A stretch of DNA of 64,000 bases. Origin: Quillaja saponaria (Eukaryota > Streptophyta > Magnoliopsida > Fabales > Quillajaceae). The notes under the pieces were generated by a model. The model did no database searches. It was not told the origin of the DNA and worked only from the letters and a program-made list of their open reading frames with translations. The stretch's first letter is position 1; every line of letters begins with the position of its first letter. Position numbers and translations under genes: made by a program. Location: contig CM055613.1 of the NCBI GenBank assembly GCA_029379385.1, forward strand, positions 19,362,001-19,426,000. Reading direction: 5' to 3'. Positions 1 to 64,000 of this stretch are shown here, piece by piece.

Positions 1-329
1 TTTTGTAATGCAAGTTACCTATAAGACCTTATTTTTACTACTTGAGCCTTATCTAGCAATAGGGATTTTGTGCCTAAATAGTTTATGTAGAGGTAAGCCT
101 CTTAGGTTCAGTAAACACCTCAAGGTACTTATGGATAAGGCACTGGATTACAACTGGAATGTGATATGGAGATGATTCCAAGGAAGTCTGAGTGTGGTCA
201 AGGATTGGTCCGGATCAATAGAGATTGCTAGTTTGAGTGTTATCCTTTTCCTGAAACATAGGAATTTTCCTAGCTGGTGACTCTTTCAACACAATTTCTT
301 GGTCTCAGTTGAACCTCATAGTCATTTCC

Positions 330-1860
330 CTAAAATCCTATAGTACAAGCCCTAATTGAGATAATCACTATACCCCCAAGTACCATATGACACCCTTCTA
401 AAGGCATGGAAAAGAAGTTTGCTGGATACATTTTTCCCTGCATTGCCTAATCAGCATTGTGGCAAGTGAAACTCATAAGGACTTTAGATCCATTAGATCT
501 GTAACATTGCAGAATATAAGTGGTTCGCAACCTACATCCCACCTTCCTAGCAAAATTCAATTCTATGAAATTATGTGTGCTTCCACTATCCACGAGATCA
601 TGACCTCAAAACCTTTCACAATTCCATCCTAACTTCATAGAGTTAAATTCATCAGTCCCCAAGAGAGCATGCATAGAGATTCTAGGCTCCTTAGTAGTCT
701 TTTCATTATCCTCCAGTTCTACTATATTCACACTGCTAGTAGAGCCACCTAACACCTCACCTTCATCCTCCCCTTCAAGTTCCAACATAATGTGATACAG
801 TCAAGACCTTTTACATTTATGCCCTAGACTATACCTCTCATCACACCAGTGCATAGAACCTTAGTCCTCTTTTCCTCCCATTCCTTTTAGGGCATATTCC
901 TAGTAGGTTTATAAGTAGTTGGCTGTTTTTAGGATTGGTTATCCAATCTGGGTTTAAAGATTAGGTTAAGGTTGGTGCTTGAGGTTAGTTAGGTGAGAAA
1001 TTTAGGTATAGGTGGCATTAAGGCAGGAACAAGCTTAGGTGTAGTGTTATATGTTGACTGTTTGGGTTGGTGTTTCTTCTGTAACTCAAAATGTGAATTC
1101 TCGTAATCTAGCTAGGTACATTGCTCAGGGATGCAAATCACTAAGGAAACAACTAATGGCAAACTCCTCAGGTATGTAGGTTTGACTCAATGACTTTACA
1201 AATTGATCTTAGTAACCTCTCACTACCCCCATTGTCTTAATTTCACCAAGTCAGCAATGGGGTCCTCAAGGATGAATTAGCAAACCTTCAACTTATGTCA
1301 TAAATGTATTGACCCCATGTCACCACCCTTCCCACCCAATTTCTTCAATAGACTTAATGTTAGTGCAAAGCCCTCCCTTCCAAATGACCACAGACAATCC
1401 TTACTTTATGCACCTATGGTACTCCCCACTAGCTACAACATTTCCAAGGTCATGAAAACCCCCACTTCCATTGCCTAGTCCCAAATTTTGAGCCTCAAGC
1501 ATCAGATTGTCAACAGGTAGACCTCCAAATTGAGGCATACCTCTTGGTGGTTATGCAATTACGTTCATACAATGGCTTCTTCCATTTAACGCTTGCCTAG
1601 CTTAAGCTTGACCAGGCCCTCTGTTGAGGCTTTCCTGCTGCTTTACCAGTAACTAGAGCTGGGTTTTGGTTTTGTTGAGGCTTCCATCACTTGATACAAG
1701 TCCTCCACCATCGTTGCCATACGTTCATTATTTCTATGGTTTAGTTTATCCAATTTCTGATAAATCGTCTAGTGCACAGCTTCCTGTACCCCTTTGATTC
1801 GAGTTTCCAACTTCTTGAGCTCCCCTTGAAGCCATTGATTGTGAGTCAGCATTATGAATA
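330..1860 (-). pseudogene. Ty3/gypsy gag-protease remnant
   Basis: Read on the minus strand, this is a broken gag and protease region of a Ty3/gypsy retrotransposon. The start near 1855 gives a Gag-like N-terminus (MLTHNQWLQGELKKLETRIK), followed by interrupted pieces. A decayed zinc-knuckle region lies near 820-890. An acidic linker at 606-788 ends in the typical pre-protease stretch ISMHALLG. A degenerate aspartic-protease active site is near 575-600, and a later protease piece (SYGTWGYSD, the counterpart of the family's GCDMVLGVQWL) near 350-390. Frame changes and stops make it non-functional. The reverse transcriptase would lie beyond the left edge of the window. Gag packages element RNA and the protease cleaves the polyprotein. 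The lineage is not resolved. Confidence 0.75.
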
Positions 1861-1872
1861 GCTCTAATACTA
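1861..1872 (-). other. Primer binding site of the Ty3/gypsy element
   Basis: The minus strand reads TAGTATTAGAGC. This matches the initiator-tRNA-Met primer binding site TGGTATCAGAGC at 10 of 12 positions, and both mismatches are G-to-A or C-to-T changes. It lies 3 bases from the presumed LTR end at 1876 and just upstream of the Gag start, which fits its role in priming minus-strand DNA synthesis. Confidence 0.7.
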
Positions 1873-1875
1873 AAT

Positions 1876-2379
1876 TGTTAGTTTTAGTGACAGAACTAAC
1901 GGAAAAAATTCACAGAAATTCAAAGAAATTTAACTAAAGGCTAGAAAAGAAAAGGAAAACTAATTTATTATGCAAATTCAACTGTCCATAGAAGATTCTA
2001 GCTCAATCCTTATAGCAAATCTCTCTAACAGAATTCTCAGCCCCCTTAAATTCTCAGCAACCTACTAGTATGAGCTGACCAGGCCAGGAAGCAGTTGGAC
2101 AAGTTAAAAGACACAAACACCCTTTCCCAAATATATTAAACCTAAAACCATAAAACGTTGCATTTAAAACTAACCCATACTCACTAGACAGTAATAATAA
2201 GCTTAAGCTAAAGGCTAAAAACAACCAAAATGCCATTGTTTCATCAAAGTAGTGCATCAAAGAAGTCAGATTCACTGAAAAATTATGGAAAATTTCTTAG
2301 CTAAGTTATTAGAAAATTCTTCAAAATAAAGTCCATATTATTTAACAATGTAGGATCCAATCCCATAATAAGGATGCAA
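1876..2379 (-). repeat. Part of the Ty3/gypsy 5' LTR, interrupted by Copia
   Basis: This segment lies between the primer binding site at 1861-1872 and the target duplication of the Copia insertion at 2375-2379. On the minus strand its inner end reads CTAACA, a normal LTR terminus. The LTR should resume after the Copia element at 9433. A plausible outer end (minus-strand TGTTGTGGAGGG) lies near 9510, but the second LTR of this element is outside the window, so that end is unconfirmed. Confidence 0.55.
2375..2379. repeat. Target-site duplication of the Copia element, left copy
   Basis: The bases TGCAA directly precede the left LTR. The right copy at 9428-9432 is TGCAG, so 4 of 5 bases match and the difference is a transition. 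Confidence 0.7.
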
Positions 2380-2839
2380 TGTAATAATTATACAGGATCT
2401 AATACATGAATTCATAATACATTAACAATAAGGTTTGCATACCTAATTGAGCCATGGCACTGGATATATGGAATCTCAGCCAAGCACGCCTCAGTAAATG
2501 CTTCAAATAGCCAGGTTTTCCTTTTCGTATTCACTGTATTTTGTGGCAACTCTCAATGGGGCAATATGCATATATATAGAGAAAGATGGGACCTAGCTAT
2601 TTAATATTAGATAAAACTTTAAGAGTCCTCCTATTAAAGACTCCTAAAGTCACTCAACTACACTTACTGTCAATCCACATCTAATCAGATAAGAAGTATG
2701 CTTAAGCTCTATCTTAAATGATCACATAAACTATATAAACTTTTACCAACATGTCTCAAATGGACCAAATGTTAAGCCCGTTTTATTATTAAAACAAAAC
2801 CATATAAGTAATAGCAATCTACATATGGAATTTCTAACA
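2380..2839 (-). repeat. Copia 3' LTR
   Basis: A 460-bp repeat of 8963-9427. On the minus strand it starts TGTTAGAAATTCC and ends TATTACA. It contains a TATA-box-like run (minus-strand CTCTATATATATG) near 2565-2582 that the other LTR shares. Substitutions and small indels between the two LTRs are visible throughout, so the insertion is not recent. Confidence 0.9.
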
Positions 2840-2852
2840 TTCTCCTACTTGG
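2840..2852 (-). other. Copia polypurine tract
   Basis: The minus strand reads CCAAGTAGGAGAA directly before the TGTTAG start of the 3' LTR. This is the normal place and composition for the plus-strand primer of a Copia element. Confidence 0.75.
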
Positions 2853-3522
2853 GCAATATTAATTATAGTTTTAAAATTTTGAAAAATATAATTTTAGAAA
2901 ACAACTCTTGGACAAGGTATAACTTTTATGTGGCCACAATTTTCAAAGAAAAAATTTGGTCCTGAGATGCACTTCAAACAATCCAGCCCAATTAAGTTAT
3001 TAACATAAAAATCATGACAATTATTGTGCCACTTAAAAGATACAAGACCAATCCATGGTTACAAATGCTAACAACCTAATCTACAATGGATCTAGATGTG
3101 GTAGTGTAGCAAGAAAATATCATATAAATGTGATCAACATATGCTATTTTCATTGTCGGTACTCCAGGTGATTTCATTAAAACTGGATGCTTTCCAAAGC
3201 ACTAGAAATCACTTAAGCTTAATTTTAAGCTTGTATGTCTCAATAACCATCACGAGACATCCAATTAGTGTCATTTGAGACATACCTCCAAATTGACAAA
3301 ACTCACACTTAAGAAAGACACAAAATCTTAAGATTTTAATGCAATGACATGTCATATATAAATAACCATATGTGCATATACAATATCAATCATATCATAA
3401 TGAAAATAACTATTATTTTCATTAATTAAACGTACCATCCAACAAGGATGTAAACAAACATAAGATACCAAATAGCATATATAACATGCTAGCTAGTTTG
3501 AATAAAACAACGTAAACTCCCA

Positions 3523-4285
3523 TTAACCAAAAACATCAAAGGACTCCACAATACTCATGCTATCAACATGACTTTTGAAAACCCCAGTCCTGAGTCTTTT
3601 GGTTAAAGGATCTGCTAACATTTTTTCTATTTCAATATATTCAAACACAATATCTCCCTTTTTCACTAAATCCCTAGTAGCCAAATACTTATTATCTATA
3701 GCTTTCGATGCACTAGAGTTCTTGTTATTCTTTGAAAAGAACACAGCAGAGCTGTTGTCACAGTAAATTTAAAGAGGTCTAGAGATTGAATCAACCACAC
3801 CAAGGCAGGTTATCATGTTCTTCAACCATACACCCTATGTCGATGCTCCATAACAAGCAACGAACTCGGCCTACATAGTGGAAGAGGCAATAATTGTCTG
3901 TTTAGAACTTTTCCAAGATACAGCTCCCCCATCTAACATGAAAATATATCTTGATGTGGATTTCGGATCATTCTTGCAACCAGCAAAGTCAGAATCAGAG
4001 TAACCAATCAACTCAAGGTGATCAATCTTTCTATATACCAGCATAAAGTCCTTGGTCCTCTACAAATACCTCATAACTTTCTACGTAGCAACCTAATGTT
4101 CTGGTCCTGAGTTTGACTGATATCTACCAAGAACTCCCACTGCAAAAGCAATGTCAGGTCTAGTGCAAACTTGAGCATACAACAAGCTTCCAACTGTGCT
4201 AGCATAAGGCACATTCTTCATGAACTCCCTTTGAAAATCATTAACGAGACACTGATCAAAGTTGAATCTATCACCTTTCACAACT
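3523..4285 (-). pseudogene. Copia RNase H region
   Basis: Minus-strand pieces show the end of the Copia polyprotein. MKNVPYASTVGSLLYAQVC and TRPDIAFAVGVLGRYQSNSG (4093-4281) are the usual link between reverse transcriptase and RNase H. Then come AEFVACYGAS (near 3850) and IYCDNSSAVFFSKN (near 3735-3775). The C-terminus at 3523-3744 contains DIVFEYIEIEKMLADPLTK, typical of Copia. Several stops separate these pieces. RNase H would remove the RNA template during reverse transcription. Confidence 0.85.
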
Positions 4286-4289
4286 GATA

Positions 4290-5148
4290 CATCCTCAGGC
4301 TTACATTTCTACATATTAAACCTATCGAGCATACGATCAATGTATGCTCGCTGAGAAAGGCCCAACAAATGATAAGATTTGTCCTGATGAATTTCAATGC
4401 CAAGAACAAATGATGCCTCCCCAAGATCTTTCATGTCAAAGGTCTTAGATAGTATCAATTTTGTCTCATGTAATAAACCAACGTCACTACTGGCAAGTAA
4501 AATATCATCAACGTATAAAACCAAAATGATAAATTTACTTCCATTGACTTTGAGATATATGCACTAATCAATCTTGTTTTCAACAAAACCAAGAGAGGTG
4601 ACTACCTCATCAAACTTCAAGAATCACTGTTGAGATGCTTGTTTTAGACCATAGATACACTTCGTGAGTCTACAAACAAGTTCACTCTCTCCATTTTCTT
4701 TGAAACCTTCAGGTTGAACCATATAAACCTCTTCAACAAGATCATCATTTAAGAAGGTTGTCTTGACATCCATCTGATGTAATTCAAGATTAAAATGAGC
4801 CACCAATGCCATGATGACCCTAATAGAGTCTTTAGTTGAGACAGGAGAGAAAGGCTCACTAAAATCCACACCTTCTCTTTGAGAGAAACCTTTAGCTACA
4901 AATCTTGCTTTGAAACGCTCAATTTTTCTCTTTGAATCTTTCTTGGTCATGTAAACCCACTTGCATCCAATGGGTCTGCAACCCTCTAGAAGTGCAACTA
5001 ACTCCCATACACCATTGTGTACCATAGATTGTATCTCTTCTCTCATGGCTTCAATCCACTTGTCTGACTGTTGATTGGAGACAACTTTTCCATATGTAGT
5101 AGGATCAACAATATGACCAACATCATAATCAATTTCACCCAAACACAC
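4290..5148 (-). pseudogene. Copia reverse transcriptase region
   Basis: The best-preserved part of the element. At 4624-5148 the minus strand gives a 174-residue stretch with WIEAMREEIQSM, GCKWVYMTKKDS, ARFVAKGFSQREGVDF, ELHQMDVKTTFLNDDLVEEV and CIYGLKQASQQ, all standard Copia reverse-transcriptase blocks. The catalytic YVDDILLA block follows at 4309-4524 after a short stretch with a stop. The enzyme copies element RNA into DNA. Stops split the frame, so it is inactive in cis. Confidence 0.92.
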
Positions 5149-5169
5149 AATGAAGTCATCAGAAATAGC

Positions 5170-6330
5170 ATGCCTTCTCTACCGTTCAGACCTTTTAACA
5201 GGTATTTATGAAACTGGATTCTATTGCTGAGGAGCTTCACTAGGAACATGTGCAGTAGCATCAGTGAGAATAGGTGGTGCTACTTCAGCTTGTTCATTTA
5301 CTTCCCCCCATCACCTGTTCTCACAACAGGCATGGAAACCATTGCTTCTGACAGATCATATAATGGAATAATAACATCCTTATTTCACTTTCCTTGATCT
5401 AAAAGTGAAAACTTTTCCAAATCAGCAACATCAAATTCCAAGAACTTGGCAGTTTGTTATTCCACTATTTTGGTTCTTTGTGCGAGGCAATAGAACTAGT
5501 ATCCTTTAAAGTGATCTGGATAACCAATAAAGTAATCATAGGTAGATATAAGGTCAGTTTTCTTCTCATTTGGGTTATAGATTCTCACTTCAACTGGATA
5601 CTCCCAAGTTCAAGCTAGGCTTCCTTCCAGTTTACAACTCAAAAGGTGTTTTAGGCACCGCTTTATTGGGAACCTTATTAAGGATGTACAAGGCAGTTTT
5701 AATGGCTTATCCTCAAATATATTCAAGTAAGTTTGACCTCCTCATCATTTCCTTAAAGGTGCGATTACACCTTCGGCCACACCATTTTATTCAAGGTTAC
5801 CTGGCATGGTATATTAGGCAACAATCCGACACTCTTATAAGTACTTAGCAAATGGTCCTTATATGTTGTCCATCAACCCTAAGTTTTCCATAATACTCAC
5901 CTCCACAGTCAAATCTTACAATCTTAATGACTTTCCCTAATTGTTTTTCAACTTCAGTCATGAAAATTATAAATTTATTAAGAGAATCAGATTTTTCTTT
6001 AATCAAGTATAGAAAACCAAATCAGGAAAAGTCATCAATGAAGGTAATAAAATAACAGTTTTTACATAAAGTGTTAGAATAGGGTCCACTAATATCTATA
6101 TGAATGATCTCTAAGAGTTCTAAACTACGGGTTAACCCCTTTTTCTTTGTCTTAGTCAGTTTCCTTTTAATAGATTGACACAAGTTTCTAAGTCAAAAAA
6201 ATCAAGCGATGGTAGGATGCCATCCTTAATGAGTCTTTCAACTCTTTCCCTTGATATGTGACCCAGACACTTATGTCAAAACATTGAGGATTTCTCTTTA
6301 ATTAAAGATCTTTTGGAAATAACTTTTTCA
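5170..6330 (-). pseudogene. Copia integrase region, heavily degraded
   Basis: On the minus strand, fragments between the protease and the reverse transcriptase fit a Copia integrase: a pre-integrase segment running in from about 6330, a core fragment resembling the conserved SDCGGEYYGKL region near 5880-5915, and a proline- and serine-rich linker leading to the reverse transcriptase. Many stops and frame changes are present, so only part can be followed. The assignment rests on position between recognised domains plus these short matches. Confidence 0.65.
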
Positions 6331-6880
6331 TTATTTAAAGAGGAATTGATATTTAAGGGTGCTAAAATCATGTTGTATAAATCCATTGGACAAAACACAT
6401 TCTCCAAGAATTTCAGAATTTAAAAATAACTGAACTTTTGAATTACCAAAATAGGAATAACCAATTTTGCCTAACAAAGAAATTGAAATCAAATTCCACC
6501 TAAAAGACGATACATAAAAAGTGTTTTCCAAAACAAGTTCAAAACCACTTTCTAAAAATAAAGAGATGATTCCTACTGGACTCGACTTCAACCTCGACAT
6601 CATTCCTAACCCTAAGCTTTGTCTTTAAATCACTTGGCTTCCTTTTGTGTTTGAACCCCTGCATGGTACAAGCAACATGAACAGTTGCACCACTGTCAAG
6701 CCACCAAGAATTTAATGGACCATTAACTAAATTGGATTCAAAACAAATGAAAGCTAGTGAGTTACCTTCTTTTTATTTTTCTTTTCTAATCAGGATTTTA
6801 ATTTGAAATAGTCTGCTTTCACTTAATCTCTCTTTTTGCAAAAGAAACATGTAATGTCATTTTTAATAGCAGCCTTAAGA
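6331..6880 (-). pseudogene. Copia zinc knuckle, protease and pre-integrase region
   Basis: A decayed CCHC knuckle (CFFCKK, then a stop, then VKADYFK) lies near 6800-6850. It is followed by NSWWLDSGATVHVACTMQGF (near 6645-6710), whose DSG triplet is the aspartic-protease active site. Next comes a pre-integrase stretch at 6331-6603 (ENTFYVSSFRWNLISISLL). This order is normal for Copia. In the knuckle the expected Gly-His is replaced by Asp and a stop, so it is broken. Confidence 0.85.
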
Positions 6881-7188
6881 CCACCCACAACAAGTTTCTG
6901 ACTAGTACCATGCCCTTTCACATCCTAAGTCTTCCTATGATGAGTAGATTTAGACTTACCCTAACCACCATTGGTAGAACTAGGTTTGGAATAGGAAACA
7001 AAAAGTGCAGTTTCACTTTTTTCTTTCTTAAGCTTATCCTTTTCAGTCACACACTTAAAGATAAGGTCATTGATGGTCTAGGATTCATTTTGGGTGTTAT
7101 AGGCAATTTTATTTTAGGAGAAATCAGGTAGTAAGGAATTGAGAGAATGGTGAACCACAAAACTATTAGGGATTGAATTTCTTTGTTT

Positions 7189-7620
7189 TTAAGCTCGGTT
7201 TGTACTGTGAACCATTTTGAGAATAAATTCCTGAACCCCAGTTCCATTTTCATATCTCATACCCGCTTGATCATTTATTAGCTTTCCAGTCTCAGCATTA
7301 TCAGATACCTTGTACCTATCCCCCACAGCTTTCATGAAGTCTTTGGCACTTTGAGTTTCAGGTAACCCACTCAAAAGGTGTTCAGATATTGATCTCTTCA
7401 TGTAGATTAAACTCAACCTATTTGATCTCTCACATTTGTCAAAAGCCTCTTTTTGACCTATGGAGCTAGCATCATAAAGATCAGCAGGTTTATTACTACG
7501 TAGAGCTAAATCGATATCTATAATTCCTAGGGTGAATTCAACATCTTGCTTCCATTTCTTAAAGTTGGAACCGTTCAACAATTCAATAGTAGCAATAACA
7601 AATAATACAACATGTCAACA
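7189..7620 (-). pseudogene. Copia Gag (UBN2-type) N-terminal region
   Basis: The minus strand gives IELLNGSNFKKWKQDVEF, then DKCERSNRLSLIYMKRSI, SAKDFMKAVGDRYKVSD and GTGVQEFILKMVHSTNR, the usual Copia Gag pattern. An open stretch runs from 7581 to 7189. The true start codon is probably lost, because the in-frame sequence upstream continues as GVTATIELLNG-like codons without a clear ATG. The rest of Gag toward 6880 is fragmentary. Gag would form the virus-like particle. Confidence 0.85.
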
Positions 7621-7688
7621 ACTTGAGTAATTAAAAATCAAGATTAAAAATTTATTTTCCATGAATCCAAAGTGCATCATTACAAACT

Positions 7689-7878
7689 CCCCTTTGGGCA
7701 GAGAATGTAACATGCTATTAGGATCTCATGATTAACCCATGAAATTAAAATTAGTGCATCCTAGCTTTCGAAAAGTCTATCCCCTTTGGGCAGATAAACC
7801 TTCTAGGCTGGTATACCCCAAACCATATGTTTAATGTATTTTCCAAAATTAAAGTATAAAATAACCTCTTTTGGGCAG
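7689..7878 (-). repeat. Triplicated motif in the Copia leader
   Basis: CCCCTTTGGGCAG occurs at 7689-7701 and 7781-7793, and a slightly altered copy (CCTCTTTTGGGCAG) at 7865-7878. The spacings are 92 and 84 bp. The motif lies in the long untranslated leader between primer site and Gag, on the element's minus strand as CTGCCCAAAGGGG. Its role is unknown. Confidence 0.6.
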
Positions 7879-8948
7879 GAAACTATATATAATAATTTAA
7901 GAAACATCCCGTACTATAACTTTCAAAAATCCCACAAATCTATATAGATAAACTTATAAGATTTTCTCAAGCCGGGAAAATATAATTACTCATAATTTAT
8001 CCTTTCAAACCAAAATACATTTTAAAAGTATCTCATTGGATAATTAAACACATGTTGTAACTTTGAAAAATTGAATTGAAATAGAAGCATTCTAACCAAC
8101 ACATGTTATGAAAACATGAGAGTACGAAATTATTTAGCTCTAACTAAGGATAGTGCCTACTAATTGACAATTCCATGACATATAAATATGAAAATAAAAC
8201 AGTTCTTAACAATTATTTATGTGCAACCATATTAGTTTAAAACATAGCAAAATATCATTAACCAAACCAATAAATCATGCACATAATATCCCAAATTTAA
8301 CCATACCATAAAATTCAAAAAATTAATTTGGTAAAATTTTGGGGGAAAACGGGATGGCAGAAGTGGCGCATGTGGTACACGCTCCACCTGCCACACGTGG
8401 GATATGCCCACGTGGCTGTGTCCCTTTCTTCCTTCTCCAGCCGGGTCTTCTTGACCCAGACTGGAAGAAACAGGTCTGTTACGACCTATTTCTGAAAATT
8501 ATGTTTTTCCAGAGGCTTTTTTATGCTTTTTCTCAAATCTTTGTGTGGTTTTTGTTTTAAATTACTTTTCTAATAATAACCCTATAACAATTTCATGTTT
8601 TATCAAGATAATATTTCAATAAATTGAAATTATAGTGACATGAACCCTAACCTATGATTTAAATCGATAAAACAACATGAAACCTTAGTTTTCAAATCAA
8701 AACTTAATTTTGATTTTAAAACAACCCAAATTTTAAAATTTAGATTTCTCAACTTATAGTTGATGAAATCATACAAATAATATATCAAATTAAAGATATA
8801 AACGAGACCTTTAAAATCCCTAACAAATTGGGCTCAATTTCATTCATACATAAGTTCGATTTTGAGTTTAAAAAAATTTACTTATATGAACCCTATAATT
8901 TTATGTTAAATAAATAAATATTAGGGTTCTAAATTCATGTAGATTAGA
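7879..8948 (-). other. Remainder of the Copia leader
   Basis: No coding signal was seen. A GC-richer island at 8340-8480 contains two CCACGTGG/CACACGTGGG-type inverted sequences in otherwise AT-rich DNA. It is part of the element's untranslated leader. Confidence 0.5.
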
Positions 8949-8960
8949 CTCTGAACACCA
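8949..8960 (-). other. Copia primer binding site, decayed
   Basis: The minus strand reads TGGTGTTCAGAG two bases after the LTR end at 8963. It resembles TGGTATCAGAGC (initiator tRNA-Met) with one inserted base and one transition. The position is right, but the match is imperfect. Confidence 0.5.
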
Positions 8961-8962
8961 CA

Positions 8963-9427
8963 TGTAATAAGTATACAGGATCTCATACATGAATTCAGAA
9001 CACATTAACAATAAAGTTTGCGTACCTAATTGAGCCATAGCAGCGGATATATGGAATCTCAGCCAAGCACGTCTCAGTAAATTCTTCACACAGCCAGGTC
9101 TTCCTCTCCGTACTCTCTATATTTTGTGGCAGCTCTCAATGGGGCAAGATACATATATATATATAGAGGAGACAGGGACCTAGTTATTTAATGTCAAATA
9201 AAACTGTAAAAGTCCTCCCATTAAAAACTCTTAAAGTCACTTAACCTACACTTACTATCAATCCACATCTAATCAGATAAAAAGTGTGCTTAAACCCTAT
9301 CCCAAATGATTACATAAATTATATGAGCTTTTACCAGCATGTCTCAAATAGACCAAACCTTAAGCCCGTTTTATTATTAAAACAAAACCATACAATTAAT
9401 GGCAGCCCACATATGGAATATCTAACA
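8963..9427 (-). repeat. Copia 5' LTR
   Basis: A 465-bp partner of the LTR at 2380-2839. On the minus strand it starts TGTTAGATATTCC and ends TATTACA. A TATA-like run is conserved near 9150-9168. Confidence 0.9.
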
Positions 9428-9432
9428 TGCAG
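9428..9432. repeat. Target-site duplication of the Copia element, right copy
   Basis: TGCAG directly follows the right LTR and pairs with TGCAA at 2375-2379. Confidence 0.7.
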
Positions 9433-12230
9433 GACCCACTTTTCTGATATGTTTATCTTATAATTGTAATGTTCCTATAATTATTGTTACAGGATCCCTC
9501 CACAACAATCAATATATTTGCATATACTAATGAATTACATACATAAATCTTCTTTTTTGCCATTCGTTGAATGACATATACAACAATAAGGACCAGTTTG
9601 AGTTTTTTTCCATCATTTTTACTTTATAATCAAATCTTATGTTCTGTTTATTGAGAATCGAGAACGAGGAAAAAATAAAAAAGTAGATTATACCTTGATT
9701 ATTATTGATCTCTTAATAAAATAAAATAAATTCCAATAGCTAGGAGAATTTTTTTTTTTTTTTCCGTATATCCAGATGTGGTTTTGTATAGAAGTTGTAT
9801 GCATTATTCGCTTACAAGTATTTTACACTTCTTAATAAGTTTTATATTTTGAGACTCTAATATTCTATTTTGGTAGATAATTTTGATGAATATCTATTAT
9901 GTTTTTAGCTTTTCTACAGTAGTGTTTGATCACCTCCAAAGTTTATATCTTCAAATCGTGAGAGTTTGAGAGAAGGAAGAATAATCTTTAGTATCTATTT
10001 TGTTTGCTTTTAAGAAGAATATAATAATTTTGTTTTTGTCCTAACAACAGCTAGGTGTTGTAATTTTCTTCTTTGATTCAGAACAAGTAAAAGTAGTGGC
10101 TCCTTTGTTATATTATTATTTCTTCTTGGTATTTTCCAAAATAATGTCGTACTTAAATTTATACAAACTATTGTTTCTTGAATTGATTTGAGCAAAAACG
10201 AGTTAAGATAGTTGGGGTGAGACCATTAAGATATATGTGCGTTGGGTATAGAAAGTTTATATCTCTGAGATTCTCTAAACTGAGTTTTAAGTTTCATATT
10301 ATTGCTCTTGAATGCTTGTTAGTATATGTTCAATTCACTAACTTTTTAAGTAAATTTTTTAATCATGTATTTGATTTTTTGGGCTTGCATATTTGTACCT
10401 GTAAGAGTTATACTACTTTCAAGTTTTCAACTATTTAATTTGCTTAATTTATTTGATGATTACAATTTTATTTTCCTAGGTAGATTTGTGGTTTTATTTG
10501 AGAGTGACATTTGTTTTATTGGCATTAAAACGTGTAGGAGTTTCACAACAAAAAGAAAAAAGAAGTTTTCAAACCAAAACGAAGCGAAGCAGTTTCATTA
10601 AAATTCAATTCAAACTTCAAATTCGTATGTGTTTTGTTACTTGCAGATACTAACATTATTTCCATTTTCAGATCTTTTTTACAGTGTTCTGAAGACAAGT
10701 TGATCAAGCGTTGTAGTTTATTTACATGAAATCATGAATGTCAGGGTGTTGAAAATAAATTGCACTCATGATTTCAAGGGCACTTCATATTTTTTTTGTT
10801 TTTTTTTTTTTTTTTTTTTTTTCTATTCTTCTATTTACTCTTTCATTTTTATGCTCAAAATTATTTTACTGAAACCCATTTTTTTATTTAGAGAAATTAA
10901 ACGATAAAGCTTATGTATAGGAAAAGAAATGTTTTAATTTTACTTGCTTCAATGTCCATTAACAGTGAATAATTTTATTTTATTTTCATTTTTATATGAA
11001 TAGAAATGAAAATAGATGTCTTTTCGAATAGATGTAGCTCACAAGCAAGGTATCCATAAGAGAATTAGTATATAATATAAATTACGGATGGCAATAGTTG
11101 AGATAATTCGTGAAAAGTTAAGAGTAATTCATGAAAAGATTAAGCTGGATATATTTTTTAAGTGAGCTGAGTTCAATTTTTTCAAATTTTCGCTCATGCT
11201 GACTAATTTAATATAATTTTTTATTATTTATACATAATAATATATTTATTTGAAAAAATGATATAATTTGTAACTGAGGTGGGATTGGAACTTAATTAAG
11301 TACCTTTGGTATTTAGTTGAACTCCTTTCCACCACAATCTATTTTTCATAGGTCTTAGGGCTCTGATCGTTTTACGGACAGCAGTTGAACTTTTATCAAA
11401 TCTCTCTGTAGATCTCTTACACACAACCACGACTAAGAGAAAAACAAAAGAGACTATGAACGACCACTTGGATTCATGGCAGATCTTGTTAATTTTCTAT
11501 TATTTAAGAAACATAAATCACATCTTGTAATTAAAAAAGATTAATTGATAGTATGAGTATATTATTTTAACCTTAAAAAATAATTTGTAATCCAATTTAA
11601 ATTTGTTAGTTTATTTTTAATTTAATGATAATTTAAATTAAATATTATAATGATCACCCAAATAATTTTTATAGATTTATATAGGCAGCTGCTGCCTAAA
11701 ATAATTTAGTAATATATGTCTAGCTGATTTTTCTTGTATGATCCTACTTTTACCCACATGAGAAAATGATAAAAGAAAGACAAAAAGTAATTAAAAGCAT
11801 AATTTGTTTTTTAGGTTTCTCATGAGTTTCCTGGAACTAATCTAGTATTGGATTTCGTGGCTCACCCTCCCTAAAAGTGTTTTCCACGAGCTCAAACACT
11901 GACATTAAAAGTGGGATATGTGGTATCTTTTCATACACTTAGGTTTTTAAAATCCTCCAAGTATGACTCCACTAACATATGTTCTCATTTGTCCAAAAAA
12001 GAAAAAACAATTAAAATGATGTAATTTTAACTAAGAATCAACTAAATTAAATATTAAATTTCAAATTAACTAAAATTAATTATATGAATTATTTATTTTC
12101 CATTTAAATCAAATCAGTCAATCTATTAGTAGAAAAATTAGCACCACTATAAATCTGATTGTTGGTTAACTTAAAAGAGTGTTTGATGAAAAGATGCACC
12201 TTTGCCAAAGTGTTTGACAAAGAAATTGAA
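9433..12230. other. AT-rich intergenic stretch without genes
   Basis: The first about 80 bp are probably the far end of the interrupted Ty3/gypsy LTR. The rest shows only short chance reading frames and homopolymer runs, notably a T tract at 10791-10822. I recognise no domain and no tRNA. Confidence 0.5.
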
Positions 12231-13356
12231 CATAAATTCTGTGTAAGAGAATCCAGTATTTTCTTAAGTAATTAATCTTATTCATCTAATTATTAGTGAG
12301 CTTACTTAACCAATAGATTATTGGCAGCAGCGTCATTCATTTTGGAGAACCACAATCCCCACAAAAACAGAGCCTCAGTTACTCTTCTTCGCCATTGGCA
12401 GGGTGATGATCAAGAAGTTCTTACTAGAGTTTGGTTCATTTTATATTTTATTTTATTCTTATGGAGCTGAAGGTTGGTATCAAATCATTAATTTAATCGA
12501 AATGAGATTGATGATCGGACCAAATGATGTCATAAATATACTTAATTATATTTTTTAAATACTATAAATATTATATAAAATTTTATATTAATTATAAATA
12601 TTAAATAAAAAATAAAAAAATCACATCACAAATAATTAAATATAATTATTAATAATTAATATTACAACTAATTGATTTATTTTGCATTACAAAATTTAAG
12701 TTTCAAAATATGCATCAAAATAATAAAGACAACATTAATATAAATTATAATTGCTTAGCTAATTTTTAATATAAAATACAAATATTTTATTAATCTCCAA
12801 TAGAAATAATAATATTTTTTTTAAAAATCAATTCAATCCTATCAACTAGACAATAATTCTCCCAATTCTTCTAGTTTTTATCAATTTTGACTAGTTCACC
12901 ATCAAAATTATTATTTAATTTAACTCGATCTGATTTGTCACTCGAGTAATGATCTAATCAATCTGACCAACTAGACCGGTCTAATTTTTAATACATTGGT
13001 TGGTATAATGTGCTGCTACTGATTTTGGACTGCCAAAAGTAGAAGAAAAGAAAGAATATTAAGAGGTATCTGACAAAATATCAAAATCCTTGCGTACCAG
13101 AACACAGTAAGCACCTGGTACTAGGCACAGGACAAATTTTGAAGTACCCATGCTACCCAGGTTTTGAGTAAATGAAAACTGATGACTTTAATGAAATAGA
13201 AATTAAACTTCATTATAAAAATATTTGTAGTATGTATTACATGTTTATTTATAAACTAAATAGCTTTATGTACTGTATGTCATGTATCACCACTTTTTCC
13301 TAGATGCTGGGTTCCGTAGCGGTATAGTCATAAGTGTTTATTTGAAAATTTTACTA
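12231..13356 (+). repeat. Left long terminal inverted repeat
   Basis: Reads as the reverse complement of 23303-25098. Anchors include the segment around TGGCAGGGTGATGATCAAGA (12397-12416, partner near 24935-24955), CGGACCGGTCTA-type sequence (near 12975, partner near 24335) and TTCCGTAGCGGTATAGTCAT (13311-13332, partner near 23318-23340). About 660 bp present in the right arm is absent here, at about 13090. Confidence 0.85.
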
Positions 13357-13439
13357 TAATAAGGTTGTTTTATAAAAAAAAAAAGTTAAACATCGTTCTT
13401 TCAAAAATTAAAACTGAGAATCAGGTTGTTTTAGAATGT

Positions 13440-13800
13440 GTATCTTCAAAACACAATTTTACACTCCTATGTCATCACCTCTCAGCCAGGTGGGTGCCAA
13501 GATGTCTCTGCCAGGTCAGTAGACATCCATATGAGAAGGGGCGTGTTTAGAAGTCATAGGTCTCAAACCCTAAAGCTCCAATTGCAGCTCTCTCCCTCAC
13601 CGCAAAATGCACTTCATTTTCAAATCTCAGTCATTGCAGAGCAAAGGTTGCAGAATGAAGGTTGCTGCTGCTTTCATCTTTTCCTGCTACTTTCATCTTT
13701 AATCTTGGCTCTTTCCTTTTACCTTTTTATTTTGGAGAATGAGAGAAGCATCCGTTTTCTTTCACAGCTTGCAGAAAAAAAAATAAGGTTAGTTAAGAAA
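13440..13800 (+). promoter_or_regulatory. Probable 5' leader region of the transposase gene
   Basis: Immediately inside the left inverted repeat, the composition changes to a CT-rich leader (AAACCCTAAAGCTCC, CTCTCTCCCTCACCG near 13565-13605) typical of plant 5' untranslated exons. An intron acceptor (TTTTTAATGGAACAG) occurs at 14766-14780, just before the transposase ATG. That suggests a leader exon here and an intron of about 1 kb. No TATA box could be assigned with confidence. Confidence 0.4.
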
Positions 13801-14788
13801 TACCAATAGATGGAGTTAGTGCAATTATTCCTTGACTTTGATAGTTATGATGTTTGTGTTGTTTCTTACCAGATTCTCAGTTTCTCTCATCTTTTCTCTG
13901 TAAGTGCAATTGACATACAAGGGGTTTTACTGTTCATCATACCTTTCTCTCATGGTAATTATTTGGTATTCAGCCTTGCTTGCTCTTTTATTGTAGAATA
14001 GTTGTTTATTCTTTGAGTTAAGCATATTTGGGGGTGTTTTGATTTTTGTAGGCAAATGTAAATTTATTCTTCATTGCTGTGATTGGAAAAATTCATTGCA
14101 ATGACTGGAAGAAGAATATAATAGCTGTTTGTGATCCTAAATCAAAACCTTCTCACCAAAATCATTCCCTCTGTTTTCTCTTAGCTTCCAAACCCTTTAG
14201 ATTTGTTTTTTCAGAGCATTGCACTTATGAATAGTGTCCTTTTTACGTTTATTTTTTTTTCAGTACAATGTCACATTATTACATATAAAATGTCAACTTG
14301 CAAGCTAAGAGTATAGGAGATGAGTTAACAGTGAACAATTTTCTAAGTTTTTTTTTTTTTTTTCGTTAAAGATTGGTATAAAGCTTAATTATCTTTTTTA
14401 TTGAATCAATTATAAATTTTAATTTTGAACTTGTTAAGTAAAACGAATTAATTTTTTTTTTAAACTCGACTAATAATTTTATGAATAATTTTAAACTTAA
14501 TTATCACATCATTATTTCAGCTTAGTTCCCTTGTTGCCTAGCATGACTTTTTTTCATTGGTTTCCTTTCTATTTACTAATAATATCATAATTATTATAAT
14601 TTTTCTTATAGATAGAGAAAGATTCTTTATGTTCAAATGTAAAATTAAAATTTAGAGCATTATGCATATGATTTAAATAATCTTGATGTTGATTTAACTT
14701 CTTATTATGATATGAGATTAGCTCAATAAAATAACTTTAGTTGTGTTATACTTAATTTGTTAAAGTTTTTAATGGAACAGGATATATA

Positions 14789-17337
14789 ATGGGTGATAAT
14801 CATTCTATACGAATTTTATGTTTTATGAATGGTGAAATGAAAATGGGTGAAAATGGGGTTGAATATGATGGTCCGTCCCCCTGTTAAGTTTTTGAGGGTA
14901 TAATCGGGGATTAAGTTATGAACAGTTTCATGGCCGCTTGTGTGAAGCTTTGCATGTTGATTGCACAATAGAATGCTTGGAGATTATTTGTCGATATGGA
15001 AATGTCATGCACAATACAATTCATTACTACCCAGTTCATGTAAACGATGACGAGGATTTGGAGAATATGCTACAATTTGCCCTCGAGCAAGGGGGTTCAT
15101 ATGCTATGGAGTTGTTTTAGAAAAAAAAATATCTTCTAGAAGTGCCACCGACTTTACCAACTGAATTGAACATTTCTACTTAATTAGTTAATGAGGTTAT
15201 AATAGAAGATAGGATTTTTGAGACACAATCAATAGCAATTGAAAGTCCATCTCGTCTAATGTATCAAGTGGATAGTCAACATCATCCAATTGTCAATCCT
15301 GTCTTGATTGATCTTCACTCACGAGATCCTGTAATGATGACCCTCATGCTAGTGAATATAATCATTATGTTGCTGATGATGATCTTACCATTGATCTTGA
15401 ACATGCGGATGATCCTGAATTTACTAAAGAAAATGTGTTCAATGAATATGTTTCGGATGAGTTTTTCACCGAATTTAACATTAATGGAACAATTGCGATA
15501 GATGATGATCATGTAGCAAGAATAGAGTGGCTATTGCATGAGAATTTTTACAAGGGACAACTATTTGGCACGAAAGAGGATGTGAAAAAAACAGTCAAGT
15601 ATTGGCATATTGAGAAGCATGTGTCTTTTATAGTGGTTGGATCGTGTAAGCGGATATGGAATATCAAATGCAAGCTACATGAACAAGGATGCAAATGGAG
15701 GTTGCAAGCAGTTTATTGTAAAAGGAAAGGAGAGTTCATGATAACTCAACTAACTATCTCCGCATACATGTGTTTCTTCTTGTTTGTCACAAGATCATTA
15801 TAATCTGGACACTGGTACAATTGCTGATTTTCTTAAAAATACAATTAGAGAAGAGCCTCAGACACTAGAGTAGTGTTGCGTGGTAATATGAAAGATAAAT
15901 TTGGTTATGAGGTACATATGAAGAAGATATGGGACGCAAAAAAGAAGGCCATAGAGCTAGTTTATGGTTGTTGGGAGGAATCTTACAATCAGTTGCCTAA
16001 ATTTTTAAATGCAATACGAGCTTACCAATCCGGGAACTAAATTTGAGTGGAAGGCATTCCAAACCAATAGTCCTGGTGAGGTTATCTTCCATCGAGTATT
16101 CTGGTCATTCGGTCCGTCCATTGAGGCATTCAAACATTGCAGACCCATTATTCAGATTGATAGTACTTTTCTATATGGAAAGTACAAAAGGAAATTATTG
16201 ATCGAATGTGAGGGTTGATGGCGCCAATCATGTTATGCCACTTGCATTTGCTGTTGTGAAAGAAGAGAATAAAGATAGTTGGTCATGGTTTATCTTATAC
16301 CTACGAGTGCATGTAACTTAACGAGATAATATATGCTTGATTTCTGATTATCACATTGGCATAATAGCTGTCATTAATGATCCTAGTGTTGGTTAGACAG
16401 AACCACATGCTTGTCATCGTTTCTACTTGAGACATGTAAGCGAGTAATTTTCATACAAGTAAGAAAAATATAACAGGAAAGAGAGTGGTGATGAAAACCG
16501 GTTATCAAATACAACCTCATAAGTTTGATAGGTGTATGATGGAATTGAACAACTTGAAGTCAGATTTCGTTTCATGGTTTTCAACTTGTCCAAAAGAGCA
16601 ATGGACATTGGCACATGATGGTGGAAGGAGGTTTGGGTTTATGACCACTAACTTGGCCGAATGTTTTAATAATGTATTAAAAGGAGCTCGCCAAGTTCCT
16701 ATTACTGTTATGGTACGCTTGACATTCTATTGATGTGTTAGTTATTTTGTCAAAATTTGCACAGAGACTATTGTTGTAATACAAGAAGGACACTTGTACA
16801 CTGGAAAAGTAAATAAGAGATTAGAAGAATAGAAAAAGAGGGCAATCGGTCATAATATTATATCATTTGATCCAGTTAGAGGAACATTTGAAGTTCAAAC
16901 ACAATATCGCGATTGCGAACATGGAAAAGGTGGCAATTCGCATACAGTGGAATTGGCTAATCTTGCTTATAGCTAGTCTCAAGTTTCAATATTATCAAAT
17001 AACTTGCTCCTATGTCATAGCAGGTTGTGCAAAACATCATGTTGACTACAACCAATTTGTGGGTCATTGGTATACATTGGCCCACTAGGAACTTGTGTAT
17101 AGCCCACAATTTATGCCTATAATGAAAGATGCTAATTGGCCTAAATACAACTTTCCCCATGTGCTTCTTGATATCCATCAATTGAGAATAAGAGGTAGGC
17201 CACGATCGTCACACTTGTGTAATGAGATGGACTGGATTGAGAACCTTAGAAAACTTAGATGTGGAATTTGTAGACAAGAAGGTCATAACATAAAAAGATG
17301 TCCTAATCTTGCACAAGGACAATCTTCAAATGCTTAA
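14789..17337 (+). pseudogene. MURA-like Mutator transposase, degenerate
   Basis: Starting at ATGGGTGATAATC, the pieces follow a MuDR/MURA transposase. There is an N-terminal segment at 14938-15120 (NTIHYYPVHVNDDEDLENML), then a MuDR DNA-binding region at 15540-15760 (LFGTKEDVKKTVKYW, KCKLHEQGCKWRLQAVY). The catalytic domain has a first Asp in IIQIDSTFLYGKY (codon 16159-16161), a second in LISDYHIGI (16346-16348), a CHRF motif near 16410 and a Glu in TTNLAECFNN (16659-16661). A SWIM-like zinc region (ITCSYVIAGCAKHHVDYNQF, near 16995-17060) has Tyr where His is expected. The C-terminus has a CCHC knuckle (CGICRQEGHNIKRC, about 17258-17300). At least six stops or frame changes make it inactive. 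It would cut and rejoin element ends. Confidence 0.88.
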
Positions 17338-17342
17338 TCATT

Positions 17343-17450
17343 TTGGTAATGAGATTTACTTTACATATTATATTGGTAATATTGGTAATGAGATTTACTT
17401 TACATATTATATTGGTAATATTGGTAATGAGATTTACTTTACATATTATA
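17343..17450 (+). repeat. 39-bp tandem repeat, about 2.8 copies
   Basis: Copies start at 17343, 17382 and 17421 with the core TTGGTAATGAGATTTACTTT and are nearly identical. They lie in the 175-bp gap between the transposase stop and the PMD start. Confidence 0.9.
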
Positions 17451-17511
17451 TGTATTTTGTATTCAAAATTTGTTATAAGTATTTACTAACTGTATACTTT
17501 CATATAGTTAA

Positions 17512-20100
17512 TGGATCCATCACCATCTGATCGCTTAGTGTTATATTTACATGATAATCATCGTTCTATTCACATATGGGGTTCAGAGGTATTTTATTTA
17601 TTTTTAATTTCAATAATAATCTATGGAATTTAGATTCATTGTGGTGATTTGATGAATTTTAATTTTGAGTTAGGTTTCTACTGTGTTGACATGCCGGCAT
17701 AGAGAGACGGTTTTACATCGTGGTGATTCTATCGATACACGTATCATTCCATATGTACGTGCATCAGGTTTTTGCAGAGTTTTGAGATTGGGATTCATAT
17801 AGTTAGACTGGCATCTTATTACTGCATTAGTTGAAAGATGGAGACAAGAGAGGCATACATTTCATTTCCCTCATGGCGAGTGCACAATAACATTGCAGGA
17901 TATGGCCATCTTGTTAGGCCTACCAATTGACGGTGATGTAGTGTCTAGTAACAGCTCGAATCAATCTTGGCCAAATTTTTGTGAGAGATTACTGGGAATT
18001 ATTCCACCTTCTACAGCCATTAATGGCTCTCGTCTCAGTCTTCATTAGCTCGTGACTACTTTTCAAGTGTTGCCTCATGATGCTAATGATAATACTATTC
18101 AATTTCATGCATGTGCATTTATCATGCAACTTATTAGGGGATCTTTATTTGTTGATAAATCTCAATCTCATATGCATATGATGTTTTTATCACTGCTTGA
18201 TAATTTAGATAGGTCTGGCCATTAGAGTTGGGGTAGTGCTTGTCTTGCATGCTTGTATAGAGAGTTATGTTCGTGCCTCACACTCCACATCACAACATAT
18301 TGTTGGGGCCTTGATTTTACTTCAGTTATAGGCATTGAGTAGACTCCCATTTATTGAACCTGAACGATTGCATCCTATGCACGACGATTGGGATCTCATT
18401 GATGGGGCATATGGTTCACAATTACCACGTGGGCGTGGGCCTTTGGGTATGAGGTAGTGCAGATTTTGTCATATTTAATGATTTTTTGTCTAATGAATTG
18501 CAGATGGAGAGCTCATTTTCGTGTTACTAAGGTGTGCACACATGTCATTTCTTGGTATAGATTTAAGTTAGATCAAATGTCAACATACCAGGTTAGTACT
18601 TGTTATCTATTTTTTTATTATTCATATTTCTTATTATGATATTATGTATCTAAATATTTATATTTACATGGTTGTAGATTATTTGGATGTCATACAATGC
18701 TGAGTTGATAGCAGATCTTCCTGATTATTGTTTAGTTGGTCGTAGTATATAGGCTGCAGTAGTTCTATTGATATGCTTTCACATAATGGAGTGGCATAGG
18801 CCTAATAGAGTATTATGGCAATTTGGAATACATCAAAATATACCACTTAATGTTGAAAGTGATATTCAGTTGCATGGAATTGATCTAAGAGGTAGAGGAA
18901 ATGCCGATTGGATTATCAAACGTAGACAATTTGTCAACATATGGGATAGAAGAGAGGAGCATGTTATGCCTGGAGATCTATTTGATGGGGAATTAGATTC
19001 AATATCATCGTATATGTAGTGGTATAGTCAAATAAGTAGGAGATATTTAACTCGAAGATGCACTTTACATACAACTTTGGTAAGTAACAAATTTAATTGT
19101 TAAGTGTGGTAATCGATAATATGTTACTAATCAAGTTGTTAGTTAAACTGATATTGATAAATTTTTTTATATCACAGACTGCAGGTATACGAAGCAGGTA
19201 TACGAAGATGTCAGACATTGTCTGGAACATGTGCAGATCTATCTATTTTTCCAACTATTCATGCCACAAGCACATCTTTATTGCAGATTATTGACCAATA
19301 TGGATGTTTGGCACCTTCAAACCCTTCAGCAGCTCATGTACCATCAGCTAGTACTTCCCAAGTTCGAGTAGATGCTACAACTAGGACTTCACTAGTTGAC
19401 TTAGATGTTGAAGTTGGGCTCTCAACTCCTATTTCATGTGGTGATATACACATTCACACTACGACTTCTAGTTATGCACATTCCATGCCTACTACTTCAA
19501 GTTCAAGACCACTTATTTATGCTCCTCATACGTTAGGTCTTGCAACAACCAGTACTTCACATGTTGACTTAGATGCTGGGGTTGGACGCCCATCTCCTAC
19601 TTCATGTAATGCAATGCACCTTCCCACTACGAATTCTATTCATGTGCAATCCATACCCATTACTTCAGGCTTAGAACTATCTATTTATGCTACTCATATG
19701 TCAAGTGTTGCGACAGTCTAGGTGTTGCCGACCATAATAGATCTATATGTCTCACCTATCCCACGTACAACTTTATTTCGATTGAACTAATACACCACCT
19801 TCATTTGCAGCTAATATTCTTCCTAATGAAGTTGACATAGGTGGTAAGAATATCACACAAATTAAGACTATTACACATATTGATTCTGAATCACTTCTCC
19901 ATGTTCATGATGTTGAGGAGAGCGAAGATGATAGTGGAGGCCGTGTTGATGATGGTACAGAGTATGATGAGGATAACACTCAGCATCGTGAGAGTGTATC
20001 ACATGTTGCACAAGTTCAGAGGGGTGGACGATGGGATAATCTTCCACGTAGGAAAAATCTAACACGAAAGAGGAAAGCATGGACTTGTGGTACACACTAG
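17512..20100 (+). pseudogene. Plant mobile domain (PMD) protein, MAIN-like, with introns
   Basis: The start ATGGATCCATCACC gives MDPSPSDRLVLYLHDNHRSI, then an intron near 17589-17670. The PMD core follows: RASGFCRVLRLGFI, stop, LDWHLITALVERWRQE, TFHFPHGECTITLQDMAILL and GLPIDGDVV (17760-17945). Further pieces are WRAHFRVTKVCTHVISWYRF (18500), IIWMSYNAELIADLPDYCLV, ICFHIMEWHRPNRVLWQFGI and LHGIDLRGRGNADWIIKRRQ (18680-18935). A Ser/Thr-rich tail (19218-19721) and a basic C-terminus ending RKRKAWTCGTH (stop 20098-20100) complete the family layout. PMD proteins (annotated as protein phosphatase 7 long-form homologs, or MAIN/MAIL) act in silencing and meristem maintenance, and many copies are carried by transposons. 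Internal stops and frameshifts make this copy a pseudogene. Confidence 0.88.
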
Positions 20101-21380
20101 AGGATTGTTACTTATGGTTTTGTATAAATGAGTTATGAAACTCTTTGTTTGGATAAATTCATCAGTATGTATGTGATATGTGTGATGTTGGTACTCATTG
20201 AGTTATATTATAATATATGTTTGTCATTATAGGGAGGAAATGTTAAAAAACAAGGGAAACTCTGTCCGATTTTTTATTAATTAAAATGACAATTGAAATT
20301 CATATAAAATAACTTGGATCGGTAATGATAATTGAATATTTGACAATTTTATAATTTAATATGACAATAAGAAAATCTTAAAAAATAGGAGAGTTTCAAC
20401 TTTAAAGAACATGTTGAAATTACTTAATGTTCACAATAACAAAAAATATTTGCTTATATAAAGGGTTTGAAATCATAAGAGTTAATAACATCAAACAACC
20501 ATTTGTTATGAAAAATTCATTTCCGTTAACTCAATAAAATGCCGAGACAATATATTTTTCATTATTACAAGTATAGTGACAAGTTTTTAATAACAAATTT
20601 TAATATCAATAATATGTATTGTTTATTTAAAAAATGACATATTGATTTACGTGACTAAGTTTATTATAATACAAAATTTTCATCCTAGTAACGACATAAT
20701 GCTCAAGACAAAACGTTAATGCTAAGACAAAAAAGTACTACTCTGACATGTTATGGGAAAATCATGCATTACTTTCAACTAGTAGGAAAGGAGGAGGGTG
20801 GTGAAACTATAAAAATAAAGACATTTCTATTGAGAATCTCATTCTTGTCTCTTACTCCATTCACTATCTTAATCATTGTTCTCTTTTTGAAACCTCTTCA
20901 ATTTTTGATGGACGTAGACGTCAACAGGATCATGAAACCATAGGGCTTAAAGACATAAGAAAAATTGGATTTTGGTTTATTGTGACATGGTCTTATTTAT
21001 GTTAATGTATTTAGAAAGTTGCCGGATTACTTTATGTTAATATATTTTAGTTTTGACTCTTATGTCTATTTAGCATTTTGTGATACTATATCATTCTGGC
21101 TCTTATGAGTTTCATTGCATGTGCATATTAGTTGGCTATTTAGTTATAAGCTTTAATATTTTAAAGTTATATATTCATATAAGATACATAGGAATAATGA
21201 ATTCTTATGGCTTAAAATCTTTATTTATATAGGTTATAAGTTGTAATACTTAAATTTTTATGCAGCAGATTATTCAGTTTTGAATTACTTTTAAAGTCCT
21301 ATAACAATGTTTGAGAAACACTAAATTTGAATTTTTAGGTTCTTTTAATATTTTAATTCACTCAAAATTTTCAAAAAAAA
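20101..21380. other. AT-rich interior of the Mutator-like element
   Basis: No domain or RNA gene was recognised between the PMD stop and the palindromic cluster. The short frame at 20719-20943 has no family features. Confidence 0.5.
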
Positions 21381-21394
21381 AAAAAATTATGGTT

Positions 21395-21800
21395 GAATTT
21401 GGGTTTTCAACCCACAAATTTGAATTTCTATGTTTAACCCACAAGTTTTAAATTTAGTGGGTTCAACCCACAAATTTTGTAAAAATATCTTTTAAATTTG
21501 TGTGTGTAACCTACGAGTTTCAATTTGTGAGTTCAACCCACAAATGTTGTCAAACCCACTAGTTTTAAATTTGTGGGTTCAACCCACAAATTGTTCTCAA
21601 AAATATCTTTTAAATTTGTGTGTAACCTATGAGTTTCAATTTATAAGTTCAACCCCAAATTTTGTTTGTCAAAAATATATTCTCCGTAAAGCTGACATGG
21701 CAAATAAATTTGTGGGTTCAACCCACAAATTTTGTCAAAAATATATTCTCTCTCTGCATAGGTGGAGCTGACATGACAAGTAAATTTGTGTGTTGAGGAC
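21395..21800. repeat. Cluster of palindromic repeats
   Basis: The half-site AAATTTGTGGGTT meets its own reverse complement across a central C, so each unit is a near-perfect palindrome. Clear full units are centred near 21580 and 21719, with decayed or half units near 21405, 21445, 21465, 21535 and 21640. Copies are linked by a second repeated element (AAAAATATCTTTTAAATTTG, AAAAATATATTCTC). The palindromes could form hairpins in single-stranded DNA or RNA. Confidence 0.8.
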
Positions 21801-21896
21801 ACAAATTCATTAAAAATAAAATTTAGTATTTATTTTTCAAGGAGCTACGTTTAACTCTTTTAATTTTGAAAGAACCTTATTCTAGTGAATTTCTTT

Positions 21897-21994
21897 GTTT
21901 ATTTAGTCATGTAAACACACATGTGCAAGATTAGGACAATTGAGTATAATAATTATTATAGTTTTCATTAACATAAGAAGATGGGAATGAAAAA
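21897..21994 (+). repeat. Inner inverted repeat, left arm
   Basis: TTTAGTCATGTAAACACAC through AAGATGGGAATGAAA is repeated in reverse complement at 23205-23308. The two arms enclose the minus-strand TAD3 fragment. Confidence 0.85.
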
Positions 21995-22531
21995 GCTAAC
22001 ATTTTATCCTAATAACAACACCATATTGTCAACCAAAGAATGAGTTAATAAAGAAGTTTACCAGATTGAAGTATATTTCATATCCAGTACATAAATAAGG
22101 ACGAGTTAACACCATATGAAATATCTTATTATCAGCACTCTCATCATTGTCAAACTGAAAATAGAATAATTAGTTTTGCTGAAATATATCATCCAGCACC
22201 AAGAACCTGCGGAGAAGAAAACTTCAAGCACTATGTTCAAGTTAGACTTCATTATACACGTGACACATTTTATTTGTCTTTCCCATACTCTATCTAGTAA
22301 GATTCTTGGTAAGCTCTGGAGTTCTGTATAATTCCAACAAGTACCGAAAAGATAGTGCAAGGGTGCAAAGTTAAATATACGACTTCTTCCTTGACACTTT
22401 CTCAATGAATTTGAAACTCATCAGAGAAAGGATGTCCGGTTGATTGTTCAGTTCGGGTGATAAAAGAGTTGACCAAAAGACAAGTTACATGAAAACAACT
22501 AAAAAGGACATGTCCAAAACGTGAGCTACCC

Positions 22532-22999
22532 TTAAAGTATTTTAAAACTACTATTCATCACAGGTACTAAATCATACAGTTGGCTATCTACAGATTTATT
22601 CCCAATGTTTCCCAGATCTAGGAAAAGGCGTCTATCCCTGGCAGCAGAAGATTCAATGGCCACAATGGTAGCATGTCGTAAAGGGTGCCAATAGCATGAA
22701 CTCTGCGAATATAGTTGTTTCTCAGTCCACCGCCAAGGATATAAACAAGATACACCAGCATATGGTTCCCTGAGCTCATTAGACAAACCATTTGAAAGCA
22801 CTGTTTCATGGGCTGCTACTCTATAGGAAACGCTATCAGAACTAATGGCTTCTGGTTTCAAAAAGCAGCTGTAGTATATGCTTGTTTTGTCTTTCCAAGC
22901 ACAAATCTGATCACATGCACTTGCAATTACCTGCTTAACTGAAGGATCCACTATTACTGCAGCATAGAAGATCAGAGAAAGCAGGTTAGAGGGGACCAA
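22532..22999 (-). pseudogene. Captured fragment of TAD3 (tRNA adenosine deaminase subunit), central part
   Basis: The minus strand encodes AAVIVDPSVKQVIASACDQI, SCFLKPEAISSDS, then YWHPLRHATIVAIESSAARD. These are characteristic of plant TAD3 (ADAT3-like), the subunit that pairs with TAD2 to convert adenosine 34 to inosine in tRNA anticodons. HPLRHA (about 22671-22689) is the zinc-ligand segment. The frame ends in a divergent tail (VMNSSFKIL) with a stop, probably read-through into an intron. Only one internal exon is present, and the N-terminus and the conserved PCxxC exon start are missing here. The C-terminal exon lies on the opposite strand at 23873. Confidence 0.82.
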
Positions 23000-23204
23000 T
23001 CATTACTAATGGTAGAAAACATCACAATACTGTGTTTTCACCTTCTCTCAAACATTGAAGTTCTGTTATGAATTTAAAAAAATATCAAAGTTTCACTAGC
23101 CCAATGTTGCCTCCAGCTTCGTCTAAGGCATGTCAACACTATAAGAGGATACAAGCTATTTCTTGCAAGAAGCACGAATAATCTATCACTCTGCAAAGGT
23201 ACAT

Positions 23205-23308
23205 TTTCATTCCCATCTTCTTATGTTAATGAAAACTATAATGATTATTATAATTCAACTTTCTCAATTGTCCGTAATCTTGCGCATCTGTGTTTACATG
23301 ACTAAATA
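23205..23308 (-). repeat. Inner inverted repeat, right arm
   Basis: Reverse complement of 21897-21994 with a few differences. It abuts the inner end of the right long inverted repeat. Confidence 0.85.
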
Positions 23309-25098
23309 AACACTTATGACGATACCGCTACGGAACCCAACATCTAGGAAAAAGTAGGGATACATGACATACAGTACATAAAACTATTTAGTTAATAAAT
23401 AAACATGTAATACAGACTACAAATATTTTTATAATGAAGTTTAATTTCCATTTCATTAAAGCCATCATTTTTCAGCTACTCAAAACCTGGGCAGCACGGG
23501 TGCTTCAAAATTTGTCCTATGCCAGTACCACGTGCTTACTGGTATGCCTCGGTACACCTGAAGTACCAATTTTTAATTTAGGATAATGTAATGTAATGGT
23601 TTGTGACCATGTAGTGACGAACTGCCATACTCATACAGTAGTTTCTTAGAAATTGGCCAATGGCCATATTCATATCGTATTGTACGCACCAAAGTACCGG
23701 TATCGGTTCTTCCCTGCTCAAAATTATAAATGCTTCAATTCATTTCTTGGATGTATGTTTCTCCTTTCAAGATAAAACTGTTAAACACGTTTCCTTCCTT
23801 GTGGTTTATATATATATATACACACATATATATATATATATATATAAATGCTGATCTTTATTTTTGATCTAAGGTGTGCTATGGCACTTGTGCATCAGAG
23901 AATCAGGCGCATATTTTATGCTTTTCCAAACCCTAATGCTGGTGCAATGGGAAGTGTTAATAGGTTGTAGGGAGAGAAGAGCTTAAATCATCATTATGCT
24001 ATTTTTAGGATCGTGATGCCTGAAGAAGTCCTTCATAGATGTAAAACTGACGTTGCAGAAACTGCTTAGGAATCGCAATTGCTCACAGCAAGTAGGCACG
24101 AAGTGATCAAATGCTTGCAAAAATATGATTGTTTTATTTTGGTTGGGGCTTATTTATTAATGGAAATCTAGTTAGTAAGACTCTTTTTGGTGGCAAGTGT
24201 CAAGATTTGCTGTGGTATTTTATACAAGGATTTTGATATTGTCAGATACCTCTTAATATTCTTACTTTTCTCCTAATTTTGGCAGCCAAAAACAGTAGCA
24301 GCACCTTATTCCAACCAATGTATTAAAAATCGGACCGGTCTAGTCAATCAAATTGGTTATATCGTTACTCGGGTGACAAATCAAATCAAGTTAAATTAAA
24401 TAATAGTTTTGATGGTTGAATTGATCAAAATCCATAAAAACCAGAAGAACTAGTAGAACTATTGTCTAGTTGATAAGATCAAATTGATTTTTATTTTTTT
24501 TTTAATTTTATTATTTGTATTGAAGATTAATAAAATATTTGTATTTTATATTAAAAATTAGTTAAATAATCATATTTTATATTAATTTTGTCTTTATTAT
24601 TTTGATGCACATTTTGAAACTTAAATTTTGTGATGCAAAATAAATCAATTAGTTGTAATATTAACTATTAATAATTATATTTAACTATTTGTGATGTGAT
24701 TTTTTTATTTTTTAATGAATATTAAATTTTTATTTTTTATTTTTTATTTAATATTTATAATTAATAAGAAAAATTTATGTAATATTTATAGTATTTAAAA
24801 AATATAATTAAGTATATTTATGACATTATTTAGTCTGATCATCATTCATTTCTATTAAATTAATGATTTGATACCAACCTCCAGCCCCATAAGAATAAAA
24901 TAAAATACAAAATGAACCAAACTCTAGTAAGAACTTCTTGATCATCACCCTGCCAATGGTGAAGAAGAGTAACTGAGGCTCTGCTTTAGGGGGAATGACG
25001 CTGCTGCCAATAATCTATTGGTTAAGTAAGCTCACTAATAATTAGATGAATAAGATTAATTAATTAAGAAAATACTGGATTCTCTTACTCAGAATTTA
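23303..25098 (-). repeat. Right long terminal inverted repeat
   Basis: Partner of 12231-13356. The alignment is continuous at 23303-23563 and 24222-25098. The 660 bp in between are present only in this arm and include the TAD3 C-terminal exon. The outer end meets a small dispersed repeat that starts at about 25092. Confidence 0.85.
23873..24070 (+). pseudogene. Captured C-terminal exon of TAD3
   Basis: After an intron-acceptor-like TCTAAG, the plus strand reads CAMALVHQRIRRIFYAFPNP, NAGAMGSVNRL, stop, GEKSLNHHYAIFRIVMPEEV and then a stop. This is the C-terminal end of plant TAD3. The leading Cys is the second cysteine of the deaminase PCxxC zinc motif. One internal stop (TAG after NRL) breaks it. 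It lies inside the part of the right inverted repeat that the left arm lacks. Confidence 0.88.
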
Positions 25099-25315
25099 GT
25101 ATTAAAATTTAAAAATTCCAAACTGAAATCCTTACTCATGATATTTTGTTAAACTTTGAATGATAGATTTCAAATATTATCATTCAACTATTGTATATCA
25201 AACAAAGAAAATTTAAATCAATACATTTTAAATGATGGCATTCAAAATTAATGGATTTGAAAGGAATGAATGTAAGATTATTAACTTTCAAATACCTTAT
25301 CCAAATGAAGCCTAA
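25092..25315 (+). repeat. Small dispersed repeat, copy 1
   Basis: Direct match to 25731-25918. Shared pieces include TTTAGTATTAAAAATTAAAA-like starts, AATTAATGGATTT-like cores and CCTTATCCAAA-type ends. It is probably a non-autonomous DNA transposon (MITE-like), but the ends and target duplications are not defined. Confidence 0.5.
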
Positions 25316-25730
25316 GCCTTTGTTTGTATAGGTGGGTTTGGCTTTAACGATTTGGATTGGGGACCAGTCTTTTCAAGTGATCTGTTTGGTTAATTTTAAT
25401 ATTAGTGGAGTTAAGTACCTACCAACATGTATTATTTCAAATTCACCCCAATAGACCCAATGAGCATCAGCCCACAACCCGCCTTGGTACAACTCGGCCC
25501 AACTCATGCCAGTAGGGAGTTTTACTAGATAATTTCAAATCGATCCAAAATGAATAATCAAGGTTTGACCTAGTATTTCGTATCAGACTCGAATTTTATT
25601 ATCTTATTGGTATTTTGTGTATATATTTTTTGTTGTTAGAAAAATAAAGATATTTGTTTAAGTTCATCTAAATTTTTAATAATTAAATAAAAAATAAAAA
25701 ATAATTAATATTTAGAATTTGTGTAAAATT

Positions 25731-25918
25731 AAATTTAGTATTAAAAATTAAAAATTCTAAAACTAATATTGAATTTGGATTTCAAATGTTCTCAATTAAT
25801 ATTGTATCCAAACAAAAAATAATAATTTAAATTAATAAATTTGTATTTCAAGTTAATGGATTTAAAATTAATGAATATCAAATTCTTAGAATTTTAAATT
25901 CCTTATTCAAACAAAGCA
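25731..25918 (+). repeat. Small dispersed repeat, copy 2
   Basis: Direct, diverged match to 25092-25315, ending CCTTATTCAAACAAAGC. It lies in an AT-rich stretch (25319-26580) that is otherwise without recognisable genes. Confidence 0.5.
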
Positions 25919-26587
25919 TGAAATATTTTTTGTGAAGTAATATAAAAAAGTAAAGTACGAATGACAAGATGACATGAACTAAAACTCAATTATTAAAAAT
26001 TTGTTTATTAAACTTCAAATTTAAAACCCGTACCACTTATTTTCAATAATAAAATTTTTCTCCTTGTAAGGTGAGTGTACAAATGTTCTCAAATCAACAA
26101 CTGTTTTTTCAACTAATAAGTTCTTATTTAATGATTTACTTAAATATAACATCATTAAAAGTTAAATTATGAAAAATTACAACAAAAATTAAGAAATAAA
26201 AAAGAGTGCAATCTTCGTTCACCAAAACAGAACTCACCTTGTGAGTTCTAAGAGCTCCACGTAAGTTCAGGATTGATCTAGTGGTCAGGAATGTGTACTC
26301 TCTTAATTAATTACATAGCTTTGAGTTTTCTTGGAAATGCTGTGGAGAGTAAACTTTCTCATAAATTTCTTAGTCGTAGAGCAGTTTGTCATTGACTGAA
26401 CCTGGAAAAGTGAATTAATCAAGGTGTGCTTAGCTGATAGAGAATTATGTGCTGGCGTGGCACTTTCTTAGCCATCTAATCGACTTGTGTTACTGTGTAG
26501 GTGGCTAAAAGGGAATTTGCCCTGTACCGAATCCTTTTTCCTACATATACATCAAATGGCCTCATGCATGAGAGAGATTAAGCAGCA

Positions 26588-28203
26588 ATGATGAACTTGT
26601 TGAATTGTATGCTATTCTTTGTCTTCACTTTTACAATTATTCAAGCCGTGAATTTCTTGATATTTCTTGAAAAGAACAAATAGAGTTCAACCAAACTTCC
26701 TCCAGGACCAACACCTTTCCCAATCTTTGGTGACCTCTTTGAATTAAGTGACAAACCCCATCAATCTTTTGCAAAACTAGCTTCCACTTATGGACCCATT
26801 ATGAGTTTGAAACTTGGACAAATTACAACAGTTGTGATTTCTTCAGCAGCCATTGCCAAAGAAGTCCTGCAAACACAAGATCTAGCTTTCTCCAATCGAA
26901 CTATACCTGATTCAACTAAAGCTCATAACCATGATCAATTGGGAATTTCTTGGTTATCCATCTCTTCTAGCCGGTGGCGAAACCTTAGAAAGTTTTGCAA
27001 TTCTAACCTCTTCACAGCTAAAAAACTTGATGCCAACTTTCACCTTCGTCGTAGAAAAGTGCAAGATCTCATTGATGAAGTGGAAGCAAGTTGTGAAGCT
27101 GGTGTTGAAGTTGATATTGGTCAAGTGGCTTTTAGAACAACATTGAATTTGTTGTCCAACACTGTTTTCTCTGTGGACTTGGCTGATCCCAAATTCTAAG
27201 TTTACAAAAGATTTTAAGGAGATTGTTTGGAGGGTAATGGAACTTGTAGTAATGCCCAACTTGGCTGATTATTTCCGCTACTTAGGGTCATTGATCCTCA
27301 ACGAATACGACTTCGTATGGGATATTGCTTCAGTAAGATATTTGCATTCCTTGATGATATAATTAACCAACGGTTGAAGTTGAGCAGAATGACTGGCTAT
27401 GTCCCTAGTGGAGATATGTTGGATGTTCTTCTGAAAATCATTGAGACTAACTATGAAGATATTGACAGACCTCACATGGACCACCTGATTATTGGTTAGT
27501 ACTACTTCAACTTGTTCCTCTTATTATAATCTCTCAAATATTAATGCATGTGATTAATCATAAATTTCATATAGGACTTATTTGTTGTTGGCACTGATAC
27601 AACTACAAGCACGTTGGAATTTGCTATGGCAGAGTTACTCCATAATAGGGAGACTCTATCAAAAGCACAAGCAGAACTTGGAAAAACAATTGGCAAAGGT
27701 AACTTAGTTGAAGAATCAGACATTGCAAGGCTTCCTTACTTGCAAGCTATTGTGAAAGAAACCTTGCGTTTACACCCAGCAGCTCCATTTCTTACTACCA
27801 CGAAAAGTTGAAAAAAATACAGAGCATTGTGGGTTCACCGTCCCAAAGGGTACCCAAGTTTTGGTAAATGCATGGGCCATAGGTCGAGATCCTAGCATGT
27901 GGGAGAATCCAGACACTTTCATGCCAGAGAGGTTTTTAGGGTCAGATATTGATACTAAGGGTAAGAATTTTGAACTCATTCCGTTCGATGCAGGACGCCG
28001 GATTTGCCCTGGTTTGCCATTGGCGATTCGGATGACCCACTTGATGTTGGCTTCACTTATTCACTGCTTCGATTGGAAGTTTGAAGATGGAATTACATTC
28101 AAAGACAAGAATATGTATGAGAAATCAGGGAATCACTTTGCATTTGGCTCAACCTTTTAGAGTTCTTCCAGTAAGGAGATATAAAAAAATAAAAAAATTG
28201 CTT
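26588..28203 (+). pseudogene. Cytochrome P450, CYP76-type, pseudogene
   Basis: ATGATGAACTTG begins a hydrophobic N-terminal anchor (MMNLLNCMLFFVFTFTIIQA), followed by a stop at codon 32 (26681-26683) just before the proline hinge KLPPGPTPFPIFGDL. Exon 1 continues through the C-helix WRNLRKFCN and ends near 27496 at a GT. Exon 2 starts after an acceptor near 27572 with the I-helix FVVGTDTTTSTLEFAMAEL, then KETLRLHP (ExxR), PERF and the haem loop FDAGRRICPG (Cys near 28005). Frameshifts occur near 27193 (one extra A), 27283, 27795 and 28122. The shifted C-terminus reads AQPFRVLPVRRYKK. The length of about 500 codons fits the family. CYP76 enzymes are ER-bound monooxygenases, often acting on monoterpenoids. 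The substrate here is unknown. Confidence 0.92.
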
Positions 28204-29841
28204 CAAGAGGCTTAAACTTGTGACGCATATAAGTTTGTTGTCACAATAGTCCTACATAAAATGTGTACAACCATATAAAGTCAAAATTATGTTCTTTAGA
28301 GCTCTAATTTCTGACTAGTAATATATTTAATAAATTTGTTACTATTAGATGCTTTTAGTAATTAGTGCAATGAGACTCACCCATATCATTTAGGATCTGA
28401 AGTTTATGGATTGGGAGAATGTTAGTCCCATTATATAACTTATAATTTCGACCAACCTCCTATGAATAATATATATATATATATATAACTTACACTTTTC
28501 AATTCAATTTTTAAATTGACATACATTCTAATTCTTACTCCAATTTCGAATCCCTCTATTTATTGTCATCTTTAATCCAAATTTATAAATTACAATCTTA
28601 ATCAATCAAAGTTTGTTTTTAAATTTTAAATATTAAATTGACTCTTATAATGATTGATTTTATTCAATAAAGATGAGATGTATCATATATATATATATAT
28701 GATTGTCCTGTATATCACCAAGATCTTCCAGAAAACAAATGTGTTATAAGTTTTCAATTAAAATTCATATTGAGCTCTAGCGAAAGTCACTATAATGCTT
28801 TGTTTTCCATGCTAAAGGTCAAATTTGGAACAACCGACATCGATGAAGAAAATACTTAGGCTGAACTTGGTAATGATTTTTACGAGAGTGGTGTGTGGAT
28901 TACTAAAAATACAATACTCAAAAACTGTTTGGTTAATTGTTTTTGAAGGGTGCTTCTTTGATTGTTTTTAAAAAGTTAAGGATGCTTTTAAAAACAGTAC
29001 GATGAATATTTTTAAAAATTAGTTGTGGCTTTTCAAAATTAAAAGTACAAAACTGATCTTATTAATTTATGAAAATTTCAATGTATTGTTAATTAATTGG
29101 TCAACAGTTTATAATTTATTTTACCAAATACATTGTTCATTATTTTTACTATCCACATCAATTTAAATAAACATTTTGTCAAAGAGGATTATTGTAACTT
29201 GTTTGATAGAACTGCTTTTCTATAACATAAAAGTCATTTTAGCTTTTTCCTCTCACAAATTAATTGAGTTTCACGTGCGTCATCTTCATTTTTAGAAAAT
29301 ATTCCTTGTCAAAATCAATTACAAATATTGAAAAATATAAGATATATGTATTGAATAACAAGGTGAATGTATATTAAGTGTGACTGAGATGTATGGCCTA
29401 AGTCATATAAAATTTCTTAAAGAGATAATATATAATTAGAAGACTGTTAACATGCATGTATTATTGAACTTGTGAGGCTTATGTTCTTGATTCTAAAACA
29501 ACTGGCCCTTATACACGTGTTTTAAATTTTTATTTTTTAATATCATTTAAAAATATTAATTAGAAATTTTCAATTACAAAAAAAATAAATATATATATAT
29601 ATATATATATATTACTACTTATTCTTACATTATAGTAATAAAAGAACTTTTATTGTTTTTTTTTTTTTGTTTTTTTTTTTGTAAGAACAAAATAATAATA
29701 CACATATCCATGAAGTGAATAAACATTATTTAAATTTTCAGCAAAAAAAATAAAAAAAAATAAAAAGAAATTGGCCATTTTCAATCCAACATTGAAATTT
29801 CTTGTTCATACTATCATCATCCTCTTAACTTCCATCTATTG
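28204..29841. other. AT-rich stretch with simple repeats, no gene
   Basis: Contains TA-dinucleotide runs (28469-28486, 28687-28701, 29590-29611) and T and A homopolymers (29659-29682, 29743-29763). A 208-bp segment at 29363-29570 is repeated at 40752-40955. No coding signal was seen. Confidence 0.5.
29363..29570 (+). repeat. Dispersed direct repeat, copy 1
   Basis: GAATGTATATTAAGTGTGA through TTAACATGCATGTATTATTG and AACTTGTGAGGCTTATGTTC matches 40752-40955 in direct orientation with small indels. The nature of the repeat is unknown. Confidence 0.8.
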
Positions 29842-29846
29842 ATGAT
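29842..29846. repeat. Target-site duplication of the Tat element, left copy
   Basis: ATGAT here is identical to ATGAT at 36026-36030 after the right LTR. Confidence 0.9.
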
Positions 29847-30155
29847 TGTTAATATTGTGTGTGGCCGACCAATGCAGGATGGACACGTGGCAACTAGCTA
29901 ACTTGTTATAGGGGAACAGTTCAGGTAACCCATTCTTTAAATATCTATAAATAGGACTCCTAACTCCACAGAGAAAGGTAATGTCGCTTTTGTCTTAAGT
30001 AGCTCTTAGATAACCTTAATTGCCACTCATATTAACTAGCTCGTCGAAGGAATTTGGGAGGTTAGCCTCGGGATACACTATGCTCGTTTGTCCAAGCACT
30101 TGGGTAGAGGAGATTGTCAAATCGGCTCAGGAGGTTGACAAAGTGCACATCAACA
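29847..30155 (+). repeat. Tat element 5' LTR
   Basis: Starts TGTTAATATTGTGTGTGG and ends GTGCACATCAACA. A TATA-like CTATAAATAGGA occurs at 29946-29957. It aligns with 35718-36025. Confidence 0.92.
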
Positions 30156-30156
30156 T

Positions 30157-30179
30157 TGGCATCAGTCTGTGAGAAACCA
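30157..30179 (+). other. Tat element primer binding site
   Basis: TTGGCATCAGTCTGTGAGAA just after the LTR resembles the TTGGCGCC-GTCTGTGGGAA sequence common in Tat elements. Most differences are transitions, with one insertion. Confidence 0.6.
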
Positions 30180-30299
30180 TTTGACTTGGTTGACTCACTA
30201 CCTCACTATGATAAATTATGATGAAGAAACCCCTATGCAATGTCAGGAGAGAACAAGTAAAGGGGCGGAAGGCCCATCGGAGCAAGAGCTAACCCTACC

Positions 30300-31135
30300 T
30301 GAGACGCCTATAACCCAGGTGTAATTTACCGCCATCATTCTAACAGCTAAAAGAATACTTGGTATCCATCCCAGTTTTGGGAAAGCCCAAGCACGGGGAA
30401 GTGTAAGCACTGTATCTCGAGAAGTCTTTAGTGGCCGTAAGCTAGATTCTAGTCAAGGAGGAAAAAGGACTGTAAAAGGCAGTCTATTATGTCAATAAGA
30501 TACTCCAACGAGCTGAGAGCAGATACCCCCACATTGAAAAGGTTGCACTCACCCTTATAACCTCTGCTAGGAAGCTTAGGCCATACTTCCAAGCCTATGT
30601 GATAAAAGTGTGAATCGATCAGCCATTGAAAAATGCATTGCATAAACCTAACACTTCAGGATAAATGGTGTGGTAGTCGGTCGAGTTAGGAGAGTTTGAC
30701 ATTCAGTAAAGTCCTCAAATAGTGATTAAAGCACAAGTCTTGGTTGATTTTATAGTTGAATGTGCTGCTTCGGCTAGAGGCTTTGATATGACAGAGGCAG
30801 CCAACCCTAGCCCTAAAGGAGCAGGGTTGGACACTTTTTATTGATGGCTCTTTAGGTAAGCATGGCTACGGGGCTGAGGTAACATTTTCAAGCCCAGATG
30901 GAGCCTTCATTAAGTATGCTATCAAGTTTGGTTTCACTACTTCTAGCAATGCAACTGAGTATAAAGCTCTAATCTTGGGTTTGAAATGGGCTTGGGCTTC
31001 CGAGATGGATGAGCTCAAGGTTTTTTGTGATTCCTAATTAGTGGTTAGACAAGTAACAGGATATTAAACAGTCAAAAAGGTCACAATGATTCAAAATTTG
31101 GAGAAAGTCAGGAAAATTTAGAGTTCTTTTCACAA
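30300..31135 (+). pseudogene. Tat RNase H and second (archaeal-type) RNase H
   Basis: The first part (30460-30720) gives KAVYYVNKILQRAESRYPHI, EKVALTLITSARKLRPYFQA and the usual Ty3 RNase H end (LVDFIVECA). From 30829 a second RNase H follows: LFIDGSLGKHGYGAEVTF, SPDGAFIKYAIKFGFTTS, NATEYKALILGLKWA and FCDS before a stop. The acidic residues Asp (IDGS), Glu (TEYKAL) and Asp (CDS) are present. This dual arrangement marks the Tat lineage. Several stops are present. Confidence 0.88.
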
Positions 31136-31139
31136 GATC

Positions 31140-32515
31140 TATATACTCCATATTCCATGCATGTTGAATGGGCATGCAGTACGAACTATTAAAAAATCAT
31201 AAGTGTGGTAGAAAGCAAAATGTAAAGACTCACACTTTATTAAGGCCTGAGTTATGAAGAATCAGAGATTATGAGTTTGGGAATCCCTGGCCCATCTTGG
31301 ATAGCACCTCTTGTTAAATATTTGACCAAGGATGAACTCCCATAAGACAAGGTCGAAGCCCCGCCATAAAGAGGCGAGCTTCCAAGTATTATATGATTGA
31401 GGACAAACTCTATAGACAATCTTATAGCAAACCATACATGAAGTGTATAGCTTTAGAAGAGGCTAGTTATTGTTCTAGAAGAAATTCACAAGGGGGTTTG
31501 TGAGGCCCATATCAAGCTCCTGTGCCCTAGCTCAAAGGTGTTGTGCACAGGCTATTATTGTCCGACCATTCTTCAGGATGCCTAGTCTCTAGTCCAAAGT
31601 TATGACAACTATTAGAAATCAACCAAGGTTTCCCATGCTCTACCAAACCTTCTCACCCCAATTAAGAGTGCCTAGCTGTTTTCTATTTGGAGGCTAGATA
31701 TACTCAGACCATTCCCTAGAAGAAAGCAGAAAAAATTTATCTTTGTGGCCTATGATTATTTTACCAAGTGGACGAGGCCGAGGTTACAACCTCCATTATG
31801 CTAAGGCAGTAGAGAGGGTTTTTGTGGAAGAACATAGTGTGTATGTTCGGGATCCTACACGCCATTATAACTAATTATGGGAAACAATTCGACTGTTGTC
31901 CCACCAAAGATTAGTGTGCTGAACTTGGCATCGACCTTTGGTTCTCCTCTGTAGCATACCCACAGGCCAATGGACAGTCAGAGGCAGTAAATAATGTGCT
32001 ACTGGATAGGGATCAAAAAGAAGGTTAATCGATATAAGCTAGACTAGGAAGAATAGCTCCAGCAAGTACTTTGGTCCTATCAAACCACTATGAAGGTCGC
32101 CACAGGAGAGACCCCTTTCAAACATATGGGATAGAGGCTATTATCCCTATAAAGATAGGATGCCCATCCCCTTGAATAGTTTTTTTCTTAGAGCAACACA
32201 ATGGGACTGAGCTCTAAGCTAATCTTGACTTACTCAAAGAATCAAGAGATCAGGCATGCCTTAGGTAAATGGTGCACCAGAAAAACACAACTTGTTTCTT
32301 TATAGAAAGGTGAAGCTTAAACCCCTCAAGGAAGGCGACCTAGTTCTCAGGCTGAACTAGTTTAAAGTAGGAAGAACAGATGGAAAGCTGAAAGAACAGT
32401 AGGAGGAACCATACCAGATCGCCAAAGGGATCAGACTAGGCTCTTTCAAAATACGAACATAAATAGGGTGAAAGCTCGCCAACACTTTTAATTCTCGGAC
32501 TTAAAACGATATTTT
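31140..32515 (+). pseudogene. Tat integrase, degenerate
   Basis: Fragments include VLEEIHKGVCEAHI, then CTGYYCPTILQDA of the zinc-binding region near 31480-31580, and the core WRLDILRPF and FIFVAYDYFTKW near 31690-31775. Further along are HTHRPMDSQ near 31960 and QTTMKVATGETPFKH near 32080-32125, with a C-terminal part to about 32510 ending SDLKRYFH. Frame changes and stops are frequent. Integrase would insert the DNA copy into the host chromosome. Confidence 0.8.
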
Positions 32516-32639
32516 CATTAAGCTATTGTAAATAAGTTTAATTTCTCCATTCTAGCTTGAACCTTATGCAACGTGTAATAATATCATCATTAAAGGCATG
32601 TTTTTGAAGATTATCCGAAATAAACAACCGCTCAAGAAC

Positions 32640-33035
32640 GCCTGAAGATCACCTAAAACCTATCGTGGAGCACAGGCCCTGGGCCATCCAAGCCCTGACG
32701 ACTCGACGAGTGGCCAACCCCCACATGGTACTAAGGAGGATGACAAGAAAAGTTGATAGGCACCACCCTGTGACCCGTGTCACCGAAGCTAGTATAAAGG
32801 ATAACGCGAATGTTTGAATACATCCCTCCTCTTGCACCTTAAATGGAAGAACTTCTAAGCCACAAGAGCAGCCGGAGATCTCCTGAAAACTCATTGTGGA
32901 ACATAGGCTCCGGACTAGCCGTGCTCCAACAGCTCGGCCAATGGTCAACTTACCACATGGTACTCAAGAGGATACTAAGTAAGGTCGTCTGCCATAGTTC
33001 TGGGACCCGAGTGACCCCTGAGCTAAGCTATGGGA
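32640..33035 (+). repeat. Diverged tandem duplication, period about 229 bp
   Basis: The segment from ACCTAAAACCTATCGTGGAG (32651) recurs in diverged form from TCCTGAAAACTCATTGTGGA (32880). Shared downstream pieces include CCACATGGTACT and a GACCCG-GTGAC-type end. Two overlapping chance frames on opposite strands lie here and are not considered genes. Confidence 0.75.
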
Positions 33036-33379
33036 AAGCCCCAATCATTATAAGGCTTCTTCATTTTCAACAATTGAGATGGTTAGATTGCCTAAAATTA
33101 AAAGTTTAATAATAAAATAACAGAATAAAGAGCAAAATAACTAGAAGCAAAATAAATACCATAAAAAACATACAATATCATCCATCAAATATTTAGAGCA
33201 AAGTACATTATTCATAGTGTAATTACCAATCATTCGAATATAAGATAAATTCATCAAAAAATTTAGAGAAATAAGCTCCTCTCCTCAGCCCCTCCGCTCT
33301 TAACAACTCTTTCTCTACCATCAACTACACTCGTCGTCTTATCTTGCTTCACAGTGTCTTCCTGGTCTTCAGCACCTTA

Positions 33380-35430
33380 TTCTCTGCTTTAGCCACGACC
33401 TAGCGAGCAAGAGCCATTTGGCATTCCAACTCTGCAATTTCCTCGATTTCATCTTCACCAAGATACCGGGCCTTTGAGATGTCGAGATTGGGGTCTTGCT
33501 TCTTCCAAAATTCAAGGCAATACGACCAACCCCACACACAGCATGCGGCTCCCTTATTATATATCATCTTATGACACTCTTCAGACTCTTTAAAGACTGA
33601 CACAGCAATTTTGTTGTCTTTCAGAGCATCCAAGAGAGCGCTTTCGTATCCTCCAGCTAACCTTTTAAGGCACTAATCTTGTTATCTCAGCCAGTAAGAG
33701 AGGCTTTTAGTAGACCTACTTCTTCTTATATAGCCGTGGAGCACTCTTTCCATAGTGCTATCTCCTTCTCCAACACAGCAAAGTAAGCTAGAGCAGCCTG
33801 CCCGTCCTCAGCCTTTTTCTCAGCCAAAATAAGCATGGTCTTCACGCTTTCCAACTTTTGAAAGGTCCTTACAAGCTTGTTGGACAAGTACTCTACGCCC
33901 TTTAGAGCTTTCTTGTAGGTTTACAGAGAAGCTTATAACTGAATTCGTTTGCCAAAACCAAAGTAAAGAAGCTCATTAGTAATAAATTCTCAAACACTAA
34001 AGCACAAGTTCAAAGGACTTATAATGACATTGGCAATAAGGCTGGTGAGCAGGGCGTTCTCATTAGGAGCCTATCCATATACATTCCTGTTGGCGGGCAA
34101 AGTCATACCTCAGGTTGTGGCATATGCCACCCTAAGAATATCAGTGCATGCAAGTATCAGCTTTGGCTCCGACTGAATTCATGGGCTGGCATTTGAAGAA
34201 GGGGTAACCTGTCCAGTCCTAGCTAGGAGGTCGAATGTCTTGCTTCAAATGTGGTCTCTTGCCAGCCCAACCTGCCTCTTGAGAAAAGGGCACTCCTCCC
34301 TTGTCAATAGCTACCACGGTGGTAAGTGGTACAACTCGTTTCATGGTTGTGCACTCCGGTGAGGATGGTGAAATGTCAAAAATTTCAAGGGATTGAGCCC
34401 AGGAAGTAATGGCAGCTCCGAACTTGGTAGCCTTCTTAGGCTGGTAATTATCCTTGCAAATGGACTTGTCCTTGCTAACAGACATAGGTTTATCCTTTAA
34501 GACCACCGCTTTAGCCCTTACCTCTTCAAGGCACTTTTTCTGAGCGGCATGGACCTTAACTACCTCCTGATCAGGCATAAGTCCCATATTTGCACAAAAA
34601 GGAACAAAGAAAAGATGAGAACATAAGGTGATCAGAAATCAACACAAAATTGCTAAGTCTATAACTAAGCATAGGAACAATAGAACGGACCCCATAGAAT
34701 CTCTGACAACCCATGATCGGCCAAAGTGGACCTAGCTTGTAATAAAGAATGTTAAAGAGGCCGCTAGTCTTATACTTCCTATACACCAAAATCTTGTCTA
34801 AACGATTATGTTGCTCTCTGGTCAATTTAGTTAATTTCCTCCATTTACGAAGAATGCCTCATCCTTATAGAAGATTAGTTAGATGCAACGTCTAGACGAA
34901 GAAGTATTTAGTGTTTGCTGCCAACAAAGAGAGTCTTATCTTGCTTGATAAGTACACTCAACCTCCCGTGCTATTCTTCATATCTAGTAGATGTCTAAAA
35001 ATAGATAAAGACAGCTTGATCGAGAGCTTCGCTGCATACTGCTATAAAAATGAACAGAAAGCGTCATCCATTAGGTACTACTTGGGTAGGGTAGATCCCC
35101 AGGGTGTTCAAAAGATTCACAGAAAAAAGGATGAATGAGCATACTGGACACCAGCTCAGAGTTATTCCTCATAGAAAAAAATTATAGAATGGAATCGATA
35201 GGCTGGGGACCTTACGTTAGTGCTCCTTACACCCCGAAGCGCTTACTGGCTCGAAATACTGCCTAAAAATGGTGTTTATCCAAGCATCCAAGATCAAGTT
35301 CTCAATATCATGGACTGTTCTAGTGTTAGTCTGGTGCTAGAAAGGAGTGGCATCCTCATCGAACTCCTCATCCTATTATGGAGAGAATTGAGCTCGGGCA
35401 ATCTCCTTATCTGAAGAAATATACTTGTAT
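33380..35430 (-). pseudogene. Antisense coding region inside the Tat element
   Basis: On the strand opposite to pol, three open stretches run in order. 34571-34825 gives TREQHNRLDKILVYRKYKTS and GLFNILYYKLGPLWPIMG. 34219-34587 is a Lys/Ser-rich linker. 33400-33633 gives EECHKMIYNKGAACCVWGWS ending EDEIEEIAELECQMALAR. A coiled-coil-like stretch with broken frames lies between the last two. Upstream pieces (FFVNGGN near 34835, SGTV near 35560) suggest that the original frame began nearer the 3' LTR. The function is unknown. Extra antisense frames at this position are known from Tat/Grande-type elements. Confidence 0.7.
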
Positions 35431-35717
35431 TGGGGTGGAGGTAAATTCTTCCTTCCTAATCTCCTTTTACTTGCAATATACTTCCTTGGAGCTGAGACTT
35501 GAATGTCACCGGGGGGTCTCGCCTGGTCTCCCTAGAGATTAGTTCATAGTATAGCTCCACGTTCTTCCCCTTACCAACCTATGAACGGCTCTTCGTCGCA
35601 TTCAAACTACAGTCCCACTTACAATAGAGGAGGGCTGGGAGGTATTTCGACGGACTTGTCTAACAAACCTCTACAAGCCTCGAGGGACAACCTTAAGGCT
35701 CTTGTTTTTAGGGTAGA

Positions 35718-36025
35718 TGTTAATACTGTGTGTGGCCAAACCAATGCAAAATGGACCCATGACAACCAACTTGACTTGCTATAGGGAACAGTTCAGGTAA
35801 CCTATTCCTTAATATCTATAAATAGGACTACAAACTCCCCAGAGATAGGTAATGTCACTTTTGTCTTAAGTAGCTCTTAGATAACCTTAATCGCCACTCA
35901 TATTAACTAGCTCGTAAGACGGATTTGGAAGGTCACCAGTGGTCTACTTCACTTGTTTTTTGCAGGTACTTAGGCAGAGGAGATTGCCAGACCAGCTTCG
36001 AAGGTTGACAAAGTGCACATCAACA
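35718..36025 (+). repeat. Tat element 3' LTR
   Basis: Starts TGTTAATACTGTGTGTGG, ends GTGCACATCAACA. It follows a short purine-rich tract (AGGGTAGA, 35710-35717). Confidence 0.92.
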
Positions 36026-36030
36026 ATGAT
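36026..36030. repeat. Target-site duplication of the Tat element, right copy
   Basis: ATGAT, identical to 29842-29846. Confidence 0.9.
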
Positions 36031-36077
36031 CATAGAAAAAACATGGGATTTATGATGATATTGTTTCTAATATAATT

Positions 36078-36990
36078 TTGGGAAAAGTAAGGATAAGTTC
36101 TACTTTTTTCTTGAGATTTTAAACAAGTCCTATAATAAATTTTCATTCCCCAAAACTTTTACTTTCAAATTTTCTTTCCAAATAAGTCCTATACTTTATA
36201 TTGACATCTTTTATGTCATTTTTATCCTTATTTTTTATTTTTAGTATTAAAATAATAATACTAATTAAGTACACTAATTTTTTAGAAAAAGCTACATCAT
36301 TTAATTTAAAAAAATAAAATTCATAATTTAATAATTATTAGAAGAATAAATCGTTTAAAAATTAATGATAATTCATCATCCCTTTAATATGTTTTTCAAA
36401 CAAACAAAAAAAAAAAAAAACAAAACAAAACAAAGCAAAATTTATCATCATAATTAAATTTAAATCTATATGTATGTCACTTTATCATCCCTTTAATATG
36501 TTTTTCAAAAAAAACAAAAAACAAAAAACAAAACAAAATTTATCATCATAATTAAATTTAAATCTATATGTATGTCACTTTTTATTTTTTAATTTTCTAA
36601 TGTTCATTATGAAAAAATAATTATAATTCAAGTTGAAATTGAAAATAATATTTTTTTAATGTTTTTAGGAAAAATATGAAAGGAAGTAATGTTAATTTTT
36701 AGTTTTTTTTTTCATTAATGATTATATAATAATTTTATTCTTCTACTAATTATTAAATAATAAATTTTATTTTTCTAAATTAAATAATGTGTTTTTTTAA
36801 ATTAGTCTACTTAATTAATTAATATTTTAAATGAAAAAAAATAAGGGTAAAAGTAACATAAAAAATGCTAATATAAAATTTAGGACTTATTTGGAAGGAA
36901 AATTTAAAAGTATGAGTAATGAGAAATGAAAAATTATTATAGGACTTATTTGAAATTTCAAAAAAATGTAGGACTTATCCTTACTTTTTC
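36078..36990. mobile_element. Foldback / MITE-like element of about 0.9 kb
   Basis: The left arm (36078-36245: GAAAAGTAAGGATAAGT, AACAAGTCCTATAATAAATT, CCAAATAAGTCCTA, TTATGTCATTTTTATCCTTA) is matched in reverse complement by 36830-36990. The arms are about 160 bp. The interior is AT-rich with no coding capacity and includes a tandem duplication (36375-36595). The target duplication is not clear. It could be a non-autonomous DNA transposon. Confidence 0.75.
36375..36595. repeat. 109-bp tandem duplication
   Basis: ATCATCCCTTTAATATGTTT starts at 36375 and again at 36484. Each copy holds an A-rich CAAAACAAAA tract and ends ATCTATATGTATGTCACTTT. Confidence 0.9.
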
Positions 36991-37147
36991 TTAAAATTTT
37001 TATTTATGAAAAACAGAAGATATAATACATATAATGAGAAAAAAATAGATAAATATGCATGCGGACTTATTAATTATTCTACAACTAACTAGGTTCTATG
37101 TTGGTCATAAGAATATAGTTATGGTTTAAAGTGATGAAAAATCCCAA

Positions 37148-37182
37148 CCCCCCACCCCCCCCCCCCCCCCCAAAAAAAAAAA
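37148..37182. repeat. Poly-C then poly-A tract
   Basis: A near-pure C run (37148-37171, one interrupting A) is followed directly by an A run. A G-quadruplex is possible on the minus strand. Confidence 0.85.
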
Positions 37183-38462
37183 GTAGTACAGTAGTTCGAA
37201 ATATGAGCGAGGTGTAACACTGTGTACAATAGTTATCGTGGGGTACCAACATTGTGGGAGGTGGTGTATATAGTTAATACCCACGTTTTGACAAATTATA
37301 GTTATCTCACTAAACAAAACAAAAATTATTACTGCATATGTCATTTTGTATACATGACCATTACATATATTCTTAGCTAGGATTGTTGGTATTTCTGCTT
37401 ATTCTACATCATCCTAAGTAGCTACCACTGTGGGTGTCTTGTACATAAAAACTTTGCAGAGTTAATTAGAATTGAACCATTTAAATTAATTTTCAGAGTA
37501 TTGGAATTGGATCGGTCACACAGTAATTACTGCTAATTATGAAGTTAGCTCAAGCCAAAACTAAGGTGCCTCCCTTGCTGACCAATTTAGTTTCTTGGGT
37601 TTTCAATAATTGTATTTGCTTTATTGAAGGCTTTAAGCAATAGGGAAGAGACAATGTGTACCCCTATCAATTCACATGCATGAATCAATACAAAGAGACA
37701 AAGCTTAGCAATAGTGATATTGTTACTACTACATATATAGAACAAGTTGGTGTTCCTATCACTATTAGTTTTGTAGTTTGCATTATAAATGAATGTAAAT
37801 GTTAGTGTTACATCACTATCAATTTTTCGTCAAATTGAATACTTAGAGGTTTCGTGTTTTCAATTGACTTTGTAGAACTTGTCCACTTCCTCTTCTCTCG
37901 TGTCAACCTTAAATTGTCGATGACAATGTTAAAGTTGATGATAATGTTGATGCTTGATGCCGATGATGATAATCATAATGATGCACATTTTAGTGATGGT
38001 TGGTTATCTCGTGTACTATTTTTAAAAATTATATTTGAATTTCTAGTTAACTTTGTATTTTGATACTTTGTTATGAATATCATGAAGTTTAATGGTAAGT
38101 TAAATTTGTAGAGTTGCTGTTGTAACTTCGATTTGTGGAGTTTAATTCAAATAATTAGTTTCAGATCTAAAATATATCATTAATTTTTTATTGTATTGCC
38201 TTGTCTTCTTTTTCATCTCTTTTTCTATTCATCCATCTATACCTCTCAAGTTTTCACACATTTTCTTCTTGTCAATTTCTACCGAAGAAGAGAACCAAAA
38301 CAATTATTTTCTTCACCATCTCTTTTTTTTCTTCTTTGATATGATCCTCCTAAAATGTTCCTTAATTACATATCTACATAATTCTTTTAACAAAAACTCA
38401 AAATACTTAATTTTCTCAAATATTCATCTGTTTAATATCTCAGAGAAAAAAAAAAAAAAAGT
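37183..38462. other. Intergenic stretch without recognised genes
   Basis: Only short frames without family features and a pyrimidine-rich tract at 38200-38340 are present. I see no domain or RNA gene. Confidence 0.45.
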
Positions 38463-38623
38463 CTTCTATAGTGTCCGGTGATCTATTCAGAATCAAACAT
38501 CTCTTCTTTCTTATTTCTTTGTTTGAGAGTAGATCTCTCAACAAAAACAAGATATTTTATTTTGGAAAATATTTTTCTTTCTAGGTGACAAAATTTCATT
38601 TTCTTCAACAACATGCAAACTTA
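38463..38623 (+). repeat. Direct repeat flanking the IDN2-like pseudogene, left copy
   Basis: TAGTGTCCGGTGATCTATTC to AACAACATGCAAACTTA matches 41031-41180 in direct orientation at high identity. An A run precedes it (38447-38460). Confidence 0.85.
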
Positions 38624-39222
38624 TGGTAAGCAAGCAAGTTTTCTATTATTTAGTTATAATTTAAGGTTTCTTATATTGTTTTTTTTTTTTTTTTAGGTGT
38701 GGGTCTTGTTCTGTTTATTGGTGTTGTTATTATTTCGCTATTTATAATTGCAATATTTATATCCCTAATCTAATGATCCAAAATTACAGCTGAGCAATTA
38801 ATGGAGGTGGTGCCATCTCTCACTTCCTAGAATATTTTTCTGATTTAAAATATAGAATCATAATAACATCCACAATTTATCTTATATATCGTTTGTTCAA
38901 GTTTATTAGTTATAATGCAGGAGTGTATGGTCAATCTCTTTCTATTTAGATAATATAGTTAATTGTCTATTTAAAATTTAAAAAAAAATCTTGATCAAAA
39001 GCTACTTAGTCAAACAGGTTTTACATTGGCATCTTCTTCACGCCTTTACAGCATGAATACAGTAGATTTACATAAACATAGTGATATATATAAAGCAGGC
39101 TAGTAAAGGTTCAATTTGTTTAACCAATACAACCATCAGATATGGAAGCTCCTCAGACCGGGTGACTGGTGACATGAGATACAGCTTCTAAACAAGGCTT
39201 TCTTACATACATGTTAATTCCT

Positions 39223-40745
39223 TCACCACATTCTCCTTTTGCATTTACTTATTTTCCATCTGTTCAGTAGAAACACAATTCCCTCTCAAAATGTTGCCCT
39301 ACTTCCTTGTCCATAGTTCCACAACTCTGAGGTTAGATACCTGCCACTTGAATTATATTCATTTATTTCCATTATAGCTGCTACCACAACTCTATATGCC
39401 CCATCACCTCTCTTCCTCCTTCAAATCTTTTAGCTTTTGATCTTCTTCATCAATAATTTCCTGATGCTTCCCTTCAACCATAATAATTTTAAATGGATGC
39501 CAGTTTGGATCATGAGCATAGTTCCGATGCTCTCACTTCTGCATCTTCCTCATTATACTTTCTATGATGAGGAACGAATTTATAATTCTATGGGTGTTTA
39601 TTGTTTTATGTAATTGTATGTTCTATTATGTAAAATTAGAATTTAGGAATTTATTTATTTGTATTTATATGTTTTTAGTTTTAAAAGTTATTTATGCTTC
39701 TACCCTAGGTTTTATGTAGTATCCTATATAAAAGTTTAGTATGCATCTGTTAAGAAACTTTTAAAAACTTGAATATTGAGTATTGATTATGAGCTTTTTC
39801 AAACCCTAGTTTCATCCATTCTCTCTCAATTTCTTGCTTCCCCATCTATTCCTCAGCCCTTCTCCCCTAATTTCTCCCTAATTTCCTATTTCATCCTACC
39901 GTACTGTCCTACGTCAGTCTCTTTCATTGCTTCATGGAATGGTGTAGTGTCAAGCTCTCCCATTCAGCTTCAAGCCAATATGGACACCATTTATATATCT
40001 TTCAATCCCAGTAATCAATTCTTTCCGAGCTTCTTGCAGCTCTTCATTGCTTTTACGCTCCTTTATGAGTAACATTAGGTTCAATGCATGCTTCTAAATC
40101 TTCAAGAGAGCTTTCCTTTTCTCTTAAATCTTTAAGTTAAGCTTCGACCTTCTCCAAAACTTGTACATCTCCGTCATCTCCCGCGTGCTTCGAAACATTT
40201 AATCTTCCTTTACCTACTCAATTTCCAATTCCAACGCTTGTTTCTCATCTAGTTGCTTTTCTCGATTAATGATTTCATTGTGGAGTTGTTCTTGTTGCCT
40301 CTTTTGATCTTCCGCCAGTTTCTATTACATTTTCATCAGCCTTTTGTTGCTCCAAAGTAGCCAACTAAGAGCATTACTTTTCAATCTCTTCAGCCAACTT
40401 TTTTCTTTCACTTTCATTCTGTGCTTCAAGTTTTTCTAGTTCCACCCTTCCCAATTCCAGCTCTCTTTTATGAGATTCTAATTGCATCTTAAGCTTCTCA
40501 TGATCATTAAAGATACTCTGACAGTGATCTCTCACACTCGATTGTATTTTCCTTATCTCTTTATTACAAGCTTGCAAGAGCTTATCTTTCTCTTCAATAA
40601 AGACCAGAGTACTTCTGCTCATTTTTAGCAAGCCAATACTTTTTCCCATAATGATCTACTTTATATGCCCTCTCAAATGACATTGCATTATGTAAGCTTA
40701 GCCAATCTTTGTTGAATTCCACAATATCAGTTCCTGAGTGACCCC
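39223..40745 (-). pseudogene. IDN2/FDM-like XS-XH domain protein, truncated pseudogene
   Basis: The minus strand begins inside the XS domain (GTDIVEFNKDWLSLHNAMSF, ERAYKVDHYGKKYWLAKNEQ, KYSGLY near 40590-40735). It then jumps, with a deletion, to the coiled coil (EKDKLLQACNKEIRKIQSSV, IFNDHEKLKMQLESHKREL, EAQNESERKKLAEE, 40374-40610). The coil continues with LATLEQQKADENV and LKDLREKE. A roughly 345-bp insertion (about 39572-39917) interrupts the start of the XH domain, which resumes with KYNEEDAEVRASELCS. It then reads NWHPFKIIMVEGKHQEIIDE, EDQKLKDLKEE and FLLNRWKISKCKRRMW, with a stop at 39223. Family members bind double-stranded RNA and work in RNA-directed DNA methylation. The N-terminus is missing, and frameshifts and stops confirm a pseudogene. 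Confidence 0.88.
39572..39917. mobile_element. Insertion of unknown type in the IDN2-like pseudogene
   Basis: About 345 bp separate two parts of the XH-domain frame (GELDTTPFHEAMK upstream, KYNEEDAE downstream). The inserted DNA has a plus-strand TATA-like CTATATAAAAG at 39722-39732 and a CT-rich tail, which suggests an LTR fragment or solo LTR. No clear target duplication was found. Confidence 0.5.
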
Positions 40746-40751
40746 TATAAG

Positions 40752-40955
40752 TTGAATGTATATTAAGTGTGATTGAGACTTATTGCCTTAGTCATGTAAA
40801 ATCTCTTAGAGATTATATATAATTAGAAAACTGTTAACATGCATGTATTATTGAACTTGTGAGGCTTATGTTCTTCTTGATTCTATAACAGCTGGCATAT
40901 ATGACCCATATACATGTGTTTTAAATTATTTAAAAAATATTAATTAGAAAATTTT
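40752..40955 (+). repeat. Dispersed direct repeat, copy 2
   Basis: Matches 29363-29570. It begins right where the IDN2-like pseudogene is truncated. Confidence 0.8.
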
Positions 40956-41030
40956 GAGAGTATATTTCTTAAAAAAAACAAGAAATTTTCATTTTTAATA
41001 TTATGTAACAATTATTAGTTTTCTTTAGTG

Positions 41031-41180
41031 TCCTGTGATCTATTCAGAATCAAACACCTCCTCTTTCTTATTTCTTTGTTTGTTAGTAGATCTCTTCACA
41101 AAAACAATATATTTCATTTTGGAAAATATTTTTCTTTCTGGGTGGCAAATTTTCATTTTCTTCAACAACATGCAAACTTA
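41031..41180 (+). repeat. Direct repeat flanking the IDN2-like pseudogene, right copy
   Basis: Matches 38463-38623 and ends in the same AACATGCAAACTTA. Confidence 0.85.
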
Positions 41181-41938
41181 CCCCAAGCGTAGGCGCACTT
41201 GATGAAAGCTAGGCACCCTACAAATGAAAACATAAAAAATTTCTACAAGCAAGAATTCTAGGCTTCTAACAAGCAAAAACTAGCATCAATATATCTTATG
41301 AAAGAGTAAAAATAGCTACAAGTCAGAATTCTAGCAAGTAGAATATAAGAACATAAAATTTTAGCTAAGGGCAAGAGGCACAATAAGCACTTCACTAAGT
41401 CCAGCAAGCAAAAACTAGCTCTGAGCAAAAAACAACAAAATTATTGCTTCTATTTTCTGAAGTCCTAAGAGGTCCAGTAAGCAGTCCACTAGGAGCCTAT
41501 GCACACCAGAGAGGGACAGGCGCTAGGTTGCGCACCTGAAGAGCCTAGGCGCCACCTGAGTGCATGAGCCTTGCCTGAGGGGTACAAAGGCGAGAAGGCT
41601 ACAGCCTCTAGCCTTTTGAGCTGGAGGCACACCCAAGGTATGCCGTTACTGGGCATATGAGCACAAAGCCACAAAAGAGCTCTAGAAGTTTATCCTTAGC
41701 AAAAGATTGCATGCAAAAAGCTGATATGATTAGTCAAAGCATTAGCACACAAACACAAGTGCAAGCACAACCATGAAAATTTAAGGATCAAAGAAATGAC
41801 CTCCCTCTATCTTAAAGTATTAACAAACACACTTGATGCTTTTCCTAATAACTAACAAGTAAAAAATTAGTGCACTTCACATAAAGCAAATTCATTTTAA
41901 ACAACCAAGAGGAAGAGGCGAGGAAACAAATCACTGTA
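41181..41938. other. Probable SELO intron remnant with an AGGCGC-rich insert
   Basis: Follows the last recognised SELO exon on the minus strand (donor GAG|GTACAG at about 41938). The block at 41490-41660 is GC-richer, with CTAGGCGCCACCTGAGTGC and ACAAAGGCGAGAAGGC, like a dispersed plant repeat. No further SELO exon was recognised. Confidence 0.45.
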
Positions 41939-42097
41939 CCTCATGTATGTAGGATTTCACCCAGCTAATCCAAGACTCTTTCCACTCTTTACCAATATCT
42001 AGCAGAACTGCTTTCAGAGGAACCAACAGTTCATCTTCCAAAATGCTAGTGTTAGCTTTAATATTGGACAGCAGTCGAAAGAAATTCATGTAATCAA

Positions 42098-42722
42098 CTT
42101 TAGACGGTCAGACAATTCCTACCAAAGATGTGTTTGAGTATTTAGGGTCATTTATACAAAAAGATGGTACAATTGAGCATGATGTAAACCATAGGATTAA
42201 GGCAAGGTGGGTGAAGTGGCAGAGTGCTTCGGGAGTTTTATGTGATCCTAAAATCCTGAATAGATTGAAAGGAAAATTTTGTAAGTCGACAGTGAAACTA
42301 ACTATGCTGTATGGTACCGAATGTTGGGCAGTTAAGAAGCAACATTCGCATAAGATGGGAGTAGCCGAAATGAGAATGTTGAGATGGATGACAGGACATA
42401 CAAGAAAGAATAGAATAAGGAATGATGAGATTCGTAAGAAGGTGGAAGTAGCACCTATTGAGGAGAAAATGAGGGAGAATCGTCTACATTGGTTTGGACA
42501 CATCCAACGTCGACCAATGGATGCAGTAGTTAAGCAATGCCAGGTGTTAGATGGGGAAAGGGGAGACTGAAACTTACATGGAGGGCAGTCATCGAGAAAA
42601 ATATGGCTATGCTAGGAATTAATGAAAATCTTGTCTTGGATCGATGCAAATGGAGGAAAAAGATTCATATAGCCGACCCCAACTAGTTTGGAATTTTAAG
42701 ACTTAGTTGAGTTGAGTATTGC
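42098..42722 (+). mobile_element. 5'-truncated RTE-type LINE inside a SELO exon
   Basis: The plus strand encodes the C-terminal part of an RTE-clade reverse transcriptase: DGQTIPTKDVFEYLGSFIQK, KLTMLYGTECWAVKKQHSHK, MGVAEMRMLRWMTGHTRKNR, APIEEKMRENRLHWFGHIQR. The frame breaks near 42568. The 3' end is the typical CCGACCCCAACTAGTTTGG tail followed by TTGAG repeats (42672-42722). It is flanked by SELO coding sequence on both sides. The missing 5' part is normal for LINE insertion. It is inactive. Confidence 0.92.
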
Positions 42723-43001
42723 TTGATAGTGATCCATAAATTTAGTACCATATCTGAAAGCAGTCAACGATGGAATCATAAATTAGATCCAACAAAAAGT
42801 ATCAATCTGTAAATGAGAAAGCATCTCACAATTTGTACTAACTTTCTGAGGCATAGTTAGCCTCTTTATCATTTATCAACTGGGCAGCTGATAGAGTTGC
42901 AGTAAACTGCGCTAACATTCCACGAGCCAATATCAGGCTGATTAGAAAAACAATATCTTCTACCAGGAAGATCTGTGGTATTTGGGGCGAAACTTCGATC
43001 A

Positions 43002-43145
<144 letters not shown>

Positions 43146-44217
43146 TTATGCTGATCAAATAACAATGGAACCTAAAGGGGTAAACAGTTAAAATTACAAC
43201 TGAACTGAAATTTGCCTCCTTCAATTATTTATAAAAGAAGTTACCAAAAAGTATGTAGTAGTTTCTGATGGCAAAAGGCAAAACTTGATATAAAAGCTCA
43301 ATGAAGCAAAACATGCTTTATTACTATAATTTTTAAGACAAGCTATTGCATTGTCTGCAAAAGTGAACTAAGAGACTCCATAGGACAACTGCCATCTGGA
43401 CATCTTAAACAGATATTACAGTGAAAGAGAATTTACTTAATATTATAACAGTCAGGTACTTGGTCTGAATTTATTTCTAAAAGGCAGTTTTAAAATCCTA
43501 TACAATATGCTATAAAGTCATGAATAAATAGAAAGCACTGATAGATGCTAGATACGTGCAGAGTACCTAACAGTTTGTTGTCTTTTATTTTTGAGACTTG
43601 GGTGAAGATCTGAACCAAAATGGCTTATCTAGTGTTTGCACATTTTTTCCTAGGAAAAAGTTTACATACAACTGTAAACAATTTTTATTATTTTCCCTTC
43701 AATTACAATTCGACACTCCCCCACTAGATTTTTCAAGAATTCATACTGTATACTTCTACCTGTAACTTGCAACTTAAAAAGTGCAAGTCCTAGAATGTAA
43801 TAACCTACTCCACTTTTATGATGAATTTTCAACATCTTCCATAAAGATCATAGTGGGATGCAAATGTTACATGCTAAAAATTGTTATCAACCTAGACCTA
43901 TGCCTAGTCACCATTTCAAAATAATTACATGCATACTTGTTTGATGTAAGATCCACAACCGAATGATCTTCATAACCGATGCTGAAAGATAAAGTCTCAC
44001 TCTTATTCATGTTGTCAATATGAGGAAAATGATGTTTAATGGCATAATCTTCCAAAGAACGAACAACTAAGAGATCTTCTTTCCCTCTGAAGGCATGTAT
44101 TTGATAAGATCCAAATCACAGAAACGATTGTGCAACTCTGCAAACAATTGCACCAGGTTCTTCCTTTGGAATTCCCACTGCAAGTGAATACTAAAGATTA
44201 CAACCCATTTGGTTATC

Positions 44218-45916
44218 TGAAGTAGGACCAATTGCTAATTAATAGAAAAAGACAAATCGAAAGGTAACAAAATATTTTAATTCATCAAAAGCTTCTTAAC
44301 AATGTAGCATGAGGGATCATTACATAGACTCCAGGAAAACCCTAATGGCATAAAAGATAAACCTAAAATCCTAATAAAAAAGAAACTTTGATAATATAAA
44401 GATAAATCTAGAGTTCTAACAAAAATAATACTAATAACTGGAAACTAATAACTCCTAATAATATTAAATACTACTAATTTATTCCTAATTCCAATAGTAC
44501 ATAATTTAAATACTATTAAATTCTAAAGCATAAATGATATTACTTCGTTCTTAATCATTTTCCCTTGGTTTGAAAAAACTCGTCGTCGAGTTCTAAAATG
44601 AGAGAGAATGAGGATCTCAGAAGTAAAATCCTACGCCAAGATCTTAATAGTGCCAACAAAAAAATTGGTGAAAAAAATTTTGTATGGAATTTCAAACACT
44701 TGAAACTCAATGGTATGGCAAACTCAATATGCTCAACATTCAAAGGAGGTGTAGTGTCGACTATCTCTTCTGAAATTGGAATGACAACTCCTTCAGTTTT
44801 TGGTTTAATTGAATCTTGTTGTCCACTTGTAAATTCTTCTTCAACCAGAACTTGTATTTTTTTCAATACTGAAAAGTTTACATGTTCTTCAACAATCAAA
44901 GGATTAACCTCGCTAGGCTTTTCTAGAACTAGCAGCTCCTCAACTACTTTGTCAAGAATAGGCAAATCATCTTTTGTAATATCGTCCTCAAGTGGTAAAG
45001 TCATATGATGATGGATTCAGATAAAATACTCTTTTTTTTCTTGGAAATCAATTTGCTCTTTGCTAATAGAGCTACCCATTTTATCAAAACCTTCTAATTT
45101 ATCCATCTTAGCAAAAAGTTCCCTTAAAGTATTTGTGACGATATTTTTCTATCAAGATGCATTCTGGGTGGTGGACAAAAAATCGTACTAGATGAATTCA
45201 CGCATTTTCAGAATGAAATTCTAGAAAAGGAACCCTGGGATTGGATTCGAGACATCAAGAAACCTTGGGGACCAATGGCCTTTTTTTAAAAAAAAAATAT
45301 GGATCTGGGTATTGGTAGTGAAAACTAGCTGGGCTATGAACCTAGGAATAGATTGCAATGGACTGGGATGGATTTGGAATATGGGTTAAAGCGATTTGGA
45401 TCCTATTTTCCTTGGGCTTCAATTTCTTTTTCCTTTTTTTTAGACAGTGAGTTCGTGGGATGGTTGGATGATTTGGATGGAGTTCTTGGTTGTAGATGGT
45501 GGTGCTTGATGAAGAAGGATGGTGATATACATGTGTTTTCTGATGGGACAAGTTCCTAAGTTCTAATACCAACTGATGCAGGATCAACTGATAATTAATT
45601 GAAAAGGGACAAATTGAATGGACAATCGAAAGGCAACAATATATTTTAATCCATCAAAAGCTTTTTAACAATATACCATTAAATGTCATTATATGGACTC
45701 CCTAGAAAACCCTAATAGCTTAAAATGTAAATCTAAAATTCTAATAAAAAAGAAACTCTAATAACAAAAAAGACAATTCTAGAGTTCTAATAAAGATGAA
45801 ACTAATAACTTATAATAATACTAAAATACTGCTGATTTATTTTTCATTACTAATATTACATAACTTAAATAATAGTAATTTATAAAACACAAATCTTATT
45901 ACTTTGTTCTTCATCA
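44218..45916 (-). mobile_element. Small non-autonomous LTR element (TRIM/LARD-like) in a SELO intron
   Basis: Direct repeats 44218-44557 and 45574-45916 (about 340 bp each) are its LTRs. On the minus strand they start TGATTAAGAACGAAG or TGATGAAGAACAAAG. A polypurine tract (minus CCAAGGGAAAA, 44558-44568) adjoins the left LTR, and a primer site (minus TGGTATTAGAAC, 45560-45571; 10 of 12 with the tRNA-Met site) adjoins the right LTR. The interior is only about 1 kb and holds no pol. Five-base flanks are TTATC and CAATC (3 of 5), so the target duplication is doubtful. It lies 40 bp upstream of a SELO splice acceptor. Confidence 0.85.
44555..45004 (-). CDS. Unknown acidic protein in the small LTR element
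   Basis: A 149-codon frame on the element's sense strand starts MTLPLEDDITKDDLPILDKV and is rich in Glu, Asp and Val over its first 100 residues. A more basic, hydrophobic tail ends LELDDEFFQTKGK, running into the polypurine tract and the first bases of the LTR. I recognise no domain. It may be the C-terminal remnant of a larger retroelement protein, because the upstream interior (45005-45555) has no continuous frame joined to it. The sense position and length are the only support for its being real. Confidence 0.4.
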   Translation of the reverse strand: MTLPLEDDITKDDLPILDKVVEELLVLEKPSEVNPLIVEEHVNFSVLKKIQVLVEEEFTSGQQDSIKPKTEGVVIPISEEIVDTTPPLNVEHIEFAIPLSFKCLKFHTKFFSPIFLLALLRSWRRILLLRSSFSLILELDDEFFQTKGK

Positions 45917-47692
45917 CAATCATATCTCTCTCAAAACTTAATCTAAAGTTTATAACGTATACAAATTCTTGAGTAGATATCACGTTAGCCCCAAGGAGTT
46001 CTCTAACGAGAAAAGTAAATGCTTGAGAACCAAGCTTTCATTCACAATTAACAAGTCCATTATTTTCCTCATTTACAAAACTGCTAGATCTCATATCAAA
46101 TACAGCAATCAAATTGTGAAGAACAAGGGACTAAAAAAAATCTGAGATTGGAAAGTATTCTTCATTTCATATAAGACAAGAGAACATTCAAAAGTTATCA
46201 AGCTTTAACCTTTGATTTCGGTTATAATACCAAGTGCATTCACTATCACATTCTGTAAACCTAATATCTCCAATAACCATAGAGAATTTGTTCCGTTCTC
46301 AATTAATCCTCATAACATTCTACATGAAATTTAAATCTCATGAAAAGGTGTGATGCAGATGAAAAAAACCAGTTAAGAATTATTGGCACTTTGGTGAACA
46401 TACTCATAGAACATATCATGAGTAACCAATTTTCCTGTTGTCACAAGGCAAAGAGCGCGGGTTGTTGGGATCCCCAGACTATGCATTGCTTCACTGCAAA
46501 GGAACTCCCCGATGCTACCACATAGCACTGCAAGGCCATCTGCAGATTGACTGTAAGGAGACTTCCCAGCACCTTTAAGCTTAAGTTCCCACCTTTCAGA
46601 CTTTGAATTGAGTATCTCTCCCAGAGTTATTGCCCTACCATCACCTAACTGCCCAGCCCACATGCCAAACTAATGCCCTCCATAGCATTGAGCATAAGGA
46701 ACCCTGTATACAGAAGAAGAATCACGTCTACACTAAGCATTATTAAGGGCCTGATGATGAGATTGTGACATATACTTATGTACAAACACTTACACTCCCA
46801 CCAAAGATGATGCACCAGAGAAGAGAAGGGGAAAATCCAGTCTTTCAAATCTGAAACTCCAAAAGAGGAGTTGTTAGTCCTTCAAAGAATGATACATATG
46901 CTTCTGGACCATTGACGAAAAAGAAAGCAAAAAAAAATATGAACGCAGAAGATGTGATACTGACAAGAACATCCTTGTTCCCGAGTAAAACTCAATACCT
47001 CAAAAAAGAAACAAACCCAAAATAAAGAATAAAATCCAACTAGTTCTGAATTAAGAACAGCCATTTGACACTATAGTAGCTCCCCGTTAGTTATTTTAGG
47101 TTATCTCCAAGAAACAAGATAAGATTCACTGGAATTTCACTTCTACAAACGTCAGAAGAGAGCAATGCTTCTGGTTAAACTCACATAGAAAAGTATGACT
47201 ACATGCATTAAAAAAATTAACATTGGTGAAAAAAGAGCCACACTATAACCTCACTATCCAGAGTTACTTTTTATTTCCAATGCATAAAGGCCATTATGCA
47301 GTGGAAATAAAAAGTAATAAAACTAAGAACCATAACAGTTTCTGTTTAGAGGTGAAAAGGACCTTTTAAGAGATAAAAAAATGCGTACTCACTTAAAACC
47401 AGTTTGTACTACTTTTTATTTTTTACTGAAGTGCCTGAAACCTGACCACTACGAATCATCTGGTCTGCCAGCAGCTCCCAGGAAGAGACTTCATATTAGT
47501 TATAATATTTGTACTCTTAAACTACTTCATTGGACTGCGACACATCAGGCAGCACAACAAACAAACAACTCACTCCGTATGATCCAAATCAAGCAGCTCT
47601 GCAACTGGTTCTGACCATGCTGCATGTTGAGGATTATCTACGTCAGTTGATGGTAATAGTTTAGTATAACAAGCATGCAATACCTGAAGTTC

Positions 47693-47800
47693 AAAAAAAA
47701 AAAAAAAAAAAAAAAACTAACAAACAAACAAAAACGAAAAACAAAAAACAAAAGACAAAAACAAAAACAAAAACAAAAGATAAATGAAAAAAAAAGTTTG
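47693..47800. repeat. A-rich low-complexity tract
   Basis: A pure A run (47693-47716) followed by (CAAAAA)-type repeats, in the SELO first intron. Confidence 0.85.
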
Positions 47801-47982
47801 CATTAAAATAATTTTTAAGAAGACAAGTATCTTAAACTTATCTATCATTTATTATCATGTATTATGTGTAAACTGGAATAGATAAATATCCTCTTCTGGT
47901 TTCAGAGAAACTGAGAAAATAAAAGTAAAGAAAACTTGGTATAGCAAGTTCTGATCATAGCATAGTTTACAGAATCATTGTG

Positions 47983-48070
47983 AGAAGATGTATACATGTT
48001 CAAAGTTCAAACAATTTATGAGAAGATGTATACAGTTCACAGTTCAAACTATTTATGAGAAGATGTATCT
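47983..48070. repeat. Short tandem repeat, period about 38 bp
   Basis: GAGAAGATGTATAC with TTCAAA spacer occurs near 47983, 48020 and 48057, in the SELO first intron. Confidence 0.75.
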
Positions 48071-48778
48071 AAATTGAGAATTAATAGGAACCAAGTTCAG
48101 ATTGACAATCTAGTATATCCAGACGGATAGGATATCATTTGGGAAAAAAGAAAAGAAAAAATAAAAAATAAATTAACTACTTTTTTGTCAAAGATACTTA
48201 ACAATTAACTAGGATACTCATTCCGCTTTGGCATATTCTTCAACAACCAACCAAAGAATTAATTAATCAAAATAAAACGCACGATTGATAACTAACCTCT
48301 CGTGGAAACAAATCGGTTCTGCGATCACCAGGCAGTTCTCTGGTGAACGAATGGTCCCAATTCAAATCTTCAAGTTTCAATCTAACTCTCTTACTATGAT
48401 TATCATCATCACTATCACCACGATCACTTCCAAGGCTCTGGTTCTTCAAATCGTTCGCTACGGAGTCGACGGACACGGCAACGCCAGCTGAGGACGAGTC
48501 CATGGATACACCGCCTGTTCTGCCTCTAGCACTGACCTGAATGAAAGGGAAGGCCGAAGGAAAGGACAAGATGAGGATTTGATGGGAGCAGAGGGTCAAA
48601 AATGGAATCTTCTAGGGCGGCGGGTGGAGGGAACAGAGGAGAAGAGGGCGGCGAAGAAGCGAGAGAAATAGGTAGTGATAGTGATGATTTGGGAGAGATA
48701 CGCGAAAGCGGCTGCATTGTTTTTTTTTTTTTTTTTGTCGTCTCTCTTTCGTTTTACGCCGTTGAATATAATGGGTAA

Positions 48779-48783
<5 letters not shown>

Positions 48784-48813
<30 letters not shown>
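48784..48813. repeat. (AT)n microsatellite
   Basis: Uninterrupted AT dinucleotide run of about 30 bp upstream of the SELO start. Confidence 0.9.
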
Positions 48814-48816
<3 letters not shown>

Positions 48817-50111
48817 AAATTAATACTTAAAAATTAAAAAAATAAAATATTGACAAGTAACATTATAATTTTGTTCACATCAACTTTTCAAGAAATTAAA
48901 AATAACTTATTCATTTTTCTCTCACCACTTTATTAATTTTATACTACATCTTTTATATTAAAAATCAGAATACTATTGTAATCTACTATATTTTATTATA
49001 TAATATACTCATATACATATATTTATTAAATTATTTAAAATTAAATGAAATTAATAAAATCTATCAAATTACTTAATAACTATTAAAACTATTCTCTCTA
49101 CTTTCCTCTTCTCTTCTACCTCCCACTCTCCTACTCTTTCCTACCCTCTTAATACATAAATATTTTTATTAAATTAAATTAAAGTAAAATATATACAGAA
49201 TAACGCATGTAGGCCACTAGTAGGATTATAAAAGATAACATATTAGCTTTTGGGTAAAAATAATATATAAAAAAAATTATCATTTGTATCTTTCTACTTT
49301 TTCTTATCAAATCATTAATTTTTTCCTCGATTGCAAAAGACGACCGGAAATCATAGCGTATTGGATGATAGACGAGCATAGAATTTCGGGCTATTGAGAT
49401 TTGTTAGTAGAGTTGTGTATTGTTAAGAGGGTCAAAGTGGCCATGTATCTTATCTAAGTTAATAATTCTCTCTTAATATTTCCTTATAAACTCTTAGCTT
49501 CATTTTTCCAAAAGTTTAGTTCAAAAATTTCACCCATTATTCAAATTTATTTAATAGATAAGGCTATAAATATGATTTATACACTTACCATTATAATTTT
49601 TAAAAATAAATAATTTAAAATTAATTTTGCTAAAATAAAATATATGAAAATACCAACAACATAAAAATATAAATAAATAAAATGATAAAACACACTATAA
49701 TTTTATTTATATTATAATCTCATTAAATTTTTTAAAAAAACTTTGAAATTAAAAGTTTTAACAAAAAATCATATTTTTATAAAATTGACTGTACGATTAA
49801 CAATTAAAACAAAAAATAAAAATAAAAACCAAATGATTCTATATTGAAGTGAATACATAACTTAAGGTACTAATGATTTTCTCAGATTTATTAAAAATTT
49901 CTTATAACTCCTAAAACTTCTTAAAATCTAAATCATATTTAATAAATATGCATTAATTTCTAATTACAAGAAACCATTCAAACTTTTTCCAATAAAAAAA
50001 TTCAAACTTTTCTATATTAAAATTACTACAAAATTTAATTGGATGAAAATTTTCGTATCTATTAAAAATTTTCAAGTAACTCATAAAATCTCTCAAAATT
50101 GTATTTATATA
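48814..50111. other. AT-rich intergenic stretch
   Basis: No gene, RNA or clear repeat boundary was recognised between the SELO 5' end and the first Athila-like LTR. Confidence 0.45.
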
Positions 50112-51395
50112 TAAGTAGAGATCATTCCCACGAGAAGTTTTTCAAATATTATGCTAAGTACTAAAATTAGCAATTCCAATTCTATTCAAACAATGAAGTT
50201 TTGGGTTGGTTATGAACTAATTATAAACTAAAAGCAAATTAACATAAGAAAATACTTGAGATAAGCCTTAGAACTACAATTTCCCTTAACACTTCACTTG
50301 AATTATTATTATATTGTCTTGCTTAGTTATGACAAAGAATTATTAACCTAGGGTTCTTAAACAATTATACTGCATATGCCTATATCTTATAGATATATTC
50401 ACTATATTCCGATATGAATTAAATTAAACAAGTCTCATTAAGATTGGACCTAAATTGGCTACACAAGACATATAGGTATATTCATGTCCTATACACAAAT
50501 CAAACTCAACATCATGTGTTGAATTCAATTAAGTGCTATTCCATTCAAGGCTAACCTAACTTACTTTTCCAAGTTTGTTTCCTAATTCAATCTAAAAGAT
50601 GACCAATCAATTAGAAGCATTAAGCATAGAATGAACTAAATAAATCATATGCCAAAACCTAGGCAATCCATACATAACATAATGTTAAGCTATATGTTGA
50701 GTTCTAGTTACAATTTTAGGAAGGAAACTATTACATACTACTTAGTATAAACATGGTTTCAACAATAATAAATATTAAAGGAATAGAATAAAAGTAAAGA
50801 AGGATTAGAAATTGAGAAAGCGATGAAGGTTGTCGGTCATTAAGCTTCAACAATCCTTCTTCATCTTATTTTCTTACACCCTTGAGAAGCTCTAATACTA
50901 CAGAAAATCTTAGCTAATTTGTGTGTTATGAATCTCGAAGTCATTCCCCTTTAAATAGGCTCTAAAACTCTTAATTTGAGTCCAATTTGGACTATTTATC
51001 GAGATGGCGCTGCGACATTGACTTTCTAAGTGTTATGGCCAGAAATTCGATGTAACAGGAGACATGGTAGAAAGAATGGAGGTGAGGAGCTTCCCTTGTT
51101 GTCGGCATATTCTTCAGGTATTGTCTTGGGCACTGCGGCTGCCCCGTAGGTAGAAATCCCGATTGCCTTGTAATTTGACTCCAAAAATGGCTTTTTTATG
51201 CTTAACCCTTCAAAACACTCAACATAAATTAATATTGATTAGAACTCATATTAAAAGCTTAAATCAACTAGGACTCAACATCCTAATACGATAAGGACTT
51301 TAACTAGGATTTCAACTAAAACTAAACAAAAACTAACTAAATTAGAACATAGCTAAAATAAGGATGTAAAATAAGTCTATTTCCAAGAGTTATCA
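50112..51395 (-). repeat. Athila-like LTR, copy A (3' LTR, truncated)
   Basis: On the minus strand it starts TGATAACTCTTGGAAATAGA at 51395 and is preceded by a polypurine tract (CTTCGGGGTA, 51396-51405). It has a TATA-like TATTTAAAGGGG near 50950. It loses similarity to copy B beyond GGGAATGATCTCTACTTAT (about 50112), so its last about 70 bp are gone. Confidence 0.85.
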
Positions 51396-53411
51396 TACCC
51401 CGAAGCTTAAAGTTTTGCTAGTCCTCGAGCAAAAGAAAACTAAAAACACAATAGCCCAAGATGCATCACACTAAGATAATGAAATCCCCAACATGCTCTC
51501 AAAAGTTTCACATGAACTTAACAAAATGTCAACCGTAAGTATCACTCAAATTCATGAGTCAATTTAAAAGCAAGTATCAAATTCAAATGGATTTCTAATG
51601 TGGGTGTGGAATGATCTTTTAACAGAGGAATGGATACAATCCAAATAAGTTTATGTATAAGTAAAATCATATTTAGTATTCAACCTTTAAGTGTGACTTT
51701 TCAACTCTCTCTCCACTAAGTCAATGATCAATAGGTGTTTATTCATCTTGTAACTTAGACTAGGGTAATGGTATACTAAAGAAAATTTTAAGCTCAAGTT
51801 ACCCTAACTATGTAGATTAACTTAGATCGTTGAAGGTTTTTTATTATTTTTTTATTTTATTTTATTTTTTACAACTTACTAACCCCTTATTTGGCATTTT
51901 CTTTTCACCACTTTCATATATTTTTCAAATTTTCTTTTTCTTTTTCTTTTGTTTTCTTATTCTTTTGCCTAGCTCTTGTTATACTCCAAAACTTATTTCT
52001 TTTCATTATGAATATAGGGGTGAGCAAGAGGCACAAACATATGTAGTTTTTTTTTTTCAACAATTCCAACATTTCCTCCTTTTCTTAGTATAGATCAATA
52101 TATTCCTAGAATGATCAACATGACTAAGAGTAAGGGTTCAAAAACTGGAATTTAGTCAAAATGATTAGACAAAAAATTTCGTAAGGTACAAAAAAAAAAT
52201 GCAATATATGCTTCAAAGGGGTAACTAAGAATATAGAATAAAATAAGGTAAGCTTAAAAAGACTCAAACGGTCCAAAGATGGTCTAAATCATGTCCCTAA
52301 CTTAGTTTTGTCTTGGATTTCACTTCAAGGGAGAATTAAACACATTTTAACAAGGTTTCTAACTAAATATGAACTTCCTAAAACATAAAATCTCTAAATA
52401 GGCAACAGAATCCCAAGAAAAAGATCAAGGTTCATAAAGTGTTGGAAATCACATCTTACAATGCTACTAACTGAAAAATTTGACATGAATGTCAAGAACA
52501 TATGAAAACTAACATGTTATCACAGGATGAGGGATTTCATCATAAAAGTATAGTAATATCCTGGCTAACTAAACAATAATAAAAAGACTCCCTGACAATG
52601 AATCAATAAAACCTTCCTCCAAACTTAAGATAAACATTGTCCCCAATATTAAAATATAAAAAGAAATAAGGATAGAAATACTCCCTGACATTGAAGCAAG
52701 GTGTAAAGAACATGAATCCTTATCCTTGAAAAGTCCAAGCTTGGTGGGAGGTAAAAAATGATGTCCTTATAAAAAATTAAAAACTTAATGAGAAAATTCC
52801 TACCAAGAACTAAAACATAAATTAAAAGGAAAAATAAAAATTTAAAAACTTTGGTTACTTCCCAAGAAGCGCTTGACTCATAGTCGTCGGCTTCATTATT
52901 TGGAAAACTGCTTCTAAACAAGTAGTTTTCGCCTATAGTAAGTGTCATATAATACTATATATAGGTATTGATTTAAAATGTCCTCAAGCTTGACAATATT
53001 TGAAAGTACTTGGCATGAATGCTCAACATCACTTGGCTTTGAAGAACATGTTTGGTATGTGTAGAGGGATGATGCTAGGGATGGTGGTGGAGGGAATTGG
53101 CCACATATGATCTCCATAGATAGAAAATTTGTATTTATTTTAAGTGGAGGAAGAGTTGGCTACACAAAAACTTTATAGTTATTTTTTTAGTGGCTAATAT
53201 AGACTCAAAGGGGCTTTTTAAGATCAAGTCTTGAGTTGCTTCCTCACTATGAGAGTCCCTTTTTCATACCTAATTGATGTTCACAAATTTTATCATCTTA
53301 GATTGCATCATTGATTTCTTTTTCTATGACCACATTAGGCTCAATAGGTTGGATACTATGGATTTCTTCATGTGATTCTCGAGGAAAAGAATTTTGTACC
53401 CAATCTTAAGA
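51396..53411 (-). mobile_element. Athila-like element A, internal 3' region
   Basis: Minus-strand noncoding 3' part of the element. It is the inverted counterpart of 56479-56698 plus 59497-60961. Anchors are the AAGCGCTTCTTGGGAAG segment at 52859-52875 and the CAAGGTGTAAAGAACATGAA block near 52697. No pol domain is present. Confidence 0.8.
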
Positions 53412-54173
53412 CATTTTATTATATTCCTTTGGTGTTTATTATTGTTAAAACCATGTTTATACTAAGTAGTATGGAATAGTTTCCTTTCTAGAATTGCAAC
53501 TAGAACTCAATATATAGCTTGATATTATATTATGTAAGAATTGCGTAGGTTTTAGCATATGATTTATTTAGTTCATTTTATGCTTAATGCTTCTAATTGA
53601 TTGGATATCTCTTAGATTGAATTAGGAAATCTAAAGAAACTTGAGAAAGGGAATTTAGGTTTAGCCTTGAATGAATTAATCACTTGTTTGAATTCAACTC
53701 ATGTTGTTGATCTTGATTTGTGTATAGGATAGAAATATACCTATTTGTCTTGTGTAGCCAAATTAAGTCCAATCTTAGTGACTTGTTTAATTTAATTCAC
53801 ATAGAAATATAGTGAATTGATTAAGTGAGATACATTTATAAAGTATAGGAATATGCTTATAATTGATTAAGAACCCTAGGCTAATAATTATTTGTCATAA
53901 CTAAGCAAGACAAGATAATAATAATTCAAGTGAAGTGTTGAGGGAGAAAAGTTATAGTTCTAGGTTTAGCTCCAGTTTATCCTTGTGTTAAAATTTTTTT
54001 AGGTTTATAATTAGTTCATAATCTACCTAAATTTCAATTGTTTAGGATAAAATTGGAATTGTTAATTTTAATACTTAGCAAAATATTTGAGAACTCCTTG
54101 TGGGAACGATCTCTACTTATTACTGTATTACTCGAGGACGATACGTGAGCTTACATAGATAAAATCCATGTCA
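53412..54173 (+). repeat. Athila-like element B, 5' LTR (3' half only)
   Basis: Aligns with about 55370-56125 of the complete LTR. Shared markers are AACTCAATATATAGCTTGAT-like sequence, TGTCTTGTGTAGCCAAATTA and GATCTCTACTTATTACT. It ends AAATCCATGTCA. The first half is missing at a junction with element A. Confidence 0.88.
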
Positions 54174-54179
54174 AGTTTT

Positions 54180-54197
54180 TGATGCCATTGTCGAAGA
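54180..54197 (+). other. Primer binding site of element B
   Basis: TGATGCCATTGTCGAAGA aligns with the TGGCGCCGTTGCCGGGGA site (tRNA-Asp type) used by Athila/Tat elements. All six differences are G-to-A or C-to-T. Confidence 0.75.
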
Positions 54198-54299
54198 GTT
54201 ATTCTTATATTTGTTAACATTAATACCAACCAATTCTAGTTTTAATTCAAAATTTTTTTTTATTTTATAATTTTATTTTATTGTTTATTTTGTGAGGTA

Positions 54300-54590
54300 C
54301 ATTTTGAAGATGTATACTGAATAGTTCAACCTCCCATGTTTCACTCAATGTGACTTGGAATCATTTCAGCATGCTTGGGAGATGTTCAACTATCTGCTAA
54401 GAATGTGTCCAGCTCACGGCTTACTAAATGACTTTAACTCCATACATTTTACAATGGTTTGCATGAAAGGTCACGGAAAGTGGTGAATGTTCTAGCTGGT
54501 GGAGACTTCATGGATCTAAGTATAAACAAAGCTTATGAGTTGTTGGAATAATCCTAGCATATTAATAGGTGAGTCTACACCAAGTTAGTG
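54300..54590 (+). pseudogene. Athila-like Gag fragment
   Basis: Short pieces match Athila-type Gag. These are the frame around CATGCTTGGGAGATGTTCAA, giving HAWEMFNYLLRMCPAHGL (54367-54420), and a later AGGDFMDLSINKAYELLE (54497-54550). These correspond to the Gag stretch that reads FKDLLR-CP-HGL and AGGT-M-K-A-LLE in the family. The rest of Gag and all of Pol are deleted, since the 3' polypurine tract follows at 54690. Confidence 0.65.
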
Positions 54591-54702
54591 TGAGCCTACA
54601 CCAAGAGAGGAGAAAATAGAGATATCTTGCACTATTAGTTTCTATTTATATTTTTAGTTTTCTTTTGCTTGAGGACTAGCAAAACTTTAAATTTGGGGAG
54701 TG

Positions 54703-56125
54703 TGATAACTCTTAGAAATATAGTTATTTTACATTCTTTTACTCATATTAATTTAGCTGTAGTTCTAGAGGTTTAGTTAGTTTTTACTTAGTTTTAGTTG
54801 AATTCCTAGTTGAGTACATATTATATCAGGATGTTGATTCCTAGTTGTTTTAGAATTATGTTTAGGTGTTTTATAAGAATTTTAACTTGTATTAACTTAA
54901 TATTTATATTTTGAAGGTCTAATACAAGAAGGAGTCTCATTAGAAGTCAAACTCGAGCTCAAAACATTCGAAACACTGCAATACAAGTGAAGCTACCTAG
55001 AAGTCTGGCACCCTAGCAGCTAGAAAAGCTACAACCCCAGTGCCTAGGAATTTTCTAGGTGGGCTCCTTAACACCAGAAAGATAAGGCTGCGACGCCCTA
55101 AGCCACTATTAAGGTCCAAAACTCGTCTATTTTCGAGGCAACGGAGCTAGCTTGATTCATAGGCCTGAATTAAAGTGAAATTGAGGGTTTTTAAGCATAT
55201 AAAAAAGGGACTATCTTTGGACTTATACACATAATAAGAGATACAAGTTAGCAACATTTTTCTAAAGTATTAGAGCTTGTTAAAGGTGCAAGGAAGCAAG
55301 AGGAGCAAGGATTGCAGAAGTTTGGAGATCGACATCCTTCATAGCTTTCTCTATTTCTATTCCTTTACTTTTATTGTATTCCTTTGATGTTTATTATTGT
55401 TGAAACCATGTTTACACTATGCAGCATATAGTAGTTTCCTTTCTAGAATTGCAACTAGAACTCAATATGTAGCTTGATATTATGTTATGTATGGATTGCT
55501 TAGGTTTTGGCATATGATTTATTTAGTTCGTTTTATGCTTAATGCTTCTAATTGATTAGCCATCTCTTAGATTGAATTAGGAAACCTAAAGGAACTTGGG
55601 AAAAAGAATTTAGGTTGAGCCTTGACTGAATTAGCACTTGTTTGAATTCAACACATGTTATTGAGTTTGATTTGTGTATAGGATAGAAATATACCTATAT
55701 GTCTTGTGTAGCCAAATTAGGTTCAATCTTAATGACTTGTTTAATTTAATTCACATAGGAATATAGTGAATTGATTAAGTGAGATATATTTATAGGACAT
55801 GAGAATATGCTTAAAATTGATGAAGAACCCTGAGTTAATTATTCTTTGCCATAACTAAGCAAGACAAGATAATAATAATTCAAGTAAAGTGCTTGAAGGG
55901 AAGTTGTAGTTCTTAGTTTATCTCCAATTTATCCTTGTATTAATTTGCTTTTAGTTTATAATTAGTTCATAATCTACCTAAATTTTCAGTTGTTTGAATA
56001 AAATTAGGAATTGTTAATTTTAATACTTAGTATAATATTTGAAAACTCCTAGTGGAAACAATCTCTACTTATTACTATATTACTTGAGGACAATACGTGT
56101 GCTTGCATAAGTAAAATCCGTGTCA
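54703..56125 (+). repeat. Athila-like LTR, complete copy B (1423 bp)
   Basis: Preceded by the polypurine tract ATTTGGGGAGTG (54691-54702). It starts TGATAACTCTTAGAAATA and ends ATCCGTGTCA. It is followed by AGGTTTTTGGCAC (56126-56138), the start of a primer binding site. So this LTR was also followed by element interior before truncation. Confidence 0.88.
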
Positions 56126-56138
56126 AGGTTTTTGGCAC

Positions 56139-56478
56139 TTCCCTTGCTACAAACATATTCTTTAGGGACTAGTTTGGGTCATTGCTGCACCCGGTTTCCT
56201 AGTGCTGTGGCAGCACCTGGCAAGTAGAAAGCAGAATTGCCTTGTAATTTGACTCAAAAAATGACTTGTTTATGCTTTTAAACCTTCAAAACACACATAC
56301 TAGATTAATATTGTTTAGAACTAATATTAAACACCTAAATCCTAGCCTAAATTAACTAGGACTCAACATCCTAATACAATAAAACTAAAACTAAGTAAAA
56401 ATCAACTAAAACTCTAGAACATAGCTAAAATATTATGAGTAAAAGGATGTAAAATAAGTCTATTTCCAAAAGTTATCA
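56139..56478 (-). repeat. Athila-like LTR fragment C
   Basis: On the minus strand it starts TGATAACTTTTGGAAATAGA at 56478 and runs 340 bp, then is cut at the junction with copy B. No polypurine tract precedes it, which suggests the start of a 5' LTR inserted into element D. Confidence 0.8.
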
Positions 56479-56693
56479 CAAAATATTCACTATACATCTT
56501 CAATGTACCAGACAAAACAAACATGCCAAGTACTTCTAAATATTGCCAAGCTTGAGGACATTTTAAAGTAAGACCCATATATAGTGTTATATGATACTTA
56601 CTATAGGCGAAAGCTGCTTATTTAGGAACACTTTTTCAATAGTCAAACGGATGATTATAAATCAAGCACCTCTTAGGGAGGCAACCCATGTAA

Positions 56694-56698
56694 CGCAC
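56694..56698. repeat. Target-site duplication of the solo LTR, left copy
   Basis: ACCCA, identical to 59497-59501. Confidence 0.9.
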
Positions 56699-58494
56699 TC
56701 TTTCCTTAATCATTCACTTAATCTACTAATGAACTCTTAAGCTAATTTAATCGGTAATCAGACTTTTAAGCCAATTTAATTGGTAATACTTTTATTACGT
56801 GTATTTTCTAACATCTTTATTTTCTTCCTACAGTGATACTTGTATAATTTTCCTTGGACTTTCTTCTTATTTTGCTTTACACAAATTACTACTTAGCTGA
56901 TTGGTCCTATATTCTTTACATAATGCATCCTAAAAGACATCCTACATTTGTTTCAATACTTAAATTAATTTGTAATTTCTCCCTAATTATCCATGAGACT
57001 AAAACCTTCCTATTATTCCTTTTATTCTTGAACAGCCCTAGACCATTTCTCCACCAGCTTTCATTAAACAATTTACCAAGTTCATTCCATCTTCTTCCTT
57101 GGTCGAATCCAACTACTTTTATTTAAGTGATATTTTATTCTTTAATGTTACAAAAAGACATGTTACATAAGCTTTCCTTTAATTAGTCTCCATAATATTA
57201 TTTATTACAAGAAATACTTTAATTAATTTCCTTAATTAATATGACACCGTCAAGACTTAGCTCCTTCAGTTAGATTACCAATTAAATTACCATTTATTCT
57301 TCTAACTTGATTTAATTCTTGACTTGTCAACTCAACTAAAATCAGTTAGACACTTAGTGGACCAAATCACTTCTTTTTACCTTTTTACCATTACTTACTA
57401 ATTATGAATTCATATCTGACTACCTATTAAGTCTACTAATGATATTTCTTTATCCAATTCTAGACTTTTATAGCCGATTAGTACTATACCATTTAATCAA
57501 TTCTTCCTATCTTATTTTCTATAATTGACTCTTTCTTTCTCTTAAGAAATTGCCTAACTAAATTGAATACAAAGGTTTTCATATTGCACCTATTTACTTA
57601 TGTACTTATTAACATACATGGTTTTGACCAAAGTGGAGCTCTTTACACATACTAACAAGCTTCCTCCTAAGACACTAAGTCTAAGTCAAAACTCTAGTTA
57701 CCAAATTATACAAAAAGAGCCTTTACATGATCATTCCTTTCTCAATAATCAACCACTTGCCATCTTTTCCCATTACATAGACCATGCCTTTCTCCAAGGA
57801 AAACAATACACATCTGCACATGAAGATGAAAGAAAGTGAGTTGAACTTCAACAAGCATTCATACATGACAACGAAGGATTCTTGATAACAGTTTTAAAAT
57901 ATAGGAATATGCAATGCAAATTAGCTTTTTTCCTCATTTCCTCTAAGTTTCTTAAAAGGGATTCATTTTTCTGACTTCCATTTCATATGCATGAAGGATT
58001 TAATAATATCTTGAAGAATATAAGCGTAACGAGGAAGTAGCTTTGAAAGCAAGGATAAAATAAAACAAAAGAATGCATGAATACTTGCCTAATACCCTTA
58101 GCCTTATTTTTTTTTCTTTCTTTCTTTTTCTCCTACGCCTCCTTCCTACTATTTCCTCTCGGTTTTCTCCTTCTCCTCCCTAGCTCACGGTTTGCCTTTT
58201 TCTTTTATTTCTTACTATTTCTCTCACTTTCTTTGTTTTCTTACTTTTTCTTTCACTTTCTCTACTTTCTCACTTTTTCTTACTTTCTCTCACTTTACTT
58301 TTACCTTTCCTATGCCTTTTTAGGTCACTACCTCCCTTTTATTTATAGTGCATGGCCAAAATTTAGGATTTAGGAGAAAGTTTCGTTTTCTATTTTACCC
58401 TTTTAGTTCTCTAAATTACAACCTCTTACTTGTCATTTTCTAAATTGACATGTGTATTTTCTTCCTATTCCCTAGTTTAGATTATTTAATTATT

Positions 58495-58790
58495 AGTAAG
58501 CCACCTAGATACCTTAAATATCTACACATATCTTGTTAATCATTCCATGTACACCTTGCTTCCTTAAATCTCTACACATATTCACCATAATCATTTCATG
58601 GACACCTTGTCACCTTAATTCCCTACACATGTCCTAGTTAATCATTTCATGGACACCTTGTTTCCTTAATTCTCTACATATGTCCTACTTAATTATTTCA
58701 TGGACACCTACTTAATTATTTTATGGACACCTTGTTTCCTTAATTCTCTACACATGTCCTACTTAATTATTTCATGGACACCTAGTATTT
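58495..58790. repeat. 51-bp tandem repeat array in the solo LTR
   Basis: The unit containing CATGGACACCTTG, CTTAATTCTCTACA and TGTCCTA recurs with markers at about 58546, 58597, 58648, 58699, 58722 (partial unit) and 58773. Confidence 0.85.
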
Positions 58791-58904
58791 TCCTTGCCTT
58801 CCACTTGTCTAGCAATCTTTCTATATTAATTATTACTTGCCACCTTATGTCCTAACTTTCTTTCACATGTCCCCTTAATTATTACAACTTTTCCACCATT
58901 TTCC

Positions 58905-59063
58905 TCCTTCTTACAACTAAGCCCCTTCATTAATTGCAAATTGCCACACTTATTCTTATTCTTGCATCTAAGTCCCTTTATTAATTGCAAATTGCCACAC
59001 TTATTCTCCTTCTTACACCTAGCCCCTCCATTTACTGCAAATTGCCACACTTAATCTTCTTCT
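58905..59063. repeat. 50-51-bp tandem repeat, three copies
   Basis: ATTGCAAATTGCCACACTTA units with TTGCCACAC at 58941, 58992 and 59042. Confidence 0.88.
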
Positions 59064-59217
59064 TACACCTAATTCATCACATTTCCTTTTCTAGCAAGAA
59101 AACTATATTTTATTATTTTCTCTTCTTCTTTCAACATGGTTCTTACACTTAATCCATCATATTTCCTTTTCTAGCAAGAAACCTATATTTTATTATTTTC
59201 TCTTCTTCTTTCAATAC
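59064..59217. repeat. 80-bp tandem duplication
   Basis: TTTCCTTTTCTAGCAAGAAA occurs at 59082 and 59162. Each copy ends TTCTCTTCTTCTTTCAA. Confidence 0.88.
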
Positions 59218-59496
59218 CACCATGTAGCATTTTTTCATCTTTGTTCTAACACCTACACGTGTCCATATTTTTATATTCATATATACATGTATGCATACAT
59301 ATATATGTATACTTATATATATACACTACTCTTACACTAATACGTTTCTTATATATATATTTTTATACATATTTTATACGTACATGTACTATTCCTATAC
59401 ATGAAATAATATGTAATTAAATTTTAATCCTATTTAACTCATAAGATAATTACTTATCCTACAATTAATTTAGGCATTAATTTTGGGGGTGTTACA

Positions 59497-59501
59497 ACCC
59501 A
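59497..59501. repeat. Target-site duplication of the solo LTR, right copy
   Basis: ACCCA, identical to 56694-56698. Confidence 0.9.
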
Positions 59502-60961
59502 AGTTTCTAAATTTTTCTTTTTCCTTTGAATTTATGGTTTATTTCTTAGTGAGAATTTCCTCATTAAGTGTTGTTTATATTTTTCAGGCACATTAGTTTT
59601 TAACTCTTACCAAGCTTGGACGTTTTAAGGATAAGGATTTATGTTCTTTACACCTTGCTTCAATGCCAAGGGAATCTTTTTGTCCTTATTCCCTTTTATA
59701 TTTTAATATTGAAGGCAATGTTTATCTAAGTTTAAGGGAAGGTTTTCTTAGTGTACTTGTTTTTTTTTTTTTTAGAGGTTGTTTAGTTAGCCAAGATGTT
59801 ATTTGACTTTTATGATGAAATCCATCATCCTATGATAATATGTTAGTTTTTCATGTGTTCTTGACATTCATGTCAAAATTTTCAAGTAGTAGCATAGTAG
59901 GATATGATTTCCAACACTTTAGGCACCTTGATCTTTTTCTTGGGATTGTGTTACCTATATAGAGACCTTTTATGTTTTAGGAAGTTCATATTTGGTTAGG
60001 AATCTTATAAATGTGTTTGATTCTCTCTTGAGACAAAATCCTAGACAAAACTAAGTTAGGGACATGATTTAGGCTATCTTCGGACTGTTTTAGCCTTTTT
60101 AAGCTTACCTTGTGTTATTGTATATCCTTAGTTACCCCTTTGAGCCTATATTGTATTTTCTTTGACACCTACAAAATTTTTGCCTAATCATTTTGATTAA
60201 ATTCTACTTTTTGAACCCTTACTCTTAGGCATGTTGGTTATTTTGGGAATATATTTAGCTATGCTAAGAAAAGGAGGAAAGGTTGGAAATGTTGAAAAAA
60301 AAAAGAATACATATTTTTGTGCCTTTTGCTCACAGCTGTATTTATAATAAAAAGAAATAAGTTTGGGGATTTGACAAGAGTTGGACAAAAGAATAAGAAA
60401 ATAAAAAGAAAAAGAAAAAAAGAAAAATATGTATGAAAGTGGTGAAAAGAAAAAGCCAAATATAAGGGGTTGGTGAGTTCCCAAAAAAAAAAAAGTTCTT
60501 CAAAGTTCTAGATTGATCTATGTACTTAAGGTAACTTAAGCTTAAAATGTCCTTTATCATACCATTACCCTAGCTTATGTTACAAGCTTAATAAAGATCT
60601 ATTGATCATTGATTTAGTGGAGTCTACATCAGTGGAGCGAGAGTTAAAAAGCACATTTATAGGTTTGAATGCTAAATGTGATTTTACTTAGACACAAACT
60701 TATCCAGATTGCATGCATTCCTTTGTTAAAATATCATTCCATACACACTGGAAATCCATTTGAATTTGACACTTGCTTTTAAATTGACACATGAATTTGA
60801 GTGATACTTATGATTGACATTTAGTTAAGTTCATGTGAAACTTTTGAGAGCATGTTGGGGATTTCATTATGTTAGTGTGAATGCATCTTTGGCTATTAAT
60901 GTTGGTTTAGTTTTTAGTTTTCTTTTGCTCAAGGACTAGCAAAACTTGAAGTTTGGGGATG

Positions 60962-61457
60962 TGATAACTTTTGGAAATAAACTTATTTTACATCATTTTA
61001 CTCATGTTATTTTAGCTATGTTCAAGAGTCTATTTGGTTTTTGTTTAGTTTTAGTTGAAATCCTAGTTAAAGTCCTTATTGTATTAGGATGTTGAGTCAT
61101 AGTTGATTTAGGCTAGGATTTTTAGATGTTTAATGTGAGTCCTAATCAATAATAATTTTGTTTGTTTGTTTTAAAGGTTTAAAGCATAGAGAAACCCTTT
61201 TCTGGAGTTAAATTACAAGGCAATTTAGATTTCTACCCGTCGGGCACCGCAGCAATGAAAACCGGATGCCGTAGGCCTATAATGCCCAAAATAATGCTTG
61301 AAGAATATGCTGGTAGTAAAGGACATGATGCAGCATCGAGTAGGTTAGCACCGTAGCGCTATGCTTGCTGCCATGTCTTCTGTTACGTCAAATTTCAGGC
61401 CGCCTTAGAGGCATTAGTGCCGTATAGTTAGCACCGCAATGCAAATTGGACTCACGA
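60962..61457 (+). repeat. Athila-like LTR D (3' LTR, 5' part only)
   Basis: Starts TGATAACTTTTGGAAATAAA after the polypurine tract and follows copies A and C through the GGCACCGCAG and GCCATGTCTTCTGTTACGTC segments. It ends near CAAATTGGACTCACGATATA, where similarity stops. Confidence 0.85.
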
Positions 61458-64000
61458 TATATAGAATTGATATCCACAACATATTTATAAGTTAGAAAGT
61501 ATTTACGATATATATATATATATAAAACAAGATTTAATGTGTACCACATATTTAGAATATTGACCATAGACTTTTTATCTTTAGAATTCGTTTATTATTT
61601 CTTTTGTTTTATTCTCTTTTTCTAGCCTTTGCCAACCAACTTCACCATTTTTTTTACTCTCCTTTATGTTTTATTTCAGTCACCTTGAGGGAGAAATAAA
61701 GTCCTTCCCTTTTTTTTGCTTAGTTCCAGAAATTTCTTGTTCCTTCTGTCACTCCCATCATGAGTCTTTCTCTTCCTCCTTGATTTGTATATGAATCGGA
61801 TCTAACTTTGCTTTCCAAAATCCTCCTCTAAATTACGTGACAGCCCCTCCTTGTTGCAGCAGCTCCCTCAACTCCACCGTTTGGGCAGTTCTATTTTACA
61901 TGTTTCGGTTCAAGAGTTCCTTGCCCCTGTTTTGTAAATTTCAGTTTATCCTTCCTCCTTTATTTCCTTGCTGCCCTCTTGCTTTGCCTAGTTATATTTG
62001 GTGATCCAAGCAGCACCCTTGGCAGCTACCACCGTGCTTTGTCTTAAGGGCAGCTAGCTAAGAGGTTCAACCCATGTATATGCTTATTTTTCAGTGGTGA
62101 GTTCATCCTTCTTTAGGTGCTGCTGTTTGTGTGTGTGGGAAACGAAAATAAAGTAAGCAAAGCCTTGGCAAGCAGCTCTATTATGATTATTTCTTTTTCC
62201 TTCCTTCTAAATCCTATGAAGTAGTAGTCCTTGTTGGTGTTGCTTGCAGTCCTCCTTCAAGATATGACAACCAGCAGCTTCCCTTTTATTCTCCAAGCCA
62301 AGTCCTTGCCTTGAAAGCCTAGCAGCTGCCATGTCTTTTAAACTGGGACGTGAGGTGAGATTTAATTTACTTGTTTTACTACATATATATTAATTCTATT
62401 ATACCTCTTATTTTACATAAAATTCTAAGTGTTAACTTGTCATTCAACTTAGGTAATGAAAGTTGAGAATCCTAGTATATAAAAGACTTAAGTAAGAAAG
62501 TTGTGAAGTGTGAATTAAGGTTTAGGAGCTCATTTGGTAGTTATATAATTATTAAATAGGGAATTTAGATTTGAATATGTCAATATAAGAATTTTATATT
62601 TTTAAATCTTGAGAAATTCTAAATACAAAGTTGCTTTGGAATATGAGTAATGTTGATAGATTTATGTTGGAAGTGAGGAGTATGAGTAGAAGCTTGAAAG
62701 TAATGAAATAAGGGTTGGTGGATGTATAGAGTGAAGAAGTGAAGGAAAGTGAGTAGTGGATGTGATCAAAGGAGGGTTAGTTGGGAATAAAGTGTTGGTA
62801 AAATGAGAGTTAAGTAGTTTTGAAAGGGGTGCAGGGGGCATATTTGGTGAGTAAGAAAAATTTGGTATTTCGAATGTCTTTAGGCCAGAATTAAATTAAG
62901 AGTTCAAAGATAAAATGTAGCTTATGGTCTGCCAATGTTTTCTACAAAATTTCATAGCTTGGTTCCAAGTATGTTGTGAGTTAGAGCTATTAGACTCCAG
63001 CTAGGTCATGTTGGATTTTTAGTGCCCTGTTTTTGGTTCATGTAAGAAATTGAGTGGGTTCACGACAGATTTTAGGAAAAGAACAACAAAGATATTTATA
63101 CTTGTCTATTAATAAACCCAACAAACAGAATCGAATTTCGTTTTTCTTAGAGAAAGTTATGTTCAATTAACTAAGGTAAGGTCAAAATTGTCAAAATCTT
63201 GCCTTTTGTAGAATTTAATTCAAATTCAAAGAATAAAATGTATTGATATAAAAATCCAAAAATTATAAATGATGTACCATTATAAAGCTACATGTTTCTA
63301 TTATTTTATAAATTTTATAAATTGGATTTGGAAATTCCTAGAGAAAGATATGACTGTTAAAGTGGACAGTGGTCCAAACCCTAAGTTTGGACAGTTTTAA
63401 CATCTTTAACTTACTAAGTGTTTTCTATCTTTTCTAATGGTTTCTTCTACCTTATGCATTGTCAAGACATTTAAATGTCTCTTCATTATTAACCCTATCA
63501 CTATAAAGTCCAATTCATATTAATTGACATGTAACAGCTTGTTGGAAAACTTTCATAAAGAAACTTATACGAGTTGAGATATAAGCTTAATAATTAAGAG
63601 ATTATAACAATAACATTTATGAACTAAGTATTATTTGAGAATATGAATTTCAATTCCGAATTCTAAGGTGGATCCTGATGAGACGCGTGGACGCAAATGT
63701 GAAGTGACTAATGGAATCGGTTACGGGTGAGTAGGTTAATTGCTGCCTTTAAGGGCTAGATTAGTATGTGTAATTATATGTTTATTTGAATATACGTGAT
63801 ATAGGGAAAATGAAGCAAGTAGAGTATTTCAGTAATTTATTTAAATTATGTTTGTTTAGATATTAATTGCTTTGTTTAACATTGGTTGTGGTTGATAAGG
63901 GCCTAACAAAGTGAGATTTTTATAAAAATAATTTTTATCTTTGAAATTGAAAATCCAGGTGCACCTAGGATGTCCTGATTTAAAATCATAAGAAAATTCT
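61458..64000. other. Repeat-like sequence without recognised genes
   Basis: No coding frame. A TA run lies at 61510-61524. CT-rich, leader-like DNA (61590-62340) and a long AT-rich tail with GATGAGACGCGTGGACGC (63678-63695) resemble the interior of a long Ty3/gypsy LTR, but no boundary could be found. Confidence 0.3.

Follow-up and report, generated by a model that had tools for sequence, protein, structure and literature searches.

A decayed Mutator-like element of 12.9 kb, in which long inverted repeats enclose a MURA-type transposase gene and a plant mobile domain (PMD) gene, was found in a 64-kb stretch of Quillaja saponaria DNA (the window, to which all coordinates refer). With a probability of roughly 0.6, it is best read as a once-autonomous two-gene transposon in which the PMD protein was a VANC-like anti-silencing partner of the transposase. 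A PMD on a MULE was first seen in rice by Babu 2006, as cited in PMC5418596. In its available text, Ikeda 2017 (PMC5418596) describes fusion proteins of MULE transposase and PMD-C from grasses and Amborella, proposes two captures of host genes and raises anti-silencing as speculation. Both the MULE-PMD association and the anti-silencing guess are already published there for grasses and Amborella, and the eudicot MULE-PMD is an addition to these cases. As far as that text describes them, the published cases resemble the present one in joining a MULE transposase and a PMD, but they are fusions, whereas here two ORFs with their own ends lie in a long-repeat element and the eudicot pairs co-diverge. 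In the available literature, the PMD proteins of hosts act to silence transposons, and the PMD copies on transposons are guessed to counter silencing; the accessible part of a 2021 review (PMC8616336) calls PMD proteins enigmatic and the function of the domain unknown.

The whole element spans 12233..25098 (unstranded), within 2 bp of the ends given in an earlier note on this DNA (12231..25098). Its terminal inverted repeats are about 1.1 kb long, as obtained from chained ungapped arm pairs and a gapped alignment, and this places it among the TIR-MULEs. The left repeat lies at 12233..13343 (+ strand) and the right repeat at 23304..25098 (- strand), the latter being split by about 665 bp (23542-24206) which are absent from the left repeat. 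In the ungapped chain, the outermost arm pair (12233/25098) showed 98% identity over 106 nt and the innermost (13343/23304) 93% over 220 nt. The gapped alignment gave 917 bp at 85% (E=0) and an inner 239 bp at 92% (E=5e-99), so that the long repeats around both genes claimed in the earlier note were recovered by two routes. As a weak control in which presence alone was scored, 50 stretches of 1200 bp, drawn at random from the window and shuffled, were compared with the right repeat, and some match at E<=1e-3 was seen in 6 of the 50. An inner inverted repeat pair (21896-21993 with 23204-23312, span 21896..23312, unstranded) was found in the arm-pair chain and flanks an antisense ORF. The 9-bp target duplication which the earlier note suggested looking for was not found; no 8-10 bp match was present at the repeat ends, and elsewhere there were only two 8-bp one-mismatch chance pairs. 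The copy is old and decayed. No further copy of the element was detected in the 64-kb window by tblastn with ten MURA/PMD queries. The window gave no tRNA and no Rfam match, and a viral contig scan with the MURA alignment yielded 106 pattern-matching stretches, none of which codes for a relative.

The MURA transposase pseudogene (14789..17337, + strand) possesses a PB1-like N-terminus, a MuDR DNA-binding domain, a DDE core and a zinc knuckle, as revealed by Pfam (PF03108) and tblastn. PF03108 was matched at 15312-15803 with an E-value of 4.6e-6, above the cut-off, and the D, D and E motif letters are present in the aligned pieces. An intact Quillaja MURA, P0156 (752 aa), aligns piecewise by tblastn, with its residue 1 at 14789 and its residue 752 at 17334, and a TAA stop follows at 17335-17337. 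The transposase reported in the earlier note is thereby matched from end to end and belongs to the MURA-type DDE transposases with a MuDR DNA-binding domain. A PB1 fold was computed at the N-terminus of a relative. In the MURA tree, from which P0093 and P0034 were left out for short cover, the element's MURA grouped with P0156 (support 96), and at the next level (100) these were joined by P0157 together with P0211 and P0220, both MURA+PMD proteins. The gene is decayed by at least five in-frame stops and several frame changes. Since P0156 is matched to its last residue and the zinc knuckle and last residues are the same in both, the end seen here is taken as the true end of MURA and the PMD as a separate ORF.

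The spacer between the two genes contains a 39-bp tandem repeat in 2.8 exact copies (17343..17451, unstranded). The ATG of the PMD pseudogene (17511..20100, + strand, end approximate; Pfam PF10536) lies at 17511, on the same strand and 173 bp past the MURA stop, close to the 175 bp of the earlier note. Hence no transposase-PMD fusion protein is encoded in this element, MURA having its own end and stop and PMD its own ATG, while transposase and PMD share one element between the same inverted repeats. The domain was traced by tblastn with P0058 and P0069 over 17511-19055 and composed of about five exon pieces (17511-19079) with six in-frame stops and one frame change. Pfam recognized it at 17803-18048 (2.8e-23) and 18753-19019 (9e-12). 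Beyond it, a low-complexity tail whose structure is less certain extends to about 20100. Both genes are now broken, as was claimed; between them they have no fewer than 11 in-frame stops along with several changes of frame, and these counts are minima, the pieces being hand-chosen. Six of the 11 stops are at W or Q positions of at least two out of three relatives (eight if one relative suffices), which fits decay of methylated cytosines without proving it.

Phylogenetic trees were constructed with 98 and with 48 of the 164 PMD proteins, as hand-picked representatives, together with the element's PMD. The latter grouped with Quillaja P0069, P0118 and P0211 (support 99 in the 98-protein tree, 100/99 in the 48-protein tree). 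As to a place in clade C near the MAIL genes, its nearest relatives are these Quillaja PMDs (100/99), in trees which include Arabidopsis MAIL3 and have no certain MAIL2, MAIN or Gypsy rows.

To follow the pair across plants, 5.8 billion proteins were searched in three ways, using the PMD portion of a MURA+PMD query, a PMD by itself and a MURA by itself, and 270 listed matches were fetched, those of the PMD-alone search being the best 120 of 195. Among the matches listed, 30 of the 164 PMD proteins were found to contain MURA beyond residue 200 as well, and such proteins come from Vitis, Senna, Heliosperma, Quillaja, Cucumis, Cuscuta, Hibiscus and Lolium. The pair is not confined to this locus; such confinement was what the earlier note had named as evidence against its view. 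MURA precedes PMD in 28 of the 30 listed pair proteins, the order being reversed in P0051 and P0052; P0211 and P0220 are without large parts of both domains. In Vitis P0038, PMD begins within about 20 residues of the zinc-knuckle end of MURA, so that some 'fusion' proteins resemble a pair of ORFs merged through gene prediction or splicing. Among 11 families, mean MURA identity correlated with mean PMD identity (r=0.63, a value attained in 4 of 20000 permutations), and it still did so once three families with long branches were removed (r=0.51, attained in 146 of 20000). Judged from these sequences, the pair looks like an old unit in which the partners diverged together. The conserved two-gene unit suggested in the earlier note is thus supported by pairs in several plants, by gene order among the matches listed and by co-divergence. 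Its term 'cargo' is too weak for a long-standing partner gene.

The clue to PMD function comes from structure. When a predicted PMD structure was compared with solved ones, the VANC21 fold was the one clear match, and in this predicted fold PMD agrees with VANC-type anti-silencing proteins. A PMD profile searched against PDB sequences gave two chance matches, VANC21 not among them. The DUF1985 family was hit by 6 of 35 PMD proteins with a best E-value of 0.0014, below the curated cut-off where shown, and PMD was not assigned to it. According to the available text of Hosaka 2017 (PMC5735166) and of PMC10398659, VANDAL21/Hiun resembles the present element in having a second protein, VANC21, beside the transposase; the fold, predicted for PMD, and noncoding repeat arrays are further likenesses. 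VANDAL21 differs from MULE-PMD in that PMD and VANC21 have no sequence similarity detectable in the PDB profile search and the repeat motif is another one. VANDALs are also not known to have long inverted repeats, unlike this element. The VANC21-like motif AGTATTA occurs 22 times in the window and is not enriched in the element. An array of the palindrome AACCCAC/GTGGGTT (21409..21726, unstranded) holds 10 of the window's 15 copies and is a candidate protein-binding array. Within the accessible literature, a whole-word search, which forms like VANC21 escape, found no publication naming VANC with the plant mobile domain; the text seen there at most sets PMD and VANC21 side by side as two strategies.

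The earlier note suggested that the PMD gene may have helped the element to face host silencing. The predicted VANC21-like fold makes this more likely, and we infer the function itself from the fold, the pairing and the published VANC work. On this model, the element would be a decayed, once autonomous, long-repeat Mutator-like transposon with its nearest relatives found in the eudicot Quillaja. MURA would bind the inverted repeats and move the element, while the PMD protein, most likely VANC-like as in VANDAL elements and binding DNA sequence-specifically, would occupy repeat arrays in noncoding parts of its own element and thereby shield the element from host silencing. The present copy is dead, having also picked up a host TAD3 piece. 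The predicted fold in common with VANC21 suggests a specific role for the PMD, namely binding to DNA at noncoding repeat arrays, a hypothesis that concerns MAIN, MAIL1 and the MULE PMDs alike. A different role was also considered, in which PMD is an accessory transposition factor that aids MURA by DNA binding, targeting or assembly and is unrelated to silencing. MURB and VANB are models for such a factor. Stable pairing and co-divergence with MURA would suit any transposase partner, and the predicted DNA-binding fold is compatible with it. But the protein in which this fold has been solved counteracts silencing, and silencing is also where the PMD proteins of hosts act according to the available text of PMC5418596; we hold the accessory role to be unlikely.

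Besides its own two genes, the element carries a captured piece of a host gene. Within the extra stretch of the right repeat, 64 residues at 23875..24066 (+ strand) are matched by PDB chains as a captured TAD3/ADAT3 C-terminal exon. They gave an E-value of 4e-12 with a trypanosome-complex chain named 'Deaminase, putative' and 6e-10 with ADAT3 chains, while TadA-type enzymes reached 1e-3 or worse and yeast TAD3 0.53. This exon is an addition to the description in the earlier note. The antisense ORF (22532..22999, - strand) presumably resembles an upstream part of TAD3, which the databases do not confirm; the scans gave just a RAG2-like Pfam match below threshold and, from PDB, a single chance match. 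The ADAT3-like exon between the inverted repeats makes the element a gene-capturing MULE too, with the likeness to Pack-MULEs and the difference that it holds its own transposase. Pack-MULEs are usually non-autonomous. By analogy, PMD could be passive cargo, a host gene captured Pack-MULE fashion like TAD3 in the same element, and the available text of Ikeda 2017 (PMC5418596) reads MULE PMDs as captured host genes. However, TAD3 is a fragment and PMD a whole domain, and the co-divergence with MURA and the conserved order in several plant families make passive cargo quite improbable.

Host genes of the PMD family bear on the direction of transfer. MAIL3, MAIN and MAIL1 are host PMD-C proteins of the same family (Nicolau 2020, PMC7156037, in its available text), but their genes are without the transposase core, unlike the element. 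That text is restricted to eudicots because PMD-C is mainly genic there, and it describes MAIL3 as patchy, with weaker constraint outside Brassicaceae, a behaviour which the MULE-PMD data could explain. Standalone MAIL3-type genes start with the PB1 domain of the transposase N-terminus and form one clade with two MULE-PMD families (100/99). As they carry the transposase's PB1 at their head, they appear to be domesticated MULE-PMD elements. In Arabidopsis, MAIL3 lacks PB1 and bears a phosphatase domain. PB1 was present on 52 of the 136 fetched MURA-type proteins, 37 of these without PMD, among the matches listed; with its presence on this element, this contrasts with the statement, in the accessible part of the 2021 review (PMC8616336), that PB1 is usually not associated with TEs. 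The MUSTANG-B genes (Joly-Lopez 2012, PMC3435246) are alike in having PB1 in a 5' exon ahead of a MULE transposase, but as described in the available text they retain the transposase and have no PMD. In the literature accessible to us, the PB1 text found in a search for plant mobile domain and PB1 together concerns MUSTANG-B.

The MULE PMDs as one clade were rejected (p-AU 7e-5), and the MAIL3 rows as one clade were not (p 0.49, AU test); the groups compared were named once a first tree was known. The own clade of transposon PMDs for which the earlier note proposed to look is thus rejected, as MAIL3-type genes fall among the transposon PMDs. These trees are unrooted, with no sure MAIL2 or MAIN rows and with MUSTANG-B genes absent from the sample. 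Further proteins with PB1 and PMD (Malania, Euphorbia, Senna P0088, Coffea P0040, P0002) were placed elsewhere, so the core was maybe lost several times, or some of them may be gene-model effects. Another source of such proteins that was considered is alternative splicing which joins the PB1 exon to PMD. A PB1 tree comprised 58 rows in a short alignment, stretches below 70 profile positions being left out. An acidic cluster tried as a mark of PB1 type occurred in 29 of the 58 stretches by a crude pattern, and nothing is claimed on PB1 type.

That MAIL3-type genes begin with PB1 hints at the direction in which PMD moved between transposon and host, and on the MAIL3 branch this conflicts with the published view of MULEs capturing host PMD genes. 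The opposite direction, in which a MAIL3-like PB1+PMD host gene donated its PMD to MULEs more than once, would also explain the rejected single clade by repeated capture in unrooted trees. It is poorly credible, however, since the host gene bears the transposase's own PB1 N-terminus, PB1 occurs on many listed MURA-type proteins without PMD, and MURA and PMD co-diverge. Going further, we put forward tentatively, and as rather doubtful, that PMD and VANC represent two lines of a single ancient fold for anti-silencing in transposons, which MULE-PMD would have paired with a PB1-bearing transposase and which hosts would have adopted. MAIL3-type genes would then be MULE-PMD minus the transposase core, PB1+PMD genes having arisen more than once. 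If true, PB1 on both transposase and host protein could allow direct contact, by which a tool for escape from silencing would have become a host tool recognising transposons, and MAIN and MAIL1 would be sequence-specific DNA-binding proteins.

That PMD and MURA belong to two elements lying side by side by chance nesting or assembly, which the missing target duplication and the lack of a second copy in the 64-kb window would allow, is scarcely credible, as both genes have their nearest relatives in one genus, a well-supported placement, and this genus has MURA+PMD proteins.

An N-terminal PB1 domain was found in 52 of the 136 fetched MURA-type proteins and also on the MURA transposase of the decayed Mutator-like element (MULE) in the window (12233-25098). 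This differs from a 2021 review (PMC8616336), which describes the domain as usually occurring without transposable element association. Among the matches listed, many plant mobile domain (PMD) proteins (P0058-P0155 and others) are labelled 'serine/threonine-protein phosphatase 7 long form homolog'. In many of them the listed domains include PMD and no phosphatase domain, and the label looks misleading for these proteins.

A broken P450 gene, presumably resembling CYP76, is situated 1.5 kb past the MULE (26560-28190, + strand). Direct repeats (88%) at 2379-2840 and 8962-9428 flank a reverse transcriptase ORF on the - strand (4624-5178), which we take to be Ty1-copia-like, and the region 2379-9428 is probably an LTR element. 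Another ORF (42094-42570, + strand) presumably resembles the end of a non-LTR retrotransposon reverse transcriptase.

Besides the repeats of the MULE, repeat comparison within the window revealed another set of long inverted repeats in a nested arrangement at 50282-61114, perhaps a further long-repeat or foldback element. Its arms pair approximately 51256-52784 with 59570-61114 at 82-94% identity, and 50282-50799 pairs with both 53414-53945 and 55363-55891.
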